This document shows positions 1 through 64,000 of a stretch of DNA of 64,000 nucleotides, piece after piece. Positions within the stretch are counted from its first letter, which is position 1. Every line of letters begins with the position of its first letter. The notes beneath the pieces are model-generated. The model was not told where the DNA came from. It saw only the letters and a program-made list of their open reading frames with translations, and did no database searches. A program made the translations under genes and the position numbers. The stretch is from Astropecten irregularis (taxonomy: Eukaryota; Echinodermata; Asteroidea; Paxillosida; Astropectinidae): NCBI GenBank assembly GCA_963971285.1, contig OZ020256.1, forward strand, positions 1,056,501-1,120,500, written 5' to 3'.

Positions 1-1222
1 TATTTAAATAAATCCATCTGAATTGTTTTTGTTTAATCCGCCTTCAAATTCTCAATGTTTTAACTTTGTGGTACCAAACAGACAGTAGAAGGAGCTGTTT
101 GGTTAGAGAATTATGATTTCCCACTTGATAACCTTCTAATCTCCTGTGTTCTTTGCTTCAGATGCTGTTGTGTCATACTTATTTATTGCTGACCCCGCCC
201 ATTGCAATATTGCCCTTTCACAAAGTCCACACTTCAGTTTCTTATTAATGGAACAATTCTGTACACCTCTTAACAATTAACCACAGAATTCTTATTAAAC
301 AAAAATGATCATCAAATAAACACAAGGGAAACTGACTGAATTTTAAGTCATTGAAAAGTGAACAAAGAAAAATTTACTGGAGCGGGATTTGAACCGCCAA
401 CCTCATAAAAACCGTACATGTTTTTGAATGTAGCACAAGTAGATAAGACAAAATGCAATTAAGAAAAGGATCTCTGAATAAATAAATATAGGAGGTGGAT
501 TTGTTTTGGGAATAACATTATTTTTATTGTGTGGGTCACGTCTCAAGGTCACGCCCACATTCCACTGTGACACCATTCACAAATCCTGGTTTGGTGAAAA
601 ATTCAGGCTTTTCACAATTGATGTGAAAATATCCACAGAAATTTTAATTTCCAATAAAACTCTGCCATTCTGACCGACAACAGGTAATAAGCAGGCAGAT
701 TGATTGATCAATAATGACTCCTAGGCCTACTTAGAAAAATAGGCATAAGAATTAGTCCAGTGGTGCACAACAAACTAGCCGGCAAAAATATCCATATCAT
801 GTTACACGATTGGCAATTATTATTCATTTTTAACATCGAGTAAATCGACCATCGTCGTCGAAAAAAATGGTTTCAGCAGCAAAACTCTGAATTAACAGTC
901 ACTTGTCCCGAATGCAGCAAACGATTTACAGAAAGAAACGAGAAAACGAATGCTTACCATCTTACAAAGTGGGAAATAATTCCCTCACTTTTGACATCAG
1001 ACGAACATCACTGCATCACACTGATCCTCCGGCCATGTAAACTTCGGTCGAGTTGCAGCCTCCCATCACGCCTATTCACTCATACACACTTTGCGTTATG
1101 AAATCAGGCGAAATTGAATTGCACCGAGCCCCAGACTACAATGACCTCGCAAGGTCAATGACCTCCAGACGGGATTTCGTGAGAACTGAGCACGTGATAG
1201 CGAGACCTGCCACGAGAAGTCC
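1..1222. other. intergenic, upstream of RPL21
   Basis: No gene is supported here. The stretch is AT-rich and holds one tRNA-like repeat fragment (324-418) and scattered TAGGCCTA octamers. A 95-codon open frame beginning at 1053 has no recognisable domain and overlaps the likely RPL21 promoter and first exon, so I treat it as chance. Confidence 0.6.
324..418 (-). repeat. tRNA-like element, copy 1 (partial)
   Basis: Begins with AAGGGAAACTGACTG, then a linker, then the reverse complement of a tRNA B-box-like segment (GATTTGAACCGCCAACCT). It aligns along its length with copy 2 at 4922-5018 and with the tRNA part of copy 3 at 58350-58517. It is decayed after the T-arm, so it is not a functional tRNA. 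Confidence 0.65.
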
Positions 1223-1249
1223 TCTTTCTCGACGGCCATTTCACCCGAG
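1223..1249 (+). other. RPL21: probable RPL21 noncoding exon 1 with 5'TOP start
   Basis: A pyrimidine run (CTCTTTCTC) is followed by CGACGGCCATTTCACCCGAG and a possible donor GTTAGC at 1250. This is the usual architecture of ribosomal protein genes: transcription starts at a C in a terminal oligopyrimidine tract, a very short untranslated exon follows, and the ATG sits just inside exon 2. The acceptor would be the TTTTTTTATAG ending just before 2210. Inferred from family architecture only; the donor is not strong. Confidence 0.45.
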
Positions 1250-2216
1250 GTTAGCTGAGAAAAAGACTGAAATTAAACCCCATTTTGTTGAAAATACAGA
1301 CGGTCTTTCCGTCAAATTTAAGAACGATAGTCATAAGTAATTGTTTGTGAAATATATCGGTCAGATTATAATGAGTTTAATGATACATGAAGCTTATAAA
1401 ATGCTGGCATAGTGAGGTTGTTAACGGTTTTAAAATGAAAGCGTGCGATTTCACGTAACACGCACATGTGCACTGGAACTGCACGCGGAGTTATTTGCCA
1501 ATCAGTTTCTGTACTGACTGTGGGGGTCAAATCGGACTCGAGGATATTTCTTTGGCGATGAATTTCCCGTCCATACCTTATTGGGAGGGGAAGATTTAAC
1601 TTGAAACCTTTATTTCAAACCCCATTCACATGATATCGGCAGAAATATTTCAATTTTCCCCACAAATTTGTTCATTTTTTTCATGCTTAACACGTTAAAC
1701 TAAAATCGCAATTTATCAATCATGAGGGTTTTAGGCCTACTTTGTTTTAGATATTGCTGCACAGCTTTTTTAAGCAAACTACAGTGTAATGTAGGTGCAG
1801 ATTTCCATTGACAGACAACACAGAAAAGGCTTTAGGGGCCTACAACTATCATTAATTCCCTTATTTTCCCAAATCCTCCAATTTTAATATGATTTTGTAG
1901 CTACAGAGCTAACTTACCGGAAAAAAGTAATGATTTAGGCCTAGGCCTACTTTAAATTTCAGCTAGGCACATGTATAACTGGGGTTGTCAAGTCATTGAA
2001 AATTAATATGTAAATTTGTATACAATTAAATATTAAGGGAGGCATTACACTTGTGGATGCTAAGGAAACGTAGCACACAAAAACCATTTGATGGTCCATT
2101 AAAACTTCACATCCCTCCATGACCAAGATGCACGATTCTTGCAAATTTTTGCGTATCAGCATTTTTAAAAATCATCTAACAATACATGCACGTTCCTTTT
2201 TTTTATAGATTTCATC

Positions 2217-3760
2217 ATGGTGAAGACAAACACAACGGGTTACCGCCGCGGTACGCGGTACATGTTCTCGCGGGATTTCCGCAAGAAGGGTGTAGAGCCG
2301 CTGTCCACTTTCCTCCAAGTCTACAAGAGAGGTGACTACGTAGACATCAAGGTCAGTGAAGTGAAGTTAGTGAAACAAGGCTCGTCTCTTTTCTGTTTAG
2401 CAGGTTTATGATTCAAGCAATGTCTCAATCGATGAAGGGATAATAATGCGTCTTATATTTGATCTCCTTTTGTCTTCATCAGGGTTGTGGTGCCTTCCAG
2501 AAGGGTATGCCACACAAGAATTACCACGGCCGAACTGGACGTGTCTACAACGTTACCCCCCATGCTGTCGGAGTCATCGTCAACAAGCAAGTGGGGTAAG
2601 CAGTCTGTAAAAGCTAAAAACACTCTTCCATCTCAAACTCACTGCCATGAAGGCTTGTCCCGTAGACCTGCAATCTGTTCAGTGAATTTTTTTTAAGGCT
2701 TTGCTAAAATCAGGTGAGATCCAATAATGTGCCCAACATGCGATTGTGGTTTGTGGGCAGACTTTATCTGCAAGGCAAAAACACTTTACTTGCTGAGGTT
2801 ATTTTGTTTGAACCCCATTTATTCAGCACCTAATATGACGACGCTTATTCTTCCTCTTGTTGCATAGCAACCGCATCATCCCCAAGCGCATCAACGTGCG
2901 CATCCAGCACGTGAGGCCCTCAAAGTGCCGCGAAGACTTCCTGAAGCGGGTGAAGAAGAACCATGATATGACCGTGGAAGCAAAGGAGAAGGGTGTCAAG
3001 CTAGACCCCAGCCTCCTCAAGAGACAGGTAAGACCCCTACCTACTCAACACCTCTTGGTTTTATTTGTGATGGTTGATTCCTGTTAAATAAGGTAAGGTC
3101 TACGGTAGCACCAAGTACAAGAACCTCTTCTATAAGTGTGTGGTTCTGAGAAGAACCGATGGTGGGCACTTGATCATATTCCGAACAGTGTGCTATGTTC
3201 ATCTTCAGGAGGGTGACTGAACAGAGCACACTGTTTGGAACATCGAGTATTCACCACCGGGTCTTCTCTTAACCACACACTCATAGAAGAGATTCTTGTA
3301 CATTGTGCTACCATAGACCTTACCTTATTTAGTACTTCCACCAGGCATAGCTTCAAGTCTAGTTAAATAATTCCTGTTAGTTGTCAAGCCCAAGTTGATA
3401 AGTTTGATAGTTTTTCATAGCTTTCATTATTTCTGTTCAATTACTGATGCTTTACTTCATTGAAATTTTTAGAGAAGGGGGTTTGCTTCCAAAGAGCACA
3501 CAGTTCTATCACTTGTCTCATTGGAAATCGTTCACTCAAACTTGACTGCTCTCTTAAATCCACTTTAATAATAAGCCAGTAATACCATTAATCTGATTCA
3601 CTCAACGTTTCAGACAACACTCTGTGTTCATCTTTATTATTCCTCCTCTCTTTATTCTGCTCTCTTGCAGCCAGAGCAGCCACGCACAGCCCATTTTGTG
3701 AGGTCCAAGAACAACAAGCCACAGCTTGTCGAGCCCATCCCATACAAGTTCATCGCTTGA
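2217..3760 (+). CDS. RPL21: 60S ribosomal protein L21 (eL21)
   Basis: Structural protein of the large ribosomal subunit. Coding exons are 2217-2351, 2483-2595, 2868-3027 and 3671-3760; phases join cleanly to give 165 aa (human about 160). The protein starts [20 protein letters not shown], carries the eL21 core ([17 protein letters not shown], then [16 protein letters not shown]) and ends EPIPYKFIA, all typical of eL21. The ATG follows a polypyrimidine acceptor by only a few bases, so an untranslated first exon is expected, probably at 1223-1249. All introns are GT-AG. The last intron carries an inverted-repeat element (3085-3331). A polyadenylation signal lies at 3848. The protein is slightly longer than vertebrate eL21, mainly from the inserted GCGAFQ at the exon 3 start. 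Confidence 0.96.
3085..3331. mobile_element. MITE-like inverted-repeat element in RPL21 intron
   Basis: A 247-bp element whose ends are near-perfect inverted repeats of roughly 70 bp. The left end starts TAAATAAGGTAAGGTC and the right end is the reverse complement, GACCTTACCTTATTTA; the similarity extends inward to the shared GTGTGTGGTT / AACCACACAC. The middle is unrelated and noncoding. This is the structure of a nonautonomous DNA transposon. The terminal TA could be part of the target duplication. Confidence 0.75.
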
Positions 3761-3847
3761 GTCACTGTACAGACATCGTCAGTAATGTTGCAGGAAGTTT
3801 TTTGTTGTTCAAAATACAAGCAGATGCTGTAAGGGGTTTAAAGATGT

Positions 3848-3853
3848 AATAAA
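3848..3853 (+). promoter_or_regulatory. RPL21 polyadenylation signal
   Basis: AATAAA 88 bp after the RPL21 stop codon, followed within 40 bp by GT-rich sequence. This gives the short 3' UTR usual for ribosomal protein genes. Confidence 0.7.
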
Positions 3854-3914
3854 GAAGCAAGAGGAAAAGTGAGATGATGTGTGTGAACTCGTTAATTTTT
3901 TTGTTCTCATGTCC

Positions 3915-4010
3915 ATAAGCCAACTCATACGCTGATCAACTCGTACGCCGTATGGTCAACTCGTACGCCGACCAACACGTACGCCAACCAACTCGTACGG
4001 CAACCAACAA
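3915..4010. repeat. minisatellite, CAACTCGTACGCC type
   Basis: Six or so imperfect tandem copies of a 13-17 bp unit (CCAACTCRTACGCYGA/T), rich in CpG and GTAC compared with the flanks. Confidence 0.7.
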
Positions 4011-4099
4011 CCTGTACATGTACATGTATATAGATTGTAAACGTTGCCCGTTTTTCTTCAATAGACCAAATTTTTTTCATGTTGTTTAATTTTATGAAA

Positions 4100-4265
4100 A
4101 TAAAATCGAGAAATGAAATCATTTTAACGATACGAAATCATTTCAACGGTACGAAATCGTTTCAACGATACGAAATCATTTTGTGTATATGAAATTTAAT
4201 CAAGTAAATGAAATCATTCCAATAATACAATATGACGTAATAATTTCAACGATACAAAATCACTT
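4100..4265. repeat. 18-19 bp minisatellite ACGAAATCATTTCAACGAT
   Basis: Imperfect tandem copies of ACGAAATCATTTCAACGAT, well preserved on the left and decaying to the right. The unit resembles in period and sequence the GCGAATACAAAATCATTT arrays at 27-28.6 kb. Confidence 0.65.
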
Positions 4266-4921
4266 AAATCACATGTTTTGTACTTGTTTCACTTGTGGGC
4301 AGCTGGTGTTGCACAAAATATACCGTTTCTACCTCTCTTGGACTAATTTTTTTTCATGGGATGTAGATCTAAGTGAAATGTGGTTTTTGCAAGAAATTTT
4401 AATTTCTTGCAGTTAAAACTGCTTTCCACAAATAACGCATAACCATTCGTCGTCGAGCTAGACGGCAAACAAATATGCACTGCCAATGAAGTTAAACGCC
4501 AGCTCGATTGCGTAGTACATACAGTTTTTTAAACAGTCCTCAAAATCTTTCCCCGAAAAGTTTACAAAATATACTGCACGATATGAAGCGTGACATTGTA
4601 GGCCCAACGTACGTAAATACGCCTACGGTCAACATTGTTTGTCTGACATGAATAATTCATGATGTGAGCTGAAACTCGCTCGCTGAGTGGCTCCCTTGGA
4701 AATCCAAGGGAGATTCGACGAAAAGTAAAGAAAAAGTTAAACATCGCTTTACAAAATAGCCAAGACCTTCGTGACGATCCAAAAGTCTGACAGAATTCTC
4801 CCATATCTGCCGCGCGGTCAAGTTCATGTATGCGGAATGACAATGGAGGATATATTCAGCTTCTTTGACAAAGTAGATCATGATTTCCATCCTTTTGGTA
4901 TTATAATCATCAATTTACCAT

Positions 4922-5018
4922 AAGGGAAACTGACTGGATTAATTTTATGTCATTGAAAAGTGAACACAGAAAAATTGACTGGAGCTGGATTCGAACCAGC
5001 GACCTAGACTTTTAGTAC
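4922..5018 (-). repeat. tRNA-like element, copy 2 (partial)
   Basis: Starts AAGGGAAACTGACTGG. It runs through a linker shared with copy 1 (CATTGAAAAGTGAACACAG) into the reverse complement of a tRNA T-arm (GGATTCGAACCAGCGACCT). The anticodon and D arms are missing. Confidence 0.65.
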
Positions 5019-5974
5019 AGTATTATCTTGATGAGCAAATGTTAACAAACGAAACATGACTTCACACCTTTCTAACATCGATGATTAATGACCAGGGATT
5101 TGACACCACATTTTTGTTGACATTTTATTCACATTAACCCGAGTTCAACGTCACAAACTCACATTTGGTCTGCATTTACATCATACAAGTGGGAAATTAC
5201 ATTTTCGATGTAGGGGTGTACATGTATTTTCGAAGAATATTTAAATGATGTCGTAAAACATGAACAGGTCTTGTATTCTTAATGTGCAATTATTCCAACC
5301 ATGTGTTTCTTGGACATCTGAAAAATGTTCATTGTTTTAATTTGTTATGGTGCCGGGTGCCCAAGCCAATGTTTCATTAGGCAAAATGCATTTCACTTTT
5401 GTACTATCTTCCAACTTGAACACAGGAAGCATAGCAAAATCCATCTCCTTGCTTTGTTGCATGGAACCAGGTCAATAAGATGCAGACAGTTGTAAAAATT
5501 CTGCTTTGCAAATTCACACAATCTCGATGTACTGACACCTGGTTGGCCTACATGCAACATCAAAACAAAACTTGGTTTATAGTTACTTCTCCAACTCAAG
5601 AATTAAGTGACGTCTATTAACAGGCTATTGTTTAAACTCCCATCTGAATATTCCACCATTAATCAAATATTTAAATGAGATTTAAACACAAATTTAAACT
5701 CTTTATGCATATCCAGTTCTTCAGAAAGAACAGTAAAATAAAGACAATTAAAACGCCTTGCATTGTTTTGGCATGTGGTGTGTGCAGACAATACCACCAC
5801 CACTGAACTGAATAATTACACTATGATAATACGCCCGAAGACGTAAAATTTATAGATGCAGATGAACAAATCTTCAACTTGAGTGGAACTGATCTCATAG
5901 CCAATATGGCCGTATTTTAAGTCAATCCCTTCTTTCTGAAGATGGTAAAACTTCTATATAGCCTAAGTTCAGCC

Positions 5975-6075
5975 CTAATCCCAATCTCTTCTAATCCAAT
6001 CCCAATCCCAATCTCTTCTAATCCAATCCCAATCCCAATCTCTTTTAATCCAGCCCCAATCCCAATCTCTTCTAG
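5975..6075. repeat. 30-bp minisatellite
   Basis: About three and a half tandem copies of a 30-bp unit built from CCCAATCTCTTCTAATCCA plus CCAATC filler. Confidence 0.8.
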
Positions 6076-6370
6076 TCAAAGGTTGTGATTATCTCAGCCA
6101 GGCAATTGGCCATGATCTCAGACGGGAACATCTTAAGGGTAAGGAATCCATGGGGAAACAAAACACAGTACAACAGGGCTGATATTTCATAAATGCTCTT
6201 ACCTCCTTTACCTCAGTCTTAGTCTTGATTTATGAGCCCCATTTCAAATGATCTTTTAGACTGTTTTCTGACTGAAGAAGCATTTGTGAGAGACTTAATG
6301 ATACAAGTATTATACTTGACTAAATTCCTGGCTAGAATCACTTTGCCAACCCTCGATACTTTCTAATATC

Positions 6371-6376
6371 TTTATT
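6371..6376 (-). promoter_or_regulatory. candidate ETFDH polyadenylation signal
   Basis: AATAAA on the minus strand, about 510 bp beyond the ETFDH stop codon. It is the nearest such signal that I noticed downstream. Confidence 0.4.
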
Positions 6377-6883
6377 AGTCCCACTCCCTTCACAGAATGC
6401 CAACGTGCCTTAACAGTAATAACTACTGTACAATACATGTATATAGGATCAGTCAAGTGGTGGTGTTGGGGTAACCTACCCTGTGAACATTTCAACAAAA
6501 TCAGTGGTCATGGCTTTGAAGAAAATGAAGAAATGGTTAGTGCTCTACCCCCCCCCCCCTAAACTTGTGCATATTTCTTTTCTGTTTAAGAAGCACCTTT
6601 TAAAGCCCCAAACGTCCAATTGCTTTGGGTTGTCGAATGCAGTGTTTTTCAAATATTACTGCATTTCAGTAGAAAATAATTCACCAAAGCATTGAGCCTG
6701 ATAGGACCTTTCAATAAAATAAAAAGTTTCTGTATCTCTACCCCGTTACCAGCCCTATAATGCTACCTTCCAACTCTCAAAATGACAAGAAATCTTGAAG
6801 CATAGGTTCCCTTTAAAAATATTAGGTCTTAACAAAATTGACATTGTGCTTGCAATTAGAACAAGGACTACAAAGAACCATTG

Positions 6884-9800
6884 TTACATGCCACTGTAGG
6901 CCGGCCCCCCACCAGCCTCAGGAACGACCCAATTAATGTTTTGACTAGGGTCTTTGATGTCGCAGGTCTTACAATGGACGCAATTTGATGCGTTGATCTG
7001 TAACCTCATGCCTTCACCGTCCTCTGTAGGTACATACTCGTAGACACCTGAACAGTTGGAGAAACACATAGATCAAATATTATGGAAAATACAATACATG
7101 AAGATGCATAAAAGACATTTTTTTACTACCACTAAAAACAACTTAGATTTAAGTCTGTGCAAAGCGGAAGTACATAAAGTAATTGGTTTTGAGACATATA
7201 TTTTACTCTTTCTATGAGTTTGGGTGGCTCTGAAAAGAGCCGGTAAACTTGACGTTCTGGCCAGGTTGCAAATTCAATATTTTTATATTAACATTCCTGG
7301 GAAGAAAGTAAAGGGAAGATTCAGAGTTTTAGAGTTCGTAATCAGATCTTCTGATGTCCTCTTAAAGTAAGAAACATGTAAGAAGTAAGAAAATTGCAGC
7401 AAAACGAGGTACCATACCTGCTGGGCAGAACCGTCCCTCGGGTCCGTCATATATACCCAAGTTGCGATCTACCGGCACGGAATCATTCATCAACGTCAGA
7501 TGGGCTGGCTGATCGCTCTCGTGGTTGGTCCCACTCAGGGCTACAGAGCTTAGGAGATCAAAGCTGACCTCATTATCTGGCTTGGGGTACTCAATCGGGG
7601 TACATTCTGATGCCGGCTTCAGTGTGTCACAGTCCCTGCCTGAAGGGTGAGGATTTTAACGGAAAAAAATTAACGAATGAATTCAAGTTTCTAAACAATT
7701 TGTATCTGTCAAAAAGAGTGTTAGAGTTGCCGTTGTGTTTGTCAGATTCAGGACAGGCCATAGCTAGCTAGAATGCCATGGTGTTATTAAGTTGAATCTG
7801 GAGCATTAAGTCATGTAGAGTGTAACGACTGCATAGAAATAGAACCCAACCCTCTTCAAATGCCACTTTTACCTGGATGTTTCAGAGTCCAGGGTTCCTT
7901 CCCTCTACCGATGAAGTAGAAGAGGGCGGTGTACAGCATGGTGCCGAACACGCCAATGGGGTTGTGGAAGGACGGTCGGATGTTACGCACCGCGTGGAGC
8001 TCCTTCCACGCCCAACTCTCCTTCATCTTGGGCTCGTACTCCTCGACGTACACTCCTGGAGGGCACAAGGTAAGGTATGGATTGGATCATTTGGGCCGAG
8101 GTAACCTTGGTTATGCATTAAATTGCCTTTCTTCTTTAACAAAGACAATAACGGCAATTTTTCATATTGGTCACGTTGGTCACGTCACTATGAGATCCTA
8201 CCATGAAATTATCAACAATCATACAATAACAGATGTTTTTTAGGATTTTGGAGTGAGCAAAGACAATTTGAAAAGAATCAAGAAATTAACTGCTCTACCA
8301 TGTAAGCTATCTGGGTTTATAATGAGGCTCTCCGCATCTTCAGCCGTTGTGCATAGAATTTAACCTGAGTTTTGAACTATTATGATGTTTCAACCTGTTA
8401 CTAGCTATCCCATTACTAATTAATTGCAGCACTAGCAGACTGAAATGAATGTTCATAATACAATCTTGATTTCTATTGTGACAGGAGTGGATGGGAAGCC
8501 AGTACCAACCTGCCGTTTCTGAGCTGACGTTCTCCTGAGTGAGTTTATCGTACAGCGTCTCAGCAGCAATCATGCCACTCTTCATGGCGTTGTGGGTGCC
8601 TTTGATCTTGGGCACATTCATGAAGCCAGGACTGCAACCGATGAGCATACCTCCCGGAAAGGCCAGCTTGGGAACAGACTGCAGAAGACAAAGCAACGTC
8701 AACAACAGAATCATGTCTAGATCATACAGATCTGCATCCATCACAGTCCAATAACAACTAAAGAAGGGTTCTTAATAGCGACAATGGGCTGGTTAGTGCC
8801 AGCGACCGGCCAAACCACTGACCTGAAATCCTCCTTCATTGAGGGCCCTGGCACCGTAGGCGATCCTCTTTCCTCCTTCGAATGTCGGCCTGACGGATGG
8901 ATGCTGCTTGAATTTCTGGAACTCTTTAAACGGGCTGATGTAGGGGTTTGTGTAGTCCAGACCCACGACGAAGCCCACGGCTACGAGAGGAGCGCCCTCG
9001 CCGACGTGATAGAGAAAGGAGCCGCCGTACTCCTGTGCAGTCTGTGTGGTATACAGTGATGGAAATAGGTCACGTAACGCATTCAGTTTGAAATACACAT
9101 ACTCAAAGTTTTGGCTGGGTGCTTAAGCAGCTCAAAGAAATTGGCCCCACTAGGCCACAGCATCAAATAAATCAATGACTTTGCAATTATTTCACTCACC
9201 AGAGGCCAGCCAACGGTATGTTCAACTCTCCCTGGATGGTGCTTGCTAGGATCAACCTCCCACAGCTACAACAACAAGCATACAAACAAACGATTTGACA
9301 AATCTGAACACAGTGATGTCACTAGTGTCTGACCGTACATAACATGTTGGCCATGTCTTTAGAGGCAGTTGGTGGAGCATTCGCCATCATGGGAAGGATC
9401 TTAATTAAGGTGCAAGAGCAAGAGAAAGGTAGAGAGAAATGGAGTGATGATGACATAAAGATTTAGAGTGCATCAACATCCTACACAGATGCAAAAAGAG
9501 CTGCAGAACACAAAAGTAGATGGAGAAGTATGCAGGCCAACCAACCAGTCTTTGCTACTGCAACACATGATCATGATAATGATGAACAGAGTATTAACAA
9601 TCAAACTTCTCAGAGGTTTCCAGCAATGAATTGTTGCATCGTTATCAATTTACCCTCACCTCTTTTATACCGATGGCATAGGTCTGAGGCTGGCAGTCCT
9701 TCCTGAGGTCAAACTGCTTGTACAGTTGCTTGGCTAGATGACCGTGGCAGCCCTCGGCGAAGATTGTACACTTAGCGTGCAGCTCCATGCCTCTCTCAAA

Positions 9801-12273
9801 CGTAGCCTGAAACCCACAGACAAACAGACAAGCTGCAATGGTTAAAAGAACTGAAAATGTGCTTTCAACTTTTTTATGATTTTCTATGTTGGTTGGCAGT
9901 GAACTTTCCATATCATGCATCAGAGACAAATTGTTGGACGCAGTTAGAGGTGTTGATTTGTAACCTTGTGCCCTCCCAGTCCTCTTAGGTACATCCTGTT
10001 GGTCTGAGTCGAGAGAACCTTCCTTGGAGTGAGATGCGATCTGTTTCATTTTATTCTTTTTGTTGCAAGATTTTGTTAGATTTTTTTTTTTTTTTCATTC
10101 AGCTTCTGACGGAGAGCAAATGACATTTCAAACATTTGAAAGAAATTAAAGAGAAAATGTATCAGTTTAAATTTTCTTTACATAAACAAAATCAGAGAGA
10201 AGATTCAGAAACCTTTGGAGATCCGTCCTTGGCAATTCCAACATCTGAGGTAGCGATGCCTTTGACACTTCCATCCTCATGAAACAGAACCTGCAAAGTG
10301 TTAAGTGTACATTTTAATCAGCCTACCAGTATTCACTAAATCTCTTGTCTGAGACGACAAGGAGATTCTTCAACTCAAATATTCTCTGAATTCTAAAAAT
10401 CATCAGGGCTGAGAAACCACAGAGAGAATAAATGGCAGGACAAGAATGGTCAGGGGAAAGGTGACAAAGGAATGTTGGGAGTTAATAAATGACCAGTAAG
10501 GACTGGAGTGACTGATGTTCATACCTCACTGGCTGGGTAGCCTGGGTAGATCTCGACACCCAGTGCCTCTGCTTGCTCTCCGAGCCAGCGTACAACATTC
10601 CCCATCCTCACAATGTAGTTGCCATGGTTATACATCGGTAGACCTGTTGTCACGGAAACAGAGAAAATGATGAAATGAAGAAGATGCATACTTCAATGTC
10701 GTACAGTTGTCACAAAACATACTAGAATGGTGACGCATTGATAAGCTGTTAAATTCTTTTTTTCGATTGGCACTTGCCTTTGAAGATTGGAATGGGAATT
10801 CGTCTTTTCTCTGTAAGCAGCGCAAACTTGTCCTCTGTGACTGGTGTGTTGAATGGTAGGCCCTTCTCCTTCCAGTCCGGTATCAACTCGTCAAAGACTC
10901 TGGGCTCCAGACAAGCACCTGAGAGTGTGTGACCACCTGTCAGCAAACAAACAAACAAACAAACATAGCAAATGAGTTTGTCATTCTCGGTGTGGCTACA
11001 ACTCATTATAGAATGGGTTTGGGATTTGGAGGCTAAACTGACAAACAATCTCTGTGGTTGTGGTAAAGGATGAATTGATGCTTAACATTTGGAAACAAAA
11101 AGATCAATTAATTCAGTCCTTTGTCTGGATTGCAGGCAGCCATTTGATGGGACCGTACCCGTGCTTCAACCCACCTAACTCAGCAGCCTTCTCGACCAAA
11201 CACACCCTAAGGTCGGTGCCTTTTTCCTGGCACAGCTGTTTGAGTCTGATGGCCGCCGCCATGCCCGCTGGACCACCTCCCACGATCACGACGTCTGCCT
11301 CATCACCATAGCGCTCCATCTCCACATCTGTAAAGAGAGAGCATCAAGACATATATGAACGGAATTGGGCAGATCAGAGTGGTTGAGATACAACAATAAT
11401 TTGTATACATTACACATAATGTAAACAGAACCTTTCTTTCCACCAAAGCAAAGTATTCAGGGCACATTCTTCAGACAAATTGGACCAGCAAGCTCCAATA
11501 CATCTGGGCCCTAGGGTTTTCAGTCCTTCAGAAACCTTGCAGAGCTAGACATCAATTCTGGTGGACTTAATTAGGATGGTCAGGAGGCTTGCATAAGCTT
11601 GTAAAGAAAACATTATTAACACTCCACCTTTCCATCTTTCATCTGTTTCTCTGGGAATGACTGTGTAGTGGGTTGTAATTTGTGGTGTTGATGCTGTGGA
11701 ATACGTCTTTGAAGATCTGGCTAATTGACGTGCTGTTATACAAACAAAATATACAACAAATAAATAAATAAAAATACAACAAACAATAAAAACAAAACAA
11801 AATCAGTAACTTTAATATAACTTTTTTTATATAACCTGCACATTCAAAACTAACATAAAAACAGAACCAAGAAAGAATTTTATAATGAATTAATTTCTTT
11901 TTTGGTAATTGACTAACGCAACCCCAGACTGATGTTTTTATACTTGACGTAAATAACGTGTATAAAGTTCAAAGTTCAATTTCAACTTCTAAATCACAGC
12001 CATGACAGTTTAATTATTATTATTACTGAGTGGGCCCGTAATTACATCATTCATGATTAACGTTACATCATCACAAGTTGCCGGGGTCCAAGTTAAAACA
12101 ACAAAACCTCTGATAATTTGACGTCAAAATGGACAAAGTCATATCCAGAATACGTCTCATCACTTCGATCAATTACTTCATAAAAATGTCGGTATCTTTC
12201 GATATTTAATTGGAGAAAATCAAGTAAATTTCTACATACCGACACGACACAATCTCGACGAGGACAGCGCCAT
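6884..12273 (-). CDS. ETFDH: electron transfer flavoprotein-ubiquinone oxidoreductase
   Basis: Inner mitochondrial membrane enzyme passing electrons from ETF (fatty-acid and amino-acid dehydrogenases) to ubiquinone. Thirteen coding exons, 5' to 3': 12273-12240, 11732-11628, 11327-11175, 10936-10778, 10643-10525, 10290-10213, 9806-9660, 9265-9200, 9032-8823, 8678-8510, 8055-7873, 7639-7418, 7047-6884. They total 1809 nt, 602 aa (human 617). The N-terminus is a basic, Ser-rich mitochondrial presequence ([19 protein letters not shown]). The FAD dinucleotide-binding motif [13 protein letters not shown] is at about residues 59-71. The C-terminus has the 4Fe-4S ligands C545, C570, C573, C576 (RFCPAG ... 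[13 protein letters not shown]) and ends GGGPAYSGM, as in vertebrate ETFDH. The intron after the exon ending at 10778 has a GC donor (AAAG|GCAAGT); the others are GT-AG. Head-to-head with the Scm3-like gene. Confidence 0.97.
7207..7246 (-). promoter_or_regulatory. histone-mRNA-type 3' stem-loop in ETFDH intron
   Basis: The minus strand reads GGCTCTTTTCAGAGCC (7241-7226), a 6-bp stem with a TTTC loop, followed by ACCCA. Nine bases further on is a purine-rich AGAAAGAG resembling the histone downstream element. Stem, loop and 3' flank match the canonical replication-dependent histone 3' end bound by SLBP. No histone coding sequence is recognisable beside it; it sits in the last ETFDH intron (7048-7417) on the sense strand. 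Confidence 0.65.
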
Positions 12274-12441
12274 CTTGAAGGTTTTGTAATGTTTTGAAGT
12301 TAAATTGAGACCATAGAGGGCGCTGTAACTTATTTTTCTGTGAAAACACGAAAACATTACAACATCTTGCACGTACATCTGCGCAATTTTCTCCTACCAT
12401 TTTCACGATTTGGTCCATCAGGGCCCAATGAGGAGAAAAAC
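12274..12441. promoter_or_regulatory. bidirectional promoter, ETFDH / Scm3-like gene
   Basis: Only 168 bp separate the two start codons, so both 5' UTRs and the shared promoter lie here. It contains AGAGGGCGC (12315-12323), also found between ZDHHC and NUP54 and upstream of INTU. No TATA box is obvious. Confidence 0.7.
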
Positions 12442-15400
12442 ATGGCTTTTCGTGAACACAAAGAAAGCAAAAAGAGTACATTCCGGAAGGAAAAGGAGCG
12501 AATTTCAAAGAGATTCCAGATGAATCTCGAGGCGATTATTGCGAAGGTAGGATTTGCAAACAGCTAGGCTAACTGTTACTTGTTAGGCCTAATTCCTAAC
12601 AAGTAACATAAACATGGTTAGGCCTAATTAAAGAGGAAATCCGTGTGTTACCGACACAAACAATATGAACAAAGCAGCAGCAAAATTCTCCTTTAATCAT
12701 TCATTGATTTACTTAGTTATAAATAATAATCAGTGTAGATGATTTGTTTCAATTAGGACTAACATTATCTGTTCAAAATTGTTTGGATTTTAAATTTTTA
12801 ACTGAGATTAGGGGGCCTAACAAATTGAAATTAAACAAACTTTTCATAATGGGAAAAGCATAACGTAGGCCTAATATCTTTTAAGATTTAACTTACTGGA
12901 TACAATACAAGTTATATTGCTTGAATCTCAGTTGTGTAAAACTGAATGATGCTGAATGCAGCTGCAGCCATTTTTTAAAATATGAAAACACCCTATGTCG
13001 GGCGCCAGCTAGTTCAGTCCCATCTTGTGTAATTGTGCACAGGGTGTCAAACTCAAAGTCATGTCCGTCAGTGAAACTCTTTCCGAAATCATTACTGCTG
13101 GAGCTTACTTGCAGTACTTCCAATACGTGTATCTGAATTGAAACTGATTTGGTTTGTATTCTGATGTTTTTATTGCAGTATGACCATCCCTTTGAAGGTA
13201 GTGATGTACTCGACCTCGATGATATGACCATCGTGGAAGACAGAGGTATGGTATAGATTGATGGTCGTATTCTGTACTTCGAATAAGGAAGGATTCAGTG
13301 TTTGACCTAGATAAGTTTAGATACAGATTGTCATGATTGTCTAGGCCCACTCTGTCTTGGTTCTGGCTCCAGCAATTTGAGAATCGATCCGCCTCCGGTT
13401 CTGAGCTCTTCACCAGAGAATTGTGTCCTCCCTCTGTGACTGTCGATGGAGTATGGTAACTAACTGCGAACGTGCCTCTTTATTCACATCTTGTACAGGT
13501 TTCTTGAGTAGTAGGAAGCAGATGAAGATTGGCATGACCAAGTTGGCTTCGGACAAAGCGTCATCCGTATCTCGCTCAGGTAAAACTTCCAAGTACAAAC
13601 TGTTACAAGTCATGCATTAAGTCCTCATATGCTGCCTTGGAATTTTAGAATCCACAGAAGTGATATCATTTTGGATACTGTCTGGACTTGAATCCTGATC
13701 CTGTTACTTCTGAAGTGCTCTATTGTATAACATGTTCAGCCACAGTTTTAGCAACAATAGGCGTCCTAATAAAAAAATTAATACCCAGGCCTTGATTTTT
13801 AAGGAGAGTGAGAGTGATCACTCTCCTCCGCTCTCCTTAATGCTTTCCAAGGAGAGGGAAAAAAAGAGCTCCCTAACAATTTAAGGAGAGCTGCCCTTTT
13901 TCAAAACACCACATACTGACATCAATTTTTCCAGCCAACATTTACCCTTTGCGAAAAATAACAAGAAAAATTGACAGGACATGCAAAATTGTGCATATGT
14001 TGTCTTTTTCCGACACCGGACACATGCGGAAACTTGGTTTAGCAAGAGCAAACTGCTTTTTTTTCTTCACTAGTATGAGTAAGCCCTATGTTGATTTTAA
14101 AAGGTTAATTTGCAGAGCTCTCAAACTTGATTTTTGTTAGCGAGAGCAAATCACTCTCCTAAAATCTACATTGATTTAAGGAGAGTGATTTGCAGCTCTC
14201 CTCATTTTTATTAAAATGAAGGCCTGAATACCACTATCTGTACAATGGACCGTTTTGGCTTTACTCTTAAGCCCCGCCTACGTGTGTGTTTTACATACCG
14301 CATGTGACCGAGTGTGACCGAGGCTTTCGTGGTAACCTAATTAAAAGTTGTCCTCCAATTGTTCAATGTGCACAGTTTGATTGACAGGCCGGAAGGGTCC
14401 ATTGTAAAACAGACGCCATGATACAAATCCTTTCCTCCACTTTTGTGGTATTGACTTTCACAGGTATCAACTGGAACTCCACCAAGAACAGCACAGACTC
14501 TGCAATTGGCAGCACTCGCTACAGCGAAAGCGAAGACACATCAGGGACAGAGACTATAACCAACTGCAGTTACCGGGTAAGAAAGATGACAATTGACGGT
14601 CTAGATTCCTTCAGCGTATCTCATGATATAGTTATCCCTCTGGCATATTGTGTCAACTTTGTGCCAAAACGGATCAAAACGCATCAGGCCCTCCTAACTC
14701 CAAGTTTTGCACTCTATTTGTTCCACAGATTCCGAGCATTGACAATGTGGTGGAGGATGACAAAGCCATCGTGAGACATGGAGGTGAGCGAGATTTTAAA
14801 AATTGGTGTCTGTCAACTCTTGAAAGTTTAAGGAGGGATTAAGAAATCAGTGAAATGTGTGAATGGATTTTTTGAAGGCATATCCCCTAAAAAGATGACA
14901 TTTGATGCAGGGTCTTGATAAGATCAATATAAAAGTCTGTGGAGACTTAGACCTGCTTGATGTGCAGCAATAGTTTCAGCTTAGGAGAAACGTACAACTT
15001 GACCATGTTCTAATGTCTGGAAAAGTAAAGACACTTTTTGCCAATAGTGTTGTCAGTTTTCTACATTTTTGTAATTTTCGTTTTGAAAACTTTTCCTCAA
15101 TTTGTCTGCAGATGTATGGATGAAAAAAGATTCTCCGTACAAAGATTCAGGCAACGAAGATGCTGATTCTGACCACAGTGGTCACATCTGCAGACCATCA
15201 AAGTCTCCACTCCAGTCAGGCTTGCCACAGCGCCACCAGAGGAATCAAGACTCCATTCGTGATTCGGTCAAACAGGCCTCCCGACCCAGCGTTCGGGGTA
15301 ACCTTTCAAGGAGGTTCAATGATGCGGAGGACAGCATGAAGCCCAAGAGAGAGTTGCTCTGCCGTGCTCGGTCATTAAAAGAAGAGGAAGAGGATGAAGA

Positions 15401-18400
15401 AGAAGATGATGATGATCCATACGAATTCAGGGAGGAGCTGCCCTCGATCCTCGAAGAGAAAAACAAATTTCTGTTCAAGATGCAGTCGATCCTGGTCGAC
15501 AGCTTCCTCGACGGCGACGAAATTGACGAGATGGACTCACAGACCGACGATGAAATAAGCACAGAAAATATTGAGAGCACGGAAGCAGTCAGTGGCCCCA
15601 TCTCAGCCTGGTCCACTCTCCCTTTGAAGACACCGCCAAAGCGAAGCTCTAAAAACCCCGGAACTTGCCAGCAGAAGGTTGATGCGGTAGCGAGGAAGAT
15701 TCTTAGTCCCAGGAAAGCCCAAGGTCAGAAGCTATCGGAAAGGGACGCAGTTTCAGGTACTGACTCGGATCTCACGGAATGCAGTACCATTCTGGCAGGA
15801 AATTTACACTATGATAGAGATGATCCTCGACCTTCAAAGCTTCTTCTGGCAACCGGGCATGAGAGAGACTCACTGAGGAGCAGGGGATCCAAAGCACCGT
15901 TTCAGGCCATATGTAACAGTACTATGCTGAGTGAAATCAGTCCATTCGAGGAAGTGGATATGCTCAACAGGAAATCTCCACTTGATGTGGATGAACTCAG
16001 AGGCCATGAAGTGCCACTGGATGGGCAAGGGGAAATGTACTTGGGTGAGGTTCCTGAAATTGATAACTCAAACTTGAAGGCACATTCACTGAATGAAGAG
16101 GGAAGCAAAACACCCAAGGCTGTCAGTGTCAACAACGTTGAATACAGCACACCCAGGAGACCCAGGCTGCATGTGCAATCAAAGGAAGTTCCGAGAGGGG
16201 ATGAGGTTGATTCGGAGAAGGACCGGGGTAAGCCACTGACGCCATCAACAAGAAATCACAGACTGGGAGATGGCAGGATGGACCCATTGGGTCATGATGT
16301 ATCAGGCTTCACTCCAAGGGCTCGGTTGAGGAGAGGCGTGTCCTTCAAGCAGACACCACAAAGCTTGTCGTCCCCCCGCTTTGCCACAAATGAGATCATG
16401 GAGATATTCAAGTCTCCCAAGCCTTTGATCATCCCAGGTGTTGACTTGAACGATCTGGAGCTGACCCCCAAGAGGAAGGTGAAGCGCGAGGCTGCCGCAA
16501 CGCCAACAGAGCCCTTTAGAGACACCCTGCTGCGTTTGCAAAGCCCTGTTCCTCAGCAGAAGCTAGATAAAACTATTACACCCAGACGGCAAAAGGAAAA
16601 AGAAATCAGATTGTCAAATTCAGCTCTGGAAGTAGCCGTAGAATGTGCAACTCAAGGTGATGCATCAGTTAGAGTTAAAATCAAGAGAGACATTGATTTA
16701 TCTAAGAGGATAGTTGATCTCGAGGAGAGATCCAGCCATGTTAAAAGGAGGCAGGGTATGAAAACAGCCGATGAATTCTTTGAAGATGTCAGTGACGTGT
16801 CACCCAAGGTCCGCAAAGTCCCAAAGAGCTTGGATGGAGACAGGAGAGGCAGTGCCTCCCCAATCAGCAAGAAACCAGAGACACCTCGGAAAACAGCTGA
16901 GAAGATTCAAGCGCCAGCTCCAACCCATCCAACTCATGGTGTCGACCAAAGAGCTACCCCAAAATCAAAACGAAGAGGAGAAAGACAGCCTAACAAACAA
17001 ACTTGCCACAATGACCAAGAGGAGATGAACTCTGACATCAGGCCTGACAACTCTTGTCGTCCAAAGCATGCAGGAGATTTCCCATCAGGTAGGACTTTAA
17101 GGAGCTCAAGCGACACCAAACAGCTCAGCGTTGACAATGCCAGGAAGTCACACCCTCAGCCAAGAGGTGCCACAACTGAGAAACCTTCTAATCGTCCAAG
17201 GCCTTCCATGCAAACACCAAACAAGGAGGTCACCCCTGACACACAACAGAGGAAACCTACTACCTCTCCCTCATCGGAAAGAACCCCAAGGTCTAGAAGG
17301 TTAGACGGATGCCCTATGACCTCTGGAGGTCAGTTTTCACCCTCCACGCTCTCCTCGCCCTTTGTTCACATGTCCTTGGCGTCACCTTCCAATTTGAATG
17401 GACAGAAACAAGACAAGCTTGCAAGTGACATCAAGAGTAAAAGGCCCACGGTGCTTGGCACAAGGAACAAGGAAAGATCCACAGTGAAACAAACACAGAC
17501 GAAATCTGCAAAGGAACCAGCAAAAGTGAAAAGTAGAACCTCTGATTTGAACCACCGATCAAGACTTGACTGTACTCACATGACAATCAGATATAGTGAT
17601 GATACATCTGAGGAGGAGATGGAGATGGATGTCGATCCATATTCTCTGACAGCCGATGATTCATCACTGAGTCCAGACCTTCATCAACGAAGACCAGAGC
17701 TCCAACCCAAAGGTAAACCCAAAACAACCAAGAGTTATGTGCCTCACAAAAGCAACGTTGGCCTTAAAAACTGTGAGCACCGGACCAAGGGGGAGAATCA
17801 TTCCAAACCAAGCACTCAAGACTGCAACAAGAACCTGACAACAAGTGTCTTCAAGAAATCTGTCTCAAAAGATATGGTATTAGAAGTTATGAAAACCAGT
17901 CAGAGAAGTACGGTGTCAGGACCAAGCAGAAGTTCAATCAATGGCAGACACTCGGGTAATCTCACAGACTCGAGACAATCACGCGCTGCTGTGAGGAACA
18001 CACAGAGTCCTGGTAAAAGGAAAATGTATAGTGGTGTCCGAAAGTCACCCCAAGACAGTCCCCGGCCTTCCCCGATACATAAGGTGTCCGCGGTACCGCC
18101 AGAGAAAGAACGGTCTCCTGAGAAATCCTCCAAGTATGGAACAAGAAGAGAACATTCAGCGTACCTCTCGGATGAAGAGAGCAACTCCTCAGGTGATTCT
18201 GCCAAGTTTTTTTCCTCCATACCTCACAGAGACTGGCACAAAGATGCCTTAGATGCTGACTGGCTTACAAAGAAATGTATGAGCCCTAAGCGTAGCGGAT
18301 ATTCTGAGCAGGCGGTCGTTTCAAAGCATAGAACAACAATCAAGTGCGGCCAGATAATCTCCACCCCCAAGTCAGCAAAAGCCGTCCCGATGGGATCACC

Positions 18401-18752
18401 GTCACGCCAGCACAGAGCGCATTCACCATCTCACAAGGGTCGTGTGGAAAAAGCACGAAAGGCACTCATCTGTTCGCCCAAAAGAACACATCGGAAAATC
18501 GAACTTCAATCGGAAAACATGCCCTCAAGAACTTCCAGCAGACTAGTCTCCGGAGGGCAAGCGGGTATCAAAATGGCCGCCCGGAAACTGATGGCCTCCC
18601 CGTCAAGCCGTCATAGCGACAGTTTGAGGGAGGACGGGTCTAGTCCCATGAGGGCTAGTGGGTGTAATGTGAGTTCATCTTACGTGTGCGAGGGACCTGG
18701 TCTCTGTACTAAGCCGTTCTGTTTCAGCTGTGCCCTAGGCCCAATCAGCTGA
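12442..18752 (+). CDS. Scm3/HJURP-domain protein, putative CENP-A chaperone
   Basis: Coding exons 12442-12546, 13179-13245, 13499-13579, 14464-14576, 14729-14783 and 15112-18752 give one frame of 1353 aa. Residues about 19-60, split over exons 1-3, read KRFQMNLEAIIAKYDHPFE, then GSDVLDLDDMTIVEDRGFL. This matches the Scm3 pattern (helix ending KY-x-x-PFE, then D-x-x-DL-x(3)-IV-x-D-x-G) seen in human HJURP and fungal Scm3, which deposit centromeric histone H3. The rest is low complexity: Ser/Thr/Pro/Lys-rich with many SP/TP sites (CDK-like), an acidic run at about 231-242, and a Cys-rich end (C-x5-C-x4-C-x2-C within the last 24 residues). The start is the first ATG in good context (AAACATGG). 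The gene is much longer than human HJURP (about 750 aa). Exons and frame are secure; the family call rests on a short domain. Confidence 0.8.
13786..14226. mobile_element. foldback element in intron 3 of the Scm3-like gene
   Basis: The ends are inverted (CAGGCCTTGATTTTTAAGG on the left; a right end whose complement is TCAGGCCTTCATTTTAATAA). Between them GGAGAGTGATTTGC-like segments recur in both orientations. Noncoding; MITE/foldback-like. Confidence 0.55.
14676..14715 (+). repeat. fragment of the GATCC...CAGGCCCTCCTAACTCC repeat
   Basis: GGATCAAAACGCATCAGGCC followed by CTCCTAACTCCAAG closely matches the repeat at 52298-52365. It lies in intron 4, immediately upstream of the exon 5 acceptor. 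Confidence 0.6.
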
Positions 18753-20283
18753 TAGCCAGTGAAGCTGCAAGATTTACGAAAAGTGTTAAATAGAGTTGAT
18801 CTTGCTTGACAAGTATTATTTAGACTACGGTACAACCAAAGAAAAATACTAAAACCCCTGAAAAAGAAAACTTCTATTTAGATCAGTGGGTACCCACTGC
18901 TTACTTTCCTTTAGAATATTTTAAATCTTGTTGTTATTTTGTTCTCTATTTTGTGTCTGACCTAGTTTGATGTCTTGAATATTATTTAAGTATTTTCTGT
19001 CCATGGTGTGGTATTTGAATATTTAGTGACCTGTTTTATTTTGTTGCACCCACGTGTGATACTAGGTTTCCTAGATTTGTAGGTTTGTGCACAACGTGAT
19101 GTCTTGTGTTGTTCTGAAGTTTTGCCGTGAGACACACAGTAGCCGTAATGCTGCTGTGACTTGTAGACCGGTACATGTACCTGGATTCGATCAATTCTTT
19201 ATTGATTTGTCAACAATAACCAAGAGCAACAAACAACAAGAAGCTTACACTTTGTTTTGAGTTTCTGTTTGCATAAAGTTTTAGTGTGACTCTGGAAAAC
19301 AACCCGAAAGGGTTTCCAGTCATCATTCCAGATGTACATTTTCTTCTCTTGCCTGGCGTTTTAAGAAGTGTGGCAGATCTTAGATTGTACAAAGATGTAC
19401 AGTCTGTGGTTTGTGTGAAGATTTTAAGGCTGTAAACTGATTTAAATGATTGATATCAAGATGGATAATGTGCTAGGATTGATGAAAGTATCATCAAAGT
19501 AACAGTCAATCAGTGGAGGCTTGTACCCCTTGCAATTTTTCTCATTTTTTGGCCAAAATTCAAGTCAATTATTTTCACTGTATCGCATTAGAAATGAGTT
19601 CCTCTTAGTCTAGGGCAGCTTTTGGGACATTTTGAACCAAATTTAGAAAATTTTGCGTCAAAAATGACAAAAACGGCAAGGGGCCAAAACCGCAGCCAAA
19701 AGCCTTCTAATGGAGCTGGAGCCTGAGCTTCCGCTTTGTAAAAAAAATGACAAAAATGACAAATGGACATGTTCTCCAACACGTTTGTCTGTTGTAGGCA
19801 TATGAAGGCTTTAGATTGGATGTGAGAAGGATATGTACCCAGTTGAAAGACAATTCTGGCATCCCATTATCAACAATGTTAAAAAATACTTTCAGATATG
19901 TGTGTAAATGCTGGTAGAAGAACACGTAATGGGCATTCCAGGAATAGGAATTGCCAACCCAGTCAAAAAATATCATTCAATACTCAAAATAACAACCATT
20001 GGATTGATATATTTGGTGCTTTATGTCTATTTCTGAAAGGTCTCACCTTTTGGTAATTCTAGCAGATTATTAATGTTTACTTAAAACTCTTTTTTGTTTC
20101 TGATACAGGTTTTTTCAATAATAGCCATATTTGGCAATTTTTCTTTTTAATATGTGCAAATATAATTGTCAGTACTGTATGGAATGAACTTGTTTAAGAA
20201 TTAAGTTTTTCAAACTGTTGTATTATGCTATAAAAAATATTTACTTTTGGATTTCACTAAAGTTTTTAAAGTGATGTTTATAT

Positions 20284-20289
20284 AATAAA
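20284..20289 (+). promoter_or_regulatory. candidate polyadenylation signal, Scm3-like gene
   Basis: AATAAA about 1.5 kb after the stop codon in AT-rich sequence. It is the first canonical signal I noticed downstream, so it would imply a long 3' UTR. Confidence 0.35.
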
Positions 20290-21656
20290 GTACGTCCGTA
20301 AAAAATATTTGTTCAACTCACTACAAGTAAATTTTTGTAAATGTACATCTGAGAACTTATAGTCTAGGATATTTGTTGAACTGCAAATGGTTTATAAGAA
20401 TAGAGTAATTCCCAAAATAAATTGGGACATACTTGTTTTTTAAGGTGCTGAAAAAAAATATTAGTGCTGAAAAAAATTAATTGTGCTGTTGAAAACTCAG
20501 TACTCATGAAGTGAACAATCAAAGTTACTCATACCATCAGGAATTAAATTTTAAAGAAATTTTTTTTTTTTTTTTATTACTTGACAAATTTGTAACCACA
20601 ATAATACCAGCATGTTAATTATCTTTGATACTCATGGCAGCAAAACTTGTTGAACACATTAATAATCAGTGCTATGCAGACTCATTGTTAAACATGTTAA
20701 AAGTCAATAGTCCTTGCTGTGTTCGTGCAACATGCTGGACTCAATTGTGTTCCGTGAAATCAGCACCATTTCGAGAATTTAAATCTTGCAGACTTTTTTC
20801 TTTACCTGTTTTACAAGTGAAAAAGAGAACTAGATACTGTACTTCCTAGAAATTAAGTATACCTTTGTTTTAGGGTTTTTTTCTCTGAGAAAGTATGGGA
20901 AAAATTTGATCTCATATTTTGTTTTTGTATCCACAGTATGTAAGAAAGACTGACACAAAGGCATACTACATATTATAAACAAAAATGGCCTCTTCAGAGT
21001 ACAAAATTAGCAAAGTAAATAAAAATTAAAAATTAAAAATGCTAAACTTTCTCCAGAGAAGAAAAAAACTCCACTTGATACAGAAAACACAGAGGCAATT
21101 AACACACCAACACTAGTCACCCACCACAAAAAGTACAAAGTCAATACACGTTATTTTGTTCACACACAAACAAAAGACACTGCCTACCATACCACTGGAG
21201 TTGACACAGTTAAATTAAACAGGAATTGTACATTATCTCCATTATAAAAAAAAAAAAATTAAATAAGTCAACACATTTCACATGACTTGCCCTTAATGCA
21301 CATTCAATGACATAATTTGAGACAAATGAAACAAACAATTATAATTTTTATAATAAATGTCAAAAAAGTGCCCCCAAGCAAAAACAAACAAAGGCAAAAA
21401 AAAACAACTTTCATATTGCTGTTGCAACATTACTTTAAAAATGTTTCGCTTGAATAAAAGCTCTATCTTGTAGAATTCACATAAAGGCCTATAAACGTAA
21501 TAAACTTGTCAATGGAACAAGTTTTTGATTTTATGCCTGCGGCCCCTATAGACAATATCAATCCTGCTCAGCTCATGAGCATACGAAAAATAGCAAAATT
21601 CTGGTCTAACTTTTACTTGTATTTATAGGTATTACTCTACACGTAAACCAGGGAAT

Positions 21657-21773
21657 TTGTTGCTAGGACCATGGAGAAATAAGTGTCTTATTTCTCCATG
21701 CTGGGACAGAGTACCAATCTCATTAGCATAACTGGTACCTATACATTTGATAGGTCCTCTTCCCTAGCAACAA
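21657..21773. mobile_element. 117-bp MITE-like element with internal hairpin
   Basis: Terminal inverted repeats TTGTTGCTAGG / CCTAGCAACAA enclose a perfect 14-bp hairpin with a 3-nt loop (CATGGAGAAATAAG at 21670-21683, complement at 21687-21700). Confidence 0.65.
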
Positions 21774-23107
21774 CTATATCATATTAACTTTAGATGTTCA
21801 GTAATCATTTAAAATACTGCAGATGACAGTTGTTAATCATTTCATTCAACCAATTGCATCTGCTAAATAATGTTATTGTTTTAGATTGGGTGCTCTAGCG
21901 GACGCATATTATTTGTGTACGTCAATAATGACAATATATACATAATCATTGAGAATATTACTAATGCTGCTAATAGTTTAAATATACCAATTCACATTAT
22001 ATGTACATCGATCGAAGAAATATATTCAAGCAATAGGATAAATTTACAAACTCTATCGTTTGACTGTCAGTGGGTCTGCATGTGTACAGCAATAAATGAC
22101 ACACAAAATTTACCCAGTGCACACAATGAGCAGACGTTTTGATACCAAATCGGGAAGTTGTTGCAACTTTATCAACATGATCTACAGCACTGACAACACT
22201 AAGTGATTTGCATATGACCTGTATGCTATTTACATATGACCTTTGTTCACACGCACAGGCATCAATTAATGTACCCGACTGATATGCACATTTCAATGGA
22301 TATGCCTCAAACGTAATGATATTCACAACTATGATGTCGCAACAGAAATTATAACCATGATTTCTTTGAATATTAAATTTGATTCTAGTTTTAATATAAT
22401 ATCCATATACAATTTTACGTTTTTACCTATTGGGGATAAGTCTAGATTACCACTTGGAAACAGCGTCAGAACCGAACCTTCAAAGTAGTAAAAAATAGAA
22501 ATTCTAACCATATCTGTAAACTAATAATATATATCATGTGACCTTTGTACAGGAATGAGCTTCCAAGATAATTAATTTATTCCTCAGGATCCTAACCTTT
22601 TCGCATGTTTCTGTTAAAAATCAAACTTTTAACAGTGTTTGGAACTACATATACCCATTAAATTGCAAATTGCGTGACTGCAGGGCTACACCACAAAGCT
22701 GCGTAGCACGAAATAATGCTTAGTCACGGTTGACAGTAAGCACAAATCCACCGAGGGCCAGTCACAAGCAATATACAAGGCAGGGTTGGTTGGTTAGCCA
22801 TGCTTACTCTTAAGCAGAAATTCTTCTGTGCTTAGCGTATTTCTGACCCAAACTCAACTAATGGCTAAGGAAATCAATGAGTCTTTTGAATGTTTTATTC
22901 CACACCCATGTCGATACCATAGGGCTGCTTAGAAGAAAAAATTATGCTAACAGCGCTTCTGTGATTTGTAAGCAAAATAACTTCTCAGTAGTACTAGGCA
23001 AAAGGACTATCCATGTCATAGTGGTTTGGTTGGTAATCTGTACTTTGCTAAGCAAAATCTTTATACTGATTACAAAATACATGCCCTTGGTAGCTCTATG
23101 ATTTGTC

Positions 23108-23113
23108 TTTATT
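23108..23113 (-). promoter_or_regulatory. candidate polyadenylation signal, ZDHHC gene
   Basis: Minus-strand AATAAA about 380 bp beyond the ZDHHC stop codon; a second candidate lies at 22894-22899. Confidence 0.4.
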
Positions 23114-23311
23114 TTCTTTTTCTTTTCAAATAAAAGTTTCTCCGCAGTCTCTCTCCCAATTGATCACTATCCTTCTGAAATGAGGTAGTTTAAAAACAAA
23201 TTAACAAAAACCCAACCAAAACAAAATTCTCAGGAATGTGATGGCTTTTCTTTTCTGAGCACAGCAGGAGTCTCTTTCTACCTCCATGTTGAAAATGACA
23301 ATTCAAGACTA

Positions 23312-23395
23312 GGACTTATAGAAGCTCAAGACCCCAGGCAAAGCCCGGGCCTGGCCCAGCTTTCCAGTGACTGGGACCAACCAGCATGAATGCTT
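23312..23395. repeat. fragment related to the MITE in NUP54 intron 5
   Basis: TTATAGAAGCTCAAG ... CCCGGGCCTGGCCCAGCTTT ... CCAACCAGCATGAATG matches the right end of the element at 37771-38064. Confidence 0.6.
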
Positions 23396-23495
23396 ATTTC
23401 CCTTAGCAGTATAATTACAACAATTTACGAGTTATATCATTTAAAAGCAAAAAAAGAATAAAGAAACGGTGGCAATTTTAAATTGGAAAATGTTG

Positions 23496-26400
23496 CTATC
23501 GTCTGGCGTCTCCCTCTAGGCCTAAATTCACCTGGGCACCTGTAGAGGAGAAAAAAACACAAAGCAAACCACAAATTACATTATGCTGCCACAAAATTCA
23601 AGAGGGTGATTACAATTTCTTTTCAGCAAAATATGAAAATGAGATAAAAATCAAGAAAACCAGAAATGTTCACGTACAAACTGACCTTCAGTGTGGTCCA
23701 TCTGTAGCGTGACCTGATCATGATTACTTGCACCCTCGTTGATACTTGGTGAGTCCATGGTAGAATAAGTGGTGCTGGTCTTTATACTCTCTCTAATATC
23801 TCCTTTCCCTGCCAACACAAAATATGAGAATATGCGCACATCACCAACTGGGTTGCTGCTTCCAAGTTTGTACATACACATTTTCCAGTTGGTGAAAATC
23901 TTGTCTTCTTGCAACTTTTATCTTGTACACGAGTATGGCACTCTCTAAACATGCCTAGCATTTGGTAGCCAAGAATCCATTCAAAATTAAATTTTTGTGG
24001 TTTTGTCAAGCATACCTGCCCCCTTGTTGTCCATTTCGTGTCCGCTGCCAATGTCACTTTCATCGCCGTCCAGTAACCGATCCGAGTCTTGATCTCTGGC
24101 CTGCACAGGGTAAGAGATCCCGTCGCCCTTGCTGTTTCCCACAAGAAATGACAAAAAACAACAACAGCATGATAGCTTGACCACTTAGACAATGTTTGTA
24201 ACATAAATCTAAACCACAAATGCAGGGCCTCTGTAAGCACGTCTGTATTTCCTGCTTCAAAACATGTAAGAGTCTGTGGACAGAGTGGAAAGGAATATGC
24301 CTACCAGTACCATCTGTACTTTGGAGTGCAACGGCTCCAACCCTTGCAGCTAATAGTGAAACATTTGTTAGCAACTGTGTGTCATTTGGTAGCAGCTGTG
24401 TGTCATTTCAGCAACTGTGTGTCATTTGGTAGCAGCTGTGTGTCATTTGGTAGCAACTGTACTTGTGTGTCATTTGGTAGCAACTGTGTGTCATTTGGTA
24501 GCAGCTTTGTGTCATTTGGTAGCAGCTGTGTGTCATTTGGTAGCAGCTGTGTGTCATTTGGTAGCAGCTGTGTGTCATTTGGTAGCAACTGTACTTGTGT
24601 GTCATTTGGTAGCAGCTGTGTGTCATTTGGTAGCAGCTGTGTGTCATTTGGTAGCAGCTGTGTGTCATTTGGTAGCAGCTGTGTGTCATTTGGTAGCAAG
24701 GACAGAGGGCTCTTCTGTCGGAAGCTCTTCTGTAAAGTCCCTCTCAGAAGCAATCTCCTCTGTCCCGTAAGCTCTCCCACCACCCACAGGAGAAGCTAAC
24801 CTACCTGGTGAAGATGGGCAGCAGCCAGTACCTCTTGTCCATTCCAAAGACCTCCTTGAAGTTATTACAGAAGCTTCCCCTGCTGAAACCCTCCTTATCT
24901 GGGCCGTGGCGGAAGACAGGAGCGCGGAAGGACTCTGAGGGAAGGTTCAAGACATGCAGCATGAATCTTGGTCATAACATGCGACAGTCTCTACCTAATC
25001 AAGTGGGTTATCATCAAGTTTTCTCTGACGGTCTTCCTCCCATCTTCTTGAAACCTGTAATTCCTATCTCTGCCTTCCCACTTTGGGTCCCCACTAGAAA
25101 TACACGTTCACGGAATAAGTCCAAAAAACTTGAGTTTGTCCTCCTAGCAAAAACCCACATAATTAGATAAAACTTTATTAAAATAACCAATGCATCTATT
25201 CAACAATTCCATTTAATTTACACTCAATAAAATTCCATGTTCCAGTACTAATTCAAATGAACATTTATTTACTTCATGGAATGTTCTAGAACGACTTGAC
25301 CAGCCTCTGTAATGGCAAGCATGGAGGGCCACAAATCTTTTGTGAATTCAGTCACTCACACGTGAGTGAAAGGTTGGTATGTGGTGGCCCCCTCTTATGG
25401 CCGCATTCAGAGGCCTGGTGGGAACAAAACTTACTTTAAATAATGCCTCTTTGAGCAGGGTGTCTTAGCAACAAATAAACTGACCACTTCAAGATTCAAG
25501 ATGTTGATTACTTTTTGAAAGTTTTAGGATAAAACCTGATTAAAAACCGTGGCAACTTCAGATGCGAATCAAGCAAGGATTAGCATGTGTGTTTGTTGGT
25601 AGCAGGTGTTAATTACTCCACATAGTACGCCATATGCAATGTGTACGATGTATCACAGGGAATAATGAATGATCGTTTGGACCACATGTGGTAATGTGCT
25701 GTATACATATTTTACCACTACCATAACCATGATGATAAAGCAAACAGTACCGGTAAGTATTTTGCATGCAGTGAAGCAGAATGTGTTATTGCGGCTTACA
25801 TGTACATGTAGTTAGGTCACAAGGCTTCACATCTGGACCCTAAAGGCATTTGATGGCTTGTGAATACTGAAGATGCATGTACCTCCCCTTTCGATATAAG
25901 TGATGTCATGTTTATGACAGGGCGCGGTGCAGGGTGTGGCAGGCAGGGCCTTAGTAGGTTAACATACTGGTGAGGCTTATTGTATCTGCTTACCTAGTGT
26001 GCTTCTATTGGTCAGTGTGAGATGAATATGCATGATCATCAGAATCAGCACACTCAGGCTGAACATGACGGCCGCAAAGAAGAGGAAAACGATTTGAAAC
26101 TTCCTGACGGCCTTGTCCCCCAAATCACCCTGAGGCACAGACACAGAGAGAGAGAGAGAGACAAACAAAGAGATGGGTGGAAGTGATCATAAGAAGCCAA
26201 TATGGTGAGATAATTAACCCCACTGTGTGCCATAATGATGACATGCTCCTGCACCTGTCAATGTCCGACTGGATCACCTGTTCATTAACCTTAAAATTGT
26301 CCTTAACCCTACCCAACCACCAACTTCCACTATTTCATGCTTAGCGGATCCTACTTGCCACCACATTTCAGTTTTTACTCGTGTGTGATTTCTTGCTACG

Positions 26401-29400
26401 GTAAGTATTATTCGGCTAGCACAGAAACCCTGTGCTTACCCTCTAAGCACAGAATGCGAATCATAAGCACAGAATTTTGCTGGTTAGCACCAACAAGAGT
26501 TTGAGCCCAATAGCCAAAACGACAATGCAGGAAATGAAACACCCCTCAAAGATGCAGGATAAATGGTATGAGAGCGTCAGTAGGGAAAATGGAATTAAAA
26601 TGCCTAAATGTAATGTTTAATGTAAGTTAATCATTATTATTATTGTTACAGGCCCAATATATGCACCATGCACCAAATTGCTATTGTTATTTGTACCATA
26701 ACAAGCAGCAACATCAGCAGCAACAAAAATAACTAGAGGTTGTGTCTGTTGAAAACAGAACACATGGCTTTTCCGCATAATAATATAAAATATTTCTCAA
26801 ATTAAATACACATCGCTTATTTTGTTTAATTAAGACATATTTATGTTTCAATTTAGAAAACTTAAGTATTAACCATTTACTTGCAGGGTTTATGGAGCCC
26901 CTGAATGAAGACATTGTCATTGCAAGGGACATACGTACGATGACATCATGATGCGAATATTAAACCAATTGCGAGTACAACATCATTAGCGAATACAAAA
27001 TAATTTTCTGTATTCGCAAATTAATGATATCGTCTTCGCAAATGATTTATTGAAGATGATATCATTTGAAAATATAAAATCAGTTGCGAATGCAAAATCA
27101 TTTGCGAATATGAAATCATTTTGTGAATACTGAACATCAGTCTTATAATGATTGCCACGTATAGAACAAGATTAGATGCCTTCGAAGTCCAGGGGAAAGG
27201 ATGTGACTTTAATTTGTTCATAAACGTCAAATTGCCAGTTGAAAAAAAGACAAAGTCTATGGATCATTGCCGTTTTTCCATAATTTGTTTTATACAGTAT
27301 AACTATTACCAAGTATTAAGTTGCACATGTATAAGCTTAACACGACCCATAAAATGATGTACAATACTCCGCAACCTACATCGATATTATTCCTATTAAG
27401 ATGGTGGTGCTGGTATTTAATATAAAAGACTTTCCGTCTTCCCAGATTTCAATAAAAGATGATGATAGGCGGTGTACAACATCATAAATTATACTGACAC
27501 CACCGCAGAATCTCGTTATAATCAAAAGAGGGCGCAATTCAAAACAGTGCGCTCCGAACACGGAATCGTGCATTAGTGCGCGTGCATATAATTATTTTCT
27601 TGTCAAAATCAACATTTATGCAGCTAGTGCTAACTTTACTATGATAAGAAAGTAAATGAAAAAACGGCACACATAATCCAGGCAATCAACCATCCCAGCG
27701 CACCTTGCATTTATGTTGTTTAAATCGTATGTTTTATTTAATGACCAATATTTTCACGTACTCAGAGCAACCCTACATCAATAGCATTTCGATTAAGATT
27801 TGGTGCTGGTATTTAATGATATATAAAAAGACTAACGTGAAAATGTGTATGGCGACATGTAAACGAGTCACGCACTCGGACATTACATGTGCATGTACAT
27901 GTACATGTACAATGTACATGTACATGTACATACACACATACATGTATGTCATACACAGTGAATTACGTATGTACGTACAGTGAGTGGGGAATTGAGCGTC
28001 GATATGTTTTAATATGTACATGACCATCTCAATGTAGAAATTGGTTTAACCCATTTTAGTTGCAGGGTTATAATAGAGCTCCTGTCATTCAGTTGGACAT
28101 ACGATGACATCATTATGATGACGTTGGAGAACCTGAGTGCTTTTGAGGATACATCATTATGCAAATGACACGAAATCATTTTGCGAATACAAAAACATAA
28201 GTGTAACATCATTAGCGAATACAACATCATTAGCCAATACAAAATCATTTGCGAATACAAATTCATTTGCAAATACAAAATCATTAGGGAATACAAAATC
28301 ATTTGCGAATACAAAATCATTAGCGAATACAAAATCATTTGCGAATACAAAATCATTTAATGCGACTACGTAATCATTTTGCGTGTTCATTTGTTGAAGA
28401 TGTTATCATTTAATTGCTTTTACGCAAAATGATTTTGTAGTTGTTATAATGCTGATCTTCTAAGACTTAATTGTTTGCGAATACGAATATGCGAATACAA
28501 AATCATTTACGAATACAAAATAATTTTGCGTAATCGCATATCGTCTACGACAAATGATTGCGGGAAGACGATATCTTTTGTGAATACGAAATCATTTGCG
28601 AATACAAATCATTTGGAGAACATGATTGCATGAAACATATTTGCTTCCATGATGAAATTCAGTCTTAAACTGATTGCCACGTATAGAAAGAGGCGCCTAC
28701 AAAGTCTAGGGCAAAGGACGTGACATTTACTTGTTTCATGTGTAAAACTGCACTGACTAAATTGCCACGTACAAAAAGACAAACTCGATGGATCATTTCA
28801 GTTTTTCCATCTAACTCTTCCCAAGTATTATAGTTCGATACTTAACACGACCAATCGATAGCATTTCGATTAAGATTTGGTGCTGGTATTTAATGATATA
28901 TAAAAGGACTTACGTGCAAACTACATGTATGGCAAGTTGTAAGTTTTTACGACGTTTTGTGTCACGCAATCGGACATGTGCATTGTATGTTATACACAGT
29001 GAATTGCGTACGTAGGCCTACTTGTACACTGTACATAGTGTATGGGAAATTGATCGAGCTTCATTTTGTACAACGGCCATGTTCACGTAATCTGTGTACA
29101 AAGTGAACGGGCTATAACATATTTTAAAACAATCACATAAAATCAAGTTTTGACGTCATGATGATGAAAAGTTTTGTATTGGGAGACTTCATTTAGACCA
29201 AGTTTGGTTAAGATCGGCTGTTTAAAAGTAACCAAAGTGCCGCGGACAAAAATCTGTGTACAAAGTCTATGGGCACATTTCTACGTACAATTCAATGGGC
29301 TAGCGTGAACAATATTTTTTAAAATCATAAAAAAAAAAAAAAAATGACGCTGGCTTAACATAAATTCATAATTACAATCCCGAACCTCCATTGTACCAAC

Positions 29401-32400
29401 CTACCAATTTTCAAGGTGATTGGCCGTTCCTGCTATACGTTATAAAAATCGCATTTTTTATGACGTCATGATGACGTCACCGATTTTTTGTCTATGCAGT
29501 GTTCATCTATGGTGTATGCTGAAGAATTATCAAAAAGAAATTCAAAGATATCTTGTTTCGTTTACAAGAAATCGTTAAAAGAACTTTAATGACCCAAAAT
29601 GTCAATAAATCATAAAAAATTAAGGAATGACGTCATGACGTCATTGCAATTTTTCGATATAACACTTCCGAACTTAGATACATACCAAGTTTCAACTCAA
29701 TCGGACTTAGGGTTCGTTCATAATTGATGTCTGAAGTTTGCCCCTTTAAGACACTGTCACGTGACACCTGATGACGTCATGATGACGTAAATTTTGCGCA
29801 TACAACTACCCTACAGGGACTTTGTTTTGACCAAGTTTGGTCAAAATCGGCACTTTAAAAGTAGCCAAAGTGCCACCTAGAAAAAACGACGACAAGAAGA
29901 AGAAGAAGAAGAAAGTAAAAAAAAAATCAGAACAAAAATAAAACCTTTTCCGTTGAACACGGAAAAGCCAAAAAACAAGCTTAATCAAAACAAGCATGCT
30001 TAAAAATCTGTGAATTATCTTTTTAGCCTGCAATGTCATTAATGTATGCTAAATGCGTAAGCCATCATCATAGGAAAAACAATATCCACGGTGTAAATCC
30101 CCAACAAAACAAAAAACAATTCTGAAATGAAAAATCTGAAGTGGTCAATTTAATGTTGAATTAAGACACCCTGCAAGAGGCGGAGCCATGTCATGACCAC
30201 GCCCCTTACCTAGAGTGGACCAGTTGTTGGCAACCAGGCGCACGTGCACGAGGAATAAGAAAAATACGCTCAGGCAGAAGACCAGGGAAACTATGAATAG
30301 AAACATGATGTTGAAGCTACCGACCACACGATCCAACATGTTCTATACGCATTGCCAATAAAAGAACAAAATAATATGCTCAGTCAATGACTGCCACAGA
30401 ACAAGATTCAATAAGAGAAAATAAAATTAGCAAAATGCAGAAACAAACTAGATGTCAATCTTATTAAAGGACATGTACATGTATAACATTGGTAAATAAG
30501 ACAGAGCAGTTGCAGACTGCTCATAATTTGATTTGTCATGGAATAAAAACAAAACCTGTGAAATTTTCAGCTCAATAGATCATTTTAAACAGTCGAAAAC
30601 TACGACAAAACGTTTCAATTGTTACATCAAATTATGTGTGAATATCTGTCCCATTTTTGATCTTTCCAAGATCAAAAATGTTTTGGTGTTTGGTTTTACT
30701 CTTTTCTAGATAGATACAGCATTTCAGGCAGAATAATGTTCACAGTATATTTTTACCATTACTGTCTTTATACCCTGTAAGTTAAACGTAAATCTGTGAA
30801 CTTTTATGTTTTGGTTTGTTACCAATGTTGTACATGCCCTTTAAGGAAGGAATTTATAGCTGAAAGGAAATAAGAACAAATCTCCTTTAAAATTTAATAC
30901 AAAATACATATCAAGCAAGCTGAAATACAAGTATGCTCAGGCATAAATTTCATATGAACATTTGGATGGCCGTAAACATCAAACTCTCTGACTGATAAAA
31001 TGGCCAAAAGAAAACCAATAGGCACGAAATGAACAGAAATATTGTTCTTACCTGCCAGAACTGAATGAAGAACGGCAGCACCGTGAGGGCGACAAAGAGA
31101 CAGTACAGTATCGTGTAGAACAAGAAGAGAACAAAGAACTTGTAGTTGCTGTAGCAGACGCAGTTGTTGACCCAGGGACAATGATGGTCCATCTTCAAAA
31201 TGCAGCTGGATCGGGAGAGGGAATGGACGGATTTCAGTTTCGATGGCTTTGGAACTACGAGGACAGAATGCTAATAAATTGACACAGCAATGCTTACTAT
31301 CACTGGGATCAGATTTATGACATGTCTAGATCCATTTTCTGGAATGAGCTTGGCAGTTGGGATTCTTTAACACTGCATTGAAGTTGGCGCTATAGGATTA
31401 CATTATTATTATTACAATCAAAAGTCAATTTAAATTTTGTTTAATTTATGTTGTGTTAATTTTTAATGTGTTAATTTACTAAGTGGTCAACTTCGTTACT
31501 TTAAGTAAAGGTTTTAGCATTCTTTCTCGATTGTGTCTAAATTAGAGCTGTGTGTAGATTCTCAACCTTTTGGATGCAGTTAGCTCATTATAAGATCTCA
31601 TTATTATCATTATTATAAGCAGTTGTCTAAATGTTCTTGCTGTCAATAATATCTTCAGGAATGTTACACATCAGCTACTGATGCATACTACAAACTCTAT
31701 TTAGTTGCTTTAATACATTTGTCCTCAGCGCACAGCTTCACAGTATGACCATTCCTGAACAAGTCTACCATCTGTGCCATATGGACGTGAATAAGATTAC
31801 AGTATGTTTATTATACAGGCTCCAATGATGCATGCCTTTATGCAATTTGGCACAAGGACACTAGCAGACAGCAGTCTCAATTATGAGTTCCATTAAATGA
31901 ATGACTCTTCTTTGAAACTGCATCTTGAGATAATCAATTATTTCATTGCTTCTGCACGATGATGAATAAACTAGCAAATAGAGTCCATCCCAATAAGGCG
32001 TGTTTCTATTAGAATGTGGATTATAGCCGACTGATAGCATTCCTCAGCATAATCAGCCGAGAGAGTAAACCTTCGCAGTTGACTGCTTCCAAGAACACTC
32101 ATGCATGGGCGATATTAATTCCATAGGAACTGGTAAACACCGGGCTTTGTAGTGGAGACATGACTGAAGATTTGTCATAAATAATCTGTATCCATGTGGG
32201 TGTGATTATAAACCCTGTAGACCAGCCTATGCATAATGTAGGCGTAGTGTAATGATGCATCTACCAGTGTCTACTGGCTAATAAAAACAGCCTTTTGCAC
32301 GGTTAAGTCACCCGAGTTGAAAGTCGCGGTAATATTTGCCCATTTTTCATTTAACCATCGGCTTGGTGAAGCCCCGGGAAAAAAAAGGCCAGTGCGGACA

Positions 32401-34956
32401 GAGCATAAGACTCAGACACTATCTGACCTAACAAGGCTCTTCTAAGATCTGCAGGGATTGATACAAACTCGGCTCTTAACCAACCAAGCCATCAAGATAT
32501 CAACTTAGAATGAGATGAGCACACTAGGATTCTAAGGTCAGAAGACCAAACTGTACTTACGTGTTGCAGACTGAGCAATGATGGCATCTGTCTGGTTTAA
32601 TCACCTTGCAGATTCCACAGTAACGCATACCTAAAATGCACAACACAAGAAGAGTACATCGATCATTAATCAAGCCATGTAATAGGGAGTCTGGTTGGCG
32701 TAGCAGTTCTTTCCTTGCCTTTCACCTCTGCGGACCGGGTTCAAGTCCAGCTCGGTTCACAAGTGGATTGGGTTTTCAGTCCCTGCCTGATTCCGTGGAG
32801 TTTACCCAGAATATTACTCTGGGGTTTTCCTCCCACCTCTAAAACTGTATCTTCTTCTCATCATGTTTCCATAACAGGTTTCATCAGGCTTGCGAGCTAC
32901 AGTGCCTTGGGCACTTTTGAGAAATCCTTGGTGTCATTACCAGAAATAAATAATAATAATAATAATAAATAATATACAAAGGGTCCAATAACCTTAAGTA
33001 CAGAGCAATTGGACCCGTGAAATTTGACAAAAGACAGACCACACATCGTACTTACCTCCTCCATAAGTACGAGTCACTACAGGAAGCCTCTTGTCTCTTA
33101 CAAAACCTTTCAAAATCTCGATCTTCTCTTCATTACGGTCCTCTGCTTCGTACTGTTGAAGCTCGGAACTCGTTAAAAAGAACTGTTGGCACAAGAGATT
33201 AAAAGGAATGAGAAGAAGCAGTTAGAAGCATTCAGCAAAAAAGACACGCTCAATAAGTACATGATTTTTGAATGATTGTTTTGGTTTTGTTCTCGGGACG
33301 TATAATTTATATGCATCTCACAGTAGCATAAGAAGCACAAATACTAGCTACATATATAATGAATATATTAGTGGTCAGGTAATTCAAGGATTTTCCTTCC
33401 TTCTCTTCTCAACAGGACTCACCTCTGTGGGGACTTTGGCAACTGGCGTCCATATTGTCTTCCAGTAAGCCCATAGGAACATCACCAAGAAGACATGGTA
33501 CAAGACTAAATACAACACTGTTGAAATCAAAGAGAGAAAAAATGCAGGTATTCATTCATTTTTCCTATGATCAACAATTTTGTAAATTAACACAGACGAT
33601 GAAAGCTGAAAGACAGAAATAATGATTAACTTACACATCAATGGTACACTCCTATCGATAAGAATAACTGAAAGAAAACAGAAACAATTTCCAAGTTTGT
33701 TAGTTCCTGGTACAATGACATTAAGTTTACAATTTCAAGAACAATATTGTAATACATGAATGCTCAATTTAAAAAAAAGTCCAGTGTCTGCTCCTTTGTC
33801 TAGAATGAAAAGTTCCTATCTATAAGAAAGTACATTCAACTGAACTCAGATCTACTGTACATCAAATTTGTTTCATATATATATTTCACTGCATAATTTG
33901 TGTTTGTTGAGTGCACATGGAAAATGAGTTTCAGGCTGCAGTTCTGGTTATTTGACAACCTTTGACCTTTGGAATCCGAAATCTATTTTTCTAAACCTTT
34001 TTCCTTGTACAGATATTGGTCACTGTATTCAAACTGAATGCAAGTTTACAGCTGTAGAAGAACGAAAGCAATGAACGAGTCAGTTGATGTATTCTTTAGG
34101 CCTTGTGTTTATATCTCATTAGGGCGCCCCTTTTTATAACTGTGGTTCTCATTTCTTTTTCAACATACTTCAAAGTTCTTAATTTCTTATATTTTATATT
34201 GAATTGTGGGTACCCGGTTTCCCAACAATGACCATATAAACCGTCACTGTGCCATTTTTTAGTTTCATCAGGCTGGGGTAAGAACTAATGTTACATTTGC
34301 CGGCCAATCCCCCTTCCCATATTGGTCGTAAAATCTATAAATTGTCTTCATGTTAATTTTATTATAATGTCTTATTTGTCCATGATGACAATGATGGCAG
34401 CCATCCATAGGGTCTATTGCTGATCACGATATCCCACAACAACACAAAGCATCATGGGGTGGTGAAGGGCGCATCGTGTGCGCGTCGAGTATAGTGGATG
34501 CACCCTTTTAAATTAAAGGGTGCCCCCCTTCAGTTGAAATAACCGATCGACAATGTAATTATGAAAAAAAAGTCATAAAAATGTCAACAAAAAATCCAAG
34601 AATAATTTAACATTTATTCATGGGAATTTAATCTGCTGCAAAACTAACATATTGGCTGCATTTAAATAGTTTGATCAGAGAATGAAAGATAGGATTAGGA
34701 AGTATAGCACTGCCACTGGCACTGGGATCGGCTTGTTGTGCACAAACCCAACGCAATTGATATGATGACGAACTAAAAAAAAATAGCCATAAAAATGTCA
34801 GACCCTGGCAAAATCAAGTAGCGATCGGAGGATCCAACGATACTCACATATACATAATTCCACCACATATGCATAGTACGACCATAAAATAACAGCAGTG
34901 ATGAAAACCACGGGAAACCAGCCGCAGATTTTGAGGCACACACCCAAAACTCCCAT
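23496..34956 (-). CDS. ZDHHC20: DHHC palmitoyltransferase of the ZDHHC2/15/20 group
   Basis: Membrane enzyme that S-acylates cysteines of cytosolic proteins, normally at Golgi or plasma membrane. Coding exons 5' to 3': 34956-34848, 33667-33635, 33517-33423, 33182-33056, 32630-32561, 31205-31052, then one of 30342-30210 (7B) or 26129-25994 (7A), then 24934-24805, 24131-24016, 23808-23686, 23539-23496. The frame closes at 377 aa with 7B or 378 aa with 7A (human ZDHHC20 about 365). The N-terminus ([13 protein letters not shown]) matches the family's first helix. The Cys-rich domain has [20 protein letters not shown], then catalytic DHHC at 151-154 ([13 protein letters not shown]). The TTxE-like STLE forms at the exon 7/8 junction, followed by [18 protein letters not shown] and YWLLPIF. 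The tail is Ser/Asp-rich. Could equally be the pre-duplication ortholog of ZDHHC2, 15 and 20. Head-to-head with NUP54. Confidence 0.93.
24371..24699. repeat. 21-bp minisatellite in a ZDHHC intron
   Basis: Sixteen head-to-tail copies of a 21-bp unit starting GTGTGTCATTTGGTAGC. Copies are nearly identical except for AGCT/AACT endings and one shortened copy. A 6-bp insertion (GTACTT) follows copies 4 and 11, seven units apart, indicating a higher-order duplication. Because 21 is a multiple of 3, several frames stay open on both strands (CVSFGSS on +, LLPNDTQ on -), but it is intronic (between exons 24934-24805 and 24131-24016) and not a gene. Confidence 0.92.
25994..26129 (-). CDS. ZDHHC alternative exon 7A (fourth membrane helix)
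   Basis: 136 nt, phase 0 in and phase 1 out, encoding [20 protein letters not shown] ... NRSTL plus one base. Its acceptor follows an exceptional CT-rich tract (CTCTCTCTCTCTCTGTGTC ... CCTCAG) and its donor is CTAG|GTAAGC. It is homologous to exon 7B (FxIxFLF, FxLSV, STL) and occupies the same place in the protein. 7A resembles the vertebrate KFH[IV]xFLFFxxxMF segment more closely. Confidence 0.88.
26880..27470. repeat. duplicated module, copy 1
   Basis: Order of landmarks: TGCAGGGTTTAT...GAGC, GACATACGTACGATGACATCA, GCGAATACAAAATCATTT array (26985-27130), ATTGCCACGTATAGAA, CTATGGATCATTGCCGTTTTTCC, TGGTGCTGGTATTTAATATA. The same landmarks recur in the same order at 28050-28920, and the last part once more at 27775-27860. 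Confidence 0.7.
27880..27970. repeat. TACATG/TACA simple repeat
   Basis: ACATGTGCATGTACATGTAC and further alternating ACATGT/GTACAT palindromic units. Confidence 0.8.
28050..29030. repeat. duplicated module, copy 2, with 18-bp minisatellite
   Basis: Second copy of the module at 26880-27470, with a longer array (28190-28380, resuming to 28620) of the 18-bp unit GCGAATACAAAATCATTT. It ends with GCATTTCGATTAAGATTTGG and TGGTATTTAATGATATATAA, shared with 27785-27830. Confidence 0.7.
30210..30342 (-). CDS. ZDHHC alternative exon 7B (fourth membrane helix)
   Basis: 133 nt, phase 0 in and phase 1 out, encoding [20 protein letters not shown] ... NNWSTL plus one base. The acceptor has almost no polypyrimidine tract (GGCAATGCGTATAG); the donor CTAG|GTAAGG is like that of 7A. 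One codon shorter than 7A, with a homologous hydrophobic helix of different composition ([15 protein letters not shown] versus [15 protein letters not shown]). Confidence 0.88.
32685..32974 (+). repeat. tRNA-derived SINE with (AATAAT)n tail
   Basis: The head has a tRNA-like A box (GGTTGGCGTAGCAGTT) and B box (CGGACCGGGTTCAAGTCC). A unique 200-bp body follows and ends in AATAAATAATAATAAT. Head, body and simple tail are the hallmarks of a Pol III SINE copied by a LINE. It lies in the ZDHHC intron between exons 5 and 4. Confidence 0.8.
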
Positions 34957-35110
34957 CTTGTCTCAATGGAAACTCATGCACTAATGATTTTTAGTCATTG
35001 TGTAAATAGCGCCCTCTATTCTGCTCCACTTTCATGGCGCGTGTTGTGTTTTTTGCAAATTTGTGTGGTCTGTTAATTTTTTCCGTGTAGATTAGACGTG
35101 ATTTAGAAGG
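34957..35110. promoter_or_regulatory. bidirectional promoter, ZDHHC / NUP54
   Basis: The two ATGs are 154 bp apart on opposite strands. The interval holds AGAGGGCGC on the minus strand (35009-35017), the same 9-mer as in the ETFDH/Scm3-like promoter. No TATA box is evident. Confidence 0.7.
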
Positions 35111-38100
35111 ATGTCAACATTTTCAGGATTTGGAGCACCGTTTGGGGCGCAGAGTACCGCTACGACCAAGCCTACGTTTGGTTTTGGGAGCACTTCAACT
35201 GCACCAACGGGTATTTTTATCTATTTTTAGGACTTGTCATCACCGACTGCCATCCATGCTTATTGTCACGTGTTAGTTGTTGTTAGTGGTGTGCTAAATA
35301 AATGGACATGCCACGTGACAATATCATTTGACATTTATAGGCATATTCTTTTATATTCTTTAGTTTGTCTTTATTACCATTATTTCTAATTGCATTGTGG
35401 CAACATTTTCGCAGTCAGAGTTGTGCTTCATATCTTTGATATAATCAATTCACAATTATTGAATTAGGCCCTAATAAAAATTACGAGATTTTATTTTCGT
35501 TTTGTTTTTAGCCTGACCTAACGTTAGGCCCTGGCCTAGGGCTAGGCTTTACATGTTAATTATTTTTGGCCAAGCCTAATTCAGTGAATTCACTCGGCCC
35601 TATCATAGTATCAATTAAGGTCCTAGGCCTATTCAAAGTGAAAGTTAGACTTTTATTTCTGATAAATAAACAAGTAACTTCGTGAACATTTCCTGATGCA
35701 GCTGCAGCTGCCTTGGCGTGGCGCTACAATTGCAGAATACCCCGCCACTCACCTCTCCCTCATGCATTGAAGCTGTGTACATTGTCATTCTTGACCGCTC
35801 ATATGTTTGTGCACAGGGCTTTTGAGTGGCGGGGTATTCTGCCATTACTCCAAGCTTTGTTTTTTAATCAACAGGTTTTTCGTTCGGGGCTGCAAAATCT
35901 ACTGCACCAACCTTCTCCTTTGGGACCACTACGACGTCAGCGGTCACAACGTCAGCCCCGACAGCATTCGGGTTTGGCACTACTGGGTCTACCGCCGCAG
36001 GCACTGGGTTTGGGTTTGGCTCAACGGCCACTACTTCAGCCAGCACAGGATTTGGTTTTGGCACCAGCAGCCTGACAGGTTGGATTCAATTTAAGTTCAT
36101 CGTAATAATAATTATAAACTGAAGAAGAAAGAAAAAATTATTGGAGCAAGCAATTTTTCTTTGTTCACTTGTTAATGACTTAAAAATTCAGAAAGTTTTG
36201 GTTACCTGTATTTGATGATTTTATTTATATAGCGCAGCGGCATATCACAATATGGGGCCCCATTGACTCATTGAGCCTTTGAGAAAGATCCTTTTAGGAT
36301 CGAAACATCAGGCCCTCCTAAATGTTTTAGCATCAATTGTTTTGATTTGACTTTGATCACCTTTTTTCCTAAACATTTGATTTGATTTAGGTTTCGGAGG
36401 ATTTGGCGCAGCAAAGACGACAGCTCCTTCTCTCTTTGGAGGTTTTGGCCAGACCACCACGGCAACCGGCAGTGGTTTCGGCTTAGGGACTGCAACGACA
36501 TCCACAGGTAAAGGAACGCATGTACCCATGTCTCAGTGTTCCCAGTCAGCTCATTAGGGTGTGACTGAAAAGTCTCCGGGATGGCCTCGGGTCTTATTTG
36601 ATGTCTGATTTGCTCAAAGTCCATACATAATTCTCTGAGTTTCTTTGAGATATTATTGGGAGATTAGGGACAGAAAAAGTAGCTAGTCTTTGGGCCTCTT
36701 CGAAGTGGAGACTCAGGCTCTGGCCCCGTCATCCATATGCTGAAAGTATTAGGTTTTGGTTTTTCATTGAAGCTGAAGCTCTATTTTCCTTTTCAAAGCA
36801 GAGAATCTACTTCCGAACTGCAGCCAAAAGCCTCTTAATTTTGATACCAGTTATTTTAGAATGGATTCACGAAATGGAGCCGAAGCATGAGCCAATGTTT
36901 GGAAAAGGGCCTTAATGTGGTTTTAATGATGTAAAAAAAGAAAAACTCTGTCAAGAAAAAAACAACCGACAAGATGGATATTGAAGTTGGTCTTGTGACT
37001 TCATCTGTTACAGGCTTGGGAGGGTTCGGCACAGGCTTGGGTGGTGGTTTATCCACAGGCTTTGGCACGCAACAACAGCAGCAACAACAGCAGCTGCAGC
37101 AGCAACAAGGTATGAATTGCTAGCCCAGTAATTGCTCTGCATGGTTTATGCTACTGGCATTGTCAGTCAGTCTCTATTTGTTGGTCTAGGGGCGGATCCA
37201 TGGGCTGCATGCCCCCCCCCCCCATTTCTTCGAGCAAAAAAAAAAAGAAAAGAAAAAAGAAAGAAAGAGAAAGAAGAAAAAACAATATTTAGGGAGGGAG
37301 AAAGACTCAAAAAGAGAAGAATAAAAGTGAGAGACAAAATGAGCTAGCTTTGATCTCCCCAACATGCTTCCGTCGCTATTGAATTGGTGCATTTTGTTTC
37401 CACACCACCCCCCCCACCCCCGTTTTGGAAAATCGTGGATCCGCTCCTTTGTTCTACCATCATACCTCAGACAATGAAACTTGAATTTGTGTCTTGCTGT
37501 TTCCCATTTGTTAACCAGGTGTGGGCGCTGACCTGATCAGTATATCCAGTGCCTTGTTGATGCCCACCATCTACGGTGACGAGAGGGATGCCATCATAGC
37601 TAAATGGAACCAACTCCAGGCATTCTGGGGCACCGGCAAGGGTTACATCAACCAGAGTAGCTCAGTGCCCTTCACTCCTGAAAATCCCTTCTGCAGATTC
37701 AAGGTAGGTTCCTCTTGCCCTTGGCCAAGTAAATGTGCTGCTTAAATTTGGTAAGGGAGAGAAACTTTGATACTGGTTGGGCTCAGCCATTGGAAAGCCT
37801 GGCCAGTCCCAGGCCTTCAGGCCTGAGATCCTCCTCTTGTCAGCCCTGAATTTCACTCCAATGGAGACCGGTACTTGAAACCACGAAAGCCTGGCTTCTG
37901 GATACTGTCAATTATCAACATCTGTCAACCAGGTTTTGCCAACTATGATCCTGGACAAGGCAGGGGCTTGAAGTTGATAGTTCAAGGCTAGGGATTATAG
38001 AAGCCCAAGTGCCCAGACAAAGCTCAGGCCTGGCCTGGCTTTTCAGTAACTGAGCCCAACCAGCATTTAAGTTTTTCTCAACCCTCAGTATCATATCGTA

Positions 38101-41100
38101 ATGCAAATGTCTATCACTTCCAGCTAAATGACTTAATGCTTCCTGTATTCTTTTTTAAAATTAATGATTCAAGTTGGAGTTCAATCAAGCTTTTGGGGGT
38201 TCCTTTTTACATCCAGACTGTTGGCTACAGTGTCAAACCCACCTCAAAAGACGAAGACGGCCTCGTCATTCTGCTCTTCAAAAAGAAGGAGGAGGAAATC
38301 CGCAGCCTTCAACAGCAGCTGGTGGACTCGCTGTTCAAAATCCTTGGGAGTAAGCCGACACTGTCCGTCTGCGTGGAAGACGTGAAACAGCTGCCAGATG
38401 ATAAGTATGTACTCAGTCCTTGCCTAGACTCAGTATTATCGGTAGACTTAGGAGTTGTCTGACAAGATGTAGGATTTAGTCAACTTCACAATCATCAACT
38501 CAAACCCAGAGGGCTTGCTGGAATGAAAGAATTATAAAAAGACCTTTTGTATAGCTGGCCAATGGGATTTCGTGTGCACAATTTTAGCACAAATTGTCCA
38601 ACAATGGATTTATCATATACTTTCACTGTATACTTTCGCCCTATGCAACCAAAGTGTCCCGTTGTTTGAGCCAAAATTCAGACATTTATTTCATATTCTT
38701 TCTGAGAGCTTCCTCCAGCATAATTGTCCCAGTAGGAACCTAAGTGTAACAAACTGGTAAATTCTTGATTGTCTTGTCCAGGACGGAGGTCATCATCTAC
38801 ATCCAGGAGCGATCGCCCACGGGACTGACCAGGAGGATCCCGACGTCCACTGCCTTCAGCTTCTTTGGACAGTCCAACATCAAGACCCAACTGGGCAGCC
38901 TCGGAGTGGTGGACATGGTCCCTAAGCTGGCCCTGTCTGAGGCCCAGATTGATGCCTACCTCAGCACCCCTCCTGTAGGTGAGTATCTGGGGGCGTAATG
39001 GGGCATCCTCATCAGGTCACTGCTCTGTACGGAAATCCCTGATGACTTTATGAACAGGCCACATCTCTGTCTCTCTCTATCCTATGACCTCTTTTCCTCG
39101 AAGAAGATTGCTGATTCCCACCTTCAGCTGAGCAGTCAGCTCCTCTGAGAATCTCCTAATTTTGACCTTGTGCCTTTATCATCTTTTAGCCTTGTTTAGT
39201 GTCCACATTACAAACAGATTCATATTATTTATTTAACTGAAATTAAAGGTTGTACCTTTGTTAGTCCTGCCATTTTATTACTGATTCATTTCAATCCAAG
39301 TTTCTGCCTGAAAGTTCTAAAATGGATGGACATGTGTAATCTTCATGGAATGTATTTTATTTCTTGTCTCAATTTGTCAGGGTATGACCCGAGGCTTTGG
39401 CGACAAGCTAAGCTGGACAACCCAGACCCTGAAAAGTAAGTCCTGATCTCCATGAAGTTTGACTGTCAATGTTTTTGTCCATGTCTTTGGCCTAGAAATT
39501 TGAATGGCTGTGCAGGTTATTGTCCTGTATTGATTTTTCACTCATTTGATAATTTAAGGGTATCATTTTTTATATAGTTATGAATTATATTTGTGACAAT
39601 TTTAAAGAATGTATCAATTACTCTATTATCTTTTTGTTTTCTTAATTTTGGCATCATATTATATTTTCATTTTTAGACTGGTACCGGTACCGATGGTTGG
39701 TTTTCATACACTGAAGAGTAGGCTTGAAAACCAAGAGCAGCAGACTAAACAACATCAAGCCAGATTAGACGTGAGTCTGTTCAAAGATATTTTAGTTTGT
39801 ATTTGAGGATTACGACCACCAAGTAGCACAGCATCGAGGAAAGTCTGAACACATGCTGGACAGGATTCCAGTTCTCTGCTTTCAACATCTGTTAGAATAG
39901 CTCTTCCAAGCTGTGTTTTCTATACATTTTTGGGTGCTTGTTCACATTGATAGGCCTATCTGACTTGAGGTCGATTTCAGCAAACTCAGGACTTATGATG
40001 CATTGTAGCCCAATGTAGGATATGATGGGTTATCGTTCGTATTTCGAGTTACGATCGATCGTAGGGCTTAGTGAAATCGACCCTAGGCTTCTAAGCCCAG
40101 CCATAGCTTGGGACCATTGCATGCCAACCTGTGTGTTTATATAAAATCCACTTCCGGGAGACCACATACACAGTGAGCTGAGAAATGTTGACAGGCATTG
40201 GCCCCAGCTATGGTTGAATTAGTCCATTAGTTAATAGTTGGTAATCAGTGTTTGCCAAGCGAAACTCTTGGTGCTTAGCATATACATGCTCTTAACAAGC
40301 TCTAAAAAATGGTCCCAGATTCCAATACCGCATCCGTAACACAACGTTTGGATTTATTATCTTTGAATTGATTCTTAATTTGAAACAGATGATCAGTCAA
40401 GATACAGAGACCTTACAGCACAAGCAGACTACCATCCAGGCCAAGATAGCTGAGTACAAGAGGCGTCACCTGGAGCTGTCCCACCGCGTCCTACGGGTCA
40501 TGGTCCGACAGGAGACACAGCGGAAGGCCGGCACGGCCATCCAGTTGGAAGAAGAACAGCTCAGGACCAGGCTGGAGGGCCTACAGGCTGAGGTCAATGC
40601 ACCCACACAGATGAAGGTAGGCTTGGGCATTCTTACTGCTCTGATACCCAAACAAATGACATTCAGGACCTCCACCTCCAGTTGTCAAGAACACTTCCTT
40701 CCAACCTGTTGGCTTCTCTCTCTGATCTTTATCTGGGTCTTTTCACCCCCAGGGCCGACTGAACGAGATGATGTCACAAATCAGGCTGCATAGCCATCTA
40801 CCGTCGGGCCGCGGTTCGGAGCAGTATGCGATAGCCAGTGAAATGCAACAGGAAATCAGACAGGTAAAAGATTGCTCTCTCATTTAGCGAAAAACCAACA
40901 GAGAGCTCCAAGCTCACAACACTGAATATGGTGTACACCTTTGGGAAGGGAAATTGTTCAGAGGTTTTAGTCGGACCAGGGGTCGATTTCACCAAACTCA
41001 TTGTAACTTACTATCAATCGTTGTGATGCATTGCATCCCTACATACAATGTAGGATACGGTGGGTTATCCTTCGTAACTCAAGTTACGATCGATCGTAGG

Positions 41101-41496
41101 GCTTGGTGAAATCGACCCCAGGTGAGCAAAGAGGGCCGGGCTGGAACCTTGATCTGGTTCTTTGGGAACCATCTCTCTCTGAAGGAGAATTCTTTATTGC
41201 CACAATTATAAAACCTGTTACCGTGGCATGTCTCTTACCGTACAAAGCCTCAAATTTCAATTATTCTTTTACAAACCTCCGTTCTTGTTCTGAGAAAGGC
41301 ATCTTTAGATGTGTCTGAGTGACAATACGTTTGAGTCGTTTGAACTTTTTATAAAAACTGGCGGTGGCTTTTTTATCTGCAGCACCTGAAGCACCAGCAA
41401 GACGGTCTGAGTCACCTCATATCAACCATCAAAGAGGACCTGCAGGACCTGAAACTCATCGAGCAAGGTCTGCAAGAAAGCATCTCACAGCGCTGA
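35111..41496 (+). CDS. NUP54: nucleoporin 54
   Basis: FG nucleoporin of the central NUP62-NUP58-NUP54 channel complex of the nuclear pore. Twelve coding exons: 35111-35210, 35875-36078, 36391-36507, 37014-37109, 37519-37703, 38217-38404, 38782-38978, 39381-39435, 39677-39770, 40389-40616, 40753-40863, 41383-41496; 562 aa (human 507). Residues 1-172 are FG/GFG repeats with Thr/Ser spacers, ending in a glutamine-rich run. The conserved domain has WNQLQAFWGTGKGYI, NPFCRFKTVGYSV, KDEDGLVILLFKKKEEEIRS and SNIKTQLGSLGV. The C-terminal coiled coils read KLVPVPMVGFHTLKSRL, KQHQARLD, NAPTQMKGRLNEMMSQIR and QQDGLSHLI, all NUP54 hallmarks. AATAAA at 41904 would give a 400-bp 3' UTR. Confidence 0.97.
35732..35842. 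repeat. inverted repeat beside NUP54 exon 2
   Basis: GCAGAATACCCCGCCACT (35732-35749) and its exact complement (35825-35842), 75 bp apart, in the intron about 30 bp before the exon 2 acceptor. RNA could fold into an 18-bp stem. Confidence 0.8.
36263..36326 (+). repeat. GAGAAAGATCC...GGATCGAAAC dispersed repeat, copy
   Basis: CCTTTGAGAAAGATCC TTTT AGGATCGAAACATCAGGCCCTCC. It shares the block with 52298-52365 and 60988-61050. The GATCC/GGATC core can form a hairpin. Confidence 0.7.
36694..36893. mobile_element. MITE family B, copy in NUP54 intron 3
   Basis: About 200 bp. The left end is CTTCGAAGTGGAGACTCAGG; the right end (CGAAATGGAGCCGAAGCATG) aligns only loosely. The interior, with TTTTTCATTGAAGCTGAAGC and CTCTATTTTCCTTTTCAAA, matches the elements at 45856-46042 and 50523-50690 (the first in reverse orientation). 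Confidence 0.65.
37771..38064. mobile_element. MITE-like element in NUP54 intron 5
   Basis: 294 bp with inverted ends: TACTGGTTGGGCTCAGCC ... GGAAAGCCTGGCC on the left and GGCCTGGCTTTTCAG ... TGAGCCCAACCAG on the right. A related fragment is at 23312-23395. Confidence 0.75.
39969..40083. mobile_element. MITE family A, copy 1
   Basis: Starts GGTCGATTTCAGCAAACTC and ends GGCTTAGTGAAATCGACC, with the family's TTACGATCGATCGTAGGGCT. It has an internal deletion relative to copy 2. In the NUP54 intron before exon 10. Confidence 0.8.
40981..41117. mobile_element. MITE family A, copy 2, with target duplication
   Basis: 137 bp from GGTCGATTTCACCAAACTC to GGGCTTGGTGAAATCGACC, with internal TACGATCGATCGTA. 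Both sides are flanked by CCAGG (40976-40980 and 41118-41122), a perfect 5-bp direct repeat consistent with a target-site duplication. In the last NUP54 intron. Confidence 0.88.
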
Positions 41497-41903
41497 CTCA
41501 CCTCTTCAGTGATTGAGGATGGATCAAAAACCAGGAAAGAAATGGAAATATCAAGGCAAGTTTACACACTGGTGATGTGTTGAAAGGAGTCTTGGAGGCC
41601 CCAGGGTGTCTGTGATGCTTTGCTTTATCTCGGTCGCACTCTTGTTTCCGCGTTGGAATAGGTTGGGAGTTCAGTTAACAATTGCAGGATAGATCTATGG
41701 ATCAACATGGTCATCCCGGCGTACAATGACAGACTTCTATCCACAGTGAAACAGTTTGTACAACTCTCTGATGACGTGTTAGGAGCCGAATTGCAGACAG
41801 GACCCTCTTGTGTGCATGGATCGGAAGAGCATGGATTTAATTTTCATGACCTTGACGTGTTTGGTCAAGGAGTGCAAAGACGATGCAACTTCAGACTTCC
41901 GTC

Positions 41904-41909
41904 AATAAA
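41904..41909 (+). promoter_or_regulatory. NUP54 polyadenylation signal
   Basis: AATAAA followed by CATCATCTGTGTGAATTATG (GT-rich), about 400 bp beyond the stop. Confidence 0.6.
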
Positions 41910-42274
41910 CATCATCTGTGTGAATTATGTGTAATGAGCTAAATTCGGATACTTGATTAATATGCTGACGTCACACCAATATGGCCTCACACTGCTAGCC
42001 ATGCTGGAAGCATGGTACCACTGCACGATACGCAAATCTGTACATGTACAGTGTTGCCAACTCTTATCAAAATGAGGAATAAGGCACAAGGTGAAAAATA
42101 CATATTCGAGTCTCTTTTACGTGTAACCAAAAGTACACGTAAACTTGCTGAAGTTTGCTAGTGGCAGCCTCATTTAACCATGACAACTGCATTCCAATTT
42201 TTTGTGTAACGAATATCTACTTCGCAGATGACTGTGAAATTAAACAATATTAAGCACGTCTGTTACTCTCCTAG

Positions 42275-42423
42275 GGTCGATTTCACCAATCTCTTCGTAA
42301 CTTTAATACTATCAATCGTAGGACTTTTGATGCATTGAAGCCCTACGTGGGATAAGTCCCCTGCGATGGATTATCCTTCATAACTGTAGTTACGATCGAT
42401 CGCAGGACTTCGCGAAATCGACC
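42275..42423. mobile_element. MITE family A, copy 3
   Basis: 149 bp, GGTCGATTTCACCAATCTC to GCGAAATCGACC, with TTACGATCGATCGCAGGACT inside. No clear target duplication. Confidence 0.85.
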
Positions 42424-42532
42424 CAGATGGTGTAAAATCTATTTTTACAAAGATGTCTTCTGAATGGAACCCTGAAGCAAAGCTGGGACTAGGGAGGCCG
42501 CACCCTAGGGCTGGATTACGTCCTGTCATCAG

Positions 42533-42640
42533 GCTGGCTAGCTCAGATGGGAGGCTGGTACATTAATCACGGGTCTCGGGTTCAGGTCCTACTTTAGTCA
42601 ACTTCTCTTGGCTTATGCCAAATGATATTAAACCTTCACA
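42533..42640 (+). repeat. tRNA-like SINE fragment
   Basis: GGCTAGCTCAGATGGGAGGC followed by GGGTCTCGGGTTCAGGTCCTAC resembles A and B boxes of a Pol III promoter. The anticodon arm does not fold, so this is a SINE head and not a tRNA. Confidence 0.6.
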
Positions 42641-45028
42641 CGAAAAGTTTCTTTTGTACATCTTAAATTATTTTGTTAATTTTCTGTTTTGTTTTTTATG
42701 TTGACTTTATTTGTTATGTTGATTTTATTTTTGTGTTTACTCTACAACTGGACATGCATTGATCATGTACCAAATTATCCCCCCAAAACATAAGAAGACC
42801 CAAATAAATCGTGTTTGACACAAGTTGATTTTTTTGTTATCATTTTATTTTTTGTTTTCGTTTTGCTTTTGTTATACAAAAATAAATAGTGTTACATACA
42901 ATGATACAACAGAAAGTGAATCACCCAGATTTGGTAATAACTCGGCGCCTTTCCATGAAAGTTTAACTTTGTCAATTTATGCCACCTTTGTTGAAGATTA
43001 CTTCTGAACATTCAACTCTTATCGTTGAAATGTAAGGATAATTTCTTCAATGCAAATATGACTAGTTAAAGTAATACAACATTCACCTCTTAATGTGAAT
43101 GTACTTTACACCAGAATCCACCTAGGATTTCTGAGGATTTTGCGTATTTGGTTTGTATTAAAAATGAATCTAATGATTGGATTAATTTAATCCGACCGGG
43201 AACTGAACATATTTTTTTTTTTTTTTACAAAGCACACTCCACTGTTCCTTACAATGATTTCATTTTAGTTCATAATATTCGTTTTCCAACAACATAATAT
43301 ACTTTCTCAAATATTATATCTCATTTTTATGCGAGATCCTTTGCCAGCACCAAATGTTAAAAATATAGACAGTATACAGGAGCTAGACGTTATATACGAT
43401 ACATGTATATAATATGCTATCGGAATCCACAAATGAACATTCTGTGACTTATACAAAAATCTTATTAAAAAAAAACAAAGCCAGAAACAACATCAGCCTT
43501 AAATTTCAGAAATATACAGAACTGGTGTGTGAAAATAATCCCATCCCCAAGAAGTAAGGTACAGTAGTAATGACGGGGGGTGCTGTTTTGTCTGCTTCTA
43601 ATGAGTACCATATTAGGAAGATACTGAAAACTGGAAGTGCATAATGACAAATTAAACATAGAAACACAATACATTGAATGTCATTCCATCCCACTCTGTG
43701 TCAAGACTACAAAAAAAATGTTTTTTAAAAATTGCATAATGAACCAAATTTGCATACATGTTTGTGACTGCTCCAAATGGAATATACATTATTTTCCTTC
43801 CCGACATGTTTAGTAGCATGGGTAGGATTCTAACCATCGTATTCCTGCTTTTCACGGCAGAGGTTTACCTGGACATTGTACACCTTGATTATCATAATCA
43901 GGCACGCAACCTTTCCTTGAATCAGCTGCTTTTCTCTTTTTTCACTTCTCTCTTATGCCATTGAAAAGTGAAAAACACTGTACAAAGTATGGGAAAGATT
44001 GGAATTTCCTCGTTTTTTGGTTATTAAGTCCAGATAATTTGTCTTTTTTCAAGCAGGATGAGTGATCATATTTTGTGCTATAGTGCATTGTTTATACATT
44101 ACAATACATTGAAATTGCATTACTGATGATCCATTAAAAATAAAAAACCTAAGCAGCAAAATAATGATGCATAAAAGACAACCCTGGGTTATACGTTGTC
44201 AGATTTAATAATTCATGTACTTGGAGTCTCGGAAGGCTACCGGTAATTTGCGCACAGGACTGTCGGAACCTTTACCTTGCACTTCATCTGACTTAAACAT
44301 TTAATCTAAAACGTACTGGAGGAAATGTCCGTGATGAAATTAGGAATTTGTTTAGGAAGAGTTGGAAGTGGGAAGATGGGACAAATTTTTCAGCTAGAAT
44401 CTGTAAGTAGGTTGTTGCAATGTGGCTTGCGATAAAAAAACAACGTCCTGAATTTTTATTTCCAGTGCCCTTCTCAGGCAAGTTGAGATTAAACAAGTTG
44501 GCCAAAGCAGTAATCTGGGAGACCTAAGGATTTTTAGTCGCCTATCTGGCTAAACTCTTCAGGTATGACCCTCATTGGATGAACCAGCATCCGGATTTGG
44601 AGGGGAAAAAATCATTAGACAAGCTTTTACATATAAAAATTCAGCTTAGGAAGCCTACCCACTACGATATTTTACACACTTGAATGGAACTTGTTAGATG
44701 CTTAGCAAAGATGCATGACACAGTTCATGCAGGGATGTGACTGGTAGGTGTTGTGATGGGAGTTGATGAGTTTGACAGTCCGTGTTGTTTGCGTTCTGCT
44801 AGTGAATGCCGCTCAAGTCTTAGGGAAAAGTTTGCTCATGACAAGGCCCGTGGCAACTCCAACTCCAACTGAATCTATGATGGGTTCTGGTAGAGGGATG
44901 ATACGGTGAAGAGTGTGTGCTTCACTACTGAGCTTGCTATCATGCTCAGCTAACACTCAACTCTCCACATTCACAGTTGTGCATTGCAAAAGAACGAAGG
45001 AGGTGGGCAGGGCTTACTAGAGTGAGGG

Positions 45029-48000
45029 TCATAGACCTGCCCCAAACGATAATTTGAAGGCAAGCTCCACCACGTTCTGAGTTGCACTTTCGTGATAGCA
45101 GACGTAGCATTCCCTTGGAAATGGCTCCTCAAAGAGCCGCCTGGAATGACAGAGGAAGAACAAAGAACGAAAAGAAATTTAAACATCTTCTAGACAAGAC
45201 AGTCTTTCAAAAAGCTACACTGCAGGCTAAAATCCTTCAATAACGGGACAACGTTCTCAGCTAAATACAAGAGGAGATGTTGCAAGTTCTGAAATCAGGA
45301 GTACCTAGAAGCCGTCCACTGTACAAAGTCTGTGGATTAAGACTTAGTAGCCCACAGTGCATTGTTGAACAACAAGGATTGGAGTCTCAAGAAAACACAC
45401 TTCTTCAAAACCCACAACCATGGGACGTAACTTGGGATAAAGCAGTTTCCAACATGTACTGATTAACTTTGGGACGCATCAGATCTTTGTCAGCCTTAAT
45501 ACTTGGCATGATATGAGATGAGACTTACCCCACGACCCAGTAGTTGATGCTGGGTGGTGCCTTCTTCTGTTCCTGCCAGTTGTCTGGTTGGCATTTGAAC
45601 ATCACCCCAAACTCCCTGACGTACCCGATGGAATGGTCGCTCTGCATGACGTGACTCACATCTTCTGGCCTCGTCTGAAAACAAGAAGACAACTCGACAA
45701 TGAAGTAGACCCCCAAAAGTCTTAGACAAAGGAAAAGAATGGTAACCACTTCAAATTCCCAAGATCGCAGTGACCTCATGGTTAAAAAGGAAATCCAAAA
45801 GAAAGTGAGACAAACTCAGTGTTTCAGTGTCGACTGAAAATGTACATGACATGCTAGAGCCTCGGGCTCCGGTTCAATTTCATGAATCTATTCTAACATA
45901 ACGGCTATCAAAATAGAGGCTTTTGTCTGCAATTTGGAAGTAGATTCTTTGGTTTGAAAAGGAAAATAGAGTTTCAGCTTCAATGAAAAACCACAACCTT
46001 TATTTTCAGTATATGGATGACAGAGTCTGAGCCTCCATTTCGTAAACCCCCATAGATGAGAGTAGAGATGTCATGGTACCTTTAATCTTGTGCTTCGGCT
46101 GAGAAGATGTCTGATTGTTATGCAGCATCGGTTGAAGTTCTGCACCAGCTGAGCATGGGCGCTGCCTCCGATGAGAGACAGGTCCCCGTGGGTGGGGCAG
46201 GCAATGACACCACTGGCTGAGTCCAGATGGACGTAGTGGAATAGCGTGTTATCACAGCCTGCTGTCAGCCTAACAGGGAGACACACAAAGATATCATCGT
46301 CATTATAGTGCATATCCAATTCATGAGGACTTTATGAAGTCAACTATGAGCTACCTGTTCCTTGAACATAGTTCAAATTCTGTACATCACTCAAGCTAGC
46401 TCAATGCTCTATAAGTCAGGTATCAACACTAGAGCATCAACAAAAGTATCGTGCTGTTGAAACAAGCTTAGATTCTTTCCTGAGGACGGCCAGATGTACT
46501 CTGTTCTTTAGATTCACACTTCTAGTAAAGAGTTGCATGGGGTCTCCGCAAACTTTCCTTCTTAAGCTAAGAGAAGGTAACCATATTTTGATGTTATCAT
46601 GCACATCTAGACAACATACTTGGTATCAACAGGTGAAGAGAATCACATTCACCATTGTGATTTGTTTGATTACATTTAGGGCATCACTTCTGAGGGTCCC
46701 TATATTAAGAAGTACTGCCTTCCTGAATCTGCAGCATCCCTATGTCTATTCTTCGCAGTTTGGATCAGGAAGGCCCATCTACACAATGGTTGCAAGTCTC
46801 CTAACAGCCCCAAAAGTATAACAATTCCTGACAGTTGTGGGATTTAGTATGCTTTGTGTTGGTGAAAGTTCATTCAATGGATATGAACTTGGTTTCTGAA
46901 GTGAACTACTTATTGTGCTTACTTTGTAGCTGTGAAGTAATCATTACACTGCAGCTCCTGGCCTCTGTGCATCATTCCCATATTGTATGGGTCCGGAATC
47001 AGACGCTTTTTCCTGGCAACCTTGTTGACAAAAAACAACAAATTGGAATGGTTACAGATACACAAGACCAGTGTGCATACGACACTAAGGTGTACACACA
47101 GTTTGTGACTGTGTAAAGTGTACACTCAGTTTGTGACTGTCACATCATTGTATGAAGTTCTAGACAAGTTTCGAAGCTGTCTTTTGTCAACTTAGCTTTG
47201 ATTTTATAATGACGAGTTGAAATCTGAAGGTTTGCAAGTTGGATTAGACAATCAAGCAGGAGGTATGTAAGAAACTCAGTCATCAATCTCACTTTGTAAA
47301 GCTCGGCACTGCTGACCGACCCAGCAGATACGTCCGATCCTTTTCTCTCTCCATTCTTCCTCCGTGGGATCGGTGAGCTCTGGGCGCTGTTTGTTCTGGA
47401 GTTGTAAGGGCTGGCCGTGTCGCTCTCGTTGTCCGAGTCCATCTTGCCGATGTTGTGGCGCCTCAGCAAAGGGCTTGGGGTAGAGAGCTGGTTGGAGCCT
47501 GGGGAACTGGACCGACGCCGAGCGGAGAAGTCTGCTTGCAAGAGCTTCCTCCCTGCGAAAGGAAAAGCCTCTTTGTAACATGATCGACATTACAGCATCT
47601 CCCTTCCTGACTTTGTTTCATAATCCTTCCATTTTAAGATGATAACCAACAGAATGGTTTCCAAAGTCCAAATGACTAGCAAACAGATTTCATAAAAGTA
47701 TCATAACCAGTTTTACACCACTTCTATGTCAATGACATAAATCATTCAATTCCCTAGGAGCAGCAACAGAAGTCAAAATGCCGATGGTTTCCCCTGCCTA
47801 CTGTGTATGCATACCTCTTGCTGGTGACTGGCTGTGCAGCTTTGATAGCATCGGTGATGCTGACATGGGTAGAGGCGGGGTACCAGACTCGGCAGTACTC
47901 TTGCGACTGGGGAAGAACCAGTCGGCACAGGACAGAGCTGGGATGGGCGGAGCCGACAATCTGTACAGTGGGCGTAAAAAGAAAAGAAGCACATGAACAA

Positions 48001-51000
48001 TGCCCTTTACAAAGCTATGGTCCATTACTCATTCTGTCCTTAAACCTAGGTTTTTAACCAATGATTCTTACGTTCAATGAACAAGACCAGCGATGTTGTT
48101 ATGACTTTGAGAACTGATCGATAGAATGGAGTTCCTAATGATTCTAATGTGGAGTAAATAGCTACATATTTCAACGAACCTTTCTTCACATGCGACTTGC
48201 ACATTGAGGGATTCCAGATGCAGGAGGGTAGCTCTAGCCTGGTCAACGTAAAAAGGGTCTGGGGCCGGACTTCCTTCACACCTTCAACACAAAAAAAAAA
48301 TATCAAACAGACAATCGTAAATATTTCCTATATGAATACATCTGTGTTTTATATGGAACTTGTTTGTCTTTGAGCTGCCAATGGCAACTTTCATGTTGAA
48401 GTCAATGGACCCTTCTGACCTGTCCATCAAACTGTGCACATTGAACAATTGGACCTCAGTCAAACTCGGCCACATGCTGTATGTAAAACAAGTGCCAATG
48501 CTAAGGTGGGCGGGGCATAAGAGCAACTTACTGTGATGCACATCCTCCAGCCTCCAACACCAAGCACAGCAAACTGTGTTTCTATTTGACAAAGAAAGAA
48601 TGAAACAGTACAAATTGAGCAGAGGATAATTACACAACTGAAGTCTGAAAAGGTGTTCTCCTCTTGAAGCAGGATACAGAAGGAAAGTACCAAAAGTGAA
48701 AAAGAATAAATTAAATTAATGAATTGCTCTATTCTTGTAACTAGAGTGAAATCTATTTAGGTAATTTTTAGAGTGTTCCTGCACAGAACATGGGAAATGC
48801 AGATCCAAACCTTAAAATAAATACCCTTTAAAAAAAGATCCAACTAGGATAAAAAAGATATCACCCCCTCCTAACTCTCAGTATTTTAACGTTTTTTAAC
48901 TTGAAAATTGAAATTTCAGGGGGATTTAAACAGTCACACTGTACATTACAAATATCACTCATGCATATAACAAATAAAAAAAATTAAAAAAATAAAAAAA
49001 ATAAAAAGTCTTGCAAACTTAATAAAAAGGAAATACATTAAAATTTCATTGATTTAGAAAAAATAATTTACCTGGCCCACGATTAGCAGAAACCACCTGC
49101 CCTCTGGTTCCTGATACCCATGGACAGCCGGCTTGGACTGGTCAGTCCTCCTGGTTGGGTAAACCTCCTTCCAGATGACCAGTTGACCCACAGGTTGCTT
49201 GGAACATAGCACCATGAGACTGTAGTTACGACAGTAGACGCTAACGTCTCTCAGGTCATCCGTGGGCAAGTGACTGGCTGTTACGTAGCCCTAGAGAGAT
49301 GCAGTTCAAGGGTTATTAGGCGAAAACTAATAAGTACACATGCATCAAGAATATCTTGAATATTTTGAATATCACGAATATCTTGAATATCATGAATACA
49401 TGAAAAATATCACAGATTTCATTGAATTTCATTATGTATCAACTTACTTTGTAGAAAAGACAGGAACCTAGTAGAACATAGGGTCGTCTGTCATCGTAGT
49501 GATCATCCGACTAAAATCAACGAAAATTTAAATATCAGAATCAATAACCAATTTATTTCAAATGAGAATTCTCAAATTTGATTGAAATCAAATTTTATTT
49601 TAACTATAAATGTCTAATGGGCATTTATGAATGAAGAAACTAGATGAAAATAATTTTTTTTAACTATGAGATTTTAAATGTGTATTTTGAGGAAAAACTT
49701 CGATAATGTTTTGGTAGGCAGTGCCAATGATTACAACCTCAGTGTAATATTTACATGACCCTGATAAGCAGAAGGGATGTGACACCCACAAGCAGACTCA
49801 TGCATACACTTACCATGTCAGCAAAGTCCGCTGCTTCCAACTCACTCAGGCAACTGTCAATATTAACCTGAAAATTTGACAAAAGGAAAGCTTAACTGTA
49901 TATTTTTTATCAGTGTTAGAGTCTGTTGATTGTCATAGACAGAAGGCATCAAACAAATTAGTCCTGAAGAGTGTCCAATGTATTTCGCAAGTTTGGTCAT
50001 ACAATTTTCCAGTGTTTTTTTTATGAACTCAGCCTGTAATCACTCTTGTTTTCCCAATTTGGGTTCATAAAATCCCTGAATTACTGAAATCCTTTAGCAT
50101 TACAAAATGTTTGAAAGACGTGTGAACATTTGCTGGATTGAGAGTGTACCCCTCATGTCAGGAACTGCTTATAGTGTAAAAGATCGGCCCACTTGTTTTT
50201 TTTACACCTGTTTGGACTGTGTCCATCCAATACTACTGTCCCTGATACTAACCTTGACCTCCTCTGGAAGGTCAAGCCACCTGGCCCCGGGCAGGCCCTC
50301 CAGAAAGATGCTGCTATTGGTTCGTTGGCTCTGCTTGTCCTCCGTCAGGAGGAGACGCTGGAAGAGCAGACTGAAGAGATGATTCAACCTGGAATGGTTG
50401 GAGTCCTGGAAAGCACTGGAGTCGGAGAGAGAGAGAGGAAAGGTTACGGGATGATTACTGATTCCTTGTTTATTCCAAATGCCAAGATAAATCAGAGATT
50501 GTGCTCTTCAAAAGGACGTTGTCTTCGGGCCTTTTCGAAACGGAGGCTCAGGCTCCGGCACCATTTCGTGATTCCAATTTTCTAAAATAACGGATATCAA
50601 TGTAGAGGCTTTTTGCTGCGGTTCGAAAGTAGATTCTTGGGTTTGAAAAGGAAAATAGCTTCAGCTTCAATGAAAAATCACAATCTTCCCAGATTGTTTG
50701 GACTGGCAGTCGGTGTTCCCTCACCTGTCAAGATTTGTGTACAGAAACCGCAGAAGTCGGACGACATCTTTGATGATGCAGTCTAGGAGGAACATTGGTA
50801 CTCTGTCTGCCGGCACCGCCAAGACCAGGACCTCACTGCCCACTTTATAATAGCTGATGTGTATCAGTTCATTCCCAATAACAATAGAAGTGCTGCAATG
50901 GACAAGCGGAAGCATCGTAAGATATGGGATACAGTGGAAGGTATGAGTATGACAGAATGTGTTAGAATGGCAAAAGACAGAGAGGGATGGAGGATTTGGA

Positions 51001-54000
51001 CAGCAATATCAAAGTGCCCCAACGGCCCAGCAGCCGCGGGAGTGACCTGACCTGAGTGCTTTCATGGTTTCTGACTGGCAAACTAACAATGATAATTGAC
51101 TCTTTGGGACACCGCCAACAAAGGGCTAGATAGCTCAGTTAGTAGAGCATCAGGGGTCTTTTTCACCAAACTCATCGTAACTTACTATCAATCGTAGGAC
51201 TTACGATGCATTGCAGTCGCACGAAGGATATGATGGGTTATCCTTCGTAACTCAAGCTACGATCAACCGTAGGGCTTCATGAAATCGACCCCTGTACAGT
51301 ATTCCAGGGGTTACAGGTTTGAATGCATTCTACCAATATGTTCTGCTCTTTACAAGAGCTCTGCAAAGCCAGTCTACCCTGAAAGGTCTTCAGCCTCTCT
51401 GTATCAACATGCTGACCGTCAGCTAGGCAGGCAGGCAGTGGTATCCTACCTCGTTATAGCACTGTCTGTGATGTTCTGCAGCATGTCGCTCAGAGTTATG
51501 AACAATCCTCGGATGTCACTCAGCTTCCTTGAGGCTCTAGCCATCGGGAACTCGTACAGAATGTCCTGGAAAGGGAACAAACAGTGCAACCTTCGATTTC
51601 ATTGAGCACTGGGTGACACCATGTTTTACTCTTTTTCGGATAATCATTCCATAAAGGGAATAGCAGGTGCCGCTGACGACAGATAAAAATCAACTTTGTT
51701 TCCACCATGCATCGCTTCAAATCTTGGCTGATGAGCAGTTTGCAGCAGTAATATTACTTGAATTAAAATATAATTTCAATTCAAAGTTAAAAACGACTGT
51801 ATGGGATTACTAATTTTCAAAAGTAATCAAAACATGAAAGAAATTATATAAAAATGTTTCCTTAGACCTCTGAGGAAAACTTCTACAATCCTTACATTGA
51901 CCCGGGGCTTCGGTTACCCTGGTCCTGGCTTAGATGTCCGCTGCAAACTTACCTTGCCTTCTTCATCCTCCTCCTTGCCCATGGTGAGGTACGTGATGAT
52001 GCGACAGACATCCCTCAGAGGATCCTCAACCTCCATCAGTCTCTCCCCGCTAATCAGCTTGACCAGGGTGCCGTTGATGGCCGGCCGCTGGGGCGGAACG
52101 ATGTACTTCTCCCACGAGCCCAGGCTTCCCCTCTGGAGTTGTAGCTTGAACTGAGAATCAGAAAATGTCAACATTTTTAACATGATTTTCTGACAGGGAG
52201 CAACATATCTTCTTTTCTTCGGTCTGTTTCCATGAAAGCTACTGATTGGTCAAGATATTTGATCTTTTTACCAATTCTAGAAGATAACAACAAAGAAGGC
52301 TTAGCCTTTGAGAAGGATCCTGCTTGGATCAAAACATGTCAGGCCCTCCTAACTCCAAGCAGAGAAGGTTCAAAGTAAACAAATTCAACACAACCACATC
52401 CTTTACAATTTAGATTCCAGAATGCACACATTCTGAATGCAAAATGACAGACCACCTCTGTTTCAGAGAGTGAGTGAAATAAACTGTACCATATTATTTT
52501 ACCCTGTGATTGTAAAACCCAACTTTGTTTTCATTCTGGCCCGTGTAACTTACCACAGATGCATTAGCCATAGAGGATAGCACTGAGCCCACTGTTTCTG
52601 CATACACAGGAATACCATTGATGCTGACTATCACATCACCTGTTGAAATAAGATCAATGATAAGTGCAGGTAAACGGTTTAACTATTAAAGACAGGACAT
52701 GAACTTTATGATGGCATTGGATACGACTTCCATGGTGACCCTTAACTTTTGACCGAAAACCCAAGACAACCAATTTTCAATTGACAAAACTGTGAAAAAA
52801 GATGGATTTGCTATTCCTATCTTTCAAGTGAAAGAGGGCCAAGAGACTTGTTCATTTTGATCCTACCGGAACCAAGAGCAACCCAGACAGAAACACACTC
52901 ACCTAGTTCAACTTCCCCAGACTTCATGGCAGCTCCAGAAGGAACCAACCCTCTCACTAAGACTCTCGTTTCCCTGCCGGATGACACAGGCCTTCCATTG
53001 CGGGATCCATCCTCAGCCCCACGAGCGGAACCATTACGAGACGATCCGTTCTGAACGTCAGACTTCTTATCCGGGGCACAAACGATGCCCAACCACGATT
53101 CCACGATCTTATCACCCTGAGTGTCCGCTAGCATGAGTTTGGTGTCAATCTTAAGGGTGACTTCATTGGTCCTTTCAGGCTTACTACTACTCCGTGGAGG
53201 GGATATCCGATACTGCGACTTCTTCACCGCATGCTGTGTGGTATTATTCCCTAAGGAGTCAGCACTGTTATTCATGTTCATGAAGTCGGAACTCTTCTTC
53301 CGACGCATGATTTTCTGCAGAGCCGCAAGGTTCTTCTTCTTCTTGGCAGCGGATTGGGACGTCTTGTCGGCTTGCGTGTGTTGCAGAGCGACCTGAGAGG
53401 TAGAGTGTTTGTCCACATCGTGAGGGTCATTCCCTGGTTCAAGATAGAACAGTTCCCCAGACTCTTGTACAGAACTGGCCCAAGCTGGCTCCAAGCCACT
53501 GTACATCAAACAAAGAAAAGAAAATATCTGTTAATAATATGCAATAAAATATAACAGGTCTGGCACCATACACAAGGTTTTTTTAACGACGACAGATAGT
53601 TTAGATATGGGAGCTTTTTCATTTAAAGAAAAGACTCCCATACCTGACGTCACAAAATCTCACAGATTTGTCTGCTGCCCCCATTGACGAAATTCAGAGA
53701 ATCTCAATTTTGGGGAGCTTGCGGGTTGAGTATATTGAGAGAAAAGTCATCAAAAAAGACTCTCTTTATGTGTTCAGTGTGAGATAAATCTTTGTTTTTC
53801 TCATGTCAAGTAATTTCGATTAAAGTTCTAACAAATAAAGCGAGGTTTGTTGAGTGTTGAACATCCTCATAAACTAGGCAGCGATTTGTTGCGTTGATAC
53901 TGGGAATAGGCCTACTGGCCACTGACACTGTTGATGTTGTCGGTTCCGTAAGAATGTCAAAAACACGACTGTCACTGTCACTGTCACTTTGTAAAGTTGT

Positions 54001-54337
54001 CACCTTGTTCTATTCAAATATTTTAGCCCCACTAATTTTGCACATCGGATCTGAATAAACCAGGGAATAAAGTGTGCGGGAACACCACATATTGAATGGC
54101 TTACTCGCTGCCACTACCGCTGTACGACCAGGAATCCGAATCATATCTCCCCTCGGCTGCAGGCGGTGCAGTCGGTGGCCTGTCACGTCCTCGGGGGTTA
54201 TCATCCCGTGAGCCAACTGTCGGTTCCAAACAATCTTCGTCTTCGATAACTATTCGCGGTGTATTCCGACTACTGGAAGCAAAATCCGGCTCAGAATTAC
54301 TCTTGGGTATTCTTTTAATCTTCTGATGGGCTGCCAT
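45029..54337 (-). CDS. INTU: Inturned, CPLANE ciliogenesis / planar polarity protein
   Basis: INTU acts with FUZ and WDPCP at the ciliary base in ciliogenesis and hedgehog/PCP signalling. Eighteen coding exons 5' to 3': 54337-54105, 53498-52903, 52639-52554, 52150-51953, 51565-51450, 50892-50725, 50415-50253, 49867-49814, 49510-49448, 49290-49072, 48581-48532, 48281-48180, 47960-47815, 47552-47293, 47020-46923, 46269-46080, 45674-45529, 45140-45029; exactly 3000 nt, 999 aa (human 942). Family landmarks: [18 protein letters not shown]; a PDZ-like region ([20 protein letters not shown] joined to [12 protein letters not shown]); [52 protein letters not shown]; the end is [11 protein letters not shown]. 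The ATG at 54337 is preceded in frame by non-ATG codons (GTG ACG ATC GGC AAG). The exon 16 donor (AAAG|GTACCA) is weak. Confidence 0.96.
45856..46042. mobile_element. MITE family B, copy in INTU intron
   Basis: Left end GAGCCTCGGGCTCCGG, right end GAGTCTGAGCCTCCATTTCG, interior TTTGAAAAGGAAAATAGAG and TTCAGCTTCAATGAAAAACC shared with 50523-50690 and (reversed) 36694-36893. Confidence 0.7.
50523..50690. mobile_element. MITE family B, second copy in INTU
   Basis: TTTTCGAAACGGAGGCTCAG ... GGTTTGAAAAGGAAAATAGC ... CAGCTTCAATGAAAAATCAC. Its right inverted end is missing. Confidence 0.65.
51125..51335 (+). repeat. tRNA-like SINE interrupted by MITE family A copy 4
   Basis: GGCTAGATAGCTCAGTTAGT plus AGAGCATCAGG form a good tRNA D-arm and A box. 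The matching B box, CAGGGGTTACAGGTTTGAATG, appears only after a family A element (51155-51290). Removing that element restores normal A-to-B spacing, so the MITE landed inside the SINE head. Confidence 0.75.
51155..51290. mobile_element. MITE family A, copy 4 (nested)
   Basis: TTTTCACCAAACTCATCGTA ... TACGATCAACCGTAGGGCTT ... ATGAAATCGACC, about 136 bp. The left terminus is mutated (GGTCTTTTT). Confidence 0.8.
52298..52365 (+). repeat. GAGAAGGATCC...GGATCAAAAC dispersed repeat, copy
   Basis: GCCTTTGAGAAGGATCCTGC followed by TTGGATCAAAACATGTCAGG and CCCTCCTAACTCCAAG; matches 36263, 60988 and 14676. Confidence 0.7.
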
Positions 54338-54676
54338 CTTGCCGATCGTCACTACAAACGTGATATTGGATCAACTTTTGCTGGCAAAACTTCGGATTCA
54401 CTCGCCCATAACACCGCCATGTTGTTTACATCCGGGATATTCACAATCGAGTAATTTACCTTCCCTGCCGTATAGATGATGTTGGTTTTATTTGTACCGA
54501 ACAAAACTTAAACTTCTATGCAATGCATTTAAAATGTATCAAAATATGTAGCATACACCGATTAATATTACTTAAGAAAGTTCAGTTTGATTATTTTACG
54601 ATTTATTTCACACAAAATTGAACTTGATATTTGTTCTCCAACTACATGATTTTATGCAATTAATTTCTTTGCAGGG

Positions 54677-54685
54677 AGAGGGCGC
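54677..54685 (+). promoter_or_regulatory. AGAGGGCGC motif upstream of INTU
   Basis: Same 9-mer as in both bidirectional promoters; 340 bp upstream of the INTU ATG. A second copy is at 55181-55189 on the minus strand. Confidence 0.45.
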
Positions 54686-57600
54686 ACTTCAAAGATTTCT
54701 AAAAAGTTTGCACTTTTCGATTGAGCGACGGTCGATAATTCGCGCAGACGACAAGCGAAAACGTGGCCGCCAACGACCTGTAGAAATGCAAATTTGCTGT
54801 TTGAACGGTGAGTACAAGTTTTATTTTTCAACCTTACATTTAAAATAACTGCAGTAATTATGGTTTTGTCGAAATAAATATAAAACAGAGCCCTGCAAAT
54901 AGGCACTCCGAAATTTGTCAAAGTGCAGTTTCACCTGTTCACTGCAATCATAAAAATTATGCAACACCAAAAAATGAAGGTAGAAAGTTAAGTCTACAAA
55001 TAAGAACTTGCTAATGAAACACTTCGTCCCCTGCTGCGCTTTTATTATTTTATGCGGCTACCCCCCCCCCCCCCCCCCCCGAGGACCCTGGCTAAGCTAG
55101 TAATATGGCTAACCGCTAATCCCTATTTTTTCGCAAAACTCGCGCACAATGATTTTGTGGCCACCATGCAAAACTACATAGCGCCCTCTGTTAGCACCCT
55201 CCGCAATATTCGAATTTCTTGTTCTGCTTAAAAATTTCAGTAAATGGGCATCATAAATGCAAGCGATATGTTTTTTAATGTGTACCGGATAAAATGAACC
55301 GTAGCCAAATAAATGTGTGTTTTCAATACTGAATTATCTTGTTAAACATTAGGTCAGTGTGGTATTTTTTTGCATATGATTCAAATTAAGTCTTTTACTT
55401 TTTAGACAACATATTCACGTTTGAAGGAAGCTTCATTTAGCTAATTCATATATAGTACAAAATATTGATGCAAATAAATGAAACTTTGTACCCCTGAATG
55501 TACTTTGCAAAAATAGTAAACAGTGAACAACTTGTTGAGTCGAAAATAGTTTAATTTTTGTCTTGAATGAGTTGGAAACATGAAGGGATTGTACACAATT
55601 TTGTATATAAAATCATGTAGCTCTTTCCCCCTATGATAATTATATCGTCAGTAAAATCGACCGAAAGCCATGGTTATGTGTTTTGTTATTAGACAAAGAG
55701 ACTTTTCTCACAGTGTGAGTTTCAATTTGTCTGTCTGGAAGTGCTCTGAATAAAGTCCCTACACAAAACATAATAACACTGTTTGAAATTAAAATAATGT
55801 ACAACCAATGTGACAATTATTGCACCTGGTTCTATACCCATCATGTTAACTAGTATAGGTTTTTGTTCTTACAAAAATGTTGCCATATCCTGGTTCTGTT
55901 TTGCATTCCACTTCCATGACCTCAGTTTGTGTGGCATTTTACCAACCTCAAAATCCATGTCTTGTCATCAGATCCAACTGATGATCAGGGTGAAATATTT
56001 CACCAAAATAATATTTTCCTCCCCAAAAGACCCATGACAAAGCACTGCCCTTTTAGGGGCAACAGTATTCTTCACAGTAAGCCCACCTCGTTGAAAAGTG
56101 GGTTACCGGCATTATTCCACACACCATGAAATATCAGCCTCCCCTTTGACCGGTTGTTTGCTGTCGAATCTCGCCATTAACTAATAGATTCACGCACTTG
56201 AAGCCGCTTAATCCTAGCGACTCTCATGGGGAACAAAATTCCCTTTCAGCCGGCGACAATGGCCTCCATATTCTAACAATTGAACTCCCTCAGGCAAAAC
56301 TCTATTAAAATACGGAAACATCATAATGACAAGAATGCAGTGTGTCAACCACAACAAAATCCAATTTCTAAAACGTACACAGTTTCATACTGTGAACTGA
56401 ATAACACACAAACCAAAAAAAGACTGAAGCAGTTTTGCTTCTACACTAGGCAAACATTATTTTTTGGAAACATAGTTTGTGTCGGTTGTCCCTATAATTT
56501 CACACATCAAGTAACATGTTTCATTTAGAAAATGTAATCAAACATGAGTGAGAATTACAACCCCCCACACCAGTCAAAACTAATTTAAAAAATATTTTTA
56601 GACACGACCTACATTGTATGCTTGTATCAATAGAACTCGGTTTAAAGTATAGGTCCAATGCACATGTCAATATTGTGCCATTTCATCTGTGGCAATTCAA
56701 GTTCCCTTTGTAAAATATCACGGATCTTAAACAGAAAATATATTCTAAGCAAATCTGATTTTAAAACCAGTTGATTTTTTTGGTTTGCAATTCGTTTTGA
56801 TGTGGCAGAATGCGAAGGAATATCGCTACCGTATCTTTCAAAATAATTAATATTTATTTGTCGTTTAACTAGGCCCCCTAATACAGAAATTCGTGTTGTG
56901 CGGAGTTAGGAGGCCTGACTTTCCATCCTAGCTGATGGGCTTTTCCGAAGAGCTATGATCCTACTTTGATCACAACGTTTCAGGTCATTATTTTTGTCGA
57001 TGAGCAGTTTGCATCAGTTTTTCTTAGATTTTCGAATTATCTGCCTTCACACCCCATGCTGTTATTGGTGTCGTTATCCACATCTGCCCATCCATGCTTC
57101 AACATTCTAGCGGAAACCCTACATTCCATCCTCCCCTTGGTCAATTCAAAACATTCCTCCATGTTTTTAGAGACATGCAGGACGGGAAACATAGGAATAC
57201 CGACCGTCTAACATCTGAACTCCCCCCGTGATATACGACCTTGTCTACCGCCCAGGCACACCGTGGGCCAACACTCCGAGGAGTAATAGCCGGGATTTTA
57301 TTTTATGGCCACTCCGTAGGGATTTTGTTATTATCTGTGTTTTATGGCAAAGTGGTTGACACAAATCATATCAAATTATGATTTTGTTTTCCTAAATATG
57401 CAAGCCCCCCCCCCCGGCCACCACCACCACCACCACAAGCTCCCCCACACGCATGCCACGTAATACGTACTTTTTTTACCACAAAAGTCAAATGCTATGT
57501 CATTTATGTTTATTATGTAAGATGGTTAATTATAATCACCTATTGTATAAAGTCTATATTTCGGAAAATGAGCGGGCTTTCGAATGGCCCTTTTGAAATT

Positions 57601-58349
57601 GACACAAACATCTCCAACGATTTGATTGAGATGGTTTCATAGTTGACAAATTCTTTATAAATAAGGTAAAGAAGGCCTATAATACTAGACGTGTAGGGGC
57701 TGCATGTTATTTTTTAGATGTAATAAAACTTTATGCGAGTTGGCCCTGATACCCATGGCTGTCATAAACGGTCCAATGGGTCCATACTTCACACAAACGA
57801 AATGTCGTTCTTTTTGTTAGGTATCACGATAGCCCTCAAGTTATAGCATTTTATCTACACATTGTCAGATTTTATATAGGGCCTTTATCTAAAAGCCGCA
57901 GTTCCCAGTTTGAGTGCATGGGTGTCCATCCATTGGTCTTCACCCAACTTCAACCGCTCCAATCCCCCGCCCAAACATTTTCGAAGAACATAAATGTTTT
58001 CGAAGAATATTTCATGCATTTGAAACAGAAAACTAGTCATATCGCCGATCTGTTTCTTATTATACCCAGCGGCCCTGTTCGCCTCCATTTCTCACCCGAA
58101 GCTCGACTCCCAACTCAAGGGGGAGCGAGCGGCGCGTCTTGGAGCCGCCAGCGGGCCAACTCTTACCGGGTAGGCCCTTATACCGGAGGCGCGCCGAATC
58201 GTGTGATATACAGTCGTGATCTGTGGCAACTCGGTGCATATTCACGGTAGATTCGGCGTGGAAACTGTTACCTCAAAGGAATACGAATTTTTACTAAAAA
58301 GACGAATGATGACCCCTCCCAGTCCAGAAAAGAAAGAATTAATTATAGG

Positions 58350-58517
58350 CCTACATTGAAAACTGAAAAAGAAATATTGAGTGAGCCGAGATTCGAACCG
58401 GCGACCTCCTGAGTACCGTATAGGCGCTCTACCAACTGAGCTTTCCAGTCCTACATTGGGGGTGTACCCAATAGTCAATTATCTTTGTTCGTCTGGCAGT
58501 TTCAGTCAGTTTCCCTT
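58350..58517 (-). repeat. tRNA-like element, copy 3 (most complete)
   Basis: Reverse complement contains AGCTCAGTTGGTAGAGCGCC (D-arm/A box) and AGGTCGCCGGTTCGAATCTC (T-arm/B box). The anticodon stem is mispaired, the loop lacks the usual T33 and the acceptor ends do not pair. The plus-strand right end, CAGTCAGTTTCCCTT, is the inverted form of the AAGGGAAACTGACTG that begins copies 1 and 2. The direct repeat ATTATAGGCCTACATT flanks it (58343 and 58533). Confidence 0.7.
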
Positions 58518-60987
58518 GTTGTTATTTGATGATTATAGGCCTACATTTTTAAATTATGCAGAAGGAATACGGTGTCCGGTATGTATGAGGTAAAGGTGCA
58601 TTTCGCGAATTACAACGTTATATTTTTCGAGTGTGGACGAACTCTGCTGAAATATTTTGTCAATTGAAACCCTAGAGACACAGAGGAAAAAGACAGCTGT
58701 ATGGATTCCAATTGGTTCAAGTTAAATAATGATTATAAGAAAACATTTCATATTTTCGTTAAGGTTTTGTTATCACAGAGGCTCCGATTTTGTGAGTTTT
58801 GATCCAATTTGACCAGTTTTTCCCTCTTGCGCACGAAACTTTGCTTGTGTATTCAGCCTTGTATAAACGTAATCAAATTATAATCAAGTTGGTAGATCGA
58901 AAAATGTAATGTAAAACGCTTACACAGAAATCTTGTGTTACAGCTACTTGCCCCGCGGTTGTTGTTCTTTATGCGGAAAACAATTTACTCTTTAAATTGT
59001 ACAAACATGTCGCGACAATCCCAAAATTGACCAATTACGGGACTCGATCACTTTTCCAATCTAAACACCAGTACTTCAGGGCATAAACCCCGCCGGTCAT
59101 AAGATTGACAGACCCCAGCTGTTTCATACTTTATGAGGATAGTTGGCGGACCACCACACCGAATTCAACCAAGATGTCAGCCAGCGGCTTGATCATGTCG
59201 AATTGAATTTTAAACCACCGTGAAGTAGAAAGAAAATTCAATTATCTGAAACTATTTGTCTAATCTGGCTATATAGATTTCTATCTGTATAACATCTGCA
59301 GACGTTTGGTGTTTATGCTAATTTAAAATTTCCATATTCATGAGCGTAGCAGAATGTGCAAGCCGGCCAGAGAAAAGAAAGTACTGCGGTTGGTGTATAC
59401 AAACAATAATATTACAAACCGCTCGAAAATTACAAGTTTCACCCTGACGAGTATTGGCTAAATGCAGTCAGCTTTGCTTCTTTAAATACCAAATAGAGGT
59501 AGAAACTTAACTTTCACATCATGGTCAAAATCTCAGTTTGCGCAAAATTATGCATTTTGACGTCCTGCCCACTTGTGGCCGACATAAATTGGAACAGCGC
59601 CCTCCTGCGTCTGTAATTAGTAAGAACATTTTTAAATGTGACGATGTATTTTCTTGAGTCTTCGATTGGCGGTGGGTTAATAGTAACTTTGTACTGTTAC
59701 TTGGTACCATACATCATGAAATTCTGAATGGAAACATGATTTATTATACCCATTCCGGTCTATTTGTACTGAAAAAATAAATAAATAACTGCGGTTTCTT
59801 TACACCACGTGATTCGAAGAACACAAATCGCCCTTCTGTGATGAGGTATGCATACCGATGACTATAGTAAATCTGTGATGTGCATAATAAGATTAGACTT
59901 GCTTCAGTATTACTCCTCTTACAGTGTGCAGTAGTCACTGAATGACCACCAGTCTATCGTCAGTGTAATAAAATTGTGATTATTTGATGATTGAAATAAT
60001 TGCCCAAGAGATTTTTGACCAAATTAAAAGATGTTCGCCTAAATCTGCCGATCTTTATCATAAGGAGTATTATGGTCGAAGTGTCCAGGTCAATACTAAA
60101 CTCTAAATATAATATAGAGTAGTGGCCGAATGGCCTTGTGCACAGGGCAATCTTGGAGGAAAAGATTGGGCTTGCAAAGGAGATTCTCATTCCTTTGCAA
60201 ATCATCTCGAATTCTGAGAACCTATTCTGAGCAATATGAGCTATTATAACTGATGTAAGAGCAGGTGGGTGAATTGCAGTATCGTTCATGCAGAAACACG
60301 ACTGCCATTCCACATAGCTTTTCAGTTTCTCCTTTCTTCCCGTAAGAAGCCAGAACCACCTGCTTCTGCCTTGTGTCCGGTCAGAATTTCCTGTCTGCTT
60401 TCTGTTCATGAATGGAGCAATTTCCTTGCTCTTATGGCTCTCCCCTCCAGCGATTGCCAGCATCCCTCCATTCCGATAATCATCAGTTTATGATATCTAT
60501 CACCATGAGTACACATTATGGGGGCAATTTGCCACAGACGATGTGGTTACATAGTTATAGATCGTTACATCATGCACAGTATCAAGGAAGCTTTATGGTT
60601 ACACCAAATTGGAGTATCCGCGCAACGGTAACAGACAAAAACATGAAAATAAACACTGACATATGCTGCGAAGATAACGGTAATGGCCGACCATTTCAGA
60701 CAGCAGCCTGAGTGCATTTTGATGACACATGCTATAGCTGAATTATATACATGGAGGGTCGAGTCAGATCTCCAGTTGCACGAGTCTATAACAACATCGC
60801 AAACGATTACCCATCCATCTTTGACCTTCAGTTGTATTTCAAACATGTCACCCAAACCCTCCTTTTTTGTCAGCGTCTTGTTAGGGATTGTGGAGCTAAA
60901 GTTCGACCCATTAACCAAAATAATGACCTGAAATGTGCTTAGCGTTAGCAGTGTCCGACGTTCCTATCCTATAGCAGCAGGATCTTT

Positions 60988-61050
60988 CTCTTATAGCCTT
61001 TGAGAAAGATCTTGCTAGGATCGAAACGTCTGTCCCTCTTAACTCTGAGC
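60988..61050 (+). repeat. GAGAAAGATCTTGCTAGGATCGAAAC dispersed repeat, copy
   Basis: CCTTTGAGAAAGATCTTGCT followed by AGGATCGAAACGTCTGTCCC, then TCTTAACTC; same family as 36263 and 52298. Confidence 0.7.
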
Positions 61051-64000
61051 ATAAAATATGAATGATAATAGAAAATAAAGTCCCAAATATAGGCGCACTG
61101 AAAATGACACATTTATTACCTTGGGGAAGGTGGTTTATAATATTCGCGCAATTTGTATACTTTAAGCCTCCCAATGTTAATCGAAATTTCAGCATATTAT
61201 TTCTGACACAAGTGACCGTCTGGCGAAAGGGTATAGGCCTATGACCTGAAGATTAAGAAATGAATAATCGTTCCATTAATGGATGCAAGATGTCGTGCTT
61301 GAGCAAACCTCAAGTTTAATAGGAAAGACATACCAACGAGGAAAAAACAACAAATATATTTTTATAAGGGAATGTGCGGTGGAGGTATAGAGTGGCTGTT
61401 TTCCCTAACATGAGGCGAATTAGCTTTACTAATAGCTTGACCGATATTTTCCATCAGACATCTCGGCAGGAGATGTTCGTCAGGTTCGTGCACAATTTGC
61501 CAAGGCGAATTAAAAACGGCAGGTGATCGCTATTGCCTGAATTGATTCGATTTGGCTGGCAAATGGGTGAGACCGTTTAGGGCTAGTTTAGGGCTGATTC
61601 CGGACCTCATGTCGAGTCCAGCATTACGGTTCCCCGTGCTTCGGCTGGAACACATGTGATCCATCCCTGATGTATAAACCTAAACGTCACGTATACAATT
61701 TGCTCTATCAGTCACGTAAGGAACCATTTTGTGTTCACGGCTGTCTTCCTCCAAAACAGGAAAACAATATCAACAATATATTTATAACTCACAAAACCGA
61801 CAAAACCTCAAAGCTTAAGTTCGAGCGAAGCAAAAAGACAGCAGATGCTAGCAGAACGAGTTAGCGGCGTTATTAAGCACCAACTCAATGAACTCAATAC
61901 AGACGGGCAACCAATACGCAGACTAGCGTTACTGGAAAAACACACGCCAAGTTACGATCGTGGGAATGAATGAACTAAATATCAAAACAGAGAGGCAGAA
62001 AAATAAATCAGTCATATTTTTTCCGACTAGCCGTGTGAAACCCACTGCACTTGTTTCCCTTTTAGATGTAGGTTCTCAATACTTTAATCTCGGTCATAAA
62101 CCAGGCCTTTACATACCAAGAAAACAAGCAACTGGAAATTCACTTGACCCTTTAAGGAACCAAGCCTGCCTTGTCACACCTCACAAAGACAACCATAAAT
62201 TTACCAAACTGAGTTAATCTAAAGCCCTGCAGGAATTGGGGTTACTCTCTAGCCGGTTACAATGGGTATCCGTGTCGGTGGACGCCCCATGAGGATGAAT
62301 GTGAAAAGTTTGCTCAGTACGGTGAAAGTTGTACTGCGGTTTTGGGCACTTTTCATAATGTGAAACGATTTTGAATGAAGTCGTCAGCGCATACCATTTG
62401 AACTTCACGCCATTTGCATGCGTCATGGTCAGAATTATAGTTGTTAAATATCTCCATTAACAGTGCCGGCAAATTGCCGTGCATGTTTTGTTGTGTTATG
62501 GTTGCATTTGTTGTACGTCTCTTGTTATTCTCAAAAGGTTATTCTTGTGATACGTTCATTTTTGCGACCGAGTAAGAAAATGCCAGTTGTATTATACCAG
62601 GGAGAAAGGATTCCTCATACCAAGAACACATGTTATTATTGTCTGTTGGTAAGGAATGTAATGGGCATTTTCATCTCTTAGGCCTAAACCAAAAAGGTTA
62701 AGACTGTGTCTTTCTTCAGGTATGCTAATCCAAGATTGGTTTTAGCGACTGTGCATATTTTATCCAAAGTTGCCATTTTTAAAACGATTTTTGTAAGTTA
62801 CCTCCATAGTCTTTTCTTCCACATCATGTCTATGGCACTTTCCCTTTGTACTCCACACCCAAACCACTTAAGGCAAAACGGCACTGAAGCCGTTTTGTGA
62901 CACATTTTGTCAGGGGGGTATAGGGTGGGCCAAGGTGCAAGAGTGACATACTGCAGGGGTGTCAATCCTCCAATTAATCCCATCCAACGTGTAGCAATTC
63001 GGGCAATAAAGTCCTCACTCAGCCTCGCGGGCTTGATTTATTTCGGTCGAAAAAACTCGCGATGTGATGTGATGTCCCCTCTGGTCCAGCTACAGAATTT
63101 GGTGATAAATAAATATGGGGCCACCTTGTTGCTTATTGGTAACTAAAAATATGCAGAATTGGACCCACCTAGTCTGATGCTTAGGCCTGTATATTAGATA
63201 CCAATAGTAAAGGTAGTGTCAGTGATGAGAATTCTACAAGAGCCTCTGAAATGCCGATCCTTGCTTTAAAATCTGGGAAACAAAATGTGCCGAGATGCAC
63301 GTATTTGGTCGTACCATTGAGGAAGGTCCTACCGAGGTCCACATTGAAATGTGGTTCCGGGGGCAAACGGCGTTCAAGACATCGAAAGCTCATTTGTCTT
63401 ACATTGTATTTACTTGACCCAGTACTCTTGAAACGTATCCAGGACGTAGCTTTTTCTACGTGGTGAAAGATGTTCCAGAGGTATGGTATACTGCGCCTGT
63501 GCGCAGGACTGGCCCAAGCATAGCTTGTGAAAAATTAAAAAAAATGTCAAACCTCGATTTTTAATCCTCCTGCACACTTTTAACCATTAAGATATGCCTA
63601 TCCACCTGCATAATCATTCCACCATGAAAATATGCCAAAAAATAACAAACCAGTGCCAGGGCCAGCAAAATATGAAAACAACTACACCATAATCCATTAC
63701 TGGTTATCACCGCTGACAATATTATCAGCCCAATTCAAGCCAGGAGGCAGCCAGGAGGCTGAAACCAGACTCAATCATACGTCAAGCGTGTCAATGTAAA
63801 TACACAAAATAATGTTGGTGTAGAAAAATCGAGAGTCCAGGCAGAAGAGGGTAAATATTTGGGGCTTGGAATCCGATTCTGGGAGCGGTTCGGTGTTGTT
63901 GTTGTTCGCGAACAGGGAATGTCGTAACATCTAATATGTTATTCTGGTTTCGTGCAGGATTCAGATAAGGCGTTAACGGTAACTAAACATCGCGCTGGTT

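Follow-up and report, generated by a model that had tools for sequence, protein, structure and literature searches.

Two homologous, apparently mutually exclusive exons encode alternative fourth membrane helices in an echinoderm DHHC palmitoyltransferase gene

Introduction

How DHHC enzymes choose their substrates is, to our knowledge, an open question. A gene of the sea star Astropecten irregularis, contained in a 64,000-nucleotide stretch of contig OZ020256.1 (hereafter, the window), may offer an unusual approach to it. A first-pass annotation had claimed that two either/or exons encode the fourth membrane helix (TM4) of a DHHC palmitoyltransferase. Is this a genuine pair of alternative exons, how old is it, and what would the exchange of a single helix do to the enzyme? 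If the pair is genuine, it represents a matched natural experiment: one enzyme in two versions that differ only in TM4 and are apparently maintained in parallel. Comparing the two would bear on whether substrate choice is carried by the outer face and cytosolic end of TM4 or by the acyl cavity.

Results

Gene model and the exon pair

The minus strand of the window contains a complete gene from the ZDHHC2/15/20 group, starting with the ATG at 34956 and consisting of ten constitutive coding exons and the alternative exons X1 and X2:

34848..34956, minus strand: exon 1, start codon and helix 1; ATG and GT donor present
33635..33667, minus strand: exon 2, 33 nt; AG/GT bounds, frame kept
33423..33517, minus strand: exon A, helix 2
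33056..33182, minus strand: exon B, constitutive coding exon
32561..32630, minus strand: exon C, where the cysteine-rich domain begins
31052..31205, minus strand: exon D, DHHC motif and helix 3; constitutive, precedes X1/X2 and carries the equivalents of Tyr181 and Val185
30210..30342, minus strand: X1, first alternative exon, 133 nt, TM4 variant; its type also occurs in 5 database proteins
25994..26129, minus strand: X2, second alternative exon, 136 nt, TM4 variant; its type also occurs in 4 database proteins
24805..24934, minus strand: exon E, constitutive, next after X1/X2; completes the STLE motif
24016..24131, minus strand: exon F, constitutive coding exon
23686..23808, minus strand: exon G, constitutive coding exon
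23496..23539, minus strand: exon H, carries the stop codon

Helix 1 of human DHHC20 matches exon 1 at 34911-34849 with 76% identity (tblastn). Both window isoforms score far above the cut-off of 28.7 bits for the DHHC cysteine-rich domain PF01529 (121.9 and 122.9 bits), the closest structure is DHHC20 (6bml, E 8.9e-53), and related database proteins are named ZDHHC20-B-like, ZDHHC15B-like and ZDHHC2. By these matches the product is a DHHC palmitoyltransferase of the ZDHHC2/15/20 group with predicted acyltransferase activity.

The boundaries, lengths and phases originally assigned to X1 and X2 proved correct: both exons fit the pattern AG|X|GT, begin in phase 0 and end in phase 1. As had also been proposed, either exon alone leaves the frame open to the stop, whereas joining both exons, or neither, with the flanking exons causes a frameshift. 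The single-exon proteins have 377 or 378 aa and are about 93% identical; the frameshifted products end early. With both included, the stop falls at nucleotides 3-5 of X2, 500 nt ahead of the last exon junction; with both skipped, it falls 96 nt ahead of that junction. The two peptides are indeed homologous, with a BLOSUM62 score of 94, where 2000 shuffles reached 51 at most. Over 36 aligned codons, X1 and X2 are identical at 18, 29 and 11 first, second and third positions, respectively, compared with means of 8.8, 15.7 and 10.2 for random codon pairing. Since third positions agree about as often as in random pairing and the first two more often, the protein sequence of X1 and X2 appears to have been held by selection. 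A tblastn search of the entire window with the two peptides gave no convincing third copy among the best 12 matches (best further match E 0.02). X1 and X2 thus look like a pair of mutually exclusive homologous exons, an identification that belongs to an overall explanation we regard as quite likely, and both are presumably spliced in Astropecten irregularis.

Both segment types in other echinoderms

Relatives from several echinoderm classes agree with an either/or TM4, and both segment types were found there at the protein level. X1-type segments occur in the sea stars Patiria, Acanthaster and Asterias, the urchin Lytechinus and the crinoid Anneissia; X2-type segments occur in the brittle star Amphiura, the urchins Diadema and Strongylocentrotus, and again Anneissia. 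Among 138 database proteins, we collected 400 pairs whose flanks share at least 75% identity across more than 150 residues. In only three of these was the core at most 60% identical, and all three pair an X1-type with an X2-type segment. Lytechinus and Strongylocentrotus, for example, share 246 of 273 flank residues and 17 of 36 core residues. The contrast is sharpest between the Anneissia proteins P0012 and P0013, identical at 298 of 298 aligned flank residues and at 18 of 36 core residues; a gap of 33 residues follows the segment. Given the identical flanks and source contigs of equal length, P0012 and P0013 probably come from one gene.

The different product names of these records (ZDHHC15B-like and ZDHHC2-like) might instead suggest that the two types in relatives are recent gene copies, the window pair being unrelated or made by the assembly. 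This is the least probable account we weighed: besides the Anneissia flanks and contigs, Zootermopsis P0112 and P0129 show the same naming split while being identical at 345 of 348 aligned residues, and the window has both exons inside one set of flanking exons.

Within its own type, each window segment is conserved about as well as the rest of the protein. The X1 segment is identical at 36 of 44 positions to Patiria and 35 of 44 to Asterias (rest of the protein 0.83 and 0.81), and the X2 segment at 29 of 44 to Amphiura (rest 0.66); relative to Acanthaster, X1 is less conserved than the rest (32 of 44 against 0.83). The three other sea stars show the X1-type alone, in a database clustered at 90% identity. 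Since the window isoforms exceed that threshold, X2-type proteins of these species may simply be hidden. In urchins, each type is seen in different species.

It might be argued that one of the two exons never reaches stable messages, being a relic or decoy, given the low pyrimidine fraction of the X1 acceptor tract (0.57). However, this value is shared by the constitutive exons E2 and G, and both alternative exons combine open frames with protein-level constraint and preserved splice sites (donor scores 9.75 and 9.58). As each type also turns up in annotated proteins from further species, a relic is very improbable.

Age of the exon pair

Between classes, plain identity does not separate X1-type from X2-type cleanly. 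The core of the Anneissia protein recorded as isoform X2 shares 53% identity with window X1 and 58% with window X2, the whole X1-type segment of Anneissia matches window X1 at 18 of 43 positions, and the Lytechinus core is 67-69% identical to holothurian segments but 58-64% to sea-star X1. Holothurian segments themselves are mosaics that fit neither type cleanly. A database search with the X1 segment alone recovered just Patiria and Asterias, two of the six candidates, probably owing to strict word matching.

Among 126 non-echinoderm proteins, His209 is held in 124, Leu211 in 118, Phe215 in 126 and Met219 in 124. X1-type segments depart from every one of these in 6 of 6 cases, a count that is partly circular in that Lytechinus and Anneissia were labelled X1-type after their residues had been viewed; the corresponding X2-type departures are 1, 1, 0 and 0 of 5. 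Met211 and Val219 occur together in all six X1-type segments and in none of the 126 non-echinoderm proteins. X2 would have kept the ancestral-like TM4, with X1 as the derived copy.

In a tree of the segments (24 sequences, 36 sites), the X1-type clade has a support of 0.96 in FastTree and 90 in IQ-TREE (ultrafast bootstrap), and the grouping of all echinoderm segments has 94 (IQ-TREE, read by bipartition). The two Anneissia segments group apart, as do the two window segments, and Anneissia isoform X2 joins sea-star X1 (0.838 FastTree, 91 IQ-TREE) rather than its sister isoform. The exon pair is probably older than living echinoderms and would have arisen by duplication on the echinoderm stem.

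Alternatively, the exon might have been duplicated independently in crinoids and in other echinoderms, the X1 features being convergent and the pair younger than the phylum. The slightly higher identity of Anneissia isoform X2 to window X2 and the small number of sites carrying the tree would fit such a history, but the grouping of this isoform with sea-star X1 and the Met211-Val219 combination would not. We consider independent duplication fairly remote and favor a single origin on the stem.

TM4 and the acyl cavity

The first-pass annotation placed the swap next to the active-site cavity, which sets acyl-chain preference in ZDHHC20 structures. According to published papers, the cavity ceiling is formed by Ser29, Tyr181, Val185, Leu213 and Ser217, of which TM4 provides Leu213 and Ser217. 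Ser29 (in the WSYY motif), Tyr181 and Val185 are encoded by constitutive exons and all match human, and Leu213 is common to window X1 and X2. With four ceiling residues the same, a swap at the very site of acyl-chain preference is not supported: only position 217 differs, being Ser in X1 and Ala in X2.

Could this one difference nevertheless make the swap mainly a change of chain-length preference through the TM4 cavity wall? Two of the five ceiling residues do come from TM4. However, Ser217 is no constant X1 feature, since Ala217 occurs in two of the six X1-type segments, and neither S217A nor L213A alone gave a positive shift in published simulations. The cavity face also has fewer changes: the X1/X2 mismatch is 0.45 there and 0.79 on the far face (one-sided permutation p 0.02; p 0.036 for the window pair alone), a weak test, as general conservation of cavity residues would give such a bias anyway. 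Thus, an acyl-chain-length switch is weakly supported, and we regard it as improbable.

Instead, X1/X2 changes gather on the side of TM4 away from the cavity and at the cytosolic end of the helix, and for this reason substrate, partner or membrane selectivity is a better guess for the effect of the swap than chain length. Docking of substrates on a hydrophilic TM4 ridge, as described for human DHHC20, was also weighed; the passages that describe this ridge name none of its residues (PMC9105814). Ser226 is lost in 11 of 11 classed echinoderm segments and Tyr230 in 10 of 11; that these two belong to the DHHC20 ridge is a guess.

In structure models of the crinoid isoforms, the TM4 helices are of nearly equal extent (204-234 in P0012 and 203-235 in P0013). 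The P0012 model superimposes on DHHC20 6bml with TM-scores of 0.90 (target length) and 0.71 (query length).

The frame arithmetic admits yet another explanation, in which the two proteins are equivalent and the pair mainly sets protein amount, double-inclusion and double-skip messages both being predicted decay targets. Old and consistent differences at near-invariant positions would not be expected of equivalent proteins, making this quite remote. A difference in selectivity remains our preferred effect.

Splicing control

Three intronic elements are candidates for controlling the choice between X1 and X2:

30131..30182, minus strand: arm 1 of a possible RNA duplex, intronic, beginning 28 nt past the end of X1
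25444..25498, minus strand: arm 2 of this possible duplex, within the intron between X2 and exon E; if paired with arm 1, it would loop out X2
26130..26172, minus strand: CU-rich tract at the X2 acceptor, a candidate PTB-like repressor site

The two arms bracket X2 and form 46 pairs with an energy of -67.5 kcal/mol. None of 160 shuffles gave as strong a duplex, but in a random-placement control P was 0.07 with nine inverted pairs, which were derived by hand from 12 rows (the 36.7k/45.9k repeat rows merged, the weak 20559/29316 pair dropped); background inverted pairs were counted with 200-nt tiles. None of 200 shuffles matched the first 100 nt below X1; as this region had been picked after the pair was seen, the six-pair scan was given the weight instead. 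As for competing selectors, the window holds no other strong match to the arm 2 region (next best E 0.038). The 46-bp intronic duplex is a lead, not proof, for the looping-out of X2.

The region 26133-26172 has a pyrimidine fraction of 0.85 and 15 CUCU/UCUC matches, compared with 0 to 4 at the other 10 acceptors. Splicing-factor motifs were also counted in 300-nt flanks. PTB-type motifs upstream of X2 stand out most (8, compared with 1.8 in shuffles). The excess is smaller for CA repeats upstream of X2 (2 compared with 0.3) and for UGUU downstream of X1 (8 compared with 4.5), and the remaining motifs are near background.

Exclusion by U2/U12 mismatch or by a steric limit was considered and ruled out: all 11 introns are GT-AG with U2-like donors, and the intron between X1 and X2 is 4080 nt long.

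Discussion

Our results suggest that a ZDHHC2/15/20-type gene acquired a mutually exclusive exon pair on the echinoderm stem, X1 being the derived member, and that the pair would affect selectivity. We hold this explanation with considerable confidence. Splicing would take either D-X1-E or D-X2-E, and frameshifted messages with both exons or neither would be removed by nonsense-mediated decay. We commit ourselves to the view that the swap would leave catalysis and acyl-chain length unchanged, while the outward face of TM4 (the 211/215/219 stripe) and the cytosolic end of the helix (233-239) would retune substrate, partner or membrane selectivity, the two forms probably being used in different tissues. 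A bolder version, in which an RNA-structure-controlled TM4 switch predating the split of the classes alternates an ancestral outer surface with a derived one and so gives one gene two substrate sets, is rather unlikely but worth stating. If true, it would be the first example in the DHHC family of substrate specificity selected by splicing, as far as our literature search shows. The first-pass annotation knew of no described case in this family, and none appeared among the papers listed in searches of the open literature, judged by titles and abstract openings; predicted proteins of the alternative isoforms do already stand in public records.

The proposed system resembles known ones in several respects. 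With human ZDHHC20 (6bml, 6bmm, 6bmn, 7khm) and with 6bms, an entry titled 'Palmitoyltransferase' that we take to be ZDHHC15, it shares the family, fold, DHHC core, ceiling residues and four helices. The X1 form differs in that Phe215, kept by all 126 non-echinoderm relatives compared, is replaced, and in the Met211-Val219 combination, which none of those relatives has.

Among the docking-site/selector RNA structures of the Dscam, 14-3-3zeta and MRP kind, layouts with the docking site placed downstream of the exon cluster have been described (in the parts of PMC6071210 that we draw on), and arms 2 and 1 would share this arrangement. A difference is that only one selector was found, with no competing structure, and the placement of the arms could be due to chance. 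The frame logic is reminiscent of FGFR2 IIIb/IIIc-type exons, whose double-exon messages are described in the same parts of that source as cleared by nonsense-mediated decay; in our case, double inclusion is a predicted decay target, as judged from the frames.

Finally, X1 and X2 are like the tandem duplicated exon substitutions of human genes, homologous exons for the same place in the protein that are often ancient, as far as the main texts of PMC9741552 and PMC5740500 describe them; the terms 'ZDHHC' and 'palmitoyl' are absent from those main texts. Unlike the catalogued human pairs, the TM4 exon swap is seen here only in echinoderms.

Gene model and exon pair

The minus strand of the window carries a complete DHHC palmitoyltransferase gene (ATG 34956, stop 23496), whose coding exons comprise ten constitutive ones and two alternatives, X1 and X2, encoding the fourth membrane helix (TM4):

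31205-31052, minus strand: exon D, preceding X1 and X2
30342-30210, minus strand: X1, alternative, between D and E
26129-25994, minus strand: X2, alternative, between D and E
24934-24805, minus strand: exon E, following X1 and X2

The two isoforms, 377 and 378 residues long, both lie far over the Pfam cut-off for DHHC, and within the X2 isoform 140 residues align to human DHHC20 from the Protein Data Bank (E 8.9e-53). The top full-length matches are sea-star proteins (80 to 83% identity), with other echinoderms next, which points to a sea star or a near relative as the source of the window. Both X1 and X2 run from phase 0 to phase 1, and the strict either/or frame asserted by the first-pass annotation is borne out. 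Either exon alone leaves the frame open, inclusion of both places a stop codon at nucleotides 3-5 of X2, and skipping of both leads to a stop 96 nt ahead of the final exon junction. Under the 50-nt rule for nonsense-mediated decay, double-inclusion and double-skip messages are predicted to be decay targets.

The similarity score of the X1 and X2 peptides is 94, compared with a maximum of 51 among 2000 shuffles. Over 36 aligned codons, second positions are identical at 29 sites versus 15.7 expected (0 of 5000 permutations), while third positions are at random level (11 identical versus 10.2 expected). Thus, the exons have diverged to third-position saturation under selection for a membrane helix.

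Several other features were observed in the window:

24362-24698, intron following E: tandem repeat, 21-bp unit, ~16 copies
28208-28379 and vicinity, X1-X2 intron: 18-bp satellite-like repeat ATCATTTGCGAATACAAA, with inverted copies around 26998-27137
40296-40790, plus strand: partial Nup54 gene (Pfam PF13874), on the strand opposite the palmitoyltransferase gene
8796-9122, minus strand: ETF-ubiquinone oxidoreductase exon (Pfam PF21162)
15087-18752, plus strand: 1221-codon open frame, no Pfam match at E 0.01
3085-3331: imperfect palindrome of ~247 nt, with 80% identity to its reverse complement

Judged by eye, an FG-rich reading runs towards 35.1 kb, which suggests that Nup54 starts near the first exon of the palmitoyltransferase gene.

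Origin of the exon pair

Relatives, to which the first-pass annotation had pointed for corroboration of the exon pair, possess both types at the protein level among 138 database proteins (the matches listed from two full-length searches, best 120 each). Segments resembling X1 (X1-type) occur in five proteins, from Patiria, Acanthaster, Asterias and Anneissia japonica (records named isoform X2) and Lytechinus pictus (isoform X3). X2-type segments occur in four, from Amphiura, Diadema, Strongylocentrotus and Anneissia (the latter two named isoform X3). Three mosaic proteins (Apostichopus and two similar) were excluded from the type counts, and the remaining 126 were treated as non-echinoderm. 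Among 400 protein pairs whose flanks share 75% identity or more across a stretch longer than 150 residues, the core of 36 aligned TM4-segment residues is at most 60% identical in only three.

Protein pairs with similar flanks and divergent cores (identical/aligned residues)
Anneissia, isoform versus isoform: flank 298/298, core 18/36
Lytechinus versus Strongylocentrotus: flank 246/273, core 17/36
Lytechinus versus Diadema: flank 259/327, core 17/36

The isoforms of Anneissia, a crinoid, agree throughout upstream of the segment and differ downstream by a 33-residue gap alone. Their records carry different product names; we take them as one gene because the flanks are identical, the contigs are of the same size and the same naming split has a precedent in two Zootermopsis records, identical at 345 of 348 aligned residues.

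In segment trees (24 sequences, 36 sites; FastTree and IQ-TREE with ultrafast bootstrap), X1-type segments form one group (0.962 and 90, respectively), enclosed by an all-echinoderm group separate from hemichordates (0.969 and 94), and X2-type segments form no clade over these 36 sites. The simplest reading of these sequences is a single duplication on the echinoderm stem, ahead of the crinoid split. Crinoids separated from other echinoderms ~480 million years ago or more. We keep independent duplication of the exon in crinoids as a rival, since plain identities cross types: the X1-type core of Anneissia is closer to window X2 (58%) than to window X1 (53%), and the Lytechinus core is closer to holothurian segments (67-69%) than to sea-star X1 (58-64%). 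Plain identity is a weaker guide to segment type than the tree, from which a single stem duplication is read.

X2 was seen in only one sea star, the window species, in a database clustered at 90% identity; as the window isoforms are 93% identical to each other, a sea-star X2-type could hide behind an X1-type representative. The three holothurian-like mosaics combine X1-like Leu215, Arg233 and Gln239 with X2-like His209, Leu211, Met219 and Met230, a pattern that may reflect gene conversion or an exon that was lost.

Residues changed by the swap

Residues are numbered as in human DHHC20, checked against the alignment to its structure. All six X1-type segments differ from the family at H209, L211, F215 and M219, which are kept in 124, 118, 126 and 124 of the 126 non-echinoderm proteins, respectively. 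X2-type segments differ there in 1, 1, 0 and 0 of five, the lone departure at 209 and 211 being window X2. Position 239 is W or Q in five of six X1-type segments and R in 118/126 of the family. Positions 208, 212, 214, 220, 223, 227, 231, 234, 238 and 240-243 are invariant across all eleven classed segments. Ser226 is present in none of these eleven versus 116/126 proteins elsewhere, and Tyr230 is missing from ten; since both types share these losses, echinoderm TM4 may have been altered before or along with the exon duplication.

On a helical wheel of TM4 whose cavity face has residues 213 and 217 at its centre, the average mismatch between types is lower on that face (0.45) than on the far face (0.79; one-sided permutation p 0.02). 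Published work names S29, Y181, V185, L213 and S217 as ceiling residues, capping the acyl-chain cavity. S29, Y181 and V185 sit in constitutive exons and are identical to human, L213 is shared by the two window exons (the Anneissia X1-type has Val), and only 217 alternates between Ser and Ala. The earlier proposal that the swap may alter acyl-chain preference is thus weakly supported: with ceiling residues mostly common to both isoforms, no marked change of acyl-chain length is expected.

In predicted structures of the crinoid pair, which inform on overall fold and not on the effect of the swap, TM4 spans 204-234 and 203-235 and the architecture is equal. The X1-type model matches 6bml with TM-score 0.90 by target length and 0.71 by query length, the tail of the query being of low confidence.

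How exon choice could be made

Steric or U12 exclusion is ruled out, as each of the 11 introns is of GT-AG type with a U2-like donor and X1 and X2 are separated by a 4080-nt intron. A long CU tract lies at the X2 acceptor, with 15 CUCU/UCUC matches versus 0 to 4 at the ten others; pyrimidines are scarce at the X1 acceptor (0.57), and equally so at two constitutive acceptors. A PTB-like repressor acting on X2 via the CU tract would fit this arrangement. Two intronic arms could also pair:

30182-30131, minus strand: arm 1, directly downstream of the X1 donor
25498-25444, minus strand: arm 2, within the X2-E intron

The predicted duplex (46 pairs, -67.5 kcal/mol) would loop out X2 and bring X1 closer to E. 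Between the 200 nt downstream of X1 and the entire X2-E intron, the best duplex beats 160/160 dinucleotide shuffles (z -7.1); in an ungapped test covering six intron pairs, this pair ranked first, with 2/200 shuffles as strong. Weighing against a role, inverted pairs of comparable strength are common in the window (12 rows found, 9 used in a placement test), and under random placement one encloses exactly one of X1 and X2 in 7% of trials. A further point against it is that no second selector competing for arm 2 was found within the window. Control of exon choice by the duplex is therefore put forward as a testable lead.

Relation to known systems

Once paired, the arms would resemble in layout the right-hand docking of PMC6071210. 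In agreement with the first-pass annotation, which knew of no described case in the DHHC family, we found no account of mutually exclusive exons within any DHHC enzyme among the papers listed from an open-access library. Neither of two catalogues of such exons in human genes (PMC9741552 and PMC5740500) uses the terms ZDHHC or palmitoyl in its main text; PMC9105814, PMC9006032 and PMC11471619 were also drawn on. Mutually exclusive homologous exons are an already known kind of event; as far as seen, the novelty lies in the enzyme family, in how widely the pair is distributed among echinoderm classes and in the substitutions at sites invariant in the family.
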